Positions 1 through 64,000 of a stretch of 64,000 bases of DNA are shown here, piece after piece. The stretch lies in the NCBI RefSeq assembly GCF_003865015.1, contig NZ_BHVV01000006.1, positions 372,001-436,000 on the forward strand. Direction: 5' to 3'. Source of the stretch: Sulfurisoma sediminicola (GTDB lineage Bacteria; Pseudomonadota; Gammaproteobacteria; Burkholderiales; Rhodocyclaceae). Position numbers and translations under genes: made by a program. The notes under the pieces were generated by a model. The model worked only from the letters and a program-made list of their open reading frames with translations, was not told the origin of the DNA and did not search any database. Each line of letters opens with the position of its first letter. Position 1 is the first letter of the stretch.

Positions 1-786
1 CGCCAGCGCGCCGGCGAGGAAGTAGATGGCGAGGAAGGCGCCCTGCCAGGACTCCAGCTGCAGTACGTCGGCGATGTAGAACAGCACCAGCGTGGCCGGT
101 ATCGCCGCGGCGATGCCGCCGACGGCGAGCACAGCGAGCAGCCGCCGGAACACGCGGTCGCGCAGCAGGGCGCCGAAAATGTCGGCGGCGGCTGCGGGCG
201 CAGCACGCGCGGCCGGAGCACCGAGCAGGGTGACGAGCGCGGCGACCGCCAGCACCGGCACGAACACCCAGGCCAGTCGCCGCAGCCCCGGCGCGGCCTC
301 GTCGGCGAGCAGCGCCGGCAGTGCCGCCGCGACCACGACGCCGGCCAGCGCGAATCCCTCGCGCCAGGCCGTGACCTGGGCACGCTGCTGGGTGCCGACA
401 TCGACTTCGGCGCCCCAGGCGTGGTAGTTGATGCTGGCTAGGCTGAAGCCGGCGAAGGTCACTGCCAGCGCGGCGGCGAGCCAGCCGGCACCGGCTCCGG
501 CCGGCGGCGTCAGCAGGCCGACCAGGCCCACGGCGAGCAGCGGTAGCGCCAGCAGGATGAGGCCGCGACGGTCGCCGCGGCGGCGACTCCAGCGGTCGCT
601 CCAGGCGCCGATGAGCGGATCGACGACGGCGTCGAGGAGGCGCGCGGCGAGCAGCACGGTGCCGACCAGCGCCAGCGACAGGCCGACGTTCTCGGCATAG
701 AGCCGCGGCACGTGGACGTAGAGCGGCAGCGCGGCGAAGGCCAGCGGAAAGCCCAGCACGCCGTAGGCCAGCAGGGCGCGTTGCAT
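1..786 (-). CDS. MFS_2-type sugar/cation symporter-like transporter (3' end outside window)
   Basis: Reading leftwards from an ATG at 786 gives an open frame to the window edge (262 codons), so the C-terminus is missing. It starts MQRALLAYGVLGFPLAFAAL and shows repeated hydrophobic helices. The segment RLLDAVVDPLIGAWSDRW after the second helix matches the conserved loop of the melibiose-carrier (GPH/MFS_2) branch. It is the last visible gene of the amine oxidase-DUF1365-methyltransferase cluster, where such a carrier is a common partner. The substrate is unknown; a lipid-related cargo is only a guess from context. Confidence 0.8.
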   Translation of the reverse strand, partial: MQRALLAYGVLGFPLAFAALPLYVHVPRLYAENVGLSLALVGTVLLAARLLDAVVDPLIGAWSDRWSRRRGDRRGLILLALPLLAVGLVGLLTPPAGAGAGWLAAALAVTFAGFSLASINYHAWGAEVDVGTQQRAQVTAWREGFALAGVVVAAALPALLADEAAPGLRRLAWVFVPVLAVAALVTLLGAPAARAAPAAAADIFGALLRDRVFRRLLAVLAVGGIAAAIPATLVLFYIADVLQLESWQGAFLAIYFLAGALA

Positions 787-797
787 GGTCAGGCCCT

Positions 798-1310
798 CTA
801 GCCCTGCCCGAGCAGGCGGGCGCGCAGCGCCGGCTCGCGGGTACGCGGATCGAGCCAGATGGCGAAGAAGGTGCGGGCGAACTCGGGGTCGTCGACGCGG
901 CCGGTCAGCCGCCCCTGGTGGTAGAACTCGGCACCGGCCTGCGGGCGGTGCACGCCGATGATCACCTCGCCCGGCCGCACGTCGGGAAACACCCGTTCGA
1001 GCGCAGTGCGCCAGCGCGCCAGGCGTTCGGCGTCGGTGCCGCCGAGGCGCTGCATCTCCTCGATGCTGGCCTGCACCAGCCGCTGCGCCGGAATGTCGCG
1101 GGCGTAGCGCAGCTCCAGGGCGTAGGCGCCATCGGCGCTCCAGCCCGCCGGCGGCGCCCACAGCCGCGCGTCGTACAGCTGGAAGCCGAACCAGCGCATC
1201 TCGCCCTGGCCGATCATCCGCCAGTCGCTGGCGATGCCGTCGAGGGCCCGCGCCGCCTGCATCAGCGCCGCCAGCATCGCGAACAGCAGGATGGCGCGGA
1301 ACGTGCCCAT
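798..1310 (-). CDS. Secreted chalcone-isomerase-like protein
   Basis: A 170-residue protein starting MGTFRAILLFAMLAALMQAA, a clear Sec signal peptide. The mature part begins DGIASDWRMIGQGEMRWFGFQLYDARLWAP, resembling the bacterial chalcone-isomerase-like (CHI) fold family, which is thought to bind fatty acids rather than to isomerise chalcones. The ATG lies 2 nt after the stop of the methyltransferase gene, so the two are probably translated together. In related clusters this protein travels with a cyclopropane-type methyltransferase and DUF1365, which suggests a role with modified acyl chains in the envelope. Function is inferred from fold and neighbours only. Confidence 0.75.
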   Translation of the reverse strand: MGTFRAILLFAMLAALMQAARALDGIASDWRMIGQGEMRWFGFQLYDARLWAPPAGWSADGAYALELRYARDIPAQRLVQASIEEMQRLGGTDAERLARWRTALERVFPDVRPGEVIIGVHRPQAGAEFYHQGRLTGRVDDPEFARTFFAIWLDPRTREPALRARLLGQG

Positions 1311-1312
1311 GC

Positions 1313-2554
1313 TCAGCGCCGTTCGAGCAGGTAGTGGTAGACGTCGGTGCTGCCGGCGCGGAAGCCGGCCTCGCAATAGGCGAGGTAGAAGCGCCAGAGG
1401 CGGCGGAAGCGATCGTCGAAGCCGTGGCTGGCGATCTGCGGCCAGGCCGCTTCGAAGCGATCGCGCCACAGCGCGAGGGTGCGGCCGTAGTCGCGGCCGA
1501 AGGCGAAGCGGTCGGCGACGCGAAAGTCGGCGCTGGCGGCACGCCGCTCGAACGCCGCGGGCGACGGCAGCATGCCGCCGGGAAAGATGTGGCGCTGGAT
1601 GAAGTCGGTGCCGCGGCGGTAGCTGGCGAACCGGTCGTCGGCGATGGTGATGGTCTGGATCGCGGCGCGCCCGCCCGGCTTGAGGCAGCGCGACAGCTGG
1701 CGGAAATACGCAGGCCAGTAGCGCTCGCCGACGGCCTCGAACATCTCGATGGAGACGATGTGGTCGTATTGCCCGGCGAGGTCGCGGTAATCGACCAGTT
1801 CGAAGGTCGCGCGGTCGTCCCAGCCGCCGGCGCGGGCGCGCTCGCGCGCGAATGCCAGCTGCGCGGGGGACAGGGTGATGCCATGCACGCGGCAGCCGTA
1901 GTCGCGCGTCGCCACCTCGGCGAAGCCGCCCCAGCCGCAGCCGATCTCGAGGATGGTGTCGCCGGGCCTGGGGTCGAGCCGGTCGAGCAGGCGCAGGTAC
2001 TTGGCGCGCTGCGCCGATTCCAGCGACACGTCGCCGGCATCGCCGAAGAGCGCGGCCGAGTAGCTCATCGTCGGGTCGAGCCAGAGGCGGTAGAAGTCGT
2101 TGCCGAGGTCGTAGTGGGCGAGGATGTTGCGACGCGAACCGCTGCGCGTGTTGGCACGCAGCAGGTGGCGCAGGCGGTGGCGCAGCAGCGGCCACCACTG
2201 GCCGCGGATGGCGGCGTCGAGTTCGCGGCGGTTTTCGGCAAGCAGGGTGAGCAGCTCGGCGAGATCCTCGCTGTCCCACTCGCCGTCGATGTAGCTCTCG
2301 CCGAAGCCTATATCGCCTTCGCTCAGGGTGCGCTCGAACACGCGCGGGTCATGCACGACGAGGCCGGCACGCTCGACGCCTTCGCCCAGGCGCAGGCTGT
2401 CGCCGCCGGGCAGGGACAGGCGCAGGGAACCGCCGCGCACCTGGCGCAGCAGTTCGATGGCGGTGCTGGTCGCCGGCGCGAGCCGGGGCGCGGCTGCGCG
2501 TTCGCGGCCGGCGAATTGCGGGATGGGCGAGGCGGTGGTGACGAGGGTGTTCAT
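1313..2554 (-). CDS. Cyclopropane-fatty-acyl-phospholipid synthase family methyltransferase
   Basis: A 413-residue SAM-dependent methyltransferase. The SAM-binding motif ILEIGCGWGGFAE lies near residue 200, and the family segment NILAHYDLGNDFYRLWLDPTMSYS precedes it. This family adds a methylene or methyl carbon from SAM to the double bond of unsaturated acyl chains of membrane phospholipids. The start ATG at 2554 overlaps the DUF1365 stop codon (ATGA), which decides the start over an in-frame codon 20 residues upstream. In alphaproteobacteria a similar cluster (cfaA, DUF1365, transporter, flavoprotein) belongs to the singlet-oxygen response. Here a B12-photoreceptor regulator lies close by, so a light or photo-oxidative role is plausible but not shown. 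Confidence 0.9.
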   Translation of the reverse strand: MNTLVTTASPIPQFAGRERAAAPRLAPATSTAIELLRQVRGGSLRLSLPGGDSLRLGEGVERAGLVVHDPRVFERTLSEGDIGFGESYIDGEWDSEDLAELLTLLAENRRELDAAIRGQWWPLLRHRLRHLLRANTRSGSRRNILAHYDLGNDFYRLWLDPTMSYSAALFGDAGDVSLESAQRAKYLRLLDRLDPRPGDTILEIGCGWGGFAEVATRDYGCRVHGITLSPAQLAFARERARAGGWDDRATFELVDYRDLAGQYDHIVSIEMFEAVGERYWPAYFRQLSRCLKPGGRAAIQTITIADDRFASYRRGTDFIQRHIFPGGMLPSPAAFERRAASADFRVADRFAFGRDYGRTLALWRDRFEAAWPQIASHGFDDRFRRLWRFYLAYCEAGFRAGSTDVYHYLLERR

Positions 2555-3309
2555 CGGGTGGTCTCCTGCAGGGGGGCGGTGGGTTTGCGGAAGAAGGTGG
2601 CGCCCTTGAGCCACAGGCGCAGGGCCTGCCAGTGGATGCGGGCGAGGACGCCGAGTGCCAGCGCCGGGAAGGCGAGCCCGGCGCGCAGCGCGGTGGAGGC
2701 GTCGAGCGGAACGCCGCGGCCGCCGACGGCCGTGGCCAGCACGCGCTTGCCGTCGCGCCAGTAGTCGATCTCGACGCGGCGGCGGCCGTTCGAGAGGTCG
2801 AAGCGGAAGCGATATTCGCCGTCGACGGGGAAGAAGGGCGAGACGTGGAACACCTTGCGCGCGAACATGCGGTCCTCGGGGGCGATCGGTCGCTGGTCAG
2901 GATGGACCACCAGGTAGTTGTGGCGTTCGCCGAAAGTGTTGTTCACCTCGGCCAGCACGGCACGCAGATCGCCCTCGCGGTCATGGCAGAACCAGAAACT
3001 GACGGGATTGAAGACGCGGCCGAGGACGCGCGGGAAGGCCTGCAGCACCACCTCGCCGTCGGCGCGGTCGATGCCTTCGCGTGCCAGCAGGGCACGGATC
3101 CACGGCAGCGGCGCGCTGCCGTCGCGGGCGCCGTGGTCGGCGTAGCGCAGGCTCAGCAGGCCGGGACGGTCGATGCTGAACCAGCGGTTGCCTGCACGCT
3201 CGAGCTGCGACAGCGGCAGCGCGACGAAGAACAGCGGATAGACGAAGCGGTTGGCCGCGGCGCCGAAGCGCGCGTGCATCACGCTGCCGCGGCACAACTC
3301 GGGTGTCAT
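2551..3309 (-). CDS. DUF1365 family protein
   Basis: A 252-residue protein with the typical DUF1365 opening (MTPELCRGSVMHARF) and the conserved NPVSFWFCHD and EVNNTFGERHNY segments. The biochemical function is unknown. The family is almost always found between an FAD amine-oxidase-like protein and a cyclopropane-type methyltransferase, as here, and is assumed to act in the same lipid modification pathway. It overlaps both neighbours by 4 bp (ATGA), consistent with one tightly coupled operon. Confidence 0.85.
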   Translation of the reverse strand: MTPELCRGSVMHARFGAAANRFVYPLFFVALPLSQLERAGNRWFSIDRPGLLSLRYADHGARDGSAPLPWIRALLAREGIDRADGEVVLQAFPRVLGRVFNPVSFWFCHDREGDLRAVLAEVNNTFGERHNYLVVHPDQRPIAPEDRMFARKVFHVSPFFPVDGEYRFRFDLSNGRRRVEIDYWRDGKRVLATAVGGRGVPLDASTALRAGLAFPALALGVLARIHWQALRLWLKGATFFRKPTAPLQETTR

Positions 3310-4595
3310 GCGGCGCGCTCCGTGGCGTTCGCACCGTCCTGCCACGGGGCGCGGACGCCGAGGCCGTTGGCCACCGCCAGCGCCGACTTGAGGCCGTCCT
3401 CGTGGAAACCGTAGCCACCCCAGGCGCCGCAGAACCAGAGGCCGCGCCTGCCCTGGATCTCGTGCAGGCGCTGCTGCGCGGCGATGGCGGCGACGTCGAA
3501 CAGCGGGTGGGCGTAGTCGTAGTCGCCGATCACCGTCTCCGGCTGCGGTTCGCGGTGGGGGTTGAGCGAGACGACCACCGGCGTGGCGAAGGGCAACGGC
3601 TGCAATTGGTTGATGAGGTAGGAGACGCTGACCGGGCGCCGGCCCCGCGGCTCGCTTTCGCTGCCGCTCGTCATGTAATTCCACGCCGACCAGACGCGGC
3701 GGTCGCGCGGCAGCAGGGCGGCGTCGGTGTGCAGCACCGCGCGGTTGGGCTGGTAGCGGATGGCGCCGAGCACGGCACGCTCTTCGGCGCTGGCGTGGTG
3801 GCCCAGCAGGGCCAGTGCCTGGTCGCTGTGGCAGGCCAGCACCACCTGGTCGAAGCGCTCGAAGCTGCCGTCGGGCAGGTCGACCACGACGCCTTCGCCG
3901 TAGGACACGACACCCTGCACCGGCGTGGCGAGGCGGATGTCGGGGATGGCGGCGGCGAGGCGATTGACGTACTCGCGGCCACCGCCCTTGACGGTCAGCC
4001 ACTGCGGCCGGTCGAACACCTGCAGCAGGCCGTGGTTGCGGCAGAAGCGGACGAAGGTGGCGAGCGGATAGTCGAGCATGGCCTGCGTCGGGCAGGACCA
4101 GATCGCCGCGGCCATCGGCAGCAGGTACCAGTCGCGGAGCTCGGCGCTGTAGCGGTTGGCCGCCAGGTAGGCGCCGAGCGTGGTATCGGGCAGGTCCGCC
4201 GCCGCCGTCTCGCGGTTGAAGCGCAGGATGTCCTGCAGCATGCGCCAGAAGCCGGGGCGCGCCAGGTTGCGTTTTTGGGCAAAGAGCGTGGCCAGGCTCG
4301 AGCCGGCCCATTCGAGGTCGGGATCGTCGAGGCTGACGGCGAAGGACATGTCGCTCGCCACGGTGTCGACGCCGAGCAGGCGGAACAGCGCGGTGAGGTT
4401 GGGATAGGTGCGGTGGTTGCAGACGAGGAAGCCGGTGTCCACCGGATGGGTGATCCCCTCCACGGCCACGTCGACGGTGTGGGTGTGGCCGCCGAGGTAG
4501 TCGCCGGCCTCGAACAGCGTGACCTGGTGCTCGCGCACCAGCAGCCAGGCGCTGGCCAGGCCGGCGATGCCGGCGCCGACGACGGCGATCTTCAT
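3306..4595 (-). CDS. FAD/NAD(P)-binding amine-oxidase-like flavoprotein
   Basis: A 429-residue protein. The N-terminus MKIAVVGAGIAGLASAWLL is a GxGxxG Rossmann FAD-binding motif, followed by a glutamate-ended strand (VTLFEAGDYLGGHTHT). The C-terminal FAD segment is GLWFCGAWGGYGFHEDG. This resembles the amine-oxidase/protoporphyrinogen-oxidase-like proteins linked to DUF1365 and cyclopropane synthase. Members of such clusters have been tied to furan or cyclopropane fatty acid formation, so it is probably an acyl-chain oxidoreductase rather than a true amine oxidase. It overlaps the small membrane protein upstream and DUF1365 downstream by 4 bp. Confidence 0.85.
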   Translation of the reverse strand: MKIAVVGAGIAGLASAWLLVREHQVTLFEAGDYLGGHTHTVDVAVEGITHPVDTGFLVCNHRTYPNLTALFRLLGVDTVASDMSFAVSLDDPDLEWAGSSLATLFAQKRNLARPGFWRMLQDILRFNRETAAADLPDTTLGAYLAANRYSAELRDWYLLPMAAAIWSCPTQAMLDYPLATFVRFCRNHGLLQVFDRPQWLTVKGGGREYVNRLAAAIPDIRLATPVQGVVSYGEGVVVDLPDGSFERFDQVVLACHSDQALALLGHHASAEERAVLGAIRYQPNRAVLHTDAALLPRDRRVWSAWNYMTSGSESEPRGRRPVSVSYLINQLQPLPFATPVVVSLNPHREPQPETVIGDYDYAHPLFDVAAIAAQQRLHEIQGRRGLWFCGAWGGYGFHEDGLKSALAVANGLGVRAPWQDGANATERAA

Positions 4596-4723
4596 GGCCG
4601 GCTCCTCGGGTCGCGGCGTGGGGGCACGACCGCCGGGCGGCGTCGCGTCAGCAGATCGGCGGTGCGCAGCAGGAGGACTGTCAGCGCCAGGCCCAGCATC
4701 AGTTCGATCAATGGAACACTCAT
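4592..4723 (-). CDS. 43-residue single-span membrane protein
   Basis: A short frame starting MSVPLIELMLGLALTVLLL, one strong transmembrane helix, followed by an Arg/Pro-rich basic tail (about residues 26-43), so the C-terminus should face the cytoplasm. A good ribosome binding site (GAGGTG, 7 nt) precedes the ATG, and its stop overlaps the ATG of the flavoprotein gene (ATGA), which strongly supports translation. I do not recognise a family. It could anchor or regulate the flavoprotein, DUF1365 and methyltransferase at the membrane; this is inference from position only. Confidence 0.6.
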   Translation of the reverse strand: MSVPLIELMLGLALTVLLLRTADLLTRRRPAVVPPRRDPRSRP

Positions 4724-4755
4724 GGTTTCACCTCGGGGAAGGGTTGACTGGTGGC

Positions 4756-5319
4756 TCAGGGCTTTTCCGCCAGCCGCTGCTCGATCGCCGCAACGAAGCT
4801 GCGGCTGTCGGGGCTGGTCAGGGTGCTGAAGCTCTCGACGTTGGTGCCGGAGCGGTCGATCAGGTACTTGTGGAAGTTCCACTTCGGACGCGTGCCGGTT
4901 TTTTCGATCAGGCTCTTGTAGAAGGGGTGGGTCTTCGGCGCCGCGATGTCGGTCTTGGCCATCATCGGAAACTGCACGCCGTAGGTCAGCCGGCAGAAAT
5001 CCGCGATCTGCTTGCTGTCGCCGGGCTCCTGGTTGCCGTAGTCGTTGGAGGGGAAACCGATCACCACCAGGCCGCGCTCGCGATACTTTTCGTAGAGCGC
5101 CTCGAGCGGTTCGTACTGCCCGGTGAAACCGCACTTGCTTGCGGTGTTGACGACGAGGATCACCTTGCCCTTGTACTGGCAGAGGGACTGCGGCACTTCG
5201 TCCTGCAGCCGTGGGAAGGTATGGTTGAGCAGGGGCGGGCAGTCGTTCGCCGCGGTCGGCAGGGGAGTCGCGACGGCAGCGGCGACGAGAAGGGCTGGTA
5301 GAACGCGCTTGTTTGTCAT
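4756..5319 (-). CDS. Periplasmic glutathione/thioredoxin peroxidase (GPx family)
   Basis: A 187-residue protein with a signal peptide (MTNKRVLPALLVAAAVATPL...AA). The peroxidatic cysteine is C63 in NTASKCGFTGQYEPLEALY, the second family motif is IGFPSNDYGNQEPG (Q97), and WNF near residue 147 completes the active site. C109 in IADFC is at the position of the resolving cysteine of thioredoxin-dependent bacterial GPx. A Ser replaces the usual Cys of the FPCNQ motif. It should reduce hydro- or lipid peroxides in the periplasm. The start at 5319 is chosen over an upstream in-frame codon at 5424 because it gives the signal peptide and has AGGA at 9 nt. That ribosome binding site lies inside the palindromic operator at 5324-5340. 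Confidence 0.85.
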   Translation of the reverse strand: MTNKRVLPALLVAAAVATPLPTAANDCPPLLNHTFPRLQDEVPQSLCQYKGKVILVVNTASKCGFTGQYEPLEALYEKYRERGLVVIGFPSNDYGNQEPGDSKQIADFCRLTYGVQFPMMAKTDIAAPKTHPFYKSLIEKTGTRPKWNFHKYLIDRSGTNVESFSTLTSPDSRSFVAAIEQRLAEKP

Positions 5320-5347
5320 GTCATTTTGTCCTGGACAAAAGTAGAAT
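5319..5347 (+). promoter_or_regulatory. Candidate promoter of the MerR/B12 regulator gene
   Basis: On the plus strand TGTCAT (5319-5324) and TAGAAT (5342-5347) are spaced by 17 bp, and the spacer is almost exactly filled by the palindrome at 5324-5340. An operator between -35 and -10 is typical for MerR family regulators, including CarH-type repressors, so autoregulation is likely. The -35 hexamer is weak. Confidence 0.45.
5324..5340. promoter_or_regulatory. Perfect palindromic operator (site 1)
   Basis: TTTTGTCCTGGACAAAA is a perfect 17-bp palindrome around a central T. It lies in the divergent region between the peroxidase gene and the MerR/B12 regulator. A second, imperfect copy lies at 5388-5404. 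It is the best candidate for the regulator's binding site. Confidence 0.65.
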
Positions 5348-5355
5348 CTGGTGCC

Positions 5356-5384
5356 AACATACCAATCCAGAGTATCTCTGTCAA
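5356..5384 (-). promoter_or_regulatory. Candidate sigma-70 promoter of the peroxidase gene
   Basis: On the minus strand TTGACA (5384-5379) and TATGTT (5361-5356) are separated by 17 bp, a near-consensus sigma-70 promoter pointing at the peroxidase gene. The predicted start site near 5349 places the palindrome at 5324-5340 in the 5' untranslated region. Confidence 0.6.
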
Positions 5385-5387
5385 CTA

Positions 5388-5404
5388 TTTTGTCCAAGAC
5401 AAAG
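5388..5404. promoter_or_regulatory. Imperfect operator copy (site 2)
   Basis: TTTTGTCCAAGACAAAG shares its first half with site 1 and matches the second half at 6 of 8 positions. It ends 4 bp before the regulator's ATG. The centres of the two sites are 64 bp apart, about six helical turns, which would allow a tetramer to bridge them. Confidence 0.55.
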
Positions 5405-5408
5405 TCGC

Positions 5409-6368
5409 ATGAATCCGAATCCATTTGAGCGGCACCAGGACATCGCCGCCGTCGCGCGGGATACCGGGCTCGGCAAGGACACCCTGCGCGTCTGGGAGCG
5501 GCGCTACGGCTTCCCCGCGCCCTTGCGCGACGAGGCCGGCGAACGCTTGTACCCGAACGAGCAGGTGATGCGCCTGCGCCTCGTCAAGCGCTTGATCGAT
5601 CAGGGTTTTCGACCGGGAACCCTGTTGGCGCTGGATGCGGCGGCGCTGCAACAGCGCCTCGACGCACTGGCCGGAAAGGTCGGCGCCGGCGCCACGGCGA
5701 CCGGTGATGGCGGCGCACGGCCGGCGGGGAATGCGGGGGTGGAAATGGCCGAGCGTCTCGTTCCCCTGCTCAGGGAGCGCGCCGCCGAGAGCCTGCGCGC
5801 GGCTCTGGCGCAGCAGCTCGCCCGCGAAGGTCTGCGCGGGTTTGTCATGGACACCGTGCCGGCGATGAACCGGCGGATCGGCGAAGCCTGGACCGCCGGC
5901 GAGATCGAGGTATTCGAGGAGCATCTCTACACCGAACTGCTGCAGAACCAGCTGCGCGCGGCCATCCATGCGCTGCCACCGGCACCGGGGCGCCCGCGCG
6001 TGCTGCTGACCACGCTCAAGGGCGAGGAGCACCAGCTCGGCCTGCTGATGGCCGAGGCGCTGCTGGCGGCCGAAGGCGCCGACTGCATCTCGCTTGGCCC
6101 GCAGACGCCGGTGGTCGACATCGTCATTGCGGTCGCACGCACCGCGCCGCAGATCGTGGCGCTGTCGTTCTCGGCCGCCTATTCGTGGCGCAAGGCGCGC
6201 GACGGCCTGCTGGAACTGCGCGCCGCGCTGCCGTCGGATGTCGAGCTCTGGGCCGGCGGCGGCGTCATCGCCGCCCGCGGCGCGCAGATTCGGGGGATAG
6301 TCTGCTTCGGCCGCATCGACGAGGTGCCGGGTGCGGTAGCCGAGTGGCGGGGTCGGCAAGCCGGCTAG
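5409..6368 (+). CDS. CarH/LitR-type B12-dependent light-sensing MerR regulator
   Basis: A 319-residue regulator. Residues 8-55 form a MerR helix-turn-helix (TLRVWERRYGFPAPLR). Residues about 115-185 are the four-helix cap with W161-x9-E171-H172 (WTAGEIEVFEEH), the Wx9EH signature of adenosylcobalamin photoreceptors. Residues about 196-315 are a B12-binding Rossmann domain with E206-x-H208-xx-G211 (the lower cobalt ligand) and a GG motif (WAGGGVIA). Known relatives bind DNA in the dark and release it when light breaks the cobalt-carbon bond. The start at 5409 gives the full helix-turn-helix. Likely targets are itself, the divergent peroxidase and perhaps the lipid cluster. Confidence 0.88.
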   Translation: MNPNPFERHQDIAAVARDTGLGKDTLRVWERRYGFPAPLRDEAGERLYPNEQVMRLRLVKRLIDQGFRPGTLLALDAAALQQRLDALAGKVGAGATATGDGGARPAGNAGVEMAERLVPLLRERAAESLRAALAQQLAREGLRGFVMDTVPAMNRRIGEAWTAGEIEVFEEHLYTELLQNQLRAAIHALPPAPGRPRVLLTTLKGEEHQLGLLMAEALLAAEGADCISLGPQTPVVDIVIAVARTAPQIVALSFSAAYSWRKARDGLLELRAALPSDVELWAGGGVIAARGAQIRGIVCFGRIDEVPGAVAEWRGRQAG

Positions 6369-6445
6369 GGCGTTTTCGGCTCTGCGCCGGAGCCTCGTCC
6401 AGAGGGCTCGCCGACGGCGTGTTCGCGGCAATGTTTCAGCTTTGG

Positions 6446-6473
6446 GGAATAATCCGCGGGTGTCGTGCGTATA
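6446..6473 (+). promoter_or_regulatory. Candidate ECF-sigma promoter
   Basis: GGAATAA (6446-6452), 15 bp, CGTATA (6468-6473) resembles the GGAAT(A)A/CGT(C/A)TA promoters of ECF sigma factors. It lies 38 bp upstream of the operon that contains an ECF sigma gene, suggesting autoregulation. A GGAG ribosome binding site precedes the ATG at 6511. Confidence 0.45.
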
Positions 6474-6510
6474 TGCGGTGTAGCACCCCTCAACCCCAAC
6501 GGAGCACACC

Positions 6511-6885
6511 ATGAAAACAAAATCCCTCATCGCAGCACTTTCGCTCTTCGTCCTTGCCGGCGCCTCCTGGGCCGCCGGCGCGCCCGTCAAGGCCGCCGAC
6601 GGCGTTCTCGTCGGCACCAACGGCATGACGCTCTATACCTTCGACAAGGACACCGCCGGCAGTGGCAAGAGCGTCTGCAACGGCCCCTGCGCCGGCAACT
6701 GGCCGCCCCTGGCTGCGTCGGCGGACGCTGCGCCGGCCGGCGACTACAGCGTGATCACCCGCGACGACGGCTCGAAACAGTGGGCGCTGAAGGGCAAGCC
6801 GCTGTACTACTGGGCCAAGGACCAGAAGCCGGGCGACAAGACCGGCGACGGTTTCAACGGCGTCTGGAAAGTCGCCACGCCGTAA
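6511..6885 (+). CDS. Secreted COG4315 (Lipoprotein_15 repeat) protein
   Basis: A 124-residue protein with a signal peptide (MKTKSLIAALSLFVLAGASWA) and two copies of the COG4315/PF03640 motif: residues about 37-60 (GMTLYTFDKDTAGSGKSVCNG, CAGNWPPL) and about 85-110 (KQWALKGKPLYYWAKDQKPGDKTGDG). No lipobox cysteine is present, so it is probably periplasmic and soluble. The molecular role is not established. Gene order COG4315-ECF sigma-anti-sigma is common in betaproteobacteria, and the protein is probably a target of that sigma factor. Confidence 0.85.
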   Translation: MKTKSLIAALSLFVLAGASWAAGAPVKAADGVLVGTNGMTLYTFDKDTAGSGKSVCNGPCAGNWPPLAASADAAPAGDYSVITRDDGSKQWALKGKPLYYWAKDQKPGDKTGDGFNGVWKVATP

Positions 6886-6892
6886 TCGCCTG

Positions 6893-7396
6893 GTGAGCAG
6901 CCGCGACGCCATCGTTGCCGAGATTCCCCGCCTGCGCCGCTATGCGCGCGCGCTGACGGGGAATGCCGACCAGGCCGACGACCTGGTGCAGGACACGCTC
7001 GAACGTGCCCTCGAGAAATGGCGTCTCTGGCACAGCGCCAGGGAATTGCGGCCGTGGCTGTTTTCCATCATGCACAACCTGTTCGTCGACAGCCGGCGCC
7101 GGGCAGGACGAATCGATTACTGCGACGCCGATGAGCTTGACGAGGTGCCGCAGCGCAGCCAGGCCGGCGATGCACTCGAACTGCGCGACCTCGATCGCGC
7201 GCTGGCGCTGTTGCCGACGGAGCAGCGCGAAGTGCTGCTGCTGGTCGGGCTGGAGGAACTCAGCTACGCCGAAGCCGCGCGCTCGCTCGGCGTTCCGCAA
7301 GGAACGGTGATGTCGCGGCTGTCGCGCGCCCGCAGCCGGCTGCAGTCGATACTGAACGGCGAAGCCGTGCCCCAACTCAAGGTAGTCAAGACATGA
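6893..7396 (+). CDS. ECF-family RNA polymerase sigma factor
   Basis: A 167-residue protein with sigma region 2 (about residues 10-75: YARALTGNADQADDLVQDTLERAL and RPWLFSIMHNLFVDSRRR) and region 4 (about 105-155: LPTEQREVLLLVGLEELSYAEAARSLGVPQGTVMSRLSRARSRL). It starts with GTG 7 nt after the COG4315 stop. Its TGA overlaps the ATG of the anti-sigma gene. It should direct a small envelope-stress-type regulon, including its own operon. Confidence 0.9.
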   Translation: MSSRDAIVAEIPRLRRYARALTGNADQADDLVQDTLERALEKWRLWHSARELRPWLFSIMHNLFVDSRRRAGRIDYCDADELDEVPQRSQAGDALELRDLDRALALLPTEQREVLLLVGLEELSYAEAARSLGVPQGTVMSRLSRARSRLQSILNGEAVPQLKVVKT

Positions 7397-8148
7397 ACGC
7401 CCCCATCTCCGACGACGATCTGCATGCCTACGCCGACAACCGGCTCGATGCGGCGCGCCTGACGCAGGTGGAGGGCTGGCTGGCGGCGCACCCGGAGCAT
7501 CGCGGCCAGGTCGACGCCTGGCGCAGCCAGTCCGCGCGGCTGCATCGCGCCTACGACGCCGTGCTCGACCAGCCGGTGCCGGCGCGGCTGATGCCCGCGG
7601 CCAACCAGTCGCGCTGGTTCGAAATGCGCCGCGTCGCCTTCGTCGGCTGGTTGATGCTCGGCACGGTGATCGGCTTCATGCTGCGCGGGGAACCGGCGCG
7701 GCAGGCGCCGCCGGCGCAGGCCGGTGTCTCGCTGCCGCACATGGCGGCGGTGGCCCATGCGGTTTACACGCCCGAAGTGCGCCATCCGGTCGAGGTCGGC
7801 GCCGACCAGGAAGCGCACCTGGTGGGCTGGCTGTCCAAGCGCCTCGGCGCCGAGCTCAAGCCGCCGCGGCTCGACGAAGCCGGCTACCGCCTCGTCGGCG
7901 GACGCCTGCTGCCGGGCGAGCGCGGCGAGGTGGCGCAGTTCATGTACGAGAACGCCGCGAAGAACCGCCTGACCCTCTACGTCCAGCCGCAGGCGGCCCA
8001 GGCCGCCGACGCCAGCTTCCGTTACGCCAACGAGAAGGGCATCGACGTCTTCTACTGGATCGACGGGCGCTTCGGCTACGCCCTGTCGGGCAGCACCGGG
8101 CGCGAGGACATGCTGCGGCTCGCGACCCTGGTCTACCGGCAACGCTGA
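7393..8148 (+). CDS. Membrane anti-sigma factor
   Basis: A 251-residue protein. The N-terminal cytoplasmic part (MNAPISDDDLHAYADNRLDAARLTQVEGWLAAHPEH) is the helical anti-sigma domain with the usual D-x-LHAYADNRL opening. One transmembrane helix lies at about residues 79-96 (VAFVGWLMLGTVIGFML). A periplasmic domain of about 150 residues follows. The 4-bp overlap with the sigma gene supports a 1:1 partnership that holds the sigma factor at the membrane until a signal releases it. The signal is unknown. Confidence 0.88.
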   Translation: MNAPISDDDLHAYADNRLDAARLTQVEGWLAAHPEHRGQVDAWRSQSARLHRAYDAVLDQPVPARLMPAANQSRWFEMRRVAFVGWLMLGTVIGFMLRGEPARQAPPAQAGVSLPHMAAVAHAVYTPEVRHPVEVGADQEAHLVGWLSKRLGAELKPPRLDEAGYRLVGGRLLPGERGEVAQFMYENAAKNRLTLYVQPQAAQAADASFRYANEKGIDVFYWIDGRFGYALSGSTGREDMLRLATLVYRQR

Positions 8149-8232
8149 AGCAGGGATCGTTCGACGCAGTGCGGATGGGGTAGAGTTGCTGGAGATCTAA
8201 AACTTCTCCCCGTCACCTGAAAGGTATCAGCG

Positions 8233-9714
8233 ATGAAACTCGGTGCGACTGTTTCGGTCCTGGCCCTTGCCGCCCTCGGTTCGGCCTTCGCGCTGCCCGC
8301 GCTCGCCGACGTGACCATCCCCTACAACGAATACAGCGAATCCCCCACGATCGGCCGCGGCGGCGGCACCTCCACCGATCCGCGGAACCCGGGCTATGGC
8401 GCACTGAAGATCTTCATCGAGAAGGTCAAGGACTACACCGACGACCAGGGGCCCGATGCGCTACCGCCGGGCCATAAGGTGATCTTCGAGCGCGACCAGA
8501 AGACCGGGCGCGAGATCAGCGCGCTGCGCGCCGGCATCCAGTTCGCCAACAAGGGCGCGGAGAAGAAGTTCGCCGAGCCGAGCTGGGGCTTCGCCTACAA
8601 CTCGGTGCCCTTCGGCATGCGCTTCGAGCAGATGCTCGGTTTCCTTTATGAGGCCAAAATCGAGGGCTTCGGCGGCAACGGCATCGCGCTGGCGCAGTCG
8701 CTGCTCGACAGTCGCGGCGGCACGCAGGTCGTGCTGCCGGTCGTCGGCAGCACCATGCAGGGCTCGGGCTATTTCCCGCAGCCCATCGGCAAGCCGGACT
8801 GCAATCCCGGCGACACCGAATGCGCAAGCCAGGGCAGCGGCATCGGCCTGGCGGGCCTGTGCCAGTCGGGCTGGCGCATCCGCTACCTCGCGCCGCCGCA
8901 GGACATCGTCGATCGCGCCTGCGACATCCTGGTCAAGCGCGGCGTGATCGCGAAGAAGACGCTGACCTTCTACCCGCCGGTCGGCGGCCAGTCGGTGCTG
9001 CTGCCGATGCAGAAGCGCACCATCCAGGGTTTCGAATACGTCAATCCCTACGACGACTTCGCCGACTTCTTCCCCATCAAGGGCGCCGCACCCGGCGTGC
9101 CGCTCGGCAACCCCGAGCTCGGCCCGCTCGACTGCAGCCCGGCGCAGCCCTTCCCGATTCCGGCCGGCACGAAGTCGACCTGCACGCAGAACATCGGCCA
9201 GATCGGCGGGCGCTATGCCCACCATCCCTCCTGGCACCAACCCTTCCTCGTCTCCTGGATGCACATCGACAAGGACCTCTGGAACGGCCTGACGCCGGCC
9301 CAGCGCGCGGCGATCGAGCGCGCGGCGAAGGACGCGCTGGTCGAGAGCTACAAGGCCAACGAATCGGTCGAGTGCGCCAGGCTCAAGGACATCCTCGACA
9401 TCAACCAGGGCGTGCACCAGCGCAACGTCGACGGCTCGCGGCGCATCGTGAACGGCAAGCCCGTGAGTGCCGCGATGACCCTGGCGCGCTGGCCGGACGA
9501 TGCACTCAAGGTGCTGCAGGAGGCGACCAACGACTACCTCGCCGCGCTGGCAGGGCCGGCCGAGGGCAAGACCCCGGCGCAGCAGGACTTCACGCGCTTC
9601 TACACGGCGCTCACCCAGTACGCCAAGGGCATCGGCGCGACGAAATTCGAACCGGGGACATTCCCGGCGAAGAGCGGCCTCAAGGCCGGGGAGCAGTGCC
9701 GGCTGGTGAAGTAG
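8233..9714 (+). CDS. Orphan TRAP-type (DctP-like) periplasmic binding protein
   Basis: A 493-residue protein with a signal peptide (MKLGATVSVLALAALGSAFALPALA). The middle and C-terminal parts have DctP-like features: LVSWMHIDKDLWNGLTPAQRAAIERAAKDALVESY and the preceding tryptophan/aromatic stretch. It is longer than typical DctP proteins (about 330) because of Cys-containing insertions around residues 195-220 and 300-320 that could form disulfides. No DctQ/DctM membrane subunits are nearby, so it either works with distant ones or has another binding role. An 84-bp gap separates it from the anti-sigma gene. The substrate is unknown. Confidence 0.6.
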   Translation: MKLGATVSVLALAALGSAFALPALADVTIPYNEYSESPTIGRGGGTSTDPRNPGYGALKIFIEKVKDYTDDQGPDALPPGHKVIFERDQKTGREISALRAGIQFANKGAEKKFAEPSWGFAYNSVPFGMRFEQMLGFLYEAKIEGFGGNGIALAQSLLDSRGGTQVVLPVVGSTMQGSGYFPQPIGKPDCNPGDTECASQGSGIGLAGLCQSGWRIRYLAPPQDIVDRACDILVKRGVIAKKTLTFYPPVGGQSVLLPMQKRTIQGFEYVNPYDDFADFFPIKGAAPGVPLGNPELGPLDCSPAQPFPIPAGTKSTCTQNIGQIGGRYAHHPSWHQPFLVSWMHIDKDLWNGLTPAQRAAIERAAKDALVESYKANESVECARLKDILDINQGVHQRNVDGSRRIVNGKPVSAAMTLARWPDDALKVLQEATNDYLAALAGPAEGKTPAQQDFTRFYTALTQYAKGIGATKFEPGTFPAKSGLKAGEQCRLVK

Positions 9715-9786
9715 CCGTCCCTGGCGATCTCCATCGGCGTGTGGTGCGCGAGGCCGGCCGGCGTGATCTGATCGGGGCGAATTGCC

Positions 9787-11631
9787 TCAGGCCGAGCGTT
9801 GCGCGAGCCAGGCGCGCCAGCCGCCGAAGGTCGTGATGTCCTCGGCGGCGGCGGTGGCCGCGGCCTCGCAGACGAAACCCTGCACGGCGCTGCCGTCGGC
9901 CAGCGTGATGGTGCCGATGCCCAGCGGCGCCGGGATGCCGGCGACGAAGGAGCCGAATTCGCGCGCCGGCAATTCCCACACCTCGACCGTGATCGCGGCG
10001 CCGCCGGATGTAACTCGCACCATGCCGGGCCGCAGCGGCGGGCCGCCGGGCAGGGCGTAGAGTTTGTAGTCGGGCGACGATTGCGTCGCGGCGACGAGGC
10101 GACCGCCGCGCGAGGTCAGTTGCCAGTTGAGAGGCAGGCCCGAGAGGTGGGCGCCGCAGACTGCGACGCGGACCTGGCCCGAGGGCAGTGCGGCAAAAGT
10201 TCCCGAAGGCGACCCGAAGGTAGTGCAAGGCACGCATCGCGCTGGCGCTGGCGACACGGCGAGCGGGACGCCGGTCGCGCCCAGCGTCGCCTGCGGCAGC
10301 GCGCCGTGCAGCTTCGCCGCCAGGTGCAGCAGCGGCGCGTCCTGCGCGGCCGGGGCGAAGATCGTCACGCCCAGCGGCTGTCCATCCTTCCGGAATCCGC
10401 CCGGCACGGCGGTCGCCGCGTAGTCGAGCAGGTTCATGAAGTTGGTGTAGTAGCCGAGGTTGGAGTTGAGCTTGATCGGGTCGGCTTCCATCTGCGCGAT
10501 GGTGTAGATGGTCGGTGCGGTCGGCGTGACGATGCAATCGACGCTCGCCCACACGGCATCGCACTCGCGCTTGGCGGCCTTGAGTTTGTAGAGGTAGGCG
10601 AAGGTGTCGGCCGCCGAGAACCTCAGGCCGCTGGCCGTGATCTCGCGTGTCACCGGAAACAGCGCCTCGGGCGTGGCATCGAAGAATTCGCGGATGGCCT
10701 GGTAGCGCTCGGCCACCCAGGGGCCTTCGTAGAGCAGCTTGGCCGTGGCGAGGAAGGGCGACAGGTCGATCTCGACCGCCTCGCCGCCGAGCGCCTCCAG
10801 CCGCGCCACCGCGTCGCGGAAGATGCGCTCGCTCTCCGTGTCGCCGAAGAACTGCAGCTCGGCCGCGCGTGGCACGCCGAACTTGAAGCTCGGCGCGCGG
10901 CCGAAATCGAAGCCGTAGCCTTCGACGGCTCGGGCGTAGGGATCGGCCGCGTCGAAACTCGCCGCGACCGCCAACACGGCCTCGGCGTCGGCTGCGGTCA
11001 GCGCGAAGATCGACACCGCGTCGAGCGAGCGGCAGGCCGGCACCACGCCCGTGGTCGACAGCCAGCCGCAGCTCGGCTTGTGGCCGACGAGGTTGTTGAA
11101 GGCGGCCGGCACGCGGCCCGATCCCGCGGTGTCGGTGCCGAGCGAAAAGCTCGCGTAGCCCTTGGCCACCGCGACCGCCGAGCCCGAGCTCGAGCCGCCC
11201 GAGACGTAGGCCGGGTCGAAGGCGTTGCGGCATGCCCCGTAGGGCGAACGCGTGCCGTTGAGCCCCGTGGCGAACTGGTCGAGGTTGGTCTTGCCGACGG
11301 GAATCGCGCCGGCCTCGATCAGCTTCTGCACGACAAAGGCGCTCGTGTCGGGTGTGAAAGCGTAGGCGGGACAAGCCGCCGTGGTCGGCACGCCGGCGAG
11401 GTCGATGTTGTCCTTGATCGCGAAGGGGATGCCGTAGAGCGGCAGGCTCGCCGGATCCTTTCCTTCGAGCGAGGCGGCGTACTTGCGCAGCGCTGCTTCG
11501 GGCAGGCGGTGGATCCAGACCTTGTTCGGGTCCTCGGCGGTGCGGCGGAGGATTTCCTCGACCAGCGCGGTCGGGGTGAGGCCGCCGGCGGCGTAGGCGG
11601 CACGCAGGGTATTGAAGTCGAAACTCAGCAT
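9787..11631 (-). CDS. atzF: Allophanate hydrolase
   Basis: A 614-residue amidase-signature enzyme. The Ser-cisSer-Lys triad is visible: K73 in GIPFAIKDNIDLAG, the cis-Ser in GGSSSGSA (about 148) and the nucleophile S171 in GTDTAGSGRVPA. The C-terminal allophanate-hydrolase domain (about 470-614) is also present, so it is the full-length type rather than a bare amidase. It hydrolyses allophanate to ammonia and CO2, the last step of urea or guanidine assimilation. It lies 3 nt after the carboxylase gene and ends the operon. Confidence 0.93.
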   Translation of the reverse strand: MLSFDFNTLRAAYAAGGLTPTALVEEILRRTAEDPNKVWIHRLPEAALRKYAASLEGKDPASLPLYGIPFAIKDNIDLAGVPTTAACPAYAFTPDTSAFVVQKLIEAGAIPVGKTNLDQFATGLNGTRSPYGACRNAFDPAYVSGGSSSGSAVAVAKGYASFSLGTDTAGSGRVPAAFNNLVGHKPSCGWLSTTGVVPACRSLDAVSIFALTAADAEAVLAVAASFDAADPYARAVEGYGFDFGRAPSFKFGVPRAAELQFFGDTESERIFRDAVARLEALGGEAVEIDLSPFLATAKLLYEGPWVAERYQAIREFFDATPEALFPVTREITASGLRFSAADTFAYLYKLKAAKRECDAVWASVDCIVTPTAPTIYTIAQMEADPIKLNSNLGYYTNFMNLLDYAATAVPGGFRKDGQPLGVTIFAPAAQDAPLLHLAAKLHGALPQATLGATGVPLAVSPAPARCVPCTTFGSPSGTFAALPSGQVRVAVCGAHLSGLPLNWQLTSRGGRLVAATQSSPDYKLYALPGGPPLRPGMVRVTSGGAAITVEVWELPAREFGSFVAGIPAPLGIGTITLADGSAVQGFVCEAAATAAAEDITTFGGWRAWLAQRSA

Positions 11632-11634
11632 GAA

Positions 11635-14600
11635 TTACTCCTCGGCCTCGATGACCAGCAGATCCTGTCCGGCGGCGACCTGGCCGCCTTCCTTGCAGAA
11701 CACGTGGCTGACGATGCCGGCGCAGGGCGCCGTCACGGGGATTTCCATCTTCATCGACTCGACGATCAGCAGCGTCTCGCCAGCGCCGACTTTTTGCCCC
11801 ACGGCAGCCATGACCTTCCAGACGTTGCCGGCGACGTGGGTGGCGAGCGGCCGCGCGTTCGGCGGCAGGTCGAGCTCGGAGTCGGGGCCGGCTTCGGCGA
11901 CGATGGCGTCGGATGCCACCACGTCCTGGCCCGCCGCCTTCCAGCGCTCGCGCTCGGCCTCGAACGATGCCTGCTGCTTCGCCTTGAAGGCGGCGATCTC
12001 CTCGCGGTGCTCGGCGAGGAAGGCGCGGTAGTCGCGCAAGCGGAAGGTCGTCTCCTCGATGTCCAGCTTGTGGCGGCCGGCCGGCACGTCCTCGCGCAGG
12101 CGCAGCAGTTCTTCCTTGCTCACCGGCACGAAGCGGATCTGGTCGAAGAAGCGCAAGAGCCACGGCTTCTCGAAGTCGGCGGTGACGCGGTGGCGGTTCC
12201 ACATCTGCACCGTCCGGCCGACGAACTGGTAGCCGCCGGGGCCTTCCATGCCGTAGACGCAGAGGTAGGCGCCGCCGATGCCGACGGCGTTCTCCGGCGT
12301 CCACGTCCGTGCCGGGTTGTACTTGGTGGTCACCAGGCGGTGGCGCGGATCGACCGGTGTCGCGACCGGCGCGCCGAGGTAGACGTCGCCGAGGCCCATG
12401 ACGAGGTAGCTGGCGTCGAACACCACCTTGTAGACGTCCTCGATGGAGTCGAGGCCGTTGATGCGGCGAATGAACTCGATATTGCTCGGGCACCAGGGCG
12501 CGTCGGGGCGCACCGACTGCATGTATTTCTCGATGGCGAGCTTCGTCGCCGGGTCGTCCCAGGACAGCGGCAGATGAACGATGCGCGAGGGCACCTCGAT
12601 GTCGTCGATGGCCGGAAGGGCGGCATCGGCGGCGACGATGGCGTGGATCAGTCGATCCTGGTCGATCAGCCGCGCGTCGAAATGCACCTGCAGCGAGCGG
12701 ATGCCCGGCGTCAGGTCGAGCACGCCGGGCAGGCGGCCGGCGGCGATCTCGGCCTGCAGCGCCTGCAGCAGCGCCTGCACGTGCAGGCGCAGTTCGAGGT
12801 CGAGCACCAGCGGGCCGAGTTCCACCAGCAGGCTGCGGTCGCCCGATTGGCGTATCGCCAGCGCCGACAACGCGCCGACGTCAGTCGGCAATGGTGAGTC
12901 TGGCGAAGCCTGACTGGTTGGACGCCGAAGGCGGCACTTTTCATTTTCCTCGGGCAGGAACTTCACGACGGGGCTGGCCAGCGGCGCCGGTGCGGAGGGC
13001 AGCATGGCATAGGCCGGTGCGTCGAGCGCGGCGATGGCGGCATCCTGGGCGCCCTCGTAGGCGTTGGCCTGCTCGCGGGTGATGCGGCGGAAGCGCACGG
13101 TGTCGCCGGGCTTGAGCTGGCCGAGCTTCCACAACTCGGCCTGGACGATGGTGGCGGGGCAGACGAAACCGCCGAGGCTGGGACCGTCCGGGCCGAGGAT
13201 CACCGGCATGTCGCCGGTGAAGTCGACGGCGCCGATGGCATAGGCGTTGTCGTGGATGTTCGACGGATGCAGGCCGGCCTCGCCGCCGTCGGTCCGTGCC
13301 CATTGCGGCTTGGGGCCGATCAACCGCACCCCGGTGCGCGAGGAGTTGTAATGCACCTCCCAGGGCGTGGCGAAGAAGACCTCGATGTCGTGGTCGGTGA
13401 AGAAGTCGGGGGCGCCGTGCGGGCCGTAGAGCACGCCGATCTCCCACTCGTGCACCAGCGGCGGGCGCAGCGCCTGGCTCAACGGCGCACGACAAGCGGC
13501 GCTTTCCAGGTTCTGCGGATGGGCAGCAGCGATGCGCAGCACGTCGCCGGCGCGCAGCGTGCGGCCGCCGTGGCCGCCGAACTGGCCGAGGGTGAACGTG
13601 GACTTCGAGCCGAGGTATTCGGGAACGTCGAAGCCGCCCTGCACGGCGAGATAGGTTCGCAGGCCGGCCCCCTCGATGTTGGCCAGCCGCAGCACGCTGC
13701 CGGCCTTGACCGCATGCGCCTGCCAGTAGCCGAGCGGCGCGCCGTCGAGTGTCGCTGCCATCTGCGCGCCGGCGAGCGCGATCACGGTATCGCAGTTGAA
13801 CTTGAGCGTCGGGCCGGCGGCGGTGAGTTCGAGCGCGGCCGTGCCCTCGGCATTGCCGACGAGGCGGTTGGCCAGGCGCAGCGCGAGGTGGTCCATCGGC
13901 CCCGAGGGCGGCACGCCGACGTCCCAATAGCCGGTGCGGCCCGGCCAGTCCTGCAGCGAGGACTGCACGCCGGGCTCGAGCACGTCGATGGTCGCGGCGC
14001 GGTAGTGGAAGGCGTTGAGGTAGCGCGTGGTCTGGCGGCCCTCGGCGAAGACCGCGTCGGCCACGACCTGGCGCAGGTAGTCGAGGTTGGTCTCGATGCC
14101 GTGCAGTTCCGTCGCCGCCAGCGCCTTCTGCAGCTTGTCGCGCGCGTCTTCGCGCGTCAGCCCCTTGGCGATGACCTTGGCCACCATCGGGTCGTAGTAG
14201 GGCGGGATCTCGCTGCCGTTCTCGACCCAGGAATCGACGCGCACGTCCTGCGGAAATTTCACCGAAGTGAGCAGGCCGGGTGCGGGCTGGAAGTTCTTGT
14301 TCGGGTCCTCGGCGTAGAGCCGCACCTGCATCGCCGCGCCCTTGGGCCTGGCGACGAATCCCGCGAGGTCGAGTTCGCCCGCCGCCGTACGCAGCATCCA
14401 CTCGACGAGGTCGATGCCGGTGACTTCCTCGGTGACGCCGTGCTCGACCTGGAGCCGGGTGTTGACCTCGAGGAAGTAGAACTCGCCGTTGCCGGCATCG
14501 TAGACGAACTCGACGGTGCCGGCCGAGTGGTAGCCGACGGCGCTGCCGAGGCGAACGGCGGTGTCGAGCAGCCGCGCGCGCTGGGCTTCGGTGATGTTGG

Positions 14601-15330
14601 GTGCCGGGGTTTCCTCGATGACCTTCTGGTTGCGCCGCTGCACCGAGCAGTCGCGTTCCCCCAGCGCGACGACATGGCCGAAACCGTCGCCGAAGATCTG
14701 GACCTCGATGTGGCGCGCCTCCTGCACGTACTTTTCCAGGTAGATGCCGGCGTCCTTGAAGTTGGCGCGGGCCAGACGATCGACGGAGGCATAGGCCTCC
14801 GCCAGTTCGTCCTCGCTCCAGATCAGGCGCATGCCGATGCCGCCGCCGCCGGCCGTGCTCTTCAGCATCACCGGGTAGCCGATGCGGCGGGCTTCGGCCG
14901 CGGCGTGGCCGGCGTCGCCGAGCAGGCCGGAGCCGGGCAGCAGCGGCACGCCGCTCTTCTCCGCCAGCTCGCGCGCCGTGTGCTTGAGGCCGAAGGCGCG
15001 CATCTGCGCGGCACTCGGGCCGACGAAGGCGATGCCGGCGGCTGCGCAGGCATCGGCGAAGTCCGGGTTCTCGGAGAGGAAGCCGTAGCCGGGGTGGATG
15101 GCTTCGGCGCCAGTGGCCTGCGCGGCCTCGATCACCTTGTCGGCGCGCAGGTAGCTCTCGGCGGCCGGGGCCGGGCCGAGGCAGACGGATTCGTCCGCCT
15201 GCATGACGTGGGCGGCGTGGCGGTCGGCCTCGGAGTAGACGGCAACCGACGCGATGCCCAGGCGCTTGAGGGTGCGGATGATGCGGCAGGCGATGGCGCC
15301 GCGGTTGGCGATGAGGACTTTCTTGAACAT
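11635..15330 (-). CDS. Guanidine/urea carboxylase (biotin-dependent)
   Basis: A 1231-residue biotin enzyme. Domains in order: biotin carboxylase (about 1-450; [32 protein letters not shown]), an AHS2/KipA-like part (about 480-770), an AHS1/KipI-like part (about 850-1020) and a biotin carrier with [10 protein letters not shown] at the C-terminus. Urea carboxylase (making allophanate) and guanidine carboxylase (making carboxyguanidine) share this architecture. The guanidine-I riboswitch at the head of the operon and the two DUF1989 neighbours favour guanidine carboxylase. The ATG at 15330 shares one base with the upstream TGA; a GTG lies one codon earlier. Specificity residues were not checked. 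Confidence 0.9.
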
Positions 15331-15983
15331 CACCGGGCGTCCCAGACGAGCAGCCGGATCGGCGTCGGGTTGTAGGCGTTGCAGGGGTTGTTGAGCTGCG
15401 GGCAGTTGGAGATCAGCACCACCACGTCCATCAGCGCGCGCATCTCGACGTACTTGCCGGGCGCGGAGATGCCGTCCTCGAAGCTGAGCCTGCCTTCGGG
15501 CGTGACCGGCACGTTCATGAAGAAGTTGATGTTGGCGGCGATGTCGCGCTTGGACAGGTGGATGTGGCCGCAGTCGCAGTGCGCCATGGCATGGAGGAAA
15601 TTGTCGCGGCAGCTGTGCATGTGGCGCTTGTCCAGCGCGTAGCGCACGGTGTTGCTCTCGGCCGCGCAGGCGCCGCCCAGGGTGTCGTGGCGGCCGCAGG
15701 TATCGGCGACGATCTCCAGCATGGGCCTGCCTTCGCTCGAATACAGCGTGGTGCCGGCGGTTAGGTAGAGGCTGCCCTGGCGGCGGATGGTGTCCGTCGC
15801 GCTATAGCGCTCCTCGGGATCGTCGGCGTTGTAGAACAGGGTGTCCACGGCCTGGTTGCCTTCGAGGTCGAGGATGCGGAAGACCTGGCCGGTGGTGACG
15901 GTGGCCATCCAGGGCTCGCCGGCGGCGCAGATTTCGTCGATCACGGCGGCCTTGGGGTCGAGCTTGCTTTCTACGAGGGACAT
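15330..15983 (-). CDS. DUF1989 protein, carboxyguanidine deiminase subunit (UAAP1-like)
   Basis: A 217-residue DUF1989 (urea-carboxylase-associated) protein. It contains [31 protein letters not shown] and metal-ligand-type Cys/His stretches ([33 protein letters not shown]). In guanidine-degrading bacteria two such proteins form the heterodimeric deiminase CgdAB, which converts carboxyguanidine to allophanate and ammonia. Next to a second DUF1989 gene, a carboxylase and an allophanate hydrolase, this role fits here. It overlaps the carboxylase start by one base. Confidence 0.82.
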
Positions 15984-15994
15984 CGTGTGCTCTC

Positions 15995-16732
15995 CTAGCA
16001 GGCGTTGTAGCGTTCGGTGTTCTCGAAGCCGCGCCCGTTCTCGGGGCGGAAGTTGCGGCAGGTGTCGTCGGCCGCCGGCGCGTCGGCGTGCCAGGCGATG
16101 AGCCTGACCGGCCGGGGCGCGTAGTCCGGATTGGGGTCGAGCGGGTGCGGCGCGGTGGAGAGTGCGACGAGGGTATTCATCTCGAAGCGCAGGTCCACCG
16201 TGCCGCCGGCCGGCGAATGGCCGGCGTGGAAGTGCAGGGCGCCGTCGGCCTCGTCCGCCGTGACCTTGCTGAACAGGTTCACCGTCGGCCCGAGGTCGCG
16301 CTTGCCCAGCCCGTATTTGCCCAGCTCGACCAGCAGCGAGTCGCGGCCGTTGCGGATCATCTCGTTGCGCTTCGCGCCATAGGGGGCGAGGCCGTACTTT
16401 TCCGCGGCGAGCGCCGCGTCGGAGACGCCGCAGAGCGGGTCGTGCCAGCCGACCGTGTCCGCGGTGATGGAGCAGAAGATGCGCCCCATGTCGGAGTAGA
16501 GGCAGTGGCCGCGCGTGAGGAAGGCGGTGTGCTGGGCCTTGAGCGTGTCGGGCATGTTGTAGCGCTCGAGCTTGTCCTCGGGGTTGAAGAACAGCAGCGA
16601 GGCGTTGGCGCCGCCTTCGATGTCGACGATGCGCAGCGCCATGCCGCGGCGAATCAGGCCGGACCAGTGGGTGCCGGCGGGAACGGTGTGCTCCCAGCGC
16701 AGGCGGTCGGATGAAATGTCGGGTGCGTTCAT
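15995..16732 (-). CDS. DUF1989 protein, carboxyguanidine deiminase subunit (UAAP2-like)
   Basis: A 245-residue DUF1989 protein, a paralogue of the next gene downstream. Shared features are [36 protein letters not shown], an [14 protein letters not shown] motif and a C-terminal [14 protein letters not shown] that parallels [10 protein letters not shown]. It is the probable partner subunit of the carboxyguanidine deiminase. The ATG at 16732 overlaps the stop of the ABC ATPase gene. I did not try to decide which of the two genes corresponds to cgdA and which to cgdB. Confidence 0.82.
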
Positions 16733-17562
16733 GATGTCGGCTGGTTGAGTTTTTCGAGGAGTTCGAAATCGGTCTTCATGCCCGAGGTCTCGCGGATGCG
16801 GGCGAGGATTTCCTTCTTGAGGGCGAGGAACTCGGGCGCGTGCTTCATGTCCTGGTCGCGCTGGGCCGGCAGCGGCACGTCGTAGATCTGCGCGATGCGG
16901 CCGGGCCGCGGCGCCATCAGCACGACGCGGTTGCCGAGGTAGATCGCTTCCTCGACGTCGTGGGTGACGAAGGCGATGGTGGTCTTCTCGATCTTGTGCA
17001 CGTGGCGGATCAGGTCGTGCATCACCTCGCGCGTCTGCGCGTCGAGCGCGCCGAAGGGCTCGTCCATCAGCAGGATCTCGGGCTTGGGCATCAGCGCGCG
17101 GGCGATGGCCACGCGCTGCTGCATGCCGCCGGAGAGCTGGTTGGGGTAGGCGTCGCCGGCGTGGGCCAGGCCCATCAGCCGCAGCAGAGCGTCGGCGCGG
17201 CCGCTGGCGGCCTCGACGTCGGACATGGTGCGCTCGGCGGTGTGCACCTTGAGGCGGCGGCACCACTTGATGTTGTCCATCACCGACAGCCATGGATAGA
17301 GGCTGTAGTGCTGGAAGACCATGGCGCGGTCGGCGCCGGGGCCGGCGACGGAGTGGCCCGAGACCGCAAGCTCGCCGCCGTCGTGCCATTCGAGGCCGCC
17401 GATGGTGCGCAGCAGGGTGGACTTGCCGCAGCCCGAGGCGCCGACGAAGGTGACGAACTCGTTGTCGAAGATGTCGAGGTCGATGCCGGCCAGCGCCTGC
17501 ACGGCCGCGGCGCCCTCGCCGAAGGTCTTGGTCAGGCCGCGGATGCTGATCTTGGCGTTCAT
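16729..17562 (-). CDS. ABC transporter ATPase (guanidine-linked, NitT/TauT type)
   Basis: A 277-residue ATPase with Walker [10 protein letters not shown], signature [15 protein letters not shown], Walker [13 protein letters not shown] and switch THDVEEA. This is the nitrate/sulfonate/taurine subclass found in guanidine-I-riboswitch operons next to urea/guanidine carboxylase. It energises import with the permease (17559-18371) and, most likely, with the binding protein encoded 9.3 kb away at 27645-28637. Both gene junctions overlap by 4 bp. Confidence 0.9.
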
Positions 17563-18371
17563 TTGAAGTGCAGCCAGGGGAAGGACTTGCGGTGCATGGC
17601 GCGGAACAGCTGGTCGATGACCAGGCCGATGGCGCCGATCAGCAGAATGCCGGCGAAGATCTTGTCGGTCTGCATGAAGCGCTGCGCCTTGAGGATGGAG
17701 TAGCCCAGGCCCGAGTTGGCGGCGACCAGCTCGGCCACCACCAGGTAGGTCCAGGCCCAGCCCATGGTGATGCGCAGGGTGTCGAGCAGGGCCGGCTTGG
17801 CCGACTGCAGCAGCACCTGCTCGACGATCTCGCCGCGCGAGGCGCCCAGCGTCTGCGCCGCCTCGACCTGCGCGGCCGGCACGCGGCGCACGTCCTCGGC
17901 CACCATCAGCACCATCTGGAAGAAGGTGCCGATGAAAATGATGGCGATCTTCGAGCTTTCCTCGATGCCGATCCACAGCATCACCAGGGGGATGAAGGCG
18001 ACGGCCGGCATGTAGCGGATGAAGTCGGTCAGCGGCTCGAGCAGCGCCTGCACCGGCCGCCAGGTGCCGATCATCAGCCCCAGCGGCACGGCGATCACCG
18101 CCGACAGCGCCCAGCCGGCGACGACGCGATAGACGCTGATGGAAACGTCGCCGAGCAGCTCGTCCTCCGTCGCCCAGGTGACGAGTCGCCGTGCGACGTC
18201 AGCCGGCGAGGGCATGAAGACCTTGTCCATCAGCTCCAGCGCCGCCACGCCCCACCACAGGCCGAGCGGCAGCAGCAGGCCGACGAGCGCCAGCAGCCAG
18301 TAGCGGCGGGAAGAGATCGGCGCGCGGATCGCCCAGAATCCGGGGCCCATGTTGCGCTGGGGTACGGCCAT
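17559..18371 (-). CDS. ABC transporter permease (guanidine-linked)
   Basis: A 270-residue membrane protein with about six helices and the EAA loop (EAAQTLGASRGEIVEQVLLQSAKPALLDTLRITMGWAW), typical of SsuC/TauC-like permeases. It is the first gene after riboswitch copy 1. The binding-protein gene normally found beside it is missing here and is located behind riboswitch copy 2, which suggests the ancestral operon was split. The cargo is probably guanidine or a guanidine-containing compound. Confidence 0.9.
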   Translation of the reverse strand: MAVPQRNMGPGFWAIRAPISSRRYWLLALVGLLLPLGLWWGVAALELMDKVFMPSPADVARRLVTWATEDELLGDVSISVYRVVAGWALSAVIAVPLGLMIGTWRPVQALLEPLTDFIRYMPAVAFIPLVMLWIGIEESSKIAIIFIGTFFQMVLMVAEDVRRVPAAQVEAAQTLGASRGEIVEQVLLQSAKPALLDTLRITMGWAWTYLVVAELVAANSGLGYSILKAQRFMQTDKIFAGILLIGAIGLVIDQLFRAMHRKSFPWLHFK

Positions 18372-18417
18372 CTTCGGCTCCCTAATCGGTTGAACAGCGG
18401 GAGCGACGCGCGACCTC

Positions 18418-18512
18418 GTCCTCCCGGGCTTTTGTCCCTCCGTGGAGCCGCGCCTTCGCGAGGCCGGCGGCTCTCGGACCAGTCACCTCGACAAAGAGGC
18501 CGGAACCCTAGC
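18418..18512 (-). promoter_or_regulatory. Guanidine-I (ykkC) riboswitch, copy 1
   Basis: Read on the minus strand, the leader has the conserved guanidine-I blocks in order: CTAGGGTTCCGG (about 18511-18500), ACTGGTCCGAGAGCC (about 18483-18469) and ACGGAGGGACAAAAGCCCGG, followed by GAGGA (to about 18418). Variable stems lie between them. These are the nearly invariant blocks of the ykkC subtype-1 aptamer. It precedes the ABC permease by about 46 nt and should switch the operon on when guanidine binds. The expression platform (terminator or ribosome-binding-site masking) was not resolved. Confidence 0.93.
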
Positions 18513-18556
18513 CGCGCTTCGAGCAGCGATGGCAATCGCTCCCTTGCCCTACCTAC

Positions 18557-18572
18557 AGCAAGGGGTGTGCCA
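18557..18572 (-). promoter_or_regulatory. Sigma-54 promoter before riboswitch copy 1
   Basis: On the minus strand TGGCAC-ACCCC-TTGCT matches the -24/-12 consensus (TGGCAC-N5-TTGCW) at every position. The predicted start near 18546 lies about 35 nt before the aptamer. A short hairpin (AGCGAT-TGCC-ATCGCT) lies in this stretch and is conserved in copy 2. Confidence 0.85.
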
Positions 18573-18632
18573 TGCGAAAACCGGTAGCCGATGCACTATC
18601 GGCGGGCTGCGATGCGAGGTCGGACGGAAAGA

Positions 18633-18671
18633 GGCACCGATGTGGGGCGTTGGATGCCCGCGCATGGTGCG
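18633..18671. promoter_or_regulatory. Tandem NtrC-like sites upstream of the copy 1 promoter
   Basis: Two dyads resemble the NtrC consensus TGCACC-N5-GGTGCA: GGCACC-gatgt-GGGGCG at 18633-18649 and TGCCCG-cgcat-GGTGCG at 18655-18671, each 9 of 12 matches. They are 22 bp apart and about 75-110 bp upstream of the sigma-54 promoter, a normal enhancer distance. A weaker third dyad is at 18710-18726. Confidence 0.5.
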
Positions 18672-18924
18672 TTTGGGCATTGTGGTCGACGGGGCAGAGT
18701 GGGGCAGCGGGCACCGCTCTGGTTTGGCTGCGGATTGGTCGGTTATCGAAGTTCAGAGTGGCTCAGCGCCACGGCAGAAATTCGGCCATAGCTGCCACAG
18801 CATCTGGCCACGCTGTATGTCAGCTTAAGACGTTGCTGACATAGAACGAAATACGTACGATCTGTCCGCTACATGGCTATGGAAAGCTACCCAATTTTTT
18901 GCCAAAGCCATACGAATATCGACG
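18672..18924. other. Intergenic, mostly unexplained
   Basis: Beyond the weak NtrC-like dyad at 18710-18726 I see no gene or clear signal. Base composition becomes distinctly AT-richer from about 18820 onwards. This marks the left edge of the low-GC segment that carries the GIY-YIG gene. Confidence 0.5.
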
Positions 18925-19944
18925 CTATTTTTTCTTACCAACTAGCCAACGCTTGAAGTCTTCTCTGTCAATGTGGCAATACCCTTTGCCCGGATTAGTG
19001 ATGCCCTTCTCGGCACAGTATGCCTTCCGCGATGCTGCAGCTAACTTCGTCTTTGTAGCTACACGATCCCGCTCCGCTTGCACTGAAAAGCGCACGCTGG
19101 CAGAGTCTTTTGCCTTTTTTCGCAACTCAGGATGACTCCATGCTTTGAGAAGGCCGGCCGCCACCTTTTCCTTTATCTCAGGTGAGGCCATTGCGGATTT
19201 TGTTGCCGCCGCGTGCCTTTCTCTAAACAATGGGTCCGCAAAAACTGCGGCACGCTTTGCCTGCACAGTTGGGTCAGCGTGAGTCTTTCGATTAGCCGCA
19301 ACATGCCGCGCGCGAACTTCTGGATTTTGATTTGCTTGCAGGATCGCCTCAATGCGTTTTTCACGCTCACCGGGCTTCGCCCAAGAATTGTGGACTCCGG
19401 TCGAATGTCGCTCTTTGACCTCAGGATTTTGCAGCGCGTTACGAACCGCATCTGAGACACGGCGAATTACTTCGGGGTTTGCGTACGCCTGCTTGAGTGA
19501 CCGTATCCTTAATTGTTTAACCTCTGGTCGAGCCGCAGCAGCACTAATCGCCCGACCAATTTTTTCCTTCATCCCGGGGCGCGAGTGAATTTCCTTTGCA
19601 ACTTCGCTATCGATCCCATCGCCACCGGCTGAAATATTCATCAATGTGCCACCGCCAATAGCTCTGCGTCCATGCTGTGCAATCAAATCAATTTCTACAT
19701 TCTTGGCTTGCTCTGAAGTAAGACCGTCAGCGAGAATCTTCACAACAATTTCACGCCCCTCAGATAACGACTTCCTTAGGAACGTGTACCACATTGACTT
19801 CCCAGTTCCTCGTCGAACAACTCGAACATGTTCGCAGTAGCGATCACGTTTCCCCTTACCTATGTATCGCGGGACCCCATCAATGACGAACACATATACG
19901 TAGTAGCCAAAGGGCGCAACTTTTGGGTAGTGGACGTTTTTCAT
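18925..19944 (-). CDS. GIY-YIG-domain protein with a long 17-residue repeat array
   Basis: A 339-residue protein. Residues about 12-100 form a GIY-YIG-type nuclease domain of the LEM-3-like branch (YVYVFVIDGVPRYIGKGKRDRYCEH, then EIDLIAQHGR). Residues about 120-290 hold some ten tandem copies of a 17-residue unit opening with (N/S/D/H)PEVRxR, as in free-standing homing endonucleases with NUMOD3-like helical DNA-binding motifs. The C-terminus (CHIDREDFKRWLVGKKK) could be another small DNA-binding element. Codon and base use are clearly AT-richer than the surroundings, consistent with horizontal transfer. It stands alone between the two guanidine half-operons. The substrate site is unknown. Confidence 0.7.
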   Translation of the reverse strand: MKNVHYPKVAPFGYYVYVFVIDGVPRYIGKGKRDRYCEHVRVVRRGTGKSMWYTFLRKSLSEGREIVVKILADGLTSEQAKNVEIDLIAQHGRRAIGGGTLMNISAGGDGIDSEVAKEIHSRPGMKEKIGRAISAAAARPEVKQLRIRSLKQAYANPEVIRRVSDAVRNALQNPEVKERHSTGVHNSWAKPGEREKRIEAILQANQNPEVRARHVAANRKTHADPTVQAKRAAVFADPLFRERHAAATKSAMASPEIKEKVAAGLLKAWSHPELRKKAKDSASVRFSVQAERDRVATKTKLAAASRKAYCAEKGITNPGKGYCHIDREDFKRWLVGKKK

Positions 19945-20211
19945 TGCCTTTGCCTTACTGCGGCAATCCTTAATGACTATTCATCAATCAGTCGCGCACT
20001 CATATGTCGTCACGACGCAGGCAGCTTGAAGGTTCCGGAGCAAGCGGGAGATGAATCGCCACTTTATGGAACAGCCTGCTCCCATTTTTATCATCGCTTT
20101 CTGCTGACATGTCTGAAAAGCAAGCCTGTAGGAGAGGCACGGCGCGCGCGATCCTCTGCTGCTATCTGGCCTAGCTTATCGGTGTCGAGCATGGGAATTC
20201 CTGAAGACGGA

Positions 20212-20736
20212 TTACTCGGGCGGGAACCGCAGCTGCGAAAAGCTGCGCCCGGCCTGGATGGCTCGCCGCTCGATATCCGCGGCGGACTCAAGCCAGCCTT
20301 GCTGCTCCAGAAACAACAGATAAGCGCGCGTACTGATCTTGCGGCAGTTGTCCGGCAGCAAAAAGCTGGCGCGGGCGATTTTGTGATCCTCGAACAGGAA
20401 CACGCCGGTTTGTCGCGGCTGGTCCAGAGCGAAGTCGTTCATGGTTTCCTGGATCGCCAGTTCGCCGAGATTGGCGGTGCGGGCGGCGGCTGGGTCTGCC
20501 GCCAGCGTTTGCTGGTGATGCCGGAAAGTGCGGGTTGTGCGCACCGATACCTGGCCGGAGGCGGCCCACTGCGCCAGTTTCTCGCTGGTCGGCGTCTGGT
20601 TGCGCGTCACTTCGTGCAGCACCATATCGACCAGCACGATCGGCCAGCCGGGCTTGAACAGCAGGTCGAGCGCATCGGCATAGGCCAGCGTGATGAGCGG
20701 CCCGGCGTCGGGCAGCAGAGCAACGTTCGCGGCCAT
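20212..20736 (-). CDS. PIN-like toxin of a type II toxin-antitoxin pair
   Basis: A 174-residue protein starting MAANVALLPDAGPLITLAYADALDLL, a PIN-domain-like first strand and helix with an acidic residue. Later acidic positions are E45 (VLHEVT), ELAIQE and FEDHKIARASFLL. It follows a ribbon-helix-helix gene by 10 bp on the same strand, the usual antitoxin-toxin order. It is larger than standard VapC toxins (about 130). It probably cleaves RNA; the target is unknown. Confidence 0.7.
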   Translation of the reverse strand: MAANVALLPDAGPLITLAYADALDLLFKPGWPIVLVDMVLHEVTRNQTPTSEKLAQWAASGQVSVRTTRTFRHHQQTLAADPAAARTANLGELAIQETMNDFALDQPRQTGVFLFEDHKIARASFLLPDNCRKISTRAYLLFLEQQGWLESAADIERRAIQAGRSFSQLRFPPE

Positions 20737-20746
20737 CGCGAGCGGC

Positions 20747-21094
20747 TCAGCTTGCCAGCGATTTCAGTTGATCGACCATGTCGCGCGTGTCCGCCTCCGG
20801 CAATCGCGGCATCGGCAGGTGGGCTTGCGCCATCAACAGGAAGAGGTCTTCCTCGCTGTCGATTCCCAGCGCGCGCATGGCTTCGTCGCCCGCGAGCCGC
20901 CCCAGCGAAAAGTCGAGCAGCCGCCGGTAATTCTGGTTGCCCGTCGCTTCGGCCGCCTCGAAGGTTTCGACAAGATGGCGAAGCTCGGCGTTGAAGAGCG
21001 CATTGACCGAGGTGTCGGTCTTGGCGGCAATGATTTTGGCGCGCTTGAGCAGATCGCGATCAACCGCGCCGGTGAAATTGACGGTGCTTGCCAT
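20747..21094 (-). CDS. Ribbon-helix-helix antitoxin
   Basis: A 115-residue protein. The N-terminal part VNFTGAVDRDLLKRAKIIAAKTDTSVNALFNAELRHLV is a ribbon-helix-helix (Arc/CopG-like) DNA-binding domain, and the C-terminal part would bind the toxin. The ATG at 21094 has GGAGG 8 nt upstream, which favours it over a GTG eight codons earlier. It is the probable antitoxin and autorepressor for the PIN-like toxin that follows. Confidence 0.75.
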   Translation of the reverse strand: MASTVNFTGAVDRDLLKRAKIIAAKTDTSVNALFNAELRHLVETFEAAEATGNQNYRRLLDFSLGRLAGDEAMRALGIDSEEDLFLLMAQAHLPMPRLPEADTRDMVDQLKSLAS

Positions 21095-21111
21095 TTCCTG
21101 CCTCCATGGAA

Positions 21112-21323
21112 TTAACACATAGATAAGTGTAGCACACCGATCGGTGTTGCTGAAACCGCACCGGGGGGGTGCGGTGTTTGGTATCGGTGTCGTCTGTCCT
21201 TGCCGTATTCGGGGACGAGCGTGCGGTAGCGCTGGGGCACGGCTCTGAAATCATGGGTGGTGAAGTAGGGATTGGTGGCCAGATCGGCGACGAACATGGA
21301 GAACTCTTCTTCCAGCAGCTCAT
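21112..21323 (-). pseudogene. Remnant or frameshifted small gene
   Basis: The frame reads NELLEEEFSMFVADLATNPYF followed by TTHDFRAVPQRYRTLVPEYG, which looks like real protein. It has no start codon before the Met at 21297, and the tail after the EYGKD segment looks random. A good ATG at 21318 lies one base out of frame, so a single indel would restore the start codon. It sits just after the 127-residue gene and may have been its operon partner. Function unknown. Confidence 0.4.
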
Positions 21324-21331
21324 TTCTGCAC

Positions 21332-21715
21332 CTATTCCGCCTCGCCCTGCAACGCCACCTGCATCTCCTGCTCCGTTACCGGGTACTTCAAGACGGCATG
21401 GATGGGGAACAGCGCCGCCAGCTTGCCGACGTGCGCTTCGTCACGGGGATGCGCGAACACGATGACTTTCGCTTCCGGCGCGAAGCGTTGAAGGGTCGAG
21501 AGCGTGACATCGAGATTGCACAGATTCGTCCCGGCGTAGTTGTTGGCCCAGCCGTAGATGAAATCGCCGACGAAATAGTCCGGCGCCTGCTGCTGCATTG
21601 CCTTGTGCAGCTTGCGCGCGGTGTCGAAAAATTCCACCGCGATGCCCAGCCGCTGGTACAGGGCGGTGAGGTTCGGGTGGAACGGGGATTCGATCAGGGA
21701 GAACAGTGTTTTCAT
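21332..21715 (-). CDS. Receiver-like hypothetical protein
   Basis: A 127-residue protein (MKTLFSLIESPFHPNLTALYQRLG...). The alternating alpha/beta pattern with ADxFIYG-like and IVFAHP segments resembles a degenerate receiver (CheY-like) fold, but I do not see the canonical phospho-acceptor context. I recall similar proteins from beta- and gammaproteobacteria without an assigned function. It lies between two toxin-antitoxin pairs. Confidence 0.55.
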   Translation of the reverse strand: MKTLFSLIESPFHPNLTALYQRLGIAVEFFDTARKLHKAMQQQAPDYFVGDFIYGWANNYAGTNLCNLDVTLSTLQRFAPEAKVIVFAHPRDEAHVGKLAALFPIHAVLKYPVTEQEMQVALQGEAE

Positions 21716-21746
21716 GGCGCGTCGACCCCGCTGGCGGGGCAGCGAT

Positions 21747-22142
21747 TCAAACTTCCCATATCCGCACCTCGGGCGCGATACCCGCGGCGCGCGCCGCCGT
21801 GCAGAAGTTGCGGTCGAATGTGTGCATGACGGCACTGCCGCAGGCGGCGAGATGCAGCGCGTCGGCGAAATCCGCGCCCAGCGCATACCAGTCGAGCGCC
21901 AGGCGGATTTCCTCGGCAGCCTCGATCACGGTGTCGTCGGTTTCCAGCAGCGCGTGGAAAAAATTCAGTAGTTCGGTCGGCGTTCTCTTGTAGCGTGCGC
22001 GCAGCACCCATTCGGTTTCCAGCAGTACGGTGCGCGGAACAAAAACGGTGTCGCCGGCAATCAGTTGGCGCACCACGGCGACCTGGTCGGGGTGGTCGGC
22101 GACCAGTGCGAGCACCAGCATGTTGGTGTCCAGCGCAATCAT
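21747..22142 (-). CDS. PIN-domain toxin (VapC-like)
   Basis: A 131-residue PIN protein with the expected acidic residues: D5 (MIALDTNMLVLAL), E43 (LLETEWVLRARY), D93 (GADFADALHLA) and D110 (MHTFDRNF). This matches VapC-type ribonucleases. Its ATG overlaps the stop of the AbrB-like gene (ATGA). Confidence 0.88.
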   Translation of the reverse strand: MIALDTNMLVLALVADHPDQVAVVRQLIAGDTVFVPRTVLLETEWVLRARYKRTPTELLNFFHALLETDDTVIEAAEEIRLALDWYALGADFADALHLAACGSAVMHTFDRNFCTAARAAGIAPEVRIWEV

Positions 22143-22414
22143 CGGTCGGCGCTCTCTGATGCTTCCCCGTCCTCGCTGTAATCGACGGGCTGGCAGAGAT
22201 CTTCGATGGACAGGGGCGGCCCCTCATGTTTGAAGAGACCGATCAGGTCCGTCAGCTTTCGCCCGGTTTTCTTCGATACGGCCTTGAGCGTGACGCCGGA
22301 CGCGCTGGAAACCAGGGCGATCTGCGTTCCGGCGTCCCAATGCAGTTCGTCCCGAATTTCTTTCGGGATCACGACTTGGCCCTTGCTGGAAAGCGTGATG
22401 GTCGCGATAGCCAT
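22139..22414 (-). CDS. AbrB/MazE-type antitoxin
   Basis: A 91-residue protein. Residues 5-45 form a swapped-hairpin AbrB domain (ITLSSKGQVVIPKEIRDEL, DAGTQIALV), and the C-terminal 45 residues would bind the PIN toxin. GGAGG lies 7 nt before the ATG. A dyad at 22429-22449 upstream is a candidate autoregulatory operator. Confidence 0.88.
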   Translation of the reverse strand: MAIATITLSSKGQVVIPKEIRDELHWDAGTQIALVSSASGVTLKAVSKKTGRKLTDLIGLFKHEGPPLSIEDLCQPVDYSEDGEASESADR

Positions 22415-22428
22415 GGAAACCTCCGGGG

Positions 22429-22449
22429 TAAGACAAAAAGTAAGTCTAA
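22429..22449. promoter_or_regulatory. Dyad operator of the AbrB-PIN pair
   Basis: TAAGAC-N9-GTCTAA is an inverted repeat (5 of 6 positions) in an AT-rich stretch 15 bp upstream of the antitoxin ATG, where toxin-antitoxin operators usually lie. Confidence 0.4.
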
Positions 22450-22566
22450 TTATCGGCGTGTCTGCGGGTTATGGCAAGCATGTCGATGGGACCGCGCGTC
22501 GGTCGTGTTGCAGGAGATGCTGCACGGCTGAGCGCGCAGGGGGGCAGGCTTCCTGCTCGGCGTCCT

Positions 22567-22583
22567 GCCAGCGCCGACTTTTC
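22567..22583 (-). repeat. GTCGGCGCYGGC element at the sugar-isomerase stop
   Basis: On the minus strand GAAAAGTCGGCGCTGGC follows and overlaps the TGA of the gene at 22582-23424. It is one of at least five near-identical 3'-end elements in the window (see also 27620-27640, 38234-38254, 44689-44701 and 44785-44797). Confidence 0.45.
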
Positions 22584-23424
22584 AGGCGCCCTGCCAGCGC
22601 GCGAAGTGTTCGCGCTCCGTGTTCCCCATCCATCTGTTGATTTCCCATAGGTCGGCCACCGGCTCGCGGGTGTAGGGATGCTCGTGCAGGTAGCCGTCGG
22701 GGCCGAATTCCGGCGTGAGGGTCGTGGTCGCGTAGCCGCGGCTGCGCTGGCTTTGCCAGATCGATTGCCACAGGCGCTGGTGCGCTTCGAGCCAGCGCGC
22801 GTATTCGGGCGCGGCGGGGTGGGGCACCTGCGGGCCCTGGTCGTAGCCGACGCGGGCGTGGATGTGATGCACGCGCGAGGCGATGAAATCCATGGCGTCG
22901 GGCTCGTCGTCGAGCGCGCGCTCGCAGACGACGAACCAGTGGCTGAAGTCGGCGGTGAGGCGCAGTTCCGGCAGGCGGCGCAGCACCTCGACAGCGACCC
23001 AGGGATTGAACAGGGTGCGGCTGCGGTGGGTCTCGAAGACCAGCGCGTGGCCGGACTTTTCGGCGAGTCTCAGCGCGTCCTCGAAGAAGCACAGCGAGGT
23101 GTCCAGCGGCCAGGCGTCGCAGCCGGCGATGGCGGTGACGAAACGCGGCGCGAGTTCGTCGGCGGCGGCCAGCGCGGCGGCGATGTCGGCGAGGTGGCGC
23201 TCGGGTGGCGCGCGGCGGTCGGGGACGTACCAGCCGCCGGTGTAGACCTCGCCGATGTAGTCGAGGCCGGCATCGCGCAAGGAGGCGGCGAGTTCGCGCT
23301 GTTTGGCCGGCTCGGCAGGCAGCGTGGCTTCGAGACCGGCGAAGCCCGCTTCGTGCGCCTGCGCGGCGGCCTCGGCGTAACTGCCTTGGTGGCCCCAGAG
23401 GGTCTTGAAGATGTCGAGCCGCAT
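22582..23424 (-). CDS. Sugar phosphate isomerase/epimerase-like TIM-barrel protein
   Basis: A 280-residue xylose-isomerase-like TIM barrel. Metal-ligand-type motifs are GLEATLPAEPA, ALVFETHRSRTLFNPW, LTADFSHWFVVCE and a late TPEFGPDGYLHEHPYT; the E/D/H pattern fits the AP-endonuclease-2 fold family. The substrate is unknown. It is flanked by toxin-antitoxin pairs and not obviously part of an operon. Confidence 0.75.
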   Translation of the reverse strand: MRLDIFKTLWGHQGSYAEAAAQAHEAGFAGLEATLPAEPAKQRELAASLRDAGLDYIGEVYTGGWYVPDRRAPPERHLADIAAALAAADELAPRFVTAIAGCDAWPLDTSLCFFEDALRLAEKSGHALVFETHRSRTLFNPWVAVEVLRRLPELRLTADFSHWFVVCERALDDEPDAMDFIASRVHHIHARVGYDQGPQVPHPAAPEYARWLEAHQRLWQSIWQSQRSRGYATTTLTPEFGPDGYLHEHPYTREPVADLWEINRWMGNTEREHFARWQGA

Positions 23425-23480
23425 CAGTCGAAGGGGCTGTTGGCGGGATCGTGCCGATGCCGTGCTTGCGCGACGGGTCG

Positions 23481-23888
23481 TTACCGCGAGAACGGATTGA
23501 TCACGGCGACCCCGGTGGGGTCGAAATGGCCCGTGTTTCGCGTAACGACGGTCAGGCCATGGACCAGCGCCGTCGCCGCGATCAACAGGTCGGCGCCATC
23601 GTGGTTCAGGCGGGCTGACAGGCGCCCCCAGCGGCGCGCGATGGCGGGCGTGACCGGCAGGAGACGATCCGCGTAGAGGCGCGTCAGGTTCTCCAGCCAT
23701 GCCGCCAGGGTGTCGGCGAATTCGGGATCGCCCTTGCGCCGCTTTTCGATGCCGCGCTCGATTTCGCCGAGCGTCACCACGCTCAGAAACAGTTGGTCGT
23801 CCTGCTGCTTCGATATCCACCGCACCGCGCCGGGGTCCGGCCTTGCCTTGCGCAACTCGGAGATGACGACGGTGTCGAGCAGGAACAT
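23481..23888 (-). CDS. PIN-domain toxin (VapC/FitB-like)
   Basis: A 135-residue PIN protein with D5 (MFLLDTVVISELRK), E42 (GEIERGIEKRR), D97 (HDGADLLIAATAL) and D122 (TGHFDPTGV), the family's acidic quartet. VISELRK is typical of the FitB/VapC branch. The ATG at 23888 shares a base with the antitoxin stop codon. Confidence 0.9.
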   Translation of the reverse strand: MFLLDTVVISELRKARPDPGAVRWISKQQDDQLFLSVVTLGEIERGIEKRRKGDPEFADTLAAWLENLTRLYADRLLPVTPAIARRWGRLSARLNHDGADLLIAATALVHGLTVVTRNTGHFDPTGVAVINPFSR

Positions 23889-24160
23889 CACAAGTCGACC
23901 TCGCGCAGGGCGATGCGGCCGGGCTCAGGGGCCGTTCCGGGCGCTTCGCCACCTTTGGGGATGGCAAGCAGATGGGCCACGAAACCGGGTGCTTCCGCCT
24001 GCGCTCCTGCGCGCAGCGCGCGATAGCTGGCCTCGGACAGCACGACCACGGCTTCACGACCCCTGCGGGTTACGTGTTGGGGCTCGCCTTGTATGGCCGA
24101 CTCGACGACCTCGCTGAACTTCGCTTTTGCGTCCTGCAATCGCCACTGGGTCTTGGGCAT
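23888..24160 (-). CDS. Phd/YefM-type antitoxin
   Basis: A 90-residue protein starting MPKTQWRLQDAKAKFSEVVE, with GEPQHVTRRGREAVVVLSEASYRAL, the Phd/YefM signature. It is the partner of the downstream PIN toxin and probably represses the pair's own promoter. Confidence 0.9.
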   Translation of the reverse strand: MPKTQWRLQDAKAKFSEVVESAIQGEPQHVTRRGREAVVVLSEASYRALRAGAQAEAPGFVAHLLAIPKGGEAPGTAPEPGRIALREVDL

Positions 24161-24259
24161 GGCATCGCCTCCTGATTCCGTTTCAAACTAGTCAGATTAT
24201 CTGGTCAGTCAGTGGGGGTGTCAAGGCGATTCGGTGACAACATGGTCGCGAACCTGGGG

Positions 24260-25045
24260 CTACTCGACGGCCCGAAACCCTTGGGCCACGAGCGTGCGAT
24301 AAAACGAGATGTCGTGGTTGGGCCAGAGCTGCGCTCCTTCCTCGGCGGCGAGCCGCTTGAGCTTGCGGATGCTGGCGAGCGCCTGGTGTTCGCGCTCCTG
24401 CCAGCACAGGCCGGGGGCGACTTCGTCGTCGAGGTTCTCCTGCAGGTCGGCGGCGTCGCCGCAGAGGATGACCGGCGGGCCCTTGGGCAGTTCGATCAGC
24501 AGCGACATGTGGCCGGCCGTGTGGCCGGGGCTGGCGATGGCGCGCACGCCGGGGGCGAGGTCGTATTCGCCCTGCTGCACTTTCCAGCGATAGTCGCCGG
24601 CGAAATCCGCGGGGAAGTAGGCGACGTCCTCGCCCGAGCGCGCGGCGTCGAGCTCGTCCTGCTGGATGTGGATCTCGGCGCCGCAGACATCGCAGAGGCC
24701 GCCCGCATGGTCGAAGTGCAGGTGACCGATGAAGACGAGGTCGACGTCGGCCGGCGCGAGGCCGAGGCGGGCGAGGTGATGGGGCAGGCGGTCTTCCTCG
24801 CGCATCTCGGGCGGGCCGAAGGGGAAGACCTCGGGGTCGTAGTAGCGGGCGCACTGCGCCGGGTCGGCGATCTTGGCGTAGTCGCAGCCGACGTCGTAGA
24901 GGATGCGGCCGTTCTTCGTCTCGATCAGGTAGGCGAGGATCGGCGCCTCGATGGTGGTGCCATGGCCGCGGTGGCGCGTCGACAGCGACTTGTCGTAGCG
25001 GTGGGTGGCGGTGAGCAGCGGCCACAGGCGCAGCACATCGGTCAT
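24260..25045 (-). CDS. Metallo-beta-lactamase-fold hydrolase (AHL-lactonase-like)
   Basis: A 261-residue protein with the two-zinc motif HLHFDH (H108-x-H110-x-D112-H113), then H in SPGHTAGHMS, D in ILCGDAADL and H in LWPNHDISFY. It resembles N-acyl-homoserine lactonases, but this branch covers many amide and lactone hydrolases. It overlaps the cysteine hydrolase gene by 4 bp and is the last gene of the run that begins after riboswitch copy 2. A guanidine-related or urea-related substrate is therefore possible. The lactonase name should not be taken as function. Confidence 0.8.
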   Translation of the reverse strand: MTDVLRLWPLLTATHRYDKSLSTRHRGHGTTIEAPILAYLIETKNGRILYDVGCDYAKIADPAQCARYYDPEVFPFGPPEMREEDRLPHHLARLGLAPADVDLVFIGHLHFDHAGGLCDVCGAEIHIQQDELDAARSGEDVAYFPADFAGDYRWKVQQGEYDLAPGVRAIASPGHTAGHMSLLIELPKGPPVILCGDAADLQENLDDEVAPGLCWQEREHQALASIRKLKRLAAEEGAQLWPNHDISFYRTLVAQGFRAVE

Positions 25046-25677
25046 GGCGCGGCCGCCGTTTCGATCAGCGCTAGCGCGGCTTCCGTGTCGAGCAACTGGC
25101 CGAAGATGCCGCCCTCGACGCCGACCATGCGCAGCGCGGCGGCGTGCAGTTCGGTGTCTGCCGAGGCGCAGGCGTCGCCGACGAGGACGCAGCGGTAGCC
25201 GCGGTCTATCGCCTCGCGCAGCGTGGAATGGACGCAGACCTCGGTGGTGACGCCGCAGACGATCAGTTGCTCGATGCCGCGGTTTCTCAGGATGCCTTCG
25301 AGGTCGGTGTTGGTAAAGGCGCTGTAGCCGGGCTTGTCGACGACGGGCTCGCCGGGCAGCGGCTGCAGCTCGGGAACGATGTCGTGGCCTGCTTCGCCGC
25401 GAACGAGCAGGCGCCCGAGCGGGCCGCGCGTGCCGATCTCGGCGCCGGCGGCGCGGCTGCGCTCGAGCTTCGCCGGGGGGCAGTCGGAGAGGTCGGGGCG
25501 GTGGCCCTCGCGGGTATGCACGACGAGTAGCCCGGCCTGGCGCGCACCCCACAGCAGGTTGCGGATCGCGGGAATGGGGCGGCGCAGCGCGGCGACGTCG
25601 AGCCCCGCGGCGGCGGCGTAGCCGTCCGGGTCGAGGAAGTCGCGCTGCATGTCGATGACGATGAGTGCGCTCTTCAT
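25042..25677 (-). CDS. Isochorismatase-family cysteine hydrolase, biuret-hydrolase-like
   Basis: A 211-residue cysteine hydrolase with the triad D9 (VIDMQRDF), K115 (VVDKPGYSAF) and C148 (CGVTTEVCVHST). The stretches LLVRGEAGHDIVPELQPLPG and TTEVCVHSTLREAIDRGY resemble biuret amidohydrolase and related carbamoyl amidases. Biuret hydrolysis yields allophanate, the substrate of the AtzF encoded at 9787-11631. A link to the guanidine/urea pathway is thus chemically attractive, but it rests on context. Both ends overlap neighbours by 4 bp. Confidence 0.8.
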   Translation of the reverse strand: MKSALIVIDMQRDFLDPDGYAAAAGLDVAALRRPIPAIRNLLWGARQAGLLVVHTREGHRPDLSDCPPAKLERSRAAGAEIGTRGPLGRLLVRGEAGHDIVPELQPLPGEPVVDKPGYSAFTNTDLEGILRNRGIEQLIVCGVTTEVCVHSTLREAIDRGYRCVLVGDACASADTELHAAALRMVGVEGGIFGQLLDTEAALALIETAAAP

Positions 25678-26561
25678 GCCGGCGCTTCCTGACTTGCGGG
25701 CGCGTCTTCGCTGCGTGCCTCGAGCACGGCGGCGGCGAGGATCAGCGTGCCGCCGACGGCTTCCTTGAGGCCGAGGTGTTCGCCGCCGATGAGCACCGCC
25801 GAGACCACGCCGACCACCAGCTCGGCGAGCAGCAGGATCGCGGCCTTGCCGGCCTCGAGCCGCGCGACGCCGTAGTAGGTGGCGAGCATGCCGGGCAGCA
25901 CCCAGAACAGGCCGAGCGCGGCCAGCGCCAGCAGCGTCGCCGCGGCGGGCGCGGGCGGCCCTTCGTCGCGGACGAGCATGAAGCCGGCCGAGAGCAGGGC
26001 GCAGCCGGCGAAGACGGCGACCGAGCGGACGATCTCGGGCAGGGCGCCGCCGCCGCCCGGGTCGTGCGCCGCGCGGATCGCGATGTTGGTCAGCGCGAAG
26101 GCCAGTCCCGAGGAGAGCGCGAGCAGGTCGATGGCGCCGAGCGGCGCCGCGAAGAGCTGCGGGCCGCCGAGGGTGAAGGCCAGGCCGGCCATCGCCAGCG
26201 CCAGCGAGGCCAGGCGCAGCTGGGTGATCGGTTCGGCCAGCACCATGCGCGCGGCGAGGATGGTCCACACCGGCGCGAGGTAGAACAGCAGCATCACGCG
26301 CACCACGTTGCCGTGGGTGAGCGCGCTGGCGAAGGAGGCGTTGGCCCAGCCGCCGAGCAGGGCGATGAGGGCGAGCAGGCCGAGGCGGTTCTGCCAGGCC
26401 GCGCGGCTGGCCCAGGCCCAGGGCGCGAGGACCAGCGCCGGCAGGGCGTAGGCGACGAGCTGCACGAAGCTGCCGGCCACGCCGGCGCCGGCCAGCGCCT
26501 TGAGCGGCCACCAGAACAGGCCCCAGAGCACGGAGCCGGCGAGCAGCACGGCGATGGGCAT
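25674..26561 (-). CDS. EamA/DMT-family transporter
   Basis: A 295-residue protein with about ten hydrophobic helices in two EamA halves (LLAGSVLWGLFWWPLKALA near the start and IAWxPxx/ALIALLGGWANASF-type repeats). Drug/metabolite transporters of this family usually export metabolites. In a transcript headed by a guanidine riboswitch it could export a guanidine derivative or a breakdown product. It lies 7 nt after the desaturase-like gene and overlaps the cysteine hydrolase. Confidence 0.82.
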   Translation of the reverse strand: MPIAVLLAGSVLWGLFWWPLKALAGAGVAGSFVQLVAYALPALVLAPWAWASRAAWQNRLGLLALIALLGGWANASFASALTHGNVVRVMLLFYLAPVWTILAARMVLAEPITQLRLASLALAMAGLAFTLGGPQLFAAPLGAIDLLALSSGLAFALTNIAIRAAHDPGGGGALPEIVRSVAVFAGCALLSAGFMLVRDEGPPAPAAATLLALAALGLFWVLPGMLATYYGVARLEAGKAAILLLAELVVGVVSAVLIGGEHLGLKEAVGGTLILAAAVLEARSEDAPASQEAPA

Positions 26562-26568
26562 GGCGATG

Positions 26569-27585
26569 CTAGACCGCGGTGAGGAAGGACACGGCGACCG
26601 CGCCCTTGAAGGCGGCGGGGTTGCCGGCATCGACCACGCCGTAGTCCTCGGACAGCACGCGGCCCGTACGGTGACGATGGAAGGGCGCGAGCAGCTTCGC
26701 CATGGGGATGGCCTGCGCGCAGGTCGAGCCGTAGAGCCGCCGGTGCAGCGCGGGCAGCCGGTGCCAGGGCACGGCGGGTTCCTCGTGGTGGGCGTTGTGG
26801 TAGGCGAAGTTGAGCAGCAGCAGGTTGAGCGCGGGCAGCCGCACCGAGACGAGGTTGGAATAGGTGTTGGCCTGCTCGTAGGCGGCGTCGCGCAGCTTGT
26901 CCTGCGGTACCTTGTCCTTGTCGAGAATGGCGAAGGCGTCGTAGGTGTGCTGGTAGCAGTCGGCGAAGCGCAGCACGGTGACCATGACCAGGTAGGCCGC
27001 GACGTAGAGCGCGGCGCCTTGCGGCGCGAACCCGGCGAGCAGGGCGAAGGCCGTGCCGCGCACGGCGAGGATGGCGAGCAGGCGCGGGCGCTCGGCGCGG
27101 CGCTCCGCGCGCATGAAGGGCAGCAGCATGACCCAGGCGTGCATCAGCAGGTCGACGGCGGGGACGTAGGCCCATTCGAGCGCGAGCACCAGTTGCCGGC
27201 GCCAGGCGGGGCCGGCCAGCAGCCAGGCCTTGACGTCGAGGCTGATGACGTCGGCGCGGTCGACGTGGTGGCGCATGTGCTTCAGGCGCAGGTGCTCGTA
27301 GCGGGCGTAGCAGCCGCCGGTGAGCCAAGTCATGAAAATGCCGGCGCGGCGGTTCCAGGCCGGGCGGGCGAAGATGCTGTTGTGGGCGAATTCGTGGAAG
27401 AGGTAGGCGGCGATGATCAGCGCGTGGGCGAACCACAAGGTGGCGGCGAGCGCGAGCGGCAGCGGCGCGGTCGCCATCAGCCACAGGCCGATGCCGTAGC
27501 CGGCGAGGGCGTAGGCCAGCGCCAGCACGTTGGGCAGGGCGCCGTCGGCGTGTCGAAAAATGAGGCGGAAGATGCCGGGTTTCAT
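26569..27585 (-). CDS. Membrane di-iron fatty-acid-desaturase-family enzyme
   Basis: A 338-residue integral membrane protein with the three histidine boxes of membrane desaturases/hydroxylases: HEFAHN (about 64-69), HMRHH (about 104-108) and HNAHHE (about 263-268). Several hydrophobic helices lie between boxes. The family oxidises acyl chains or other hydrophobic substrates (desaturases, carotene and alkane hydroxylases). Its place directly after a guanidine-riboswitch-controlled binding protein is unusual. Oxidation of an alkylguanidine or an unrelated lipid role are both open. Confidence 0.8.
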   Translation of the reverse strand: MKPGIFRLIFRHADGALPNVLALAYALAGYGIGLWLMATAPLPLALAATLWFAHALIIAAYLFHEFAHNSIFARPAWNRRAGIFMTWLTGGCYARYEHLRLKHMRHHVDRADVISLDVKAWLLAGPAWRRQLVLALEWAYVPAVDLLMHAWVMLLPFMRAERRAERPRLLAILAVRGTAFALLAGFAPQGAALYVAAYLVMVTVLRFADCYQHTYDAFAILDKDKVPQDKLRDAAYEQANTYSNLVSVRLPALNLLLLNFAYHNAHHEEPAVPWHRLPALHRRLYGSTCAQAIPMAKLLAPFHRHRTGRVLSEDYGVVDAGNPAAFKGAVAVSFLTAV

Positions 27586-27605
27586 GGCAGCGGCAGGAAG
27601 AAGGC

Positions 27606-27640
27606 CGGCGCCGGCGTGTCGCCGGCGCCGACTTTTTGCA
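27606..27640 (+). terminator. Strong GC hairpin with T-run between binding protein and desaturase genes
   Basis: CGGCGCCGGCG-TGT-CGCCGGCGCCG is a perfect 11-bp stem (27606-27630) followed on the plus strand by ACTTTTTGC, a good intrinsic terminator for rightward transcription. For the minus-strand operon there is no U-run after the stem, so it may act only as a leaky attenuator or mRNA 3'-end stabiliser behind the binding-protein gene. It contains the recurrent AAAAAGTCGGCGCCGGC element. Confidence 0.6.
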
Positions 27641-27644
27641 TGGA

Positions 27645-28637
27645 TTACTTGATGGCCTTGACGAAGCGGTCGTCGAGGGTGGTGGCGATGTCGACCGGCT
27701 TCTTGATCTGGCCGCTCTTCACCAGGATCTCGTTGATGATCGCGCCGCTGGTGTAGTAGGAGGTGGTTTCCTTGGCCTTGGCATAGGGCTTCAGCATCTC
27801 GGCCTGCGGGATGTTGTAGACGCCGGAGAGCTGCTCGCCGACTTCCTTCTCGGAGACGCCGACGGCCTTGCCGATGAGCTTGGCGGCTTCGGCCGGCTTG
27901 TCCTTCATGAACTTGAGCGCTTCGAGGTAGACGCTGACGATGGCCTGGATCTCCTTGCCGTTCTTGGCGATCTTCTTGTCGTCGAAGGCGAGCACGTCGG
28001 CGATCAGGCCCGGCGCTTCCTTGGACGAGTAGATGACCTTGATCTTGTCCTTGCCGGCGGTGAGGATCTGCGAGACGTTGGGCTCGTAGGTGACGCCGAC
28101 GGGCACGGCGCCGGAGGCCATCGCCGCGGGAATCGCCTCGGGGGTCATGTTGACCGGGCTGATGTCCTTGACGCTCATGCCGTTGGCCTTGAGGGCGTAG
28201 GAGATGAGGAAGTCGGAGGGCGACAGCGGGGCGTAGGCGACCTTCTTGCCCTTGAGGTCGGTGATCTTGGCGATCGGCTTGGCGGCCAGCACGGCGTCGC
28301 CGCCGTTGGAGTAGTCGACCGGCAGCACGACCTTGAAGACCTGGCCCTGGCCGGCGGCGCCGATCACCTGGTCGTAGGTCATCAGTGCGCCGTCGACGGC
28401 ACCGCCGGACATCGCCGAGGGCAGGGCGGCCGGATCGGGGAAGGTCTGCAGCGTGACCTTGAGCCCGTGCTTCTTGTAGAGGTCGAGCGCGTCGGCGACG
28501 TAGAACGGCGAGTAGCCGATCCAGGTGGTGAGGCCGATCTTCATGGTGGTGGCGGCCTGCGCGCCGGCGACGGCGAGGGCGCCGGCGATGCCAACGGCGA
28601 GGATGCGGGCTTTGCGGAGAAGGGACGAGCTTTGCAT
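27645..28637 (-). CDS. ABC transporter substrate-binding protein (guanidine-riboswitch controlled)
   Basis: A 330-residue protein with a signal peptide (MQSSSLLRKARILAVGIAGALAVAGAQA). The NMT1/SsuA-like start is MKIGLTTWIGYSPFYVADALDLYKKHGL, followed by GAVDGALMTYDQ and typical two-lobe segments. This is the binding-protein class that normally precedes the permease and ATPase of guanidine-carboxylase operons. Here it lies behind its own riboswitch copy 2. It should capture guanidine (or urea-like molecules) in the periplasm and hand it to the transporter encoded at 16729-18371. Confidence 0.88.
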   Translation of the reverse strand: MQSSSLLRKARILAVGIAGALAVAGAQAATTMKIGLTTWIGYSPFYVADALDLYKKHGLKVTLQTFPDPAALPSAMSGGAVDGALMTYDQVIGAAGQGQVFKVVLPVDYSNGGDAVLAAKPIAKITDLKGKKVAYAPLSPSDFLISYALKANGMSVKDISPVNMTPEAIPAAMASGAVPVGVTYEPNVSQILTAGKDKIKVIYSSKEAPGLIADVLAFDDKKIAKNGKEIQAIVSVYLEALKFMKDKPAEAAKLIGKAVGVSEKEVGEQLSGVYNIPQAEMLKPYAKAKETTSYYTSGAIINEILVKSGQIKKPVDIATTLDDRFVKAIK

Positions 28638-28684
28638 GGTGAGGCTCCTTGGCAGGGTGAAAGGCGGAGGGGCGGTGTCAGCGC

Positions 28685-28787
28685 GTCCTCCCGGGCTTTT
28701 GTCCCTCCGTGTAGCTCCGCGCTCGCGGAGCCGGTCGCTCTCGGACCAGGCATCCGCCGAACGAGATGGCGGACCGGAACCCTAGCG
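28685..28787 (-). promoter_or_regulatory. Guanidine-I (ykkC) riboswitch, copy 2
   Basis: On the minus strand the same invariant blocks occur as in copy 1: CTAGGGTTCCGG, CTGGTCCGAGAGC and ACGGAGGGACAAAAGCCCGG followed by GAGGAC. The stems between them differ in sequence and length, as expected for covarying helices. It ends about 48 nt before the ATG of the binding-protein gene. The two copies also share the 5' leader up to the promoter, so the whole promoter-aptamer unit appears duplicated. Confidence 0.93.
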
Positions 28788-28830
28788 ACACTTTCGAGCA
28801 GCGATGGCGATCGCCCCCTGGCTACCTCTT

Positions 28831-28846
28831 AGCAATGCTTGTGCCA
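28831..28846 (-). promoter_or_regulatory. Sigma-54 promoter before riboswitch copy 2
   Basis: On the minus strand TGGCAC-AAGCA-TTGCT is a perfect -24/-12 element. It has the same position relative to the aptamer as in copy 1, but a different spacer. Confidence 0.87.
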
Positions 28847-28898
28847 TGCAGCAGGCGGCGGTGTCTGCGTGTGAAACCGGGCGCCGGGGCTCAGCCGG

Positions 28899-28946
28899 CG
28901 CACCGCCGCGGTTCATCCGGCGAGTCCGCGGCACGACCTTGGTGCA
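28899..28946. promoter_or_regulatory. Tandem NtrC-like sites upstream of the copy 2 promoter
   Basis: CGCACC-gccgc-GGTTCA (28899-28915) and GGCACG-acctt-GGTGCA (28930-28946) each match 10 of 12 positions of the NtrC dyad TGCACC-N5-GGTGCA. Their centres are 31 bp apart, three helical turns, and lie about 60-100 bp upstream of the sigma-54 promoter. Confidence 0.6.
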
Positions 28947-28970
28947 TCCCGGGCGTTCGAGCGGACTGGT

Positions 28971-29040
28971 TCAGCGCTGCGCCAGCATCCCCTTGTCGAC
29001 GTTGAAGCGGATGATGTCGTTCAGCCGCTGACAATCGATT
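28971..29040 (-). other. Possible gene remnant at the edge of the guanidine locus
   Basis: A minus-strand frame ending at 28971 reads LNDIIRFNVDKGMLAQR before its stop, which looks like a genuine protein C-terminus. Upstream the same frame runs into the transglutaminase gene and becomes non-protein-like. It may be the tail of a gene lost when this locus was rearranged. Evidence is thin. Confidence 0.25.
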
Positions 29041-29046
29041 GCCGGG

Positions 29047-32000
29047 TCAGGGTCTGCGCCGCAGGTCCAGGGTATGCGGGTATTCCCCCGGCATTTCCTC
29101 CGCCGGTAGCGAATAGTCGCCGGGCGTGTGGCCGCTGGCGTGGAAGCGGATGTGGCGGCGTGCCTCCGCCTCCCAGGCATTCACCGGGAAGGTGTCGTAA
29201 TTGCGTCCGCCCGGGTGCATCACGTGGTAGGTGCAGCCGCCGACGGCGCGGCCATTCCACAGGTCGAACAGGTCGAACACCAGCGGCGAATGCACGCCGA
29301 TGGTCGGATGCAGGCCCGAGGGCGGCTGCCAGGCGCGGTAGCGCACGCCGGCGACGTACTCGCCATGCACGCCGGTGTTGCGCAAGGGCACGCGGCGGCC
29401 GTTGCAGGCGAGTGCGTAGCGGCCGTCGCTGAGTCCCGTCGCCTTGACCTGCACCCGCTCCACCGACGAGTCGACGAAGCGTGCCGTACCCAGACCGGTC
29501 ACCTCCTCGCCCAGCACGTGCCAGGGTTCGATGGCGCCGCGCACCTCGATTTCGATGTCGCCCAGTTGCAGGCTGCCGTAGCGCGGAAAGCGGAATTCGA
29601 GGAAGGGCGCGAACCATTCTGCCTCGAAGGCATAGCCCGCGCCGGCCAACTCGCCGACCACGTCCTTGAGGTCGGTCCAGAGATGGTGCGGCAGCATCCA
29701 GCGGTCGTGCAGCGCCGTGCCCCAGCGCACCAGCGGTTTGGCATAGGGCGTCTCCCAGAACCGTGCCACCAGCGCCCGCAGCAGCAGCATCTGCGCCAGG
29801 CTCATGCGCGCGTGCGGCGGCATCTCGAAGCCGCGAAACTCGAGCAGGCCCTGGCGTCCCGACGCGCTGTCGGGCGAGTAGAGCTTGTCGATGCAGAACT
29901 CGGAGCGGTGGGTGTTGCCGGTGATGTCGGCGAGCAGGTGGCGGAACAGGCGATCGACCAGCCACGGCTGCGGCGTCTCCCCGGCGGGCACCTGCTGGAA
30001 GGCGATTTCCAGTTCATACAGCGTCTCGGCGCGCCCCTCGTCCACGCGCGGCGCCTGGCTGGTCGGGCCGATGAACATGCCGCTGAAGAGGTAGGACAGG
30101 CTCGGGTGGTGCTGCCAGTAGGTGACGATGCTGCGCAGCAGGTCCGGACGCCGCAGGAAGGGGCTGTCGGCCGGTCTGGCGGCGCCGAGCGTGACATGGT
30201 TGCCGCCGCCGGTGCCGCTGTGGCGGCCGTCGAGCATGAACTTTTCCGTGCCTAGGCGCGACAGCCGTGCCTCTTCGTACAGCGTCGTCGCGATGGTTTC
30301 GAGTTCTTCCCAGCTTGCCGCCGGCTGCACGTTCACCTCGATGACGCCGGGATCCGGGGTCACCAGCAGCTTCTGCAGGCGACCATCGCCCGGCGGGGGG
30401 TAGCCCTCGACGGCCACGGGCAGATAGAGTGCCGCGGCCGTGTGCTCGATGGCGGCGATCAGCTCCAGCGCATGCTCGAGGCGCTGCATCGGCGGCAGGA
30501 AGACATGCAGGCAGCCGCCGCGTGCCTCGACGCAGAGGGCGGTGTGCGGCACCTGGAGTTTTTTCCCGGCGCTGTCGCCCGGCGGCTGCGGGTTGATTTC
30601 CGGGTGCGCTTGGGTCTCGCCATCGATGCGGCTGAAGCGGGCGGCGACCTCGCCGTGGAAATCCGCCAGCGGCAGGTGCGGCGCGAACGGGTCGGCCTCG
30701 CTCTCGTGTTCCACTTCGTCTTCGGGCACCCAGGGCAGCGAGGCCAGCGGCAGGCGCAGGCCCATCGGCGAATCGCCCGGTACCAGGTAGAGCTGGCCGC
30801 GGCGGAATTCCCAGGGTACGGAATACCAGCCTGCGGCGTTCCAGCTCCATCCCAGCGGCAGCAGGTAGCCGACCGGGCTGTCGAGGCCGCGCGACAGCAC
30901 CGCGGCGAGGCGGCGGCGTTCCGCCGGCGACTTCAGGTCGGCGTGCGCGGCATCGAGGTTGGCCGGCATTTCGGCTTCCTGCTGCAAGTAGTGGAGTCCA
31001 TCCTCGAAGGCCGGTTGCACGCAGCTTCCGGCCAGTCCGAGGTGGCGCGCCAGAGTCTCGGCGAAGCGCCGCGCCTCCACGGCGCCGTGGCCATAGTCGC
31101 GGCAGGGATCCGCCAGCAGCTTTTCGTCGCGCCAGACCGGCACGCCGTCCTTGCGCCAGAAGATGCCCAGCGCCCAGCGGGGCAGGGGCTCGCCCGGATA
31201 CCACTTGCCCTGCGCCATGTGCAGCAGGGCCCCGGGGGCGAAGCGCGCCTTGAGGCGGCGCGCCAGGACTTCGGCCAGCTCGCGCTTTTTCTTGCCCAGC
31301 GCGGCCGTGGTCCATTCCGGCGCGTCCATGTCGTCGACCGAGACGAAGGTCGGCTCGCCGCCCTGGGTCAGCCGCACGTCCATTGCCTGCAGCCGCGCGT
31401 CGACGTGGCGGCCGAGTGCGCGGATGCGCTCCCATTGCGCGTCGGTGTAGGGCTTGGTGACGCGCGGATCCTCCTTGAATCGGGTCACCGTATTGCTGAA
31501 GCTGAAATCGACCTCGCAGGGATCGGTGAGGCCCTCGATGGGGGCCGCACTGGACGGATGGGGAGTGCAGGCGAGCGGAATGTGCCCCTCGCCGGCGAAG
31601 AGCCCCGAGGTCGGATCGAGGCCGATCCAGCCGGCGCCCGGAACGTAGACCTCGGCCCAGGCGTGGAGATCGGTGAAGTCGTGTTCAGGCCCCGACGGCC
31701 CGTCCAGCGATTTCTCGTCGGCCGTGAGTTGCACCAGGTAGCCCGAGACGAAGCGCGCCGCCAGGCCCAGGTGCCGCAGGACCTGCACCAGCAGCCAGCC
31801 GGTGTCGCGGCAGGAGCCGATGGCGCGGCCCAGCGTTTCCTCGCAACTCTGCACGCCCGGTTCCAGCCGCACGGTGTAGCCGATCGCCGCCTGCAGCCGC
31901 TGGTTCAGGGCCACCAGGAAGTCGATGGTCGGCTGCGGTTCGCGTGGTATGCCGGCGAGGAAAGCTTCGAGCAGCGGCCCCGGCGCCTCGGCCTCGAAAT

Positions 32001-32349
32001 AGGGCGCCAGGTCCCGCGCCAGGGCGCGGTCGTAGGCGAAAGGCCAATGCTGGGCGGCGTCCTCGATGAAAAAGTCGAAGGGATTGATCACCGTCAGGTC
32101 GGCGATGACCTCCACGTCGATCAGCAGCTCGCCGGTCTTTTCGGGAAAGACCAGTCGCGCCAGGTAGTTGCCGAAGGGATCCTGCTGCCAGTTGATGAAG
32201 TGCTTCTCGGGGCGGACTTTCAGGCTGTAGCTGACGATGGGCGTGCGGCTGTGCGCCGCGGGCCGCAGGCGCACCACGTGGGGGCTCAGTTCAACCGGAC
32301 GGTCGAAGCGGTAGCGGGTGGTGTGCCTGATGGCAACGTGGATGGACAT
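29047..32349 (-). CDS. Transglutaminase-like protein with DUF2126 domain
   Basis: A 1100-residue protein. Residues 1-85 are the beta-rich Bact_transglu_N domain (IRHTTRYRFDRPVELSPHVVRLRP). Residues about 145-260 form the transglutaminase core with Cys180 (GSCRDTGWLL), His229 (DLHAWAEVYV) and Asp245 (GLDPTSG). The rest is the large DUF2126 region. It is the standard partner of the ATP-grasp and alpha-E proteins encoded divergently and of Anbu. The set has been proposed to make or process an unknown peptide-like product. The start at 32349 is set by the N-terminal domain. Confidence 0.92.
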   Translation of the reverse strand: MSIHVAIRHTTRYRFDRPVELSPHVVRLRPAAHSRTPIVSYSLKVRPEKHFINWQQDPFGNYLARLVFPEKTGELLIDVEVIADLTVINPFDFFIEDAAQHWPFAYDRALARDLAPYFEAEAPGPLLEAFLAGIPREPQPTIDFLVALNQRLQAAIGYTVRLEPGVQSCEETLGRAIGSCRDTGWLLVQVLRHLGLAARFVSGYLVQLTADEKSLDGPSGPEHDFTDLHAWAEVYVPGAGWIGLDPTSGLFAGEGHIPLACTPHPSSAAPIEGLTDPCEVDFSFSNTVTRFKEDPRVTKPYTDAQWERIRALGRHVDARLQAMDVRLTQGGEPTFVSVDDMDAPEWTTAALGKKKRELAEVLARRLKARFAPGALLHMAQGKWYPGEPLPRWALGIFWRKDGVPVWRDEKLLADPCRDYGHGAVEARRFAETLARHLGLAGSCVQPAFEDGLHYLQQEAEMPANLDAAHADLKSPAERRRLAAVLSRGLDSPVGYLLPLGWSWNAAGWYSVPWEFRRGQLYLVPGDSPMGLRLPLASLPWVPEDEVEHESEADPFAPHLPLADFHGEVAARFSRIDGETQAHPEINPQPPGDSAGKKLQVPHTALCVEARGGCLHVFLPPMQRLEHALELIAAIEHTAAALYLPVAVEGYPPPGDGRLQKLLVTPDPGVIEVNVQPAASWEELETIATTLYEEARLSRLGTEKFMLDGRHSGTGGGNHVTLGAARPADSPFLRRPDLLRSIVTYWQHHPSLSYLFSGMFIGPTSQAPRVDEGRAETLYELEIAFQQVPAGETPQPWLVDRLFRHLLADITGNTHRSEFCIDKLYSPDSASGRQGLLEFRGFEMPPHARMSLAQMLLLRALVARFWETPYAKPLVRWGTALHDRWMLPHHLWTDLKDVVGELAGAGYAFEAEWFAPFLEFRFPRYGSLQLGDIEIEVRGAIEPWHVLGEEVTGLGTARFVDSSVERVQVKATGLSDGRYALACNGRRVPLRNTGVHGEYVAGVRYRAWQPPSGLHPTIGVHSPLVFDLFDLWNGRAVGGCTYHVMHPGGRNYDTFPVNAWEAEARRHIRFHASGHTPGDYSLPAEEMPGEYPHTLDLRRRP

Positions 32350-32437
32350 GGGTTTCTGCCAGTTCTCGCGGAGACTGGACAAACCTCATGCAACGACCAT
32401 GCCCGTTGATCGGCGGCGCGTGCCGCCAATCCGAACG

Positions 32438-33220
32438 TCAGGCGTTGCTGGGGAAGTTCAGGACCCGGCCGTCGTCTTCGGCCGTCTTCGTTTCCGTTTC
32501 CCAGGGGAAGGGGGGCAGGTCCTGCAGGGCCTTCATCAGTCCCTCGTTCCAGCGCTCGGACAATTGCCGCGCGTAGGGGTCGTCCTCGCTGAAATAGATG
32601 CGCCGGCCTTCCCCGAGGCTGTCGCGCTCGTAGATCAGCAGTTCCACCGGCGGTCCGACGGTGACATTGCTGCGGATGGTCGAATTCATCGACACCAGGG
32701 CGCAACGCGCCGCACGTTCGAGGGACACGTCGCGCTTGACGACCCGGTCGAGTATCGGCTTGCCGTACTTGATCTCGCCGATCTGCAGGAAGGGATGCTC
32801 GCGCGACTCGTGGATGTAGTTGCCCTGCGGATAGACCATGAACATCTCCGGCGCCTGGCCGGCGATCTGGCCGCCGAAGACGAAGGTCGCCTCGAAGCTG
32901 GTGGTGGCCGTGTCCCGGCTGGTGTGCAGCTTCTGCACCTGGGTGCTGACGACGCCGAGATAGTCGGCCGCTTCCTGCATGCTGTTGACCGTCAGCAGGT
33001 TGGGCGCCAGCCCGGCGGGGATGTCGTTGTTGAGTTTCTTGACGACGGCCTGGGTGGTCGCCAGGTTGCCGGCGGAGAGCAGCACGAAGAAGCGCTGGCC
33101 CGGCCAGATGAAGGTGTGCATCTTGGAATAGACGCTGACGTTGTCCGTGCCCGCATTGGTGCGCGAATCGGAACAGAGCACGAGGCCGTCGTTGACGTTG
33201 ATGGCGAGGCAGTAGGTCAT
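32438..33220 (-). CDS. Anbu, bacterial proteasome-related peptidase
   Basis: A 260-residue Ntn-hydrolase-like protein starting MTYCLAINVNDGLVLCSDSRTNAG, so Thr2 can serve as the N-terminal nucleophile after Met removal. Further family features are FVLLSAGNLATTQAVV and SMNSTIRSNVTVGPP near residue 180. Anbu assembles into helical or ring-like complexes. Its substrates are not established. Its genes are regularly clustered with the transglutaminase, ATP-grasp and alpha-E genes seen on either side. Confidence 0.93.
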   Translation of the reverse strand: MTYCLAINVNDGLVLCSDSRTNAGTDNVSVYSKMHTFIWPGQRFFVLLSAGNLATTQAVVKKLNNDIPAGLAPNLLTVNSMQEAADYLGVVSTQVQKLHTSRDTATTSFEATFVFGGQIAGQAPEMFMVYPQGNYIHESREHPFLQIGEIKYGKPILDRVVKRDVSLERAARCALVSMNSTIRSNVTVGPPVELLIYERDSLGEGRRIYFSEDDPYARQLSERWNEGLMKALQDLPPFPWETETKTAEDDGRVLNFPSNA

Positions 33221-33301
33221 GGGCAGGCAGGGATGAATTCGGCCGCGCCATTGTAAGGGCATCCCGTACCGCGTGGAAACCCGGGAACGGCACTTCGCGG
33301 G

Positions 33302-33317
33302 TGGCCTGCTTGTTGCT
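33302..33317 (+). promoter_or_regulatory. Candidate sigma-54 promoter of the ATP-grasp/alpha-E operon
   Basis: TGGCCT-GCTTG-TTGCT has the essential GG and GC with correct spacing and 9 of 11 consensus positions. It lies 50 bp upstream of the ATP-grasp ATG. A TGTTGC-N10-GCAACA dyad overlaps it (33311-33332). An activator of the NifA type is encoded at the end of the same gene run. Confidence 0.5.
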
Positions 33318-33367
33318 ATGGATATTGCAACAGGTGACATCACAGGACAGGTACCGCAGGACAGGCC

Positions 33368-34837
33368 ATGAATGCCAGGACCACGCAGAGCATAGAGTTG
33401 ATCGACTACCCGCAGCCCGGCATTTACGACGAGCTGCTGGGCGACGACCTGCGTCCGCGTCCGGCGGCGCGGACCCTGTTCGACTACGTCAACCGCCTCG
33501 GCGCCGAAGAGCTGGTGGCCCGCCGCGAGGCGGTGGACGCGGCGATCATGGCCATGGGCATCACCTTCACAGTCTATAGCGAGGCCGGCAACATCGACCG
33601 CGCATGGCCCTTCGACATTATTCCGCGCACCATGTCGAAGCGCGAATGGGATCGCATCGACGCCGGCCTGAAGCAGCGGCTGACCGCCCTCAACCTGTTC
33701 ATCGACGATCTCTACAACGCCCAGCGCATCGTCAAGGACGGCATCTTCCCGGCCGAGGTGTTGGCCGGTTCGAAGAACTTCCGCGACTGCTGCCGCGGCA
33801 TGACGCCCCGTTTCGGGGTGTGGGCCCATGTCTGCGGCACCGACCTGGTGCGCGACGGCGACGGCACGGTCTATGTGCTCGAGGACAACCTGCGGGTGCC
33901 GTCCGGCGTGTCCTACATGCTGGAGAACCGGCAGCTGATGAAGCGCCTGTTCCCCGAGCTGTTCAAGTCGAGCGACATCCTCCCCGTCGACGACTACCCG
34001 ACCCAGCTCTACGACACGCTGGCGGCGCTGTCGCCGCGCCAGGACGATCGTCCGGTGGTGGTGGTCCTGACCCCCGGCATCTACAACTCGGCCTACTTCG
34101 AGCACAGCTATCTGGCGCAGAAGATGGGCGCCATCCTGGTCGAAGGCTCCGATCTGGTCGTCAAGGCGGACGACTGTGTCTATATGAAGACCATCTCCGG
34201 CCTGCGCCGGGTGGACGTCGTCTACCGCCGCATCGACGACGATTTCCTCGATCCCGAGGCCTTCCGCGCCGACTCGATGCTGGGCGTGCCCGGCCTGATG
34301 CGGGCGTGGAAGGCCGGGAAGGTCGGCATCGCCAATGCGCCGGGCGCCGGCGTCGCCGACGACAAGGTGGTCTATACCTTCGTGCCGCAGATCATCAAGT
34401 ACTACCTCGACCAGGATCCGATCATCCCCAACGTGCCGAGCTGGCTCTGCATGGACGACACGCAGCGCGAACACGTCCTCGCCAACCTCGACAAGCTGGT
34501 GGTGAAGCCGGCCAACGAGTCCGGCGGCTACGGCATGCTCATCGGTCCGCGCGCGAGCGAGGAGGAACGGCGCAAGTTCGCCGACCTGATCCGCGCCAAC
34601 CCGCGCAACTATATGGCGCAGCCGACGCTGGCCATCTCCACCGCGCCCACCATGGTCGGCGACCAGCTCGCGCCGCGCCACCTCGACCTGCGCCCCTTCG
34701 TGCTGCAGTCGAACCGCCTCCATGTCACCACCGGCGGCCTCACGCGCGTCGCCCTGCGCCAGGGCTCGCTGGTGGTGAACTCTTCCCAGGGCGGCGGCAG
34801 CAAGGACACCTGGATCGTGGATACCGGGGAGGCATGA
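33368..34837 (+). CDS. Circularly permuted ATP-grasp enzyme
   Basis: A 489-residue protein of the DUF404/DUF407 family (circularly permuted ATP-grasp type 2). Characteristic parts are DDLYNAQRIVKDGIFP, EDNLRVPSGVSYMLENR, YNSAYFEHSYLA and DKLVVKPANESGGYGMLIGP. It probably ligates an amino group to a carboxylate in an ATP-dependent way, in the pathway shared with the alpha-E, transglutaminase and Anbu proteins. It overlaps the alpha-E start by 4 bp. Confidence 0.92.
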   Translation: MNARTTQSIELIDYPQPGIYDELLGDDLRPRPAARTLFDYVNRLGAEELVARREAVDAAIMAMGITFTVYSEAGNIDRAWPFDIIPRTMSKREWDRIDAGLKQRLTALNLFIDDLYNAQRIVKDGIFPAEVLAGSKNFRDCCRGMTPRFGVWAHVCGTDLVRDGDGTVYVLEDNLRVPSGVSYMLENRQLMKRLFPELFKSSDILPVDDYPTQLYDTLAALSPRQDDRPVVVVLTPGIYNSAYFEHSYLAQKMGAILVEGSDLVVKADDCVYMKTISGLRRVDVVYRRIDDDFLDPEAFRADSMLGVPGLMRAWKAGKVGIANAPGAGVADDKVVYTFVPQIIKYYLDQDPIIPNVPSWLCMDDTQREHVLANLDKLVVKPANESGGYGMLIGPRASEEERRKFADLIRANPRNYMAQPTLAISTAPTMVGDQLAPRHLDLRPFVLQSNRLHVTTGGLTRVALRQGSLVVNSSQGGGSKDTWIVDTGEA

Positions 34838-35799
34838 TGCTGTCGCGCGTCGCCGAAAACCTCTATTGGGTGGGCCGCTACCTCGAACGCGCGGAAAACA
34901 CGGCGCGGCTCATCAACAGCACCACCCAGGTGCTGCTCGACCTGCCCGTCAACGCCAGCTTCGGCTGGGACGTGCTGATCAAGGTGGCCGGCCTCGACGC
35001 CGAGTTCGGCGAGCGTTACCCCCAGGCCGGCGAGGACAGCATCATCCGCTTCCTCATCGTGGACGAGGACAATCCCAGTTCCATCATCTCCAGCATCCAC
35101 AACGCCCGCGAGAACACCCGCACGGTGCGCGAGGTGCTGCCGATGGAATTATGGGAAAGGGTCAACAGCCTTTACCTCTACATCCGCGAGAACGGGGCGC
35201 GGGCGTTGATCGGACGCGGGCCGCGCGACGACGTGCTGCGCACCGTGATCGGCCAGCGCGAGTCGATCGTCGGCCTGCTCACGGGCTCCATGAGCCGCGA
35301 CGTCGCCTATCAGTTCATCAAGCTCGGGCGCAACATGGAACGCGCCGACATGACCACGCGCATCGTCGACGTCAACTCGGCCGTGCATCTGCCGGCCGAC
35401 TCCGCGCTGGCCGCGCTGACCAGCGAACGCGCCTGGATCAGCACCCTGAACGCCCTCTCGGCCTACCAGATGTATCGCAACCATGTCGGCGTCCATGTGC
35501 GCAGCCACGACGTGGCGGAATTCCTGCTGAAGGACCCCCACTTTCCGCGCACCGTAAGGCACTGCCTCGCCGAGATCGAGGGCTGCCTGTCCACGCTGCC
35601 GCAGCATGTGGATGCCATGAAACAGGTGCGCAAGGCCTGGCGTCGCCTCGACGGAATGAAGCTGGAGGGACTAACATCCCCGGTGCTGCACGAATACCTC
35701 GACCAGGTACAGGCCGACATCGGTGCCATGCATGCCGCCGTGGCCCGGCAGTATTTCCACCTGCACCAGCGAAATAACGGGGCGGGCGAGAACCAGTAA
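34834..35799 (+). CDS. Alpha-E domain protein (DUF403)
   Basis: A 321-residue, largely helical protein opening MMLSRVAENLYWVGRYLERAENTARL, the hallmark of the alpha-E family, with ERADMTTRIVDVN later. Its role is unknown, but it is almost always coupled to the ATP-grasp protein, as here through an ATGA overlap. Confidence 0.92.
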   Translation: MMLSRVAENLYWVGRYLERAENTARLINSTTQVLLDLPVNASFGWDVLIKVAGLDAEFGERYPQAGEDSIIRFLIVDEDNPSSIISSIHNARENTRTVREVLPMELWERVNSLYLYIRENGARALIGRGPRDDVLRTVIGQRESIVGLLTGSMSRDVAYQFIKLGRNMERADMTTRIVDVNSAVHLPADSALAALTSERAWISTLNALSAYQMYRNHVGVHVRSHDVAEFLLKDPHFPRTVRHCLAEIEGCLSTLPQHVDAMKQVRKAWRRLDGMKLEGLTSPVLHEYLDQVQADIGAMHAAVARQYFHLHQRNNGAGENQ

Positions 35800-35842
35800 T
35801 TCCGCGCGCGGTCGCGCGGCCCATCGAAACGGTGCCCCGCCA

Positions 35843-36574
35843 ATGATCGAATCCCTGTTCCTCGTCGCCGCCCGCGTCCTGACGTTCGATGGAGCGCGTG
35901 GGCTGACTAACGCCAGCGGCTTTTTCTTCGAGCGCGGCGACCGGCTGTTCCTCGGCACCAGCCGGCATGTCATGTTCGACGAACCCAGCGAACACTTTCC
36001 CGACCGCATCGAAATCGAGCTTCACCTCAACCCGGACAATCTCGCCGAATCGACCGGATTCTCGATGCCGCTGTACCGGGACGGCAAGGGACTCTGGCGC
36101 CAGGGCATGGATGCGGCGGGCGAAATCGATGTGGCGGTCATCGAGATCGATCGGGCGGCGCTGCCCCGATCGGCGGTGTACCGGGCCTTCACGCCGCAGC
36201 ACCTTCTCGGCCCGGTGGATCGGGTGGAAGTCGGCACGCCATTGCTGGTGGTGGGCTTTCCCCTCGGTTTCCACGACGCGCGGCACCACATGCCCGTGGT
36301 GCGCCAGGCCATGGCGGCTTCGCCGTTCGGACTGCGTTTCCAGGGAGAAGGCTATTTCCTCACCGATGCGCGTACCCACCGCGGCACCAGCGGCGCCCCC
36401 GTCGTCATGCGCGACGCCCGGCCGGATTCGCCGCAGGGCGACCTGCCATGGATCCTGCTCGGCGTCCATTCCGCCCGGCTCGATGTCGGCACGCGCGACC
36501 TCGACCTCGACGAGGCGTTGGGACTGAACTGCGCCTGGTACGCCGACATCCTGATGACCCTGACCGAAGGGTGA
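35843..36574 (+). CDS. Trypsin-like serine peptidase (cytoplasmic)
   Basis: A 243-residue protein with no signal peptide. The trypsin-fold triad is suggested by His in [12 protein letters not shown], Asp in [10 protein letters not shown] and Ser in [12 protein letters not shown]. It resembles the Trypsin_2 branch that occurs beside DUF403/DUF407 genes. It starts 44 nt after the alpha-E gene and ends 10 nt before the activator gene, so it is probably cotranscribed with both. A role in processing the pathway's product or a regulator is possible. Confidence 0.75.
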
Positions 36575-36584
36575 CGCCCGACGC

Positions 36585-38204
<1,620 letters not shown>

Positions 38205-38233
38205 AACGGCCAGGGCAGGTCGAGCGCGCCGTC

Positions 38234-38265
38234 CCGCCGGCGCCGACTTATTGCGGCGCCGGCGG
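38234..38265. terminator. Bidirectional hairpin between convergent genes
   Basis: CCGCCGGCGCC-N10-GGCGCCGGCGG forms a perfect 11-bp stem between the activator gene and the convergent OsmC gene. There is no U-run on either side. The loop and left arm contain the recurrent GCCGGCGCCGACTT(A/T)TTGC element. Confidence 0.55.
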
Positions 38266-38274
38266 CTGTGAAGC

Positions 38275-38817
38275 TCAGAGCGTCGCGAGGCTGAACGGTA
38301 CCGGATTGCGCATGGTGTTCGCGACCGGCGAGCAGTAGTTGGCCTGCTTGACGATGTCGTCGAGTTCCTCGCGCGTGGCGTCGCCTTCGACCAGTACCTT
38401 GACGCGGATGGCCTGGAAGCCCATTTGCGCCGGGCTGCGCTCGGCGCCGCCCGCGCCCCAGGCCGCGGTGTTGCCGATGTCGGCTTCGAGGAAGATCTCC
38501 AGCCTGGAGAGCTTGACCTGGCGGAAGGTGGCCACGGCGGTGATGCCGACACCGAGGCAGCCGCCCAGCGCGGAAAGGGCGATTTCCCCCGGGGCCGGCA
38601 CGGTGTTTTCGCCGAAGAGGTGCAGCGGCTCGTCGACGACCACGGGGTTGTGCTCGCCGACGAAGCTCCAGGTGCGGAACATGCCTTTCATCACGGTGTG
38701 CACCTTGTTCGTGCCCTTGCGCTCGGGATTTTCCTTCCCGGAAGCGGCGAATTTGAGCAGGCCGTCGCGATCGATGGGTTTCAGGTAGGTGGTGATGGTT
38801 TCGGCGGGTGCGTTCAT
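38275..38817 (-). CDS. OsmC/Ohr-family protein
   Basis: A 180-residue OsmC-fold protein with the two family cysteines in ALSALGGCLGVGITAVA and ANYCSPVANTM, the pair used in thiol peroxidase or related redox chemistry. The start at 38817 has a GGAG-like site upstream (GAGAAC). It is divergent from the flavoprotein/cyanate operon and may share its regulation. Substrates of this subfamily are not known. Confidence 0.85.
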   Translation of the reverse strand: MNAPAETITTYLKPIDRDGLLKFAASGKENPERKGTNKVHTVMKGMFRTWSFVGEHNPVVVDEPLHLFGENTVPAPGEIALSALGGCLGVGITAVATFRQVKLSRLEIFLEADIGNTAAWGAGGAERSPAQMGFQAIRVKVLVEGDATREELDDIVKQANYCSPVANTMRNPVPFSLATL

Positions 38818-39014
38818 GGCGTTCTCCTGTGGGTGAGTCGGTGATGGATCGATCGCGGCGGAAGGCGCGTCACACGGGCCTTCGCAGAATGCGTGCCAAG
38901 TCCGGGATGCGCTCCGCTCATGCCATGAATTCTTCTTTTGCAACAGGTGCTTAATGTGAAAGCCGGCCTTCGTGACGACTCTTTCGCTGACTATGGGATG
39001 GTTGGCAATGTGTT

Positions 39015-39036
39015 AACAAAGTGTTCACTCATTGTT
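39015..39036. promoter_or_regulatory. Candidate activator dyad (UAS)
   Basis: AACAAAGTG-TTCA-CTCATTGTT is an imperfect palindrome (7 of 9 positions per arm) in an AT-rich stretch about 70-95 bp upstream of the sigma-54 promoter at 39093, a usual enhancer position. A TGTTAACA palindrome (39011-39018) overlaps it. It is the best candidate for binding the NifA-like protein. Confidence 0.45.
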
Positions 39037-39092
39037 TTTGGCGAAGACAGGCAATGTTTTCTAACTAGCTGATTTAAAGGTGTTTGTAGGGG

Positions 39093-39108
39093 TGGCACAG
39101 GGAATGCA
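39093..39108 (+). promoter_or_regulatory. Sigma-54 promoter of the flavoprotein-rubredoxin-cyanate operon
   Basis: TGGCAC-AGGGA-ATGCA matches the -24/-12 consensus at 10 of 11 positions, with GG and GC correctly spaced. It lies 48 bp before the ATG at 39156. The 338-bp gap between OsmC and this operon otherwise holds only the dyad at 39015-39036. Confidence 0.75.
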
Positions 39109-39155
39109 ATGGGATGGGCAATACCTTCCATCTACCACCTTCCAGGAGATCCGCC

Positions 39156-40358
39156 ATGTCCGCCACTGCCACCGCCCAAGCATTCATCAACGATGCGTCG
39201 GCGCGCGACTACACCCAGCAACTCGAGGAGTCCGCCGCCAGCCTGGCGGCAGTGCGCGCGCTGGTCGCCGAAAAGCTCGCGCCGAAGGCGGTCGACGTCG
39301 ACCTCAAGGCCGAATATCCCGAGGAGTTTCTGCGCGCCCTCGGCGCCATCGGCGGCTTCGGCGGCGCCATGGCACCCGAGTTCGGCGGCAACGGCCTCGG
39401 CCTGAAGCATGTGGTCCAGGTCATGGAGGAGGCGGCCAAGGTCTGCCTTTCGACCGGCTTCCTGGTCTGGTGCCAGACGGCCTGCGCCCGCTACATCCAG
39501 ATGTCGGACAACACCGCCCTCAAAGCCTCGATGCTGCCGCGCATCGCCAGTGGCGAAGTGCTGGTCGGCACCGGCCTGTCGAATACGGTCAAGTCCTGCG
39601 ACACGATAGAGGACTTCCGCCTGTCGGCGAAAAAGGTCGATGGCGGCTACGTCATCAACGGCGTCCTGCCCTGGGTGTCGAACCTGGGACCGAGCCACTA
39701 CTTCGCCACGGGTTGTCCGGTGGAAGGGGCGGCCAAGGGCGACGATGGCCTGGTCTTCGTGCTGGTCGATTGCAATCAGCCCGGCTTCAAGCTGGTCGAC
39801 TGTGCCCACTTCGTCGCACTCGACGGCACCCGCACGCTGGCCTGCCACTTCAAGGAAGCCTTCGTGCCGGACGCGATGGTGCTGTCCCACCCAGGGCAGT
39901 CGAAGGCCTACGTCCGCCGCATCAAGCCCGGCATGATCCTGGCGCAGATGGGCATGGGTCTCGGGCTGATCGAAGCCTGCACCGACATGATGAAACAGTC
40001 GAACAGGACCCATGCCCACGTGAACCAGTACCTCGACGATCAGGTCGAGGACATCGAGTCCGTGCTGCAGGAGGCGCGCGCCGCGACCTACGCCCTGGCC
40101 GAGGCCATCACCGCCAATCCGCAGGCCGATGTCGTGCTCGACATCCTCAAGCTGCGCCTGGCCGGCGGCGAACTGTCGCTGAAGGCGGCGAACGCTGCGC
40201 TGCTGCACATGGGCGCCAAGGGCTACCTGCAGAAGAGTCCGGCCCAGCGCCGCCTGCGCGAGGCCTACTTCATCGCCATCGTCACGCCGGCGACCAAGCA
40301 CCTGCGGCGAGAGATCGCCCGCATCGAGGGCGGCGGCACCGGCTGCGCCATGGCCTGA
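39156..40358 (+). CDS. Acyl-CoA-dehydrogenase-like flavoprotein
   Basis: A 400-residue protein of the acyl-CoA dehydrogenase fold (N-terminal helices, beta-domain with GTGLSNTVKSCDTIEDF, C-terminal helical domain with GMGLGLIEACTDM). The start at 39156 has AGGAGAT upstream. Its neighbours are rubredoxin, a nitrate/cyanate-type transporter and cyanase. That suggests it is not a beta-oxidation enzyme but a flavin-dependent oxidase or monooxygenase acting on a small nitrogen- or sulfur-containing compound, as known for SfnB/DszC-type members. The substrate is not known. Confidence 0.82.
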   Translation: MSATATAQAFINDASARDYTQQLEESAASLAAVRALVAEKLAPKAVDVDLKAEYPEEFLRALGAIGGFGGAMAPEFGGNGLGLKHVVQVMEEAAKVCLSTGFLVWCQTACARYIQMSDNTALKASMLPRIASGEVLVGTGLSNTVKSCDTIEDFRLSAKKVDGGYVINGVLPWVSNLGPSHYFATGCPVEGAAKGDDGLVFVLVDCNQPGFKLVDCAHFVALDGTRTLACHFKEAFVPDAMVLSHPGQSKAYVRRIKPGMILAQMGMGLGLIEACTDMMKQSNRTHAHVNQYLDDQVEDIESVLQEARAATYALAEAITANPQADVVLDILKLRLAGGELSLKAANAALLHMGAKGYLQKSPAQRRLREAYFIAIVTPATKHLRREIARIEGGGTGCAMA

Positions 40359-40359
40359 G

Positions 40360-40761
40360 ATGTCTGTCATGGAACTCAAACGCTTCGCCGTCCGCGTCTC
40401 CGCCGCAGTCGCTGTCGAGCGGCTGAGCGGGGCGGCCGCAGCCGTGCCGATGGGCCTGGTCGCTCACATCAACGGCCAGGCCAATTGCGCCAGGAAAGGG
40501 ATCGACGTCCCGCCCGACCAGATCCTCGAAATCTTCCGTCCGGACTTCGCCGTCAAGGTCTGGGCCGCGGACAAACGTGCCGGCCTCGACATCCCGATCC
40601 GCATCCACGTCTGCGAGCACGAGGGGAAGACCTGGGTGGCCTGCCGCATGCCGTCGTGGATTTTTGAACCGTATGACAGCGCCGCGCTCGATGCGATCGG
40701 CTGCGAACTGGATGAAATTTTCGCGCGGATTCTTGCCGCGCTCGACGACGTCAAGGAGTGA
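40360..40761 (+). CDS. DUF302-like hypothetical protein
   Basis: A 133-residue protein. The C-terminal half (RAGLDIPIRIHVCEHEGKTW and PSWIFEPYDSAALDAIGCEL) resembles the DUF302 fold (small alpha/beta, function unknown). It starts 1 nt after the flavoprotein stop; an alternative ATG lies at 40369. It is probably cotranscribed with the flavoprotein and rubredoxin genes. The N-terminus is not a convincing signal peptide. Confidence 0.7.
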   Translation: MSVMELKRFAVRVSAAVAVERLSGAAAAVPMGLVAHINGQANCARKGIDVPPDQILEIFRPDFAVKVWAADKRAGLDIPIRIHVCEHEGKTWVACRMPSWIFEPYDSAALDAIGCELDEIFARILAALDDVKE

Positions 40762-40764
40762 ATC

Positions 40765-40953
40765 ATGGATGCAGAAGTCATTACCGAATATCAGCAGTGG
40801 ATTTGCGTCGTCTGCGGCTGGATCTACGACGAGGCACAGGGCTTGCCGGCGGAAGGCATCCCGCCCGGCACGCGCCTCGCCGACTTTCCGGACGACTGGT
40901 ATTGCCCCGAATGCGGCGTGACCAAGGCCGACTTCCAGCTTCTGGAATTCTGA
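40765..40953 (+). CDS. Rubredoxin
   Basis: A 62-residue protein with two iron-binding knuckles, C14-VV-C17-G and C47-PE-C50-G, around the conserved GLPAEGIPPGTRLADFPDDWY. It carries single electrons and probably serves the flavoprotein two genes upstream. It starts 3 nt after the DUF302-like gene. Confidence 0.96.
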   Translation: MDAEVITEYQQWICVVCGWIYDEAQGLPAEGIPPGTRLADFPDDWYCPECGVTKADFQLLEF

Positions 40954-40956
40954 ACT

Positions 40957-40982
40957 GGTGCATGACGAAAACGACATGCACC
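40957..40982 (+). other. Hairpin after the rubredoxin gene
   Basis: GGTGCATG-N10-CATGCACC is a perfect 8-bp stem starting 4 nt after the rubredoxin stop, without a U-run. It may stabilise the upstream mRNA or separate expression of the first three genes from the transporter genes 118 bp downstream. Confidence 0.5.
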
Positions 40983-41099
40983 CGTGCGGTGCGGAACTTG
41001 GCGGATGCGTGCTGCAAACGGTGCCCCGAACGGCATCTGGCGCATGGCACGGATGATGCAGAGCGGTAAACAGATTTCTCTCACAAGGAGCTTACGATC

Positions 41100-42440
41100 A
41101 TGGACAACCCCTTCGACCCGAATGTCACGCTCCATGCCGGCTGCAACTGCGGACATCATGCCAGCCAGGCCGAGCACGAGCTGGCCGAGACCGAGGCGCT
41201 GAACCGCCGCGTCATCGAGACCACGGTGATGAAGGCGCTCTTCCCCAGGGATGCCGAGCGCCGCCGCTTCCTTTCCGTCGTCGGTGCGTCGACGGCCTGG
41301 GCGGCAATCTCCTCGCTGATTCCATTCGGCACGCTCGAGGCGATGGCCCAGGAAAAGGGCGCGCTGGAGAAGAAGGACCTCAAGGTCGGCTTCATCCCGA
41401 TCACCTGCGCCAGCCCGCTGATCATGGCCGAGCCGCTCGGCTTCTACAAGAAGGAAGGCCTCAACGTCAGCATGATGAAGACGGCCGGCTGGGCGCTGAT
41501 CCGCGACAAGGTGCTGAACAAGGAATACGACGCCAGCCACATGCTGGCGCCGATGCCGCTGGCGATCTCGATGGGCGTCGGCTCCAACGCGAGTCCGACC
41601 AACGTGATGACGATCCAGAACATCAACGGCCAGGCCATCACGCTGGCGATGAAGCACAAGGGCAACCGCGATCCGAAGAACTGGAAGGGCTTCAAGTTCG
41701 CCATTCCCTTCGAATACTCGATGCACAACTTCCTGCTGCGCTACTACCTCGCCGAGCATGGGCTGAACCCGGATACCGATGTCCAGCTGCGCGTGGTGCC
41801 GCCGCCGGAGATGGTGGCCAACCTGCGCGCCGGCAACATCGACGGCTTCCTCGGCCCCGACCCGGTCAACCAGCGCGCGGTCTTCGACGAGGTCGGCTTC
41901 ATCCACGTGCTGTCGCGCGAGATCTGGGACGGCCATCCCTGCTGCTCGTTCGCGCTCCCGACCGAGTTCGTCAAGCAGAACCCCAACACCTTCGCCGCGC
42001 TCTACCGCGCGATCCTCAAATCGGCGGCGATGGCGCGAGACCCGAAGAACCGTTCGATCATGGCCGAGGTGCTGTCGCCCGCCAACTACCTCAACCAGCC
42101 CAAGGCGGTGCTCGAACAGGTGCTCACCGGCAAGTTCGCCGACGGGCTCGGCAACGTGAAGAACGTACCGGAGCGCGTCGACTACGACCCCTTCCCCTGG
42201 TACTCGATGGCCTACTGGATCCTGTCGCAGATGAAACGCTGGGGCTACGTCAAGGGCGACGTCAAGTACAAGGACATCGCCGAGAAGGTCTACCTGCTCA
42301 CCGACGCGAAGAAGTACATGGCCGAAGTCGGCATGACGCCGCCGAAGGAGACCATGAAGAAGTTCAAGGTCATGGGCAAGGAGTTCGACCCGGCCAAGGC
42401 GGACGCCTACGTCGACAGTTTCGCCATCAAGAAGGTCTGA
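41100..42440 (+). CDS. Tat-exported nitrate/cyanate-type ABC binding protein
   Basis: A 446-residue protein. Residues 1-50 are an unusual polar extension rich in Cys and His (GCNCGHH at 14-20). A twin-arginine signal follows (RRRFLSVVGASTAWAAISSL, from residue 54). The mature part is CmpA/NrtA-like (KVGFIPITCASPLIMAEPLGFYKKEGLNVSMMKTAGW). With the following permease, ATPase and cyanase it should bind cyanate or a related anion. The cytosolic extension before the Tat motif could bind a metal or a chaperone. Confidence 0.87.
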   Translation: MDNPFDPNVTLHAGCNCGHHASQAEHELAETEALNRRVIETTVMKALFPRDAERRRFLSVVGASTAWAAISSLIPFGTLEAMAQEKGALEKKDLKVGFIPITCASPLIMAEPLGFYKKEGLNVSMMKTAGWALIRDKVLNKEYDASHMLAPMPLAISMGVGSNASPTNVMTIQNINGQAITLAMKHKGNRDPKNWKGFKFAIPFEYSMHNFLLRYYLAEHGLNPDTDVQLRVVPPPEMVANLRAGNIDGFLGPDPVNQRAVFDEVGFIHVLSREIWDGHPCCSFALPTEFVKQNPNTFAALYRAILKSAAMARDPKNRSIMAEVLSPANYLNQPKAVLEQVLTGKFADGLGNVKNVPERVDYDPFPWYSMAYWILSQMKRWGYVKGDVKYKDIAEKVYLLTDAKKYMAEVGMTPPKETMKKFKVMGKEFDPAKADAYVDSFAIKKV

Positions 42441-42449
42441 GGTGTGATC

Positions 42450-43292
42450 ATGATCAAGGCACAGACGCTGAAGGCGGCATTCATCTCATTCATGCTCTTC
42501 GCCGTCTTCCTCGGCGCGTGGCAGCTCGCCACGCTGCCGAAGGACTCGACGACGCTCGCCGCCGCCGATGCGGAGTATGCGGCGCTGATGGGCAAGGGCG
42601 CGGAAAAGACCGACGGCTTTCCACCGCCGGCCAAGGTCGGCCGCGCCTTCGTCGAATACCTGTCGGATCCGTTCTACGACAAGGGCCCCAACGACAAGGG
42701 CATCGGCATCCAGATGGCGCACTCGCTGGCCCGCGTCGGCTTGGGCTTCCTTCTGGCGGTGATCGTGGCTCTGCCGCTGGGTTTTCTCATCGGCATGTCG
42801 CCGCTGCTGTTCCAGGCCTTCAACCCCTTCATCCAGGTGCTGAAGCCCATCTCGCCGCTGGCGTGGATGCCTCTTGCGCTCTACAGTCTGAAGGATTCAT
42901 CGATCTCCGGCATTTTCGTGATCTTCATCTGCTCGATCTGGCCGATGCTGATCAACACGGCCTTCGGCGTGGCGGCGGTGCGGCGCGACTGGATCAACGT
43001 CGCCCGCACGCTCGAAGTGAATCCGTTGCGCAAGGCCTTCCTGGTGATCCTGCCGGCCGCGGCGCCGACCATCCTGACCGGCATGCGCATCTCGATGGGC
43101 ATCGCCTGGCTGGTCATCGTCGCCGCCGAGATGCTGGTCGGCGGGACCGGCATCGGCTACTTCGTCTGGAACGAGTGGAACAACCTGGCCCTGCCCAACG
43201 TGATCTTCGCCGTGGTGATGATCGGCGTGGTCGGCATGGGTCTGGACATGATCTTCGGCGCGCTGCAGAAGCTCGTCACCTACCGGGAATAG
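42450..43292 (+). CDS. ABC transporter permease (nitrate/cyanate type)
   Basis: A 280-residue membrane protein with the NtrB/CynB-like EAA loop (VARTLEVNPLRKAFLVILPAAAPTILTGMRISMGIAW) and about six helices. The ATG at 42450 has GAGG 7 nt upstream, which favours it over a GTG two codons earlier. It forms the channel for the binding protein and ATPase on either side. Confidence 0.9.
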   Translation: MIKAQTLKAAFISFMLFAVFLGAWQLATLPKDSTTLAAADAEYAALMGKGAEKTDGFPPPAKVGRAFVEYLSDPFYDKGPNDKGIGIQMAHSLARVGLGFLLAVIVALPLGFLIGMSPLLFQAFNPFIQVLKPISPLAWMPLALYSLKDSSISGIFVIFICSIWPMLINTAFGVAAVRRDWINVARTLEVNPLRKAFLVILPAAAPTILTGMRISMGIAWLVIVAAEMLVGGTGIGYFVWNEWNNLALPNVIFAVVMIGVVGMGLDMIFGALQKLVTYRE

Positions 43293-43296
43293 TCCG

Positions 43297-44226
43297 ATGA
43301 GTGCTCATTTTCTGACAGTCGAGGCGCTGAAGAAGGTCTATCCGGCCGATGGCGGCCAAGCCAATCCACCGGTGTTCGAAGACATCCACTTCCACATCGA
43401 CAAGGGCGAGTTCGTCTGCATCATCGGCCACTCGGGCTGCGGCAAGACCACCATCCTCAACGTGCTGGCCGGACTCGAGGAGGCCAGCGGCGGCAACGTG
43501 ATCATGGACGGCCGCGAGGTGATCGGCCCCAGCCTCGACCGCGGCGTGGTGTTCCAGAGCCATGCGCTGATGCCGTGGATGACGGTGCTCGGCAACGTCG
43601 CCTTCGCCGTCAAGTCGAAGTGGCCGGACTGGGGCAAGGACAAGGTGACGGCGCACTGCACCGAATACCTCGAGATGGTCGGCCTCGGCCACGCCATCCA
43701 CAAGAAGCCGGCGGAACTCTCGGGCGGCATGAAGCAGCGCGTCGGCATTGCCCGCGCCTTCGCCATCCAGCCCAAGATGCTGCTGCTCGACGAGCCCTTC
43801 GGCGCGCTCGACGCGCTGACGCGGGGCACCATCCAGGACGAACTGCTGAAGATCGTGCAGGCCACGCACCAGACGGTGTTCATGATCACCCACGATGTCG
43901 ACGAGGCGATCCTGCTCGCCGACAAGATCGTATTGATGAGCAACGGGCCGCACGCCAAGATCGCCGAGATCGTCGAGGTCACCATGCCCAGGAGCCGCAC
44001 CCGCGCCGGCATCCACCACGACCCGCAGTACTACAAGATACGCAACCACCTCGTCGACTTTCTCGTCAATCGTTCCAAGACCTATGCCGGAGCCGAGGCC
44101 GAGATGTTCCACGATGCGAAGAACCCGCCCGTGGTTCAGCCCGGCCTCGAAGCCGAGCGAGCCCCGGTCGTGTCCCTGCCGGCCGAGAAACCCGCCCCGC
44201 AATTGAAGCAAGTCGTCAATCAGTGA
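43297..44226 (+). CDS. ABC transporter ATPase (nitrate/cyanate type)
   Basis: A 309-residue ATPase: Walker A GHSGCGKTT, signature LSGGMKQRVGIARAF, Walker [13 protein letters not shown], switch THDVDEA. A 40-residue Pro/Ala/Val-rich tail after residue 270 has no obvious function. It starts 4 nt after the permease gene and is followed 16 nt later by cynS. Confidence 0.92.
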   Translation: MSAHFLTVEALKKVYPADGGQANPPVFEDIHFHIDKGEFVCIIGHSGCGKTTILNVLAGLEEASGGNVIMDGREVIGPSLDRGVVFQSHALMPWMTVLGNVAFAVKSKWPDWGKDKVTAHCTEYLEMVGLGHAIHKKPAELSGGMKQRVGIARAFAIQPKMLLLDEPFGALDALTRGTIQDELLKIVQATHQTVFMITHDVDEAILLADKIVLMSNGPHAKIAEIVEVTMPRSRTRAGIHHDPQYYKIRNHLVDFLVNRSKTYAGAEAEMFHDAKNPPVVQPGLEAERAPVVSLPAEKPAPQLKQVVNQ

Positions 44227-44242
44227 ATCAAAGGAGAACAGC

Positions 44243-44686
44243 ATGAACCGCAATGACGTTACCGAGATGATCGTCGCCGCCAGGATCCAGAAAGGGATCA
44301 AGTGGGCCGACGTGGCGAAGAAGGTCGGCCTGTCCAAGGAGTGGGTGACCGCCGGCTGCCTTGGCCAGATGACCTTCGACAAGAAGCAGGCGACCACCGT
44401 CGGCAAGATCTTCGGCCTGCCGGCCGAGGCCGTCGCGCTGCTGCAGGTCGTGCCCTATAAAGGATCGCTGCCGACGGCCGTGCCCACCGATCCGCTGATC
44501 TACCGTTTCTACGAGCTGATCAGTGTCTACGGCACCACGTTCAAGGAACTGATCCACGAGGAGTTCGGCGACGGCATCATGTCCGCCATCGACTTCAAGA
44601 TGGACATGAAGCGCGAGCCCAATGCGGCGGGCGACCGCGTGAATATCGTTATGTCCGGCAAGTTCCTGCCGTACAAGACCTATTGA
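44243..44686 (+). CDS. cynS: Cyanase (cyanate hydratase)
   Basis: A 147-residue protein with the catalytic triad R88, E91 and S114 (IYRFYELISVYGTTFKELI, GDGIMSAIDFKMD), matching R96/E99/S122 of the E. coli enzyme. It converts cyanate and bicarbonate to ammonia and CO2 (through carbamate). AGGAGA precedes the ATG. As the last gene of the operon it gives the functional clue for the transporter and suggests that upstream redox enzymes release, or coexist with, cyanate. Confidence 0.96.
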   Translation: MNRNDVTEMIVAARIQKGIKWADVAKKVGLSKEWVTAGCLGQMTFDKKQATTVGKIFGLPAEAVALLQVVPYKGSLPTAVPTDPLIYRFYELISVYGTTFKELIHEEFGDGIMSAIDFKMDMKREPNAAGDRVNIVMSGKFLPYKTY

Positions 44687-44688
44687 AA

Positions 44689-44797
44689 AAAGTCGGCGCT
44701 GATTAAGCCCCTGCGCTACAAGGCGGTCAAGCAAGAAACGCTCTCCTCGCCGTAGCGGATGGCGGGACGGTGCCGCCGTGGTGCCAGTGCCGACTTT
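44689..44797. repeat. Inverted GTCGGCGCTG pair between convergent genes
   Basis: AAAGTCGGCGCTG (44689-44701), right after the cynS stop, and CAGTGCCGACTTT (44785-44797), right after the stop of the SulP gene on the other strand, are complementary at 12 of 13 positions across 83 bp. The pair could act as a bidirectional transcript end. Each arm is a copy of the recurrent 3'-end element of this window. Confidence 0.5.
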
Positions 44798-47005
44798 CTA
44801 CGATTCCAGCGCCTGCAATTCGGCGTTGGCGTAGCGCAGGCGTCCGGCAAGCACGCTGGCAAGGCCTTCCATCAGTTTCACGGCCACCTTCTTGTGCTCG
44901 TCGGCGAGGACTTCGAAGGTCTTGCGCGAGAGCACGAAGAGGTCGACGTCGGTGAAGGCGATGGCGTCGGCCGAACGGGCGTCGCCGTCGAGGAAGGCCA
45001 TTTCGCCGAAGAAGTCGCCGCGGCCGAAGGTGCTGATGTGGCGCGCCTGCTTGTCGTTGAGCGGCAGCATGATGCGCACCGATCCGCGGCGGACCAGGAA
45101 CAACTCGTCACCGGCATCGCCGCGGGCGAAGATCTTGTCGCCGGCCCGGCAGGAGCGCTTTTCGAAGTGGACTTCGAGCGCAGCCAGCGTGGCTTCCTTG
45201 CGGCCCTTGAACAGTTCCAGTTCATGCAGGTCGAGCGGCTTCTCCTCGGCGCGTTCGAGCGCGGCTTCCTTCAGGATCCTGTTCTCGATCCACTCCTGCG
45301 CCCCGTCGAGTTCGCCGAAAATTCTCGCCGCGCTCTTCGACGGCGCCAGGCCGGTCTGGTCGAAGTAGTGCTGCATGTCGCGGCCGGAGGGCAGGTTCTG
45401 CGGCAGCTGGCTGAAGACGAGAAAACCGTCCTTCTCGGCCATCATGTCGCGGATCTGGTCGAGCATGTGGGCGGCGGTGACGTCGATCGTCTGCACGCGG
45501 CGCATGTCGAGCACGATGTACTTGCGCGTCTTGAGTTCGGGCTCGAGGATGGTGTACAACTGGTCGGTGGTGCCGAAGAACAGGGCGCCCTGCAGCTCGA
45601 AGATCACCGCCTGGTCGCCGCGCTGCTCGAGCACTTCCATTTCCTCCTGCAGGCGGATCTGCTTGGAGAAGCTCTGGTTGCCGTAGGCCTTGCGGCGGAT
45701 GATGCTGCCGCCGATCTGCTCGCGAATGAAGAGGAAGATCGCCAGCACGATGCCGGTGCCCGAGGCGGGAATCAGGCCGACGGTCAGCGCCACCGTCACC
45801 ACCGACAGGATGACGAAGAAATCCAGGATGGTGTGGTGCGATTTGAGCAGCTGCAGGCTGTGGCGGTCGATCATGCGCACGCCGATGACGATGAGGATGC
45901 CGGCCAGGGCCGCCACCGGCACCCAGGCGATCAGCGAGCCGAGGACGAGGAAGGCGACCAGCGCCAGCACGCCTTCCATCACGCCCGACACGCGGCTGGC
46001 CGCGCCGCTGGACATGTTCACCAGCGTCGCGCCCATGGTGCCGGCGCCGGGGATGCCGCCGACAACGGCCGAGGCGATGTTGCCCAGGCCCTGGGCGACC
46101 AGTTCGCGGTTGGAGTTGTGGCGCGAGCGCGTCAACGCATCGAGCACGACGCAGGTCTTCAAGGTGTCGATGGAGAGCAGCACCGCCAGCGTCAGTGACG
46201 GCACCAGCAGCATCTGCAGTTGGGAAAGCTCGATATCGGCCATGGCGTGGAAACGCCCCATGAAGGCCTCGCTGAAGCCACCGCCACCTCCCATGGGGCC
46301 GACGATCAGCCGGTTGCCCTCGACCACCAGCAGGGCCGGGTCGAACAGGCCGAGGCCGAAATAAGCCAGCACGCCCGCGGCGAGGCCGAGAATGGCTGCC
46401 GGCACGCGCCGCGTCACCTTCGGCGCACCGACCATGACGATGATGGTGATCGCGCCGACGACGATGCCCTGCCAGCGCCAGGCATCCGCCGCGACCAGCG
46501 AATGCCAGAAATGGATTTCCTTCGGCACGCCGAGGAGTTTCGGCACCTGGCTGGCGATGATGATCAGGCCGACGCCGGAGAGGTAGCCGCTGACCACCGG
46601 GTAGGGCATGTACTTGATCAGGCGGCCGAGGCCGACGCTGCCGAAGATCACCTGCAGGGTGCCGGCCATGAGCCCGATGATCACCAGCATCAGCAGCGTG
46701 GCTTCGAGCGCGGCGCCCTGGTGCAGGAACTCGATGGCGAAGGCCGACAGAACGGCGGCCGCAGGCGCGCAGGGCGCCGTGATGAGACGCTGGGTGCCGC
46801 CCAGCGCCGGGGATATCAGGCCGAGCGCCGTAGCGCCGAGTATGCCGGCCAGCGCGCCGTAAGCGGCGTAGGAGCCGCCCAGCGGCGAGTAGATGGTGAC
46901 GCCGAAGGCGATGGCCGAGGGCAGCGCCACCAGCATGGCCGCGAGGCCGCCCCAGAAATCACCGGCGAGGTTCGGCGACAGGCGGGCGGGGGAAGGGAGG
47001 GGCAT
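44798..47005 (-). CDS. SulP anion transporter with STAS and cyclic-nucleotide-binding domains
   Basis: A 735-residue fusion. Residues about 10-410 form the SulP membrane domain (LVALPSAIAFGVTIYSPLGG, YMPYPVVSGYLSGVGL, LLSIDTLKTCVVLDALTRSRHNSNREL). Residues about 450-560 form a STAS domain (VIFELQGALFFGTTDQLY, VLDMRRVQTIDVTAAHML). Residues about 600-720 form a cNMP-binding domain (GDKIFARGDAGDELFLVRRGSVRI, GRGDFFGEMAFLDGDARSADAIA). The family moves sulfate, bicarbonate or other anions; the cNMP domain implies control by a second messenger. The start at 47005 gives a short N-terminus before the first helix. Confidence 0.9.
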   Translation of the reverse strand: MPLPSPARLSPNLAGDFWGGLAAMLVALPSAIAFGVTIYSPLGGSYAAYGALAGILGATALGLISPALGGTQRLITAPCAPAAAVLSAFAIEFLHQGAALEATLLMLVIIGLMAGTLQVIFGSVGLGRLIKYMPYPVVSGYLSGVGLIIIASQVPKLLGVPKEIHFWHSLVAADAWRWQGIVVGAITIIVMVGAPKVTRRVPAAILGLAAGVLAYFGLGLFDPALLVVEGNRLIVGPMGGGGGFSEAFMGRFHAMADIELSQLQMLLVPSLTLAVLLSIDTLKTCVVLDALTRSRHNSNRELVAQGLGNIASAVVGGIPGAGTMGATLVNMSSGAASRVSGVMEGVLALVAFLVLGSLIAWVPVAALAGILIVIGVRMIDRHSLQLLKSHHTILDFFVILSVVTVALTVGLIPASGTGIVLAIFLFIREQIGGSIIRRKAYGNQSFSKQIRLQEEMEVLEQRGDQAVIFELQGALFFGTTDQLYTILEPELKTRKYIVLDMRRVQTIDVTAAHMLDQIRDMMAEKDGFLVFSQLPQNLPSGRDMQHYFDQTGLAPSKSAARIFGELDGAQEWIENRILKEAALERAEEKPLDLHELELFKGRKEATLAALEVHFEKRSCRAGDKIFARGDAGDELFLVRRGSVRIMLPLNDKQARHISTFGRGDFFGEMAFLDGDARSADAIAFTDVDLFVLSRKTFEVLADEHKKVAVKLMEGLASVLAGRLRYANAELQALES

Positions 47006-47101
47006 GATGCGGTCTCGGGCAGTCCGAAGCCAAATATACACCCCTTGCCAGGGTGGAAAGGCATGCACGAGATCAAGTGCGCGAGGTGCAGAGCGGGCTT
47101 C

Positions 47102-47683
47102 TTACCATTTCCTTCCAGCCTTCTTTGCACCAGCGGACGTCGTTTTCTTTGGCGGTGGGCTGCTCGCGGAATTTGCTTCGGGTGATGAAGAAGGTACCGA
47201 CGCCAGGACGCTGTAGTCAAATGTCGCCGTCAGCTTGCGCTCGACATAGACCCGCAGCCGGTAGCGTCCGGCCTTGTCTTCCGTTCTTATTCTGCGCTCA
47301 CCGAAAATCATGCCGTCGGATACCGGTATGCGACGTTCGTTGAGGCTCAGGAGAGACTCGCGCATTGCCGGCATGGCCGGGTCACTTTCATTGCTGCCGG
47401 ATGCGGCGACGGTGTCCTGTGGTATCAGGATTTCTTCCCGGATCGCCAGTGATTTCTTCGTCGTCTTGACCTCGATCAGCCAGCCGTAGGGCTGCCCGGG
47501 GGTGAGTGGAATTTCGCTGGTCGCACCGAATCCGAGTTGATCCGAGCCGTCGTCCTCGAAGATGCCGAATTCGGCCTTGATGATTTCGACGTCGGGCGCG
47601 GCGGGTGCGGCGAGGGCCTGCAGGCCTGCAGTGAGTAGCAGGACGGCGCCGACGGCCGTGCCGACCAGTCTGCGGTGATTCAT
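47102..47683 (-). CDS. Secreted hypothetical protein
   Basis: A 193-residue protein with a signal peptide (MNHRRLVGTAVGAVLLLTAGLQALA). The core (residues about 28-160) is probably beta-rich, with IKAEFGIFEDDG, YGWLIEVKTTKKSLAIREEIL and GRYRLRVYVERKLTATFDYSV. It ends in a Ser/Pro/Lys-rich tail. I do not recognise a family. It abuts the ABC-F gene (1 nt apart) and may be cotranscribed with it. Confidence 0.6.
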   Translation of the reverse strand: MNHRRLVGTAVGAVLLLTAGLQALAAPAAPDVEIIKAEFGIFEDDGSDQLGFGATSEIPLTPGQPYGWLIEVKTTKKSLAIREEILIPQDTVAASGSNESDPAMPAMRESLLSLNERRIPVSDGMIFGERRIRTEDKAGRYRLRVYVERKLTATFDYSVLASVPSSSPEANSASSPPPKKTTSAGAKKAGRKW

Positions 47684-49366
<1,683 letters not shown>

Positions 49367-49564
49367 GGGGGCGTATATCTTTAAGGATGCGCATGATAGT
49401 CATCGGAGTGCAAGGCATCTACGGAAATTTCAGCCTTCAGGCGTGCCCCCGTGCTTTTGGCGCAGATGGAGACCTTGATGCCGCCGGTGGTGTATGTCAC
49501 GATACCTCACATGAAAATGCCGTCCAAGGCGTTGCTCAGAATGTCGAACTAATTGAAAAATAGA

Positions 49565-50035
49565 GTGAAAACAAGAGTTTTGTTTGTCTGCATGGGCAAC
49601 ATTTGCCGATCGCCCACGGCGGAGGGTGTGGTGCGCACCCTTCTGGATAGGGCCGGATTGCTACCCGAGGTGGAGATCGATTCGGCCGGCACGCATGACT
49701 ACCACATCGGCAAGCCGCCGGACGAGCGTGCGCGCACGGCGGCGGCAGGGCGTGGCTACGACCTTTCTGCCCTGCGGGCGCGGCGCGTGTCGGAATTCGA
49801 TTTTGTGCGCTTCGACCGCATCCTGGCGATGGACCGCGACAATCTCGACCTGCTGCGGCAGGCGTGCCCGGCCGAACATCGCCACAAGCTCGGGCTCTTC
49901 CTCGAATACTCCCGCAAATTCGGCGAGCGCGAGGTGCCGGATCCCTACTACGGCGGCGCGGAAGGTTTCGAGCGTGTGCTCGATCTGGTCGAGGACGCGG
50001 CGAGCGGCCTGATCGACAGTCTGCCGCGCAAATAA
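49565..50035 (+). CDS. Low-molecular-weight protein tyrosine phosphatase
   Basis: A 156-residue protein with the phosphate loop CMGNICRS (C-x5-R-S) near the N-terminus and the general acid Asp in VPDPYYGG. The GTG at 49565 (MKTRVLFVCMGN) gives the usual family length; a TTG four codons earlier is possible. It may dephosphorylate tyrosine kinases or arginine-phosphorylated proteins. It is isolated between the ABC-F gene and convergent rne. Confidence 0.92.
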   Translation: MKTRVLFVCMGNICRSPTAEGVVRTLLDRAGLLPEVEIDSAGTHDYHIGKPPDERARTAAAGRGYDLSALRARRVSEFDFVRFDRILAMDRDNLDLLRQACPAEHRHKLGLFLEYSRKFGEREVPDPYYGGAEGFERVLDLVEDAASGLIDSLPRK

Positions 50036-50037
50036 AA

Positions 50038-50059
50038 CGGGCACGCCGCGGCGTGCCCG
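50038..50059 (-). terminator. Intrinsic terminator of rne
   Basis: CGGGCACGCC-GC-GGCGTGCCCG is a perfect 10-bp stem between the phosphatase and rne stop codons. On the minus strand it is followed by TTTTATT, so it terminates rne transcription. On the plus strand there is no U-run. Confidence 0.8.
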
Positions 50060-50081
50060 TATGCTGCGACCGGGACGGTGA

Positions 50082-52757
50082 TCAGTCCCGCTTGGTTTCG
50101 ACCATCTGCAATGGCTCGCTCGGCGCAACGGACACGGGTTTCGGTTTGCGACCCAGCGGCGGGTGCGGCACCACGATGGGCTCGGCCGCACGCGAACCGG
50201 CGGCGGTCTCGATCAACACCAGCCCGGCCTGTTGCAGCGAGGCCGACATGTCGACGGCCGCGGGGACCTCCGGCATGACAGCCACCGTGACGGGTGCCGC
50301 CGTCTCTTCGACGAGTGGCGGCTGCTCCGCTGGTGTGGTGACGGATTCGACGGCGGCAACAGCTTCGACGGTCGCAGGTGCGACTTCGACCGCGGCGGGT
50401 TCCGCAAACGTCGGCTCCGGCGTGACGGTGGCCTGGGTGCTTTCCGCGACCATCGGCGCGGCCACTTCGGTCACTTCGACCGGCGGGGCGATCGCTTCGG
50501 TCACGGCGGCAGGAGCTTCCGCTACGGCGACAGCGGCTTCGGCGGGCACGCCGGCGGTGACCTCGTCCGGTCGACGCTCGCTGCGACCGCGGCCACGACC
50601 GCGACGACGGCGGTTGTCGCCCTGGCCTTCGCCCTGCGGCGCGGCGCCTTCGGCGCCGGGCGCCGTCAGGCTGGCCGCGCTCTCGGCCACGGCGGCTTCG
50701 GCCACGGCCTCGGGACGCTGCTGCTGGCCGCCGCGCTCACCGCGTTCCTTGCGTTCGCCGCGCTGACGGCGATTGTCGCGTTGGCCTTCGGTGCGACCTT
50801 CCGTACCTTCGGCCGTCGGCTCGCGGCGCGGCTGCTGGCCACGGCCTTCGCTGCGTTCGCCGCCGCGCGGCTGTTTTTCGTCGCGGGTCTCCCGCCCTTC
50901 GCGATTGTCGCGACCCTCGCGGCGGCCACGGCCGCCCCGATCACGGCCATTGCGGTCGCGGTCGCCACGTTCGCCGCGCTCGCGGCGGGCCGGCTTTTCC
51001 GCGGCCTTGGGCTCGGCGGCGGGTTCGGCGGGCTTGCTGCCACCGAAGAAGGACAGGATGCGAGCGATGAAACCGGGCTCGGCCTTGGCCGGTGCAGCCG
51101 CTTGCGCCGCCTTGGGCTCGACGATCGGCGCGGGCTGGTCGGGCGTGATGCCCTTGACCGCGGCTTCCTGCCGCCCGGGCTTGGCTTCGTTCTGGGCGGA
51201 CGGCGGCTGGTAGGCGGATTCCTCGGCGATCTTTTCGGCCTTCTCGACCATCTGGTAGCTGGCCAGCGCGACGCCTTCCTGGTTCAACTGGTCGTGGCGC
51301 AGGCGCACGATCTCGTGCTGCGGCGTCTCGAGATGACGGTTGGGCACGATCACCAGGTTGATGCGGTGGCGCACCTCGATCTTGGCGATATCGACGCGCT
51401 TCTCGTTGAGGAGGAAGGTGGCTACGTCGACGGGCACCTGGCAGTGCAGGGCACCGGTGTTTTCCTTCATCGACTCCTCTTCGAGGATGCGCAGGATGTG
51501 CAGCGCGGCGGATTCGGTCGAGCGGATGTGGCCGGTGCCGGTGCAGCGTGGGCAGGTGATGTAGCTGGTTTCGGCCAAGGCCGGACGCAGGCGCTGGCGC
51601 GACAGTTCGAGCAGACCGAAGCGCGAGATCTTGCCGGTCTGGACGCGGGCGCGGTCGAAGTGGAGGGCATCGCGCAGGCGGTTCTCGACTTCACGCTGGT
51701 TCTTCGACGATTCCATGTCGATGAAGTCGATGACGATGAGGCCGCCGAGGTCGCGCAGTCGCAGCTGGCGGGCGATTTCGTCGGCGGCTTCGCAGTTGGT
51801 GCGGAAGGCGGTCTCCTCGATGTCCGAACCCTTGGTGGCGCGGCCGGAGTTGACGTCCACCGAGACCAGGGCCTCGGTGTGGTCGATGACGATGGCGCCG
51901 CCCGAGGGCAGGGTGACCTGCCGCGAGTAGGCGGACTCGATCTGGTGTTCGATCTGGAAGCGCGAGAACAGCGGCACGTCGTCGCGGTAGCGCTTGACGC
52001 GGGCGACGTTGCCCGGCATCACGTGGGCCATGAACTGCTGCGCCTGTTCGAAGACGTCGTCGGTGTCGATCAGGATCTCGCCGATTTCGGCGTGGTAGTA
52101 GTCGCGGATGGCGCGGATGACCAGGCTCGATTCCTGGTAGATCAGGAAGGCGCCGCTCTGGCCTTTGGCCGCGCCCTCGATGGCGTTCCACAGCTGCATC
52201 AGGTAGTTGAGGTCCCACTGCAGTTCCTCGGCGCCGCGGCCGATGCCGGCGGTGCGGGCAATGAGGCTCATGCCGTTGGGCACGTCGAGCTGGTCCATGA
52301 CCTCGCGCAGTTCCTGCCGTTCCTCGCCCTCGACACGGCGCGAGACGCCGCCGCCGCGGGGGTTGTTGGGCATCAGCACCAGGTAGCGGCCGGCGAGGCT
52401 GACGTAGGTGGTCAGCGCCGCGCCCTTGTTGCCGCGCTCGTCCTTTTCGACCTGGACGATGAGTTCCTGGCCGTTGCTGAGGACGTCCTGGATGCGCGCC
52501 TTGCCGGCGTCGACACCCGGTTTGAAGTAGTTGCGGGAGATTTCCTTGAACGGCAGGAAGCCGTGGCGCTCGGCGCCGTAATCGACGAAGGCGGCTTCGA
52601 GGCTGGGCTCGATGCGGGTGATGACCGCCTTGTAGATGTTGCTCTTGCGTTGTTCCTTCGAGGCCGATTCGATGTCGAGGTCGATCAGTTTCTGACCATC
52701 GACGATCGCGACGCGGAGTTCCTCGGCTTGCGTCGCATTGAACAGCATGCGTTTCAT
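50082..52757 (-). CDS. rne: Ribonuclease E
   Basis: An 891-residue protein. Residues about 35-120 form the S1 domain (KAVITRIEPSLEAAFVDYGAERHGFLPFKEI). The catalytic aspartates are in VSVDVNSGR and LIVIDFIDM, and the zinc link is CPRCTGTGH. From about residue 510 the C-terminal half is disordered: an AR-rich RNA-binding tract (RRERGERGDRDRNGRDRGG) and then an Ala/Pro/Val/Glu-rich stretch of about 150 residues. An amphipathic FIARILSFFGG segment just before it could be the membrane-targeting helix. The start at 52757 (MKRMLFNAT) is the conserved one. Confidence 0.97.
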   Translation of the reverse strand: MKRMLFNATQAEELRVAIVDGQKLIDLDIESASKEQRKSNIYKAVITRIEPSLEAAFVDYGAERHGFLPFKEISRNYFKPGVDAGKARIQDVLSNGQELIVQVEKDERGNKGAALTTYVSLAGRYLVLMPNNPRGGGVSRRVEGEERQELREVMDQLDVPNGMSLIARTAGIGRGAEELQWDLNYLMQLWNAIEGAAKGQSGAFLIYQESSLVIRAIRDYYHAEIGEILIDTDDVFEQAQQFMAHVMPGNVARVKRYRDDVPLFSRFQIEHQIESAYSRQVTLPSGGAIVIDHTEALVSVDVNSGRATKGSDIEETAFRTNCEAADEIARQLRLRDLGGLIVIDFIDMESSKNQREVENRLRDALHFDRARVQTGKISRFGLLELSRQRLRPALAETSYITCPRCTGTGHIRSTESAALHILRILEEESMKENTGALHCQVPVDVATFLLNEKRVDIAKIEVRHRINLVIVPNRHLETPQHEIVRLRHDQLNQEGVALASYQMVEKAEKIAEESAYQPPSAQNEAKPGRQEAAVKGITPDQPAPIVEPKAAQAAAPAKAEPGFIARILSFFGGSKPAEPAAEPKAAEKPARRERGERGDRDRNGRDRGGRGRREGRDNREGRETRDEKQPRGGERSEGRGQQPRREPTAEGTEGRTEGQRDNRRQRGERKERGERGGQQQRPEAVAEAAVAESAASLTAPGAEGAAPQGEGQGDNRRRRGRGRGRSERRPDEVTAGVPAEAAVAVAEAPAAVTEAIAPPVEVTEVAAPMVAESTQATVTPEPTFAEPAAVEVAPATVEAVAAVESVTTPAEQPPLVEETAAPVTVAVMPEVPAAVDMSASLQQAGLVLIETAAGSRAAEPIVVPHPPLGRKPKPVSVAPSEPLQMVETKRD

Positions 52758-53189
52758 GTGTGCTCCCGCGCGCAACGCAGGGCACGACACACTGCACGCC
52801 GCCTCACCAATCAGGTGTGGGCGGCGGACTCGATCAGGTTGGAGTGAATGAAGCCATCGGTTTGAAGGTTTCGATGCAACCGGTTGTCAGGCGTGTCGTT
52901 TCAGGTGGCGTCGCACCCTGTAGTGACGGGGTGCGGCGCCACGCGGTTTTCTGCAATTGCGCGCAATCAAGTAACATCGCTTCTTTGGGCGAGCGAGATA
53001 CCCTTTTGGGTTGCTGGAGGGGCGGCGATAGGAATCAAGCCGATTTTTCCGTCCAATGTCCTCCGCAGGAGACCTGTCGGAACAGGCTGTGCGGTAAAGA
53101 CAACGTCCCGGGATGACGCCACCGGCGCCGCTTCGGGCCGCCGGGCACGCCGTCGCGGGACGGCAAACCGGGACCCAGTATAGTTGAAA
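52758..53189. other. Divergent rne-rluC intergenic region
   Basis: This 432-bp gap has no convincing gene. On the minus strand it would contain the long 5' leader of rne, which in other bacteria mediates autoregulation by RNase E. A CAACCGGTTG palindrome (52877-52886) and a GCCGTC-GCGG-GACGGC hairpin (53149-53164) are the only structures I can point to. TATAGT at about 53180 is too close to the rluC ATG to be its -10. Confidence 0.5.
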
Positions 53190-54152
53190 ATGAATGAGTT
53201 AAGCAAAGATTCGGCGACGCTGCTCGAAGTCGGGGAGGAGTCTGCCGGGCAGCGTATCGACAACTTTCTGCTGCGCCTGGCCAAGGGGGTGCCGAAGAGC
53301 CACGTCTATCGCATCCTGCGCAGCGGCGAGGTCCGGGTGAACAAGGGCCGGATTTCGGCCGATTACCGGGTGCACGAGGGCGACGTCGTGCGGGTGCCGC
53401 CGATCCGGGTGGCGGAAAAATCCGCCACGGCCGCCGTTCCGGCGCGCGACTTCACCCTCGCCCATGAAGACGAGGCCCTGATGGTCATCGACAAGCCGGC
53501 CGGTGTTGCTGTGCATGGCGGCAGCGGAGTCAGCTTCGGCGTGATCGAACAACTGCGCCGTGCCCGGCCGCAGGCCAAGTTGCTCGAACTCGCCCATCGC
53601 CTCGACCGCGAGACCTCGGGGCTGTTGATCGTGGCCAAGAAGCGTTCGGCGCTGACCCGGCTCCACGATATGTTCCGCGACGGCAACATCGCCAAGCGTT
53701 ACCTGGCGCTGGTCCGGGGCCGCTGGATGAACCCGACCCAGCATGTGCGCCTGCCGCTGCACAAGTACCTGACGGAGGAGGGCGAGCGCCGGGTCGCCGT
53801 GTCGCGCGAGGGCAAGGAGGCGCACAGCATCGTCCGCCTGGTGGCGCGCTGGCAGAACTTCAGCCTGGTCGAGGTCGAACTCAAGACCGGGCGCACCCAT
53901 CAGATTCGGGTCCACCTCGCCCATCTGGGCTTTCCGCTGGCCGGCGACGACAAGTACGGCGACTTTGCCCTCAACAAGGACTTGCAAAAGGCCGGCCTCA
54001 AACGCATGTTCCTCCATGCGGCGAAGCTGAAACTGGCTCATCCGCTGACAGGCGAACTGCTGGAGCTCGAGGCGCCGCTGCCGCCGGATCTGCGGGATTT
54101 CCTGAAACGGCTGGATGCCAACGAAGCCAGGGATTATGGCCAAACGCTTTGA
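53190..54152 (+). CDS. rluC: 23S rRNA pseudouridine synthase (RluC)
   Basis: A 320-residue protein with an N-terminal S4 domain (about 18-80: QRIDNFLLRLAKGVPKSHVYRILRSGEVRVN) and a RluA-type catalytic domain with Asp in AHRLDRETSGLL. Position next to rne in the divergent arrangement is typical for RluC. It modifies uridines in helices of 23S rRNA. The start ATG at 53190 is chosen over a TTG two codons upstream. Confidence 0.93.
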   Translation: MNELSKDSATLLEVGEESAGQRIDNFLLRLAKGVPKSHVYRILRSGEVRVNKGRISADYRVHEGDVVRVPPIRVAEKSATAAVPARDFTLAHEDEALMVIDKPAGVAVHGGSGVSFGVIEQLRRARPQAKLLELAHRLDRETSGLLIVAKKRSALTRLHDMFRDGNIAKRYLALVRGRWMNPTQHVRLPLHKYLTEEGERRVAVSREGKEAHSIVRLVARWQNFSLVEVELKTGRTHQIRVHLAHLGFPLAGDDKYGDFALNKDLQKAGLKRMFLHAAKLKLAHPLTGELLELEAPLPPDLRDFLKRLDANEARDYGQTL

Positions 54153-54792
54153 ACTGATCGTCTTCGACTGGGATGGTACGCTGATGGATTCGGCTGGCGC
54201 CATCGTCGCCTGCATCCAGGCCGCCGCGCGCGACCTCGGCCTGGCGCCGCCGCCGGAGGAACGGGCGCGCCACGTCATCGGCCTGGGTCTCGGCGAGGCG
54301 CTGCGCCACGCCCTGCCCGAACTCGAGGACGAGCGGCACCACGAACTGGCCGAGCGCTACCGTTACCACTACCTGGCGCAGGATCAGGATCTGACCTTGT
54401 TCGCGGGCGCCGAGAACCTCGTGCGTGCCCTGAACGAGGCCGGGCATCTGCTGGCCATCGCCACCGGCAAGTCGCGAAGGGGGCTGGACCGTGCGCTCGG
54501 GCACAGCGGTCTCGGCCTGCTGTTCCACGCCACGCGCTGCGCCGACGAGTGCCACTCCAAACCCCACCCGCAGATGCTGGAGGAACTGATGGAAGAGTTC
54601 GGCGTGGCCCAGGAGGCCACTCTGATGATCGGTGACACCACCCACGACCTGTTGATGGCGAAGAATGCGGGGGCGGCGGCCGTGGGTGTGGCTTACGGTG
54701 CCCATCCGCCCGAGGCGTTGGCGGCCGAGGCGCCGCTGCACCTGGCCGAGAGCATCGAGGATCTGCGGCGTTGGCTCGGCGCGAACGCCTGA
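54136..54792 (+). CDS. HAD-family phosphatase (Gph-like)
   Basis: A 218-residue HAD hydrolase with the nucleophile motif FDWDGTLMDSAG at the N-terminus, a helical cap, Thr in IATGKSRRGL, Lys in KPHPQML and the acidic motif MIGDTTHDLLMA. It resembles phosphoglycolate phosphatase-like proteins that follow rluC in many proteobacteria. The ATG overlaps the end of rluC by 17 bp. Confidence 0.9.
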   Translation: MAKRFELIVFDWDGTLMDSAGAIVACIQAAARDLGLAPPPEERARHVIGLGLGEALRHALPELEDERHHELAERYRYHYLAQDQDLTLFAGAENLVRALNEAGHLLAIATGKSRRGLDRALGHSGLGLLFHATRCADECHSKPHPQMLEELMEEFGVAQEATLMIGDTTHDLLMAKNAGAAAVGVAYGAHPPEALAAEAPLHLAESIEDLRRWLGANA

Positions 54793-55124
54793 TCTGCGCC
54801 AGCGACGATCTCGTCGATGGCGGCCCCGGCATCCGCTGCGAAGTCGCCGGTGATGCGGCGGAAGCGCCGGTTGCCGCATTTGCGGTGCGCTTTCGCGGCC
54901 GCGTGCATGCCTACCTGAATCGCTGCGGCCACATTCCGGTCGAATTGGACTGGCAGCACGGCCAGTTCTTCGAAAGCGGCGGTTTATACTTGATCTGCGC
55001 CACTCACGGCGCGCTCTATGATCCGGAGACGGGTCATTGCGTCGGCGGTCGCTGCAATGGCCGCGGCTTGGTTCCGCTGGAGGTGAGCGAACGCGGCGGA
55101 TCGGTGTATTTGCTGGAAGGATGA
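54771..55124 (+). CDS. Rieske [2Fe-2S] ferredoxin-like protein
   Basis: A 117-residue protein with the Rieske ligands C-G-H in LNRCGHIPVELDW and C-A-T-H in LICATHGALYD. It is a small soluble ferredoxin-type Rieske. The frame starts with TTG at 54771, overlapping the phosphatase gene by 22 bp; no better start is visible before the conserved part. Its electron partner is unknown. The position between the HAD phosphatase and sppA is conserved in related bacteria. Confidence 0.9.
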   Translation: MARRERLICASDDLVDGGPGIRCEVAGDAAEAPVAAFAVRFRGRVHAYLNRCGHIPVELDWQHGQFFESGGLYLICATHGALYDPETGHCVGGRCNGRGLVPLEVSERGGSVYLLEG

Positions 55125-56071
55125 ATGTGTCGGATTCGAATCAGCCCAACTGGGAACGTCAGATCATCGAGAAAATCGCCCTCGAAGGCATCGCCGAGCA
55201 GCGGCGTGCCCGCCGTTGGGGCATTTTCTTCAAGCTGCTCGGCTTCGGCTACCTGAGTGCGCTGCTTTTCTTCGCCGTGGACTGGGGTGAGTCGGCAGAC
55301 ATCGCCGATGGCAAGAAGACCACCGCGCTGGTCGATGTCAGCGGCGTCATCCAGGCCAAGGGTGACGCAAATGCCGAGAACGTGATTTCGGCACTGCAGG
55401 GGGCCTTCAAGTCCAAGCACACCGCCGGCGTGGTGCTGCGCATCAACAGTCCCGGCGGCAGTCCGGTCCAGGCCGGCATGATCAACGACGAGATCCGCCG
55501 CCTGCGCGCGAAGCATCCGGAAGTACCGCTCTACGCCGTGGTCGAGGACGTCTGCGCCTCGGGCGGCTACTACATCGCGGCCTCCGCCGACAAGATCTTC
55601 GTCGACAAGGCCAGCATCGTCGGCTCGATCGGCGTGCTCATGGACGGTTTCGGCTTCACCGGCACCATGGACAAGCTCGGCGTCGAGCGGAGGCTTCTGA
55701 CCGCCGGCCAGAACAAGGGCTTCCTCGATCCCTTCTCGCCGCAGAATGCCGAGCACAAGGCGCATGCCCAGGAAATGCTCGACGACATCCACCGCCAGTT
55801 CATCGATGTTGTGCGCAAGGGGCGCGGCAAGCGCCTCAAGGAGACGCCGGACATGTACTCGGGTCTGATGTGGACCGGCGCCAAGAGCATCGAACTCGGC
55901 CTGGCCGACGGCTACGGCACGCTCGAGTCGGTGGCGCGCGACGTGCTCAAGGCCGAGGACATCCGCGACTACACGGTCAAGTCCAACTTCGCCGAGAAGT
56001 TCGCCAAGCGCTTCGGCGCCAACATGGCCGAGGGCGCGGCCAGCGTGGTGACGAGGTTTAGCCTGCGCTGA
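55121..56071 (+). CDS. sppA: Signal peptide peptidase SppA (S49)
   Basis: A 316-residue membrane protease. One transmembrane helix lies at about 36-52 (FKLLGFGYLSALLFFAV). The S49 domain has Ser147 (VCASGGYYIAASADKI) and Lys199 (TAGQNKGFLDP) as the Ser-Lys dyad. It is the short, single-domain type. It degrades signal peptides left in the membrane. ATGA overlap with the Rieske gene; the last 14 bp overlap the convergent methyltransferase gene. Confidence 0.92.
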   Translation: MNVSDSNQPNWERQIIEKIALEGIAEQRRARRWGIFFKLLGFGYLSALLFFAVDWGESADIADGKKTTALVDVSGVIQAKGDANAENVISALQGAFKSKHTAGVVLRINSPGGSPVQAGMINDEIRRLRAKHPEVPLYAVVEDVCASGGYYIAASADKIFVDKASIVGSIGVLMDGFGFTGTMDKLGVERRLLTAGQNKGFLDPFSPQNAEHKAHAQEMLDDIHRQFIDVVRKGRGKRLKETPDMYSGLMWTGAKSIELGLADGYGTLESVARDVLKAEDIRDYTVKSNFAEKFAKRFGANMAEGAASVVTRFSLR

Positions 56072-56771
56072 GCAACAGAAACACGGTCGGACGCTTGTCG
56101 AGGTCCGGCCGCTGTGCCCGACGCCAGTCCGCCACGCGGCGCGTGGCAACCGTCTCCGTCGGCAGGGAAAGGTCACTGGCCACGCAGAGCAACGTCTGCG
56201 GCCGGCAGGCCGTCAGCAGGGCATCGAACAGCGCCGCGTTGCGGTAGGGTGTTTCGATGAATAGTTGCGTCTGGGTATTCTTCTGCGATTCCCGTTCCAG
56301 TTCCGCGATGCGACGGCTGCGCTCGGGTTCGCGCGCCGGCAGGTAGCCGTGGAAGGCGAAGCGCTGGCCGTCGAGGCCCGAAGCCATCAGGGCCAGCAGC
56401 AGTGAGGAGGGACCGACCAGCGGTCGCACGAAAATGCCGAGTTCATGCGCGCGCCGGACCAGCAGCGCGCCGGGGTCGGCGACGCCGGGACAGCCGGCTT
56501 CCGACATCACACCCAGGTCGTGGCCCGCGCGCAGCGGCGCCAGCAGGCGCTCGACGTCGGCGGCGGCCGGCTTTTCCGGGATTTGCTCGATTGAAAGTTC
56601 GCGCAAGGGCAGGGGGTGGTCGAGGCGCTTGAGCTCGGCGCGGGCGCTCTTGGCATTCTCGACCGCGAAGTGGCGCAGGGTGCAGGCGATGTCGCGGCTG
56701 GCCTGGGGCAGGTAGTGCGGCCAGGGGGAATCGCCGAGGGCGACCGGAATCAGGTAGAGCGTCGCCGCCAT
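56058..56771 (-). CDS. RsmI-like tetrapyrrole-methylase-fold methyltransferase
   Basis: A 237-residue SAM-dependent methyltransferase of the RsmI/CbiF fold: LYLIPVALGDS at the start, VMSEAGCPGVADPGALLVRRA (the nucleotide/SAM loop) and VGPSSLLLALMASGL. It differs from canonical RsmI by an altered N-terminus. I recall this second RsmI-like group being found next to maf and sppA in betaproteobacteria. The target is unproven. Confidence 0.85.
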   Translation of the reverse strand: MAATLYLIPVALGDSPWPHYLPQASRDIACTLRHFAVENAKSARAELKRLDHPLPLRELSIEQIPEKPAAADVERLLAPLRAGHDLGVMSEAGCPGVADPGALLVRRAHELGIFVRPLVGPSSLLLALMASGLDGQRFAFHGYLPAREPERSRRIAELERESQKNTQTQLFIETPYRNAALFDALLTACRPQTLLCVASDLSLPTETVATRRVADWRRAQRPDLDKRPTVFLLLSAG

Positions 56772-56781
56772 CGGGGCAGAG

Positions 56782-57369
56782 TCAGGGCAACTCGACGCCC
56801 TCGGCCCTCAGCATCTCGGCCAGCGCGATCAGCGGCAGGCCGACCAGGGCGTTGGGGTCGTCGCCGCGCAGGTATTCGAGCAGCGCGATGCCCAAGCCCT
56901 CGGACCGCGCCGAGCCGGCACAGTTCAGGGCGTCTTCCTTGTCCACATAGCGGTGGATTTCGGCGTCCGACAGTTCGCGGAAGCGCACTTCGGTCGGGAT
57001 CCCGCGAATGTGGGTCCGGCCGGTGGCGGCATTGAGCAAGCACAAGCCGGTATGGAAAACCACCGCTTTTCCGCTCATCGAGCGCAACTGGACGATGGCA
57101 TTCTCTCGCGTTCCCGGCTTGCCGAAGCGCTGCGAGCCGCCCGCCACATAGGCGACCTGGTCGGAACCGATGATCAGGGCGTCGGGAAAGCGGCCCGCGA
57201 CGGCGCGTGCCTTGGCTTCGGCCAGGCGCTGGGCGGTGGCGACGGGCGATTCGCCCGGCAGGGCCGTTTCGTCGGTTTCCGGGGCGACCGCCTCGAAGGG
57301 CATTTGCAGGCGGCCGAGAAGTTCTCGGCGGTAGGGCGAGGTCGAGGCCAGGACAAGTTTGGGCGGCAT
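56782..57369 (-). CDS. Maf-family nucleotide pyrophosphatase (YceF-like)
   Basis: A 195-residue protein with the Maf motifs [31 protein letters not shown] and the KPGTRENA loop. The YceF branch hydrolyses modified nucleotides such as 7-methyl-GTP. It is divergent from yceD, the usual neighbour. Confidence 0.92.
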
Positions 57370-57417
57370 GCGTTTGTTTTGACTGGCAAAGGGGCGGCAT
57401 GATAACATTCGCCGTTT

Positions 57418-57981
57418 ATGTCGAGCCAGAAGAGTCAGACGAAAAGCGGCCCGACCGACCTCAGCGCAGCGGTCATCGACAGCCTGGAGTTTTCCCGCCA
57501 GGGCCGTGAGATAAGCGGAGTGGTGGCGGTTGCCGCGTTGGACCGCCTCGCCGATGTCGTGGTCGAGCCGGTGGGTTCTTTGAATTGCACGTTGCGCGGT
57601 TTGCCAGGCGAGCAGCGGCAGGACGGAAAGCCCGGGCTGGAACTGGAAGTGGCCGGCAGCATGAAATTTCGCTGCCAGCGCTGTCTGCAGGTGATGGACT
57701 TCCCGCTGCGCGTGGTGAGCCGTCTGCTGCTGCTGGATCCGGGCGAGATGTTGCCGGATGACGTTGTCGAGGACGATGACGAAGTTGCGGGCGACGAGCT
57801 GGATGATGAGTGGGACGCCATCGAGGCGAGCCGCGAGCAGTCGGTGCTGGCGCTGATCGAGGACGAGGTGCTGCTGGCCTTGCCGATCGTGCCGAGGCAC
57901 GATGTGTGCGAGCCGCCGGTGGCAATGAAAGATGAACACGAGCCTTCGCCGTTCGCGGTGCTGGCGAAATTGAAACAGTAA
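57418..57981 (+). CDS. yceD: YceD (DUF177) family protein
   Basis: A 187-residue protein with the CxRC pair ([16 protein letters not shown]) and an acidic central region ([18 protein letters not shown]). YceD proteins are linked to 23S rRNA accumulation and stand directly upstream of rpmF, as here (22 bp apart). Confidence 0.9.
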
Positions 57982-58003
57982 TAGAGAAGCAAGGAGTAGT
58001 GAA

Positions 58004-58183
58004 ATGGCCGTCCAACAGAACAAGAAGTCTCCCTCCAAGCGCGGCATGCATCGCGCCCATGACTTTCTGACCAACCCGCCGCTGGCCGTCGAGCCGACCA
58101 CGGGCGAGGTTCACCTGCGTCACCACATCTCGCCGACGGGTGTCTACCGCGGCAAGAAGGTTCTCAAGACCAAGGGCGAGTAA
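58004..58183 (+). CDS. rpmF: Ribosomal protein L32
   Basis: A 59-residue basic protein starting [20 protein letters not shown] and ending [10 protein letters not shown]. This is the zinc-free type, lacking the C-terminal cysteines. AAGGAG precedes the ATG by 8 nt. It sits between yceD and plsX as in most proteobacteria. Confidence 0.97.
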
Positions 58184-58251
58184 GTCTTTCGAAAACGGCC
58201 GGCGGAGCCATCCTGGCGCGCCGGCCGTTTTCACGAGCACACTTCCCTACG

Positions 58252-59277
58252 ATGGCAATTACCATCGCGGTGGACGCCATGGGCGGAGATCACGGCCCGT
58301 CGGTCACCGTGTCCGCCGTATTCGATTTCCTGCGTCGCGAGAGCGACTGCGCCGCCATCATGGTCGGGCGCGAGGACGATTTGCGTCCCTTGCTGGTCGA
58401 AGTCGGGCAGGAATTCGGCGAACGCCTCCGCCTCCACCATGCCAGCGAGGTCGTCGGCATGGACGAGGCGGTCGCGACCGCACTGCGCAACAAGAAGGAC
58501 TCGTCGATGCGCGTCATGGCCGATCTGGTCAAGGACGGCACGGCCGATGCCGGTCTATCCGCCGGCAACACCGGCGCGTTGATGGCGATTTCGCGTTTCG
58601 TCCTCAAGACCCTGCCGGGCATCGACCGCCCGGCCATCGCCGGAATCCTGCCCACGTCCAAGGGGCACACCTATGTGCTCGACCTCGGCGCCAATGTCGA
58701 TTGTCAGCCCGAGCACCTGCAGCAGTTCGGCATCATGGGCTCGTTGCTGGTTTCCGCGCTGGAACACAAGGAGCGCCCCTCGATCGGCCTGCTCAACATC
58801 GGCGAAGAAGACATCAAGGGCAACGAGGTGGTCAAGCGTGCGGCCGACCTGCTCAGGATCAGCGATCTCAACTTCTACGGCAACGTCGAGGGTACCGACA
58901 TCTGGAAGGGCACCACGGATGTCGTGGTGTGCGACGGTTTCGTCGGCAACGTTTTGCTCAAGTCCTCCGAAGGCCTCGCCCAGATGATCTATGGGGCCCT
59001 CAAGCAGGAGTTTTCGCGCAATATTTTCACCAAGCTTTCCGCCCTGGCGGCACTGCCGGTGATCAAGGCCTTCAAACGCCGCTTCGACCATCGCGCCTAC
59101 AACGGCGCCGGCCTGCTCGGCCTCAAGGGCATCGTCTTCAAGAGCCATGGTTCGGCCGATGCGTTCGCCTTCCGCTGCGCGCTGCAGCGTGCGGCCGAAG
59201 CCGCGCGTGAGCGTCTGCCCGAGAAGATCGCCCAGCGAATGGCCGCCGTGGCGCCAACGCCGACTCTCTGCGACTGA
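58252..59277 (+). CDS. plsX: Phosphate acyltransferase PlsX
   Basis: A 341-residue protein with [14 protein letters not shown] at the start and [23 protein letters not shown], and [18 protein letters not shown] near residue 225. It makes acyl-phosphate from acyl-ACP, the first step of phospholipid assembly with PlsY. It ends 2 nt before fabH, so they are translated together. The extreme 3' end contains an antisense-oriented copy of the recurrent GTCGGCG element, within the coding sequence. Confidence 0.97.
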
Positions 59278-59279
59278 CC

Positions 59280-60254
59280 ATGGCCATTGTTCATTCCCGC
59301 ATTACCGGCACCGGCAGCTATCTGCCCGGCGCGCCCGTCTCGAATTCCGAACTGATCGCGGCGCATGGCCTCGATTCCTCCGACGATTGGATCGCCGAGC
59401 GCACCGGCATCCGCGCCCGCCACCTAGCCGGCGAGGGTGTCGCCGCCAGCGACCTGGCGCTCGAAGCCTGCAAGCGCGCGCTCGAGGCTGCCGGCCGCCC
59501 GGCCAACGACGTCGATCTCATCATCGTCGCCACCTCGACGCCCGACTACGTCTTCCCCAGCGCGGCGGCGCTGCTGCAGGCCAAGCTCGGCGTCACCAAC
59601 GGCGGCGCGGCCTTCGACCTGCAGGCGGTGTGCAGCGGCTTCGTCTATGCCCTGACCGTGGCCGACAAGTTCATCCGCTCCGGCTCGCACAAGTGCGCGC
59701 TGGTCGTCGGTGCCGAGGTGTTCTCGCGCATCCTCGACTGGAGCGATCGCGGCACCTGCGTGCTGTTCGGCGATGGTGCCGGCGCGGTGGTGCTCGAGGC
59801 TTCCGATAAGCCGGGCATTCTCGCGACGGCCATGCACGCCGACGGCAGCCATCACGGCATTCTCTCGGTGCCGGGCCAGGTCTGCGGCGGCAAGGCGGTC
59901 GGCGATCCCTTCCTGCGCATGGACGGCCAGGCCGTGTTCAAGTTCGCCGTCAAGGTGCTGGCCGACGTCGCCCACGAGGTGCTCGCCGCCGCGAACATGA
60001 CGGCCGACCAACTCGACTGGCTGATTCCCCATCAGGCCAATGTCCGCATCCTGCAATCGACGGCGAAGCGGTTGCACGTGCCGCCGGAGAAGTGCGTCGT
60101 CACGGTGGATCGCCACGGCAACACCTCGGCGGCTTCCATTCCGCTGGCGCTCGACGAAGTCGTGCGCTCGGGAAAAGTCGGCGCCGGCGACACGGTGCTG
60201 CTCGAAGGCGTCGGCGGCGGTTTCACCTGGGGCGCGGCCCTGCTCAAACTCTGA
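59280..60254 (+). CDS. fabH: 3-oxoacyl-ACP synthase III (FabH)
   Basis: A 324-residue condensing enzyme with catalytic Cys in [12 protein letters not shown], His in [11 protein letters not shown] and Asn in RHGNTSAAS. It starts fatty acid synthesis from acetyl-CoA and malonyl-ACP. It is part of the plsX-fabHDG-acpP-fabF operon. Confidence 0.97.
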
Positions 60255-60265
60255 TCTCGACCAGC

Positions 60266-60331
60266 ATGAAATTCGCATTCGTGTTTAGTTCCGGCGTAAC
60301 GCCCGCTGGCGCGGGCATTAGCTTTCACTGA
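60266..60331 (+). other. Decoy or leader mini-ORF duplicating the fabD start
   Basis: A 21-codon frame in the fabH-fabD gap begins MKFAFVF, the same first seven residues as FabD, but with different wobble bases in several codons. It then diverges through a GC hairpin (GCCCGC-TGGC-GCGGGC, 60301-60316) and stops 18 bp before the real fabD ATG. This looks like an old partial duplication of the fabD 5' end with a palindromic insert, or a leader peptide that tunes fabD translation. Confidence 0.5.
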
Positions 60332-60349
60332 AGACTCACGAGGAACAGA

Positions 60350-61282
60350 ATGAAGTTTGCATTCGTCTTTCCGGGCCAAGGCTCGCAATCGCTGGGCATG
60401 ATGGCCGCCTACGGCGACAGCCCGGTCATCCGCGCCACCTTCGATGAGGCCTCGCAAGCACTCGGTCGCGACCTCTGGCAACTGGTGGCCGAAGGCCCGG
60501 CAGAAGCGCTGTCGCAGACGGTCAACACCCAGCCGCTGATGCTGACGGCCGGCATCGCAGTCTGGCGCCTGTGGCTGGACAAGGGCGGCGTGCAACCCGC
60601 CATGGTCGCCGGCCACAGCCTCGGCGAATACTCGGCGCTCGTCGCTGCCGGCGTGCTCGAACTGAAGGATGCCGTGCCGCTGGTCGAACTGCGCGCCAAG
60701 GCCATGCAGGATGCCGTGCCGGCGGGCGAGGGCGCCATGGCGGCGATCCTCGGCATGGACGCTGAAACCGTGAAGGCGATCTGCTCCGAGGCTGCGCAGG
60801 GCCAGGCCGTGCAGGCCGTCAATTTCAATTCGCCGGAACAGACAGTGATCGCCGGCCACAAGGCGGCCGTCGAGCGCGCGGCCGAAGGCTGCAAGGCCAA
60901 GGGGGCGAAGCGTGCGGTGATGCTGCCGGTTTCCGCGCCCTTCCACTCCTCGCTGATGCAGCCGGCCGCCGAGCGCCTACAGGCCGCACTGGCGGGCCTG
61001 AGCTTCAACGCGCCGCGCATCCCCGTAGTGAATAACGTCGATGTCGCCACGGCCACGGAGCCCGAGGCCATCAAGGCCGCGCTGGTGCGCCAGGCGGCCG
61101 CGCCGGTGCGCTGGGTCGAGACCATGCGGGCCATGCAGGCGGCCGGCGTCAGCCATGTCTATGAATGCGGTCCGGGCAAGGTGCTGGCAGGACTGACCAA
61201 ACGCTGCGCCGACGGCCTCGCCGGCGGTGCGATGAACGATCTGGCCGGCGTCGAGGCGACGCTGGCCGCAGTGAAGGGTTAA
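60350..61282 (+). CDS. fabD: Malonyl-CoA:ACP transacylase (FabD)
   Basis: A 310-residue protein with FPGQGSQSLGM at the start, the active-site serine in VAGHSLGEYSAL and a late AAPVRWVETM with partner His in VSAPFHSSLM. It loads malonyl groups onto ACP. GAGGAACAGA precedes the ATG. The mini-ORF at 60266 lies just upstream. Confidence 0.97.
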   Translation: MKFAFVFPGQGSQSLGMMAAYGDSPVIRATFDEASQALGRDLWQLVAEGPAEALSQTVNTQPLMLTAGIAVWRLWLDKGGVQPAMVAGHSLGEYSALVAAGVLELKDAVPLVELRAKAMQDAVPAGEGAMAAILGMDAETVKAICSEAAQGQAVQAVNFNSPEQTVIAGHKAAVERAAEGCKAKGAKRAVMLPVSAPFHSSLMQPAAERLQAALAGLSFNAPRIPVVNNVDVATATEPEAIKAALVRQAAAPVRWVETMRAMQAAGVSHVYECGPGKVLAGLTKRCADGLAGGAMNDLAGVEATLAAVKG

Positions 61283-61285
61283 GCC

Positions 61286-62026
61286 ATGCTCAAGGGACAG
61301 ATCGCGCTGGTCACCGGCGCCTCGCGCGGCATCGGCCGCGCCATCGCGCTCGAACTCGGTGCCCAGGGCGCCACGGTGATCGGCACCGCGACGTCGGAAG
61401 CCGGCGCCGCGGATATCCAGAAGGCGCTGGAAGCAGCCGGTGTCGCCGGCATCGGTGCGGTGCTCAATGTCACCGATGCTGCCTCTTGCGAATCCCTGCT
61501 CGGCGAGATCGAGAAGAAATTCGGCGCCGTGTCGGTGCTGGTCAACAACGCCGGCATCACCCGCGACAACCTCGCCATGCGCATGAAGGACGAGGAGTGG
61601 GATGCCGTCATCGACACCAACCTCAAGGCGGTGTTCCGCCTCTCCCGGCTGGTGATGCGCCCGATGATGAAGGCCCGCTTCGGCCGCATCATCAACATCA
61701 CTTCGGTGGTGGCGAGCTCGGGCAATCCCGGGCAGGCCAACTACTGCGCGGCCAAAGCCGGCGTCGAGGGCCTGACGCGTTCGCTGGCGCAGGAACTCGG
61801 CAGCCGCAACATCACGGTCAATTGCATCGCGCCCGGCTTCATCGACACGGACATGACCAAGGAAATGCCGGAGGCGCAGCGCAACGGACTGCTGTCGCGC
61901 ATCCCGGCGGGCCGCGCCGGCCAGCCCGAAGACATCGCGGCCGCCACGGCGTTCCTAGCCAGTTCGCGTGCCGGTTACATCACCGGCAACACGCTACATG
62001 TCAACGGCGGAATGTATATGAGCTGA
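61286..62026 (+). CDS. fabG: 3-oxoacyl-ACP reductase (FabG)
   Basis: A 246-residue short-chain dehydrogenase with the NADPH motif [18 protein letters not shown] at about 87, the catalytic Ser in [15 protein letters not shown] and YCAAKAG (Tyr/Lys). It performs the first reduction of each elongation cycle. It follows fabD by 3 nt. Confidence 0.97.
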
Positions 62027-62087
62027 TCTCGGTGATTCCGCCGAGTTTGGTAGAATGCAGCAGTTTTTCTCACCACAGGAGCAGGCA

Positions 62088-62324
62088 ATGGAGAACCTCG
62101 AACAACGCGTCAAGAAGATCGTCGCCGAGCAGCTGGGCGTCAATGAAGCCGACATCAAGAACGAGTCGTCCTTCGTCGACGATCTGGGCGCGGATTCGCT
62201 GGATACCGTCGAGCTGGTGATGGCCCTCGAAGAGGAATTCGAGTGCGAGATTCCGGACGAGGAAGCCGAGAAGATCACCAGCGTTCAGCAGGCTATCGAC
62301 TACGTCAAGGTTCACCTGAAGTAA
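62088..62324 (+). CDS. acpP: Acyl carrier protein
   Basis: A 78-residue acidic protein with the phosphopantetheine serine in [29 protein letters not shown] precedes the ATG at 62088; an upstream in-frame ATG at 62055 is less likely. It lies between fabG and fabF. Confidence 0.98.
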
Positions 62325-62349
62325 TCTTCAAACCGCTTGGGAGTGCACC

Positions 62350-63582
62350 TTGTCGCGCCGTAGAGTCGTCGTCACCGGCCTCGGGATCATTTCCCCGGTC
62401 GGCAATACCGTAGCCGAAACCTGGGACAACATCGTCGCTGGCAAGAGCGGCATCGGCCCGATCACGCGTTTCGACCCTGCCGCCTTCAAGGCGCGCATCG
62501 CCGGCGAGGTCAAGGGTTTCGACATCACGGCCTATCTCTCGGCCAAGGAAGCCCGCCGTATGGATGTCTTCATCCATTACGGCATGGCCGCCGGCATCCA
62601 GGCCATCAAGGATTCCGGCCTGACCGTCACCCCCGAGAACGCCGAGCGCATCGGCGTCAATATCGGTTCCGGCATCGGCGGCCTGCCGATGATCGAGGAG
62701 ACGCACGACGACTACCTTGCGTCCGGACCGCGCAAGATATCGCCCTTCTTCATCCCGGGCACCATCATCAACATGATCTCGGGCAACCTTTCGATCATGT
62801 TCGGTCTCAAGGGCCCCAACCTTGCCGTGGTGACGGCCTGCACGACCGGCCTGCACGCCATCGGTCTGGGCTTGCGCACCATCCAGTACGGCGATGCCGA
62901 CGTGATGGTCTGCGGCGGCGCCGAATCGACGGTGACGCCGCTCGCCGTCGGCGGCTTCGCCTCGGCGCAGGCACTGTCCACGCGCAACGACGATCCGGCG
63001 ACGGCCAGCCGTCCGTGGGACACCGGTCGCGACGGCTTCGTCCTCGGCGAGGGCGCCGGCGTGCTGGTGCTGGAAGAGTACGAGCATGCGAAGCAGCGCG
63101 GCGCCCGCATCTACGCCGAACTGTCCGGTTTCGGCATGAGCGGCGACGCCTATCACATGACGGCGCCGAGCACCGACGGCCCCTGCCGCAGCATGCAGAA
63201 CGCGCTGCGCGACGCCGGCATCAACGCCGACGCAGTGCAGTACATCAACGCCCACGGCACTTCCACGCCGCTCGGCGACAAGAACGAGACCGAGGCCATC
63301 AAGCTGGCCCTGGGCGATGCCGCAAGGAAGCTGGTCGTTAATTCGACCAAATCGATGACCGGGCACCTGCTCGGCGGCGCCGGCGGCCTCGAATCGGCTC
63401 TGACCGTTCTGGCCATCCACCATCAGGTGTCGCCGCCGACGATCAACATCTTCGAGCAGGATCCGGAGTGCGACCTAGACTACTGCGCCAACACGGCGCG
63501 GCAGATGAAAATCGATGTTGCCGTCAAGAACAACTTCGGCTTCGGCGGCACCAACGGCACGCTGGTGTTCCGGCGGGTCTGA
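62350..63582 (+). CDS. fabF: 3-oxoacyl-ACP synthase II (FabF)
   Basis: A 410-residue condensing enzyme with Cys in [12 protein letters not shown], His in [11 protein letters not shown] and His in [11 protein letters not shown]. It elongates acyl chains and controls the C16-C18 step. The frame starts with TTG at 62350 ([12 protein letters not shown]), 25 nt after acpP, with TTGGGAG upstream. Confidence 0.96.
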
Positions 63583-63594
63583 CGAGGCGGGGCA

Positions 63595-64000
63595 GTGCAG
63601 CTGCCCATGACGATCGCCCTGCGCAGTTCGCGCAGTCTCCTGCTGTCGCAGGTGCTTGCGCATCTCGTCGCACTGGGCCTGCTCTGGCCGCTTGCCGTTC
63701 CGACGCCATTCAAGGCTCTGCTCGTCGCTGCCATCGTCGCTTCTGCCTGGCGTGGCTTTCATCGCGTGCGGAAGCCCGCCATTGTCGTACTGCATCTCGG
63801 CAAGGGCGGGGCACTGGAGGTCGGGACGGCACTCGGCACACGTCTCCCCGCGACAGTCCAGGGGCAAACCACGGTTCTGCCCGGGCTGATCGTCCTGTCG
63901 CTGCAATCGGCAAGGCGCACCCCGGCGTTGTCCTTGCCTGTCGATGCGATGGCAGCCGATGATCATCGCCGCTTGCGCCTGTGGTTGAAATGGCAGGTGG
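63595..64000 (+). CDS. YgfX/CptA-like membrane protein (3' end outside window)
   Basis: An open frame runs to the window edge (135 codons visible). After the start (GTG 63595 with GAGGCGGGG upstream, or ATG 63607) it reads MTIALRSSRSLLLSQVLAHL, then two hydrophobic helices (ALGLLWPLAV, KALLVAAIVASAWRGF) and a beta-rich cytosolic part ending RRLRLWLKWQV. This topology and the position after fabF match the YgfX family found between fabF and rpoE in betaproteobacteria. Confidence 0.7.
   Translation, partial: MQLPMTIALRSSRSLLLSQVLAHLVALGLLWPLAVPTPFKALLVAAIVASAWRGFHRVRKPAIVVLHLGKGGALEVGTALGTRLPATVQGQTTVLPGLIVLSLQSARRTPALSLPVDAMAADDHRRLRLWLKWQV

Follow-up and report, generated by a model that had tools for sequence, protein, structure and literature searches.

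The question raised by this locus is what a guanidine-controlled gene set containing a putative oxygenase contributes to a genome in which guanidine degradation is encoded nearby under a riboswitch of its own. Guanidine is the ligand of four riboswitch classes, and a recent review (PMC12186494) treats its natural source as unsettled. The window analysed here comprises 64,000 nt of Sulfurisoma sediminicola (GCF_003865015.1, contig NZ_BHVV01000006.1, positions 372,001-436,000, forward strand). Exactly two Guanidine-I aptamers were found in it with Rfam, both above the gathering score, and the same two were the only ones detected across the 2.995 Mb genome. The unit headed by copy 2 (the DES unit) consists of the following features.

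28686..28796, minus strand: Guanidine-I riboswitch copy 2 (Rfam RF00442, 90.5 bits, cut-off 63)
27645..28637, minus strand: SBP, periplasmic binding protein, NMT1/SsuA-like (PF09084, 3.4e-24)
26569..27585, minus strand: DES, FA_desaturase-family membrane di-iron oxygenase (PF00487, 3.7e-30)
25674..26561, minus strand: EamA-family transporter (PF00892)
25042..25677, minus strand: CYS, isochorismatase-fold cysteine hydrolase, guanylurea/acylguanidine-hydrolase-like (PF00857)
24260..25045, minus strand: MBL, di-metal metallo-hydrolase of the metallo-beta-lactamase fold (PF00753)

The five genes thus lie on one strand behind riboswitch copy 2, as a sequence-only reading of this DNA had stated. Its description of them as mostly overlapping is correct for the last three only, because EamA/CYS and CYS/MBL each overlap by 4 bp, while gaps of 59 bp and 7 bp separate SBP from DES and DES from EamA, respectively. 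(A longer start for the EamA reading frame was dropped in favour of 26561.) The EamA transporter is perhaps an exporter; of the 51 evaluable loci, 38 encode one downstream of DES. The SBP is 41-74% identical to those preceding DES at other loci and approximately 26-33% identical to ordinary guanidine-operon SBPs; by sequence comparison, it is a type distinct from the latter.

The neighbouring operon, approximately 6 kb away, provides the expected lower pathway.

18419..18522, minus strand: Guanidine-I riboswitch copy 1, heading the carboxylase operon (Rfam RF00442, 88.5 bits)
17559..18371, minus strand: ABC permease, encoded directly behind riboswitch 1 (open reading frame)
16729..17565, minus strand: ABC ATPase (PF00005)
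15995..16732, minus strand: CgdB-type carboxyguanidine deiminase subunit, start uncertain (PF09347; TIGR03425, 350.5 bits, cut-off 205.95; the score covers 15995-16684, and the longer start is that of the gene call)
15330..15983, minus strand: CgdA-type carboxyguanidine deiminase subunit (PF09347; TIGR03424, 348.2 bits, cut-off 284.7)
11635..15333, minus strand: urea/guanidine carboxylase (TIGR02712, 1875.6 bits)
9787..11631, minus strand: AtzF-type allophanate hydrolase (PF01425 and PF21986)

This is the known guanidine carboxylase (Gca-CgdAB-AtzF) arrangement, but it begins with the permease and contains no SBP, the SBP being encoded in the second operon and of the other type. Permeases 68-75% identical to this one lead the guanidine operons, directly after the riboswitch, in four other genomes with DES.

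It was of interest to determine whether the grouping of the DES unit with a guanidine riboswitch extends to other species. Relatives were fetched by the DES sequence, yielding 80 genomes from a collection in which each species is represented once. A same-strand Guanidine-I riboswitch was located within 2.5 kb upstream of DES in 76 of the 80 loci (L057, among these, is truncated by a contig end), with the SBP in between each time. In a second sample, a DES profile search of 300 genomes of the order, riboswitches were found at 16 of 18 orthologue-level DES loci; none was detected near DES in G525 and G700, the remaining two, or in L058 of the first sample. The background, by comparison, was 21 Guanidine-I copies in 150 genomes, this one included, or an estimated 1 per 30 Mb. 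The grouping is not accidental, and the association proposed from the sequence alone proves to be that of a conserved unit. Among 50 columns conserved in the riboswitches of other guanidine operons, 49 were equally conserved in the 76 DES-operon copies, and copy 2 of the window departs at the single remaining one. Since the riboswitch core is unchanged, the ligand should still be guanidine. The carboxylase was encoded in the same stretch as DES in 23 of the 80 relatives, many of the stretches ending earlier. No description of a DES-type guanidine-riboswitch operon was found in the literature searched.

The strongest clue to the function of DES comes from a further gene of these loci. In the methylguanidine demethylation operon of Vreelandella boliviensis, MgdH is a 2-oxoglutarate/Fe(II) dioxygenase (PMC12508155), and the second half of the oxidative demethylation is catalysed by MgdL, the known N-(hydroxymethyl)guanidine lyase. 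An unnamed protein of the DES loci belongs to the MgdL family, as judged by its position behind an MgdH-type dioxygenase elsewhere, by Asp49/Arg51 (the published catalytic numbers are D49/R51) in 54 of the 55 members of the cluster (the last is gapped), and by a structure model that is a beta-barrel. The position in question is that seen in G512 and G319, where, behind the carboxylase, the gene for the MgdL-family protein comes after that for a 2OG-Fe(II) dioxygenase; the G512 locus starts with Guanidine-I and has Guanidine-II immediately ahead of the carboxylase and AtzF further on, as in the published V. boliviensis arrangement. An MgdL-family protein was encoded downstream of DES in 50 of the 51 loci having at least 7 kb of sequence. 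The DES gene set of the 80 genomes thus joins a guanidine riboswitch, an oxygenase and the sole known hemiaminal lyase.

MgdH itself, searched with the G512 protein as query (which recovered G512 and, at 67%, G319), had no match in 17 of 18 DES genomes, that of the window included; in the remaining one, G147, only relatives of 39% identity were observed. No MgdL was found when the window genome was searched, which leaves this genome without the best pointer to what DES does, and none was found in G525, G700, G676 or the 85%-complete G545. The DES unit resembles the MgdH/MgdL system in its Guanidine-I control, its coupling to the carboxylase pathway, its ABC importer and, in nearly all evaluable relatives, MgdL with D49/R51. 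It differs in having a non-homologous membrane di-iron enzyme instead of MgdH, its own riboswitch copy and SBP, and additional EamA, CYS, MBL and, often, creatininase-family and short-chain dehydrogenase (SDR) genes.

DES matches FA_desaturase/AlkB-type di-iron oxygenases in family profile, in membrane fold and in its histidine motifs. Nine histidines and an SFLT motif near the C-terminus were invariant in all 29 aligned sequences. The AlphaFold2 model (pLDDT 85.9) matched FtAlkB, AlkB-AlkG and SCD1 with Z scores of 10.8, 10.3 and 5.5, respectively, values below the approximately 13 under which matches of helical proteins may mean little according to the tool's warning, so that the fold match is supportive only. 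The overall fold and histidine-rich di-iron site are shared with the superfamily, but DES forms a narrow subfamily that is associated with guanidine riboswitches and marked by the invariant SFLT. Because an MgdL-family protein accompanies it in nearly all evaluable loci, DES most likely stands in for MgdH and hydroxylates N-methyl (alkyl) guanidine, an activity read solely from that association. For the same reason, oxidative removal of an alkyl group, suggested earlier for this locus, is the best reading of DES and is supported for the family.

FA_desaturase/AlkB-type enzymes known so far act mostly on hydrophobic substrates, a habit that counts against a guanidine substrate.

CYS had been likened to a biuret hydrolase, with an exit via allophanate suggested. 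It is instead closest to the guanylurea hydrolase of PMC9800807, which yields guanidine and stands among the nearest plasmid-borne relatives of CYS at 63-65% identity (62.9% in a 202-aa alignment with the cysteine hydrolase of pMET-2, which we infer to be the proven enzyme from the plasmid, the neighbour gene and its being the single match on the plasmid). The triad D9, K115 and C148 is kept, and the site of the biuret-binding Gln215 of biuretase is occupied by Glu (E188) in CYS and in 52 of the 53 relatives compared (one is gapped). The score against the biuret amidohydrolase equivalog (NF050097) was 259.3 bits, below the cut-off of 370. Exchange of this residue in BiuH (Gln215Glu) lowered kcat/KM from 149742 to 115; the corresponding Gln202Glu exchange in the triuret hydrolase TrtA reportedly raised biuret activity tenfold, so that Glu alone does not exclude biuret. 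On the strength of the identity and the Glu residue, CYS is probably no biuretase and that label was rejected. Its products should therefore enter at guanidine, via the adjoining carboxylase operon. The pMET-2 system has the same triad residues and Glu; its ABC permease and ATPase share approximately 60% identity with the window proteins, and its SBP 31%. In contrast, no DES is present among the 11 annotated features shown, a nucleoside deaminase being found instead, and no strong riboswitch match was obtained (20 bits).

MBL is related to AHL lactonases and 4-pyridoxolactonase, and its metal-site residues are kept. Asp200, shared by the window protein and all 47 relatives, aligns with the lactonase catalytic tyrosine (Tyr194 in AiiA); with this replacement and a score of 139.5 bits against a cut-off of 375 (NF045699), assignment as an AHL lactonase was rejected.

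With a probability of roughly 0.6, the DES unit constitutes an upper pathway that converts substituted guanidines to free guanidine, which is sensed by the riboswitch and degraded by the neighbouring carboxylase operon. The SBP would pass a substituted guanidine to the permease and ATPase encoded behind riboswitch 1. DES, for which family, fold and gene association were observed, would hydroxylate the N-methyl (or N-alkyl) carbon to give a hemiaminal, e.g. N-(hydroxymethyl)guanidine, and in most relatives MgdL would cleave this to guanidine and formaldehyde. Because MgdL is absent from the window genome, the hemiaminal there would have to decay spontaneously (its published half-life exceeds 1 h) or be processed by MBL, for which the published MgdH/MgdL reaction leaves no place. 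CYS, judging from its proven relative, may hydrolyse acylguanidines such as guanylurea to guanidine. Guanidine would then pass through the established carboxylase, CgdAB and AtzF route, whose genes are present, to ammonia and CO2. Since guanidine induces both operons, the product of the upper pathway would feed forward. This guanidine-switched gene set of many soil and water bacteria probably serves to strip side groups off guanidine compounds for nitrogen. Were DES to act in this way, the oxidative demethylation of methylguanidine would have evolved two or more times, from enzyme families that are not related, and numerous riboswitch-adjacent genes now labelled "fatty acid desaturase", "lactonase", "creatininase" or "isochorismatase" would be re-annotated.

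A broader alternative, which appears rather unlikely, is that in the full operons the creatininase-family enzyme, the two SDRs, DES, CYS and MBL oxidise and open the ring of creatinine or another cyclic guanidine to give methylguanidine and then guanidine, the window keeping the lower part only. On the furthest reading, about as unlikely, this previously undescribed oxygenase family would make free guanidine in proteobacteria, and the whole operon (SBP, DES, two SDRs, EamA, creatininase-family enzyme, CYS, MBL and MgdL) would be a complete oxidative route from such a ring to guanidine and ammonia, which would answer where the riboswitch ligand comes from in these bacteria. Conversion of creatinine via creatol to methylguanidine is known chemistry. 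The creatininase-family gene was present in 44 of 51 evaluable DES loci and SDR_B in 43; two family members scored 361 and 352 bits against the creatininase equivalog (cut-off 235), and the protein matched a solved creatininase with an E value of 3.3e-76. Abiotic production from creatinine, moreover, is given in PMC12508155 as the sole reported source of methylguanidine. Against this, no creatininase-family or creatinase-N-domain protein was found in a search of the window genome, and neither the creatininase nor the two SDRs are encoded in the minimal operons L056 and L095, with only a 30-bit SDR trace in L058.

It is less probable still that guanylurea or acylguanidine use is the purpose of the unit, with CYS as the main, guanidine-releasing enzyme and DES acting on an unrelated or longer N-alkyl or hydrophobic guanidine. 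The likeness of CYS to the pMET-2 enzyme, which adjoins a similar permease, ATPase and SBP, favours this, but CYS is absent from 6 of the 51 evaluable loci and MgdL from 1, so that DES and MgdL form the constant pair.

A last structure bears on whether the upper-pathway genes are transcribed together.

27604..27632, minus strand: hairpin between SBP and DES (13 pairs)

The hairpin noted earlier near 27.6 kb is real (-29.3 kcal/mol over a 61-base stretch, z -3.7). That it terminates the riboswitch transcript after the SBP, leaving DES to MBL to be expressed separately for another purpose, is very improbable: a consensus scan does class its 13 GC-rich pairs as terminator-like, if barely, but its tail, CUUCUUCCUG, has no run of U, no promoter-like site precedes DES in the scan of 23500-29200, the riboswitch-SBP-DES order recurs in 76 of 80 genomes, and the four genes from DES to MBL are tightly packed. 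Of 79 DES loci, 27 have a perfect stem of at least 7 bp at this junction, mostly without a T-run (L042 excepted), which likewise makes termination unlikely. Of the two findings named earlier as refuting the proposal, a lack of association elsewhere is contradicted by the very strong association observed, and termination with a separate DES promoter is unlikely as judged from the sequence. The predicted structure is probably an attenuator or mRNA-stability element rather than a full terminator. The sole promoter-like match in the region scanned, 24224-24196, lies ahead of a downstream antitoxin gene.

The window (G000:C6:372001-436000, in a genome of 2.995 Mb and 8 contigs) contains two Guanidine-I riboswitches, both on the minus strand. 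The features relevant to the present analysis are as follows.

28686-28796, minus strand: upper Guanidine-I riboswitch, followed by genes for a periplasmic binding protein (SBP), an FA_desaturase-family di-iron enzyme (DES), an EamA transporter, a cysteine hydrolase (CYS) and a metallo-beta-lactamase-fold hydrolase (MBL)
23481-24160: toxin-antitoxin-like pair, Phd/PIN
21747-22414: toxin-antitoxin-like pair, MazE-like/PIN
18419-18522, minus strand: lower Guanidine-I riboswitch, followed by operon 1 (permease, ATPase, CgdB, CgdA, carboxylase, AtzF)

The five genes SBP, DES, EamA, CYS and MBL, which a sequence-only reading had placed at 24260-28637 behind the upper riboswitch, were found there. 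As read from the sequence, SBP and DES are 59 bp apart and DES and EamA 7 bp, and the two remaining junctions are 4-bp overlaps.

The association of these gene families with guanidine riboswitches was found to extend to other genomes. Guanidine-I matches were present in 15 of 150 genomes searched, that of the window included, and in four of the other 14 (G112, G136, G138 and G147) an SBP of the same type and then DES follow a riboswitch; DES was not seen in the stretches fetched from the remaining 10. An alignment of DES was used to fetch further loci from a collection of named genomes, and the best 80 of the 135 candidates that encoded a relative were kept, from 80 different genomes. With a covariance model built from 21 riboswitches, a riboswitch was detected on the same strand, at most 2.5 kb upstream of DES and with an SBP gene between, in 76 of these 80 loci (at one, L057, it is cut by the contig end). 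As for the exceptions, the contigs of L042 and L100 start at or just before DES, in L106 permease and ATPase genes separate DES from a riboswitch 2.9 kb upstream, and no riboswitch was found near DES in L058. Because the seeds of the DES alignment came from riboswitch loci, a second sample was obtained by screening 300 genomes of the order with a DES profile. Some match was seen in 55 of these and an orthologue-level match (above 500 bits) in 18; a riboswitch is present at 16 of the 18 loci, once cut at a contig end, and absent at those of genomes G525 and G700. Some genomes are common to both samples, which are therefore not independent. At four lower-scoring paralogue loci, no riboswitch was found within the stretch examined.

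Gene content was assessed at the 51 loci whose sequence continues for 7 kb or more past the DES start, using gene calls, clustering of the 80 loci and family profiles. It is apparent that the most constant companion of DES is a protein of about 250 residues without a Pfam family, designated here the MgdL family, which was present in 50 of the 51 loci, all except L052. CYS was found in 45, a creatininase-family gene in 44, SDR_B in 43, MBL in 40 and EamA in 38. The commonest order (19/51) is DES-SDR_A-SDR_B-EamA-creatininase-CYS-MBL-MgdL-family protein. In the minimal operons, L056 and L095, only DES, MBL and the MgdL-family protein follow SBP; L058 resembles this form, at a length below the 7 kb limit. 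Named hosts of the relatives include Thiobacillus, Thiomonas, Acidithiobacillus, Pseudomonas, Halopseudomonas, Polaromonas, Rhodoferax, Hydrogenophaga and Paraburkholderia.

The MgdL-family protein gave no Pfam match above threshold; one of five members tested had a sub-threshold match to HRI1 (0.0014), in agreement with the best Foldseek match, yeast YLR301w (3rby; E 2.8e-5). In V. boliviensis, methylguanidine is reported to be hydroxylated by MgdH, a 2OG/Fe(II) dioxygenase, and the resulting N-(hydroxymethyl)guanidine to be split by MgdL, a hypothetical protein with a predicted beta-barrel fold that requires D49 and R51 for this step (PMC12508155). The MgdL family was found in six of 369 genomes of the class searched, and in two of these (G512 and G319) its gene directly follows one for a DIOX_N/2OG-FeII_Oxy protein, behind the carboxylase. 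The operon of G512 starts with Guanidine-I, has Guanidine-II immediately ahead of the carboxylase and includes AtzF at a later position, as in the published V. boliviensis MgdH/MgdL arrangement, and the conserved Asp and Arg of its MgdL-family protein are residues 49 and 51. These two residues are kept in 54 of the 55 members of the MgdL cluster, the remaining one being gapped at the site, and the G512 protein is only 25-36% identical to the DES-operon members with which it was aligned. The AlphaFold2 model obtained for one cluster member is strand-rich (pLDDT 85.3), with Foldseek matches that include lipocalin-like and fatty-acid-binding-type barrels. Taken together, the synteny in G512, the D49/R51 numbering and the predicted beta-barrel identify the protein of the DES operons as a putative MgdL.

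DES itself belongs to the FA_desaturase family, with nine histidines invariant across 29 sequences. Foldseek was weak for its model (pLDDT 85.9; best E 1.6e-3), and the AlkB match comes from a second structural comparison, in which the model aligned to FtAlkB with Z 10.8 (4.9 A, 238 residues) and higher, with Z 16.6, to a chloroplast FtsHi complex chain; for helical proteins, matches below a Z of about 13 may be of little significance. A search for MgdH, which did recover G512, the source of the query, and G319 (67%), gave no match in 17 of the 18 DES genomes, and the last of these, G147, has two relatives of 39% identity. The simplest reading is that DES carries out the hydroxylation done elsewhere by MgdH, its substrate being suggested by the MgdL that accompanies it, a partner that the window genome lacks. 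On plasmids, DES was represented by one distant cyanobacterial record (34% identity).

Published guanidine sources include EFE, NapI, guanylurea hydrolase and plant homoarginine hydroxylases (PMC12186494), to which demethylation by MgdH/MgdL has been added (PMC12508155). Where the papers covered speak of a desaturase in connection with guanidine riboswitches, the word refers to the arginine desaturase NapI. The literature covered gave no account of guanidine-riboswitch operons that carry a desaturase-type enzyme, a creatininase or a lactonase, a weak absence, as most subscription papers lay outside that scope. What would be new, if the proposed reading is correct, is a guanidine-riboswitch-controlled route from substituted guanidines that uses an oxygenase unrelated to MgdH; MgdH/MgdL demethylation and guanylurea hydrolase are already known as guanidine sources.

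One sequence and two profiles gave no MgdL match in the window genome, which argues against a copy hidden by divergence. MgdL was found in 13 of the 18 DES genomes that were also searched for MgdH, and is missing in G000, G525, G700, G676 and the 85%-complete G545. In five relatives (L078, L083, L087, L097 and L105) MgdL is followed by a second riboswitch and a permease; the corresponding position in the window (20212-24160) is occupied by the two toxin-antitoxin-like pairs and several genes without a Pfam match. Since these pairs sit where relatives carry MgdL, the gene may have been lost from the window through insertion. The Phd gene is preceded by a promoter-like TTGACA-17-GATAAT at 24224-24196. 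A plasmid search for MgdL gave no match.

The sequence-only reading had also taken CYS for a biuretase-like enzyme, and had suggested that products could enter through allophanate after oxidative removal of an alkyl group. CYS residues D9, K115, C148 and E188 correspond to D36, K142, C175 and Q215 of the biuret hydrolase BiuH, as judged from an alignment and a 20-residue tag of PMC5806882. In BiuH, the distal amide of biuret is bound by Gln215, and replacement of this residue by Glu lowers kcat/KM from 149742 to 115 (PMC5806882). This site holds Glu in the window CYS and in every cluster member except one that is gapped there (52 of 53). The closest plasmid relatives of CYS are cysteine hydrolases of pMET-2 and two other wastewater Pseudomonas plasmids (64.8% over 193 aa). 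A guanylurea hydrolase of pMET-2 with very low biuret activity has been proven, and its gene adjoins an annotated cytidine deaminase (PMC9800807). The pMET-2 gene matching CYS adjoins a nucleoside deaminase and is the sole match on that plasmid, so it is taken here to encode the proven enzyme; like CYS, it has Glu at the BiuH-Gln215 site. Such an acidic residue, opposite the distal end of the substrate, would suit a guanidinium group. On the family score, the Gln-to-Glu difference and the kinship to guanylurea hydrolase, biuret hydrolysis with an exit through allophanate was rejected for CYS, whereas the triuret hydrolase TrtA points the opposite way, the corresponding Gln-to-Glu change having raised its biuret activity tenfold (PMC7948467). 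In L059 (15374-17448), SBP, nucleoside deaminase and CYS genes occur in the same order as in the pMET-2 guanylurea module (SBP 49%, deaminase 51% identical), and this stretch is perhaps related to the source of that module.

MBL keeps its di-metal ligands, and the lactonase-tyrosine position is Asp in 47 of 47 relatives; an AHL lactonase was rejected on this difference and on the score. Hydrolysis of an over-oxidised N-acylguanidine would fit, speculatively. MBL and/or MgdL occur at every evaluable DES locus except L052, whose genome (G136) has both in another operon, and in the four near-complete genomes without MgdL, MBL lies beside DES. This pattern is too weak to build on as a sign that the two replace each other.

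With regard to transport, operon 1 starts with a permease and lacks an SBP in the window, G112, G136, G138 and G147, and in three relatives (L056, L061 and L071) the DES-type SBP is accompanied by an ordinary one, 27-33% identical, that is encoded in a divergent operon. For these reasons, the two SBP types probably serve one transporter, to which that of the DES operons would deliver another ligand. Comparison of 76 copies from DES operons with 27 from other guanidine operons showed the aptamer core to be alike, at 49 of 50 conserved columns, and no core change was found that would indicate an altered riboswitch ligand. The Guanidine-I copy studied in PMC12508155 was blind to methylguanidine in the tested range, and induction would therefore need the product guanidine. 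The SBP-DES hairpin of the window is strong and poorly tailed; 27 of 79 loci have a perfect stem of at least 7 bp between these genes, mostly without a T-run (imperfect stems uncounted), and such a stem would suit an element setting the SBP to enzyme ratio.

The creatininase-family gene and two SDRs of most relatives speak against the proposed reading, as they may mean that the starting compound is something like creatinine rather than methylguanidine. The classical creatininase-creatinase route does not apply to the window genome, in which neither family is present. The creatininase-family protein of L116 (13615-14391) has as its best solved match 3a6e, an entry distinct in sequence from 1j2t. 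Both the L116 protein and 3a6e have Phe at the site of Trp174 of wild-type creatininase, and the natural substrate of the L116 protein may for this reason not be creatinine. In L023 (7025-8524, on the contig of L052) an aldehyde dehydrogenase gene follows the creatininase gene and the unit is split over separate riboswitch operons, as also in L024. DES occurs twice in one operon, with extra SBPs, in L057, L059, L061 and L074, as if serving two successive oxidations or two substrates.

Other arrangements were also observed. In L128 (G233, 9655-18893), MgdL lies beside EamA, an ABC importer, a different creatininase-family protein, a glutamine-synthetase-like protein and CgdBA, in a stretch without DES or MgdH, and this represents a third arrangement of the lyase. 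At G512:C1:4010637-4012248 (L127, L133), a 45% identical 2OG dioxygenase match, with an internal stop in part of it, directly precedes a second, more distant MgdL-family match. The MgdL-family gene of L130 (G361, 9654-11429) adjoins a zinc-type alcohol dehydrogenase, and no guanidine gene was recognised in that stretch. An SBP-DES-EamA-MBL set follows the carboxylase and AtzF in L164 (G525) and L165 (G700); the 19 kb stretch gave no Guanidine-I match and neither genome an MgdL match, which counts against the proposed reading. DES paralogues occur with EamA, CYS and MBL in L166 (G118, 9229-12664), and with these and a creatininase in L167 (G733, 6028-10136); SBP, MgdL and a riboswitch are all absent from both stretches, and this paralogue module may be a unit that moves on its own.
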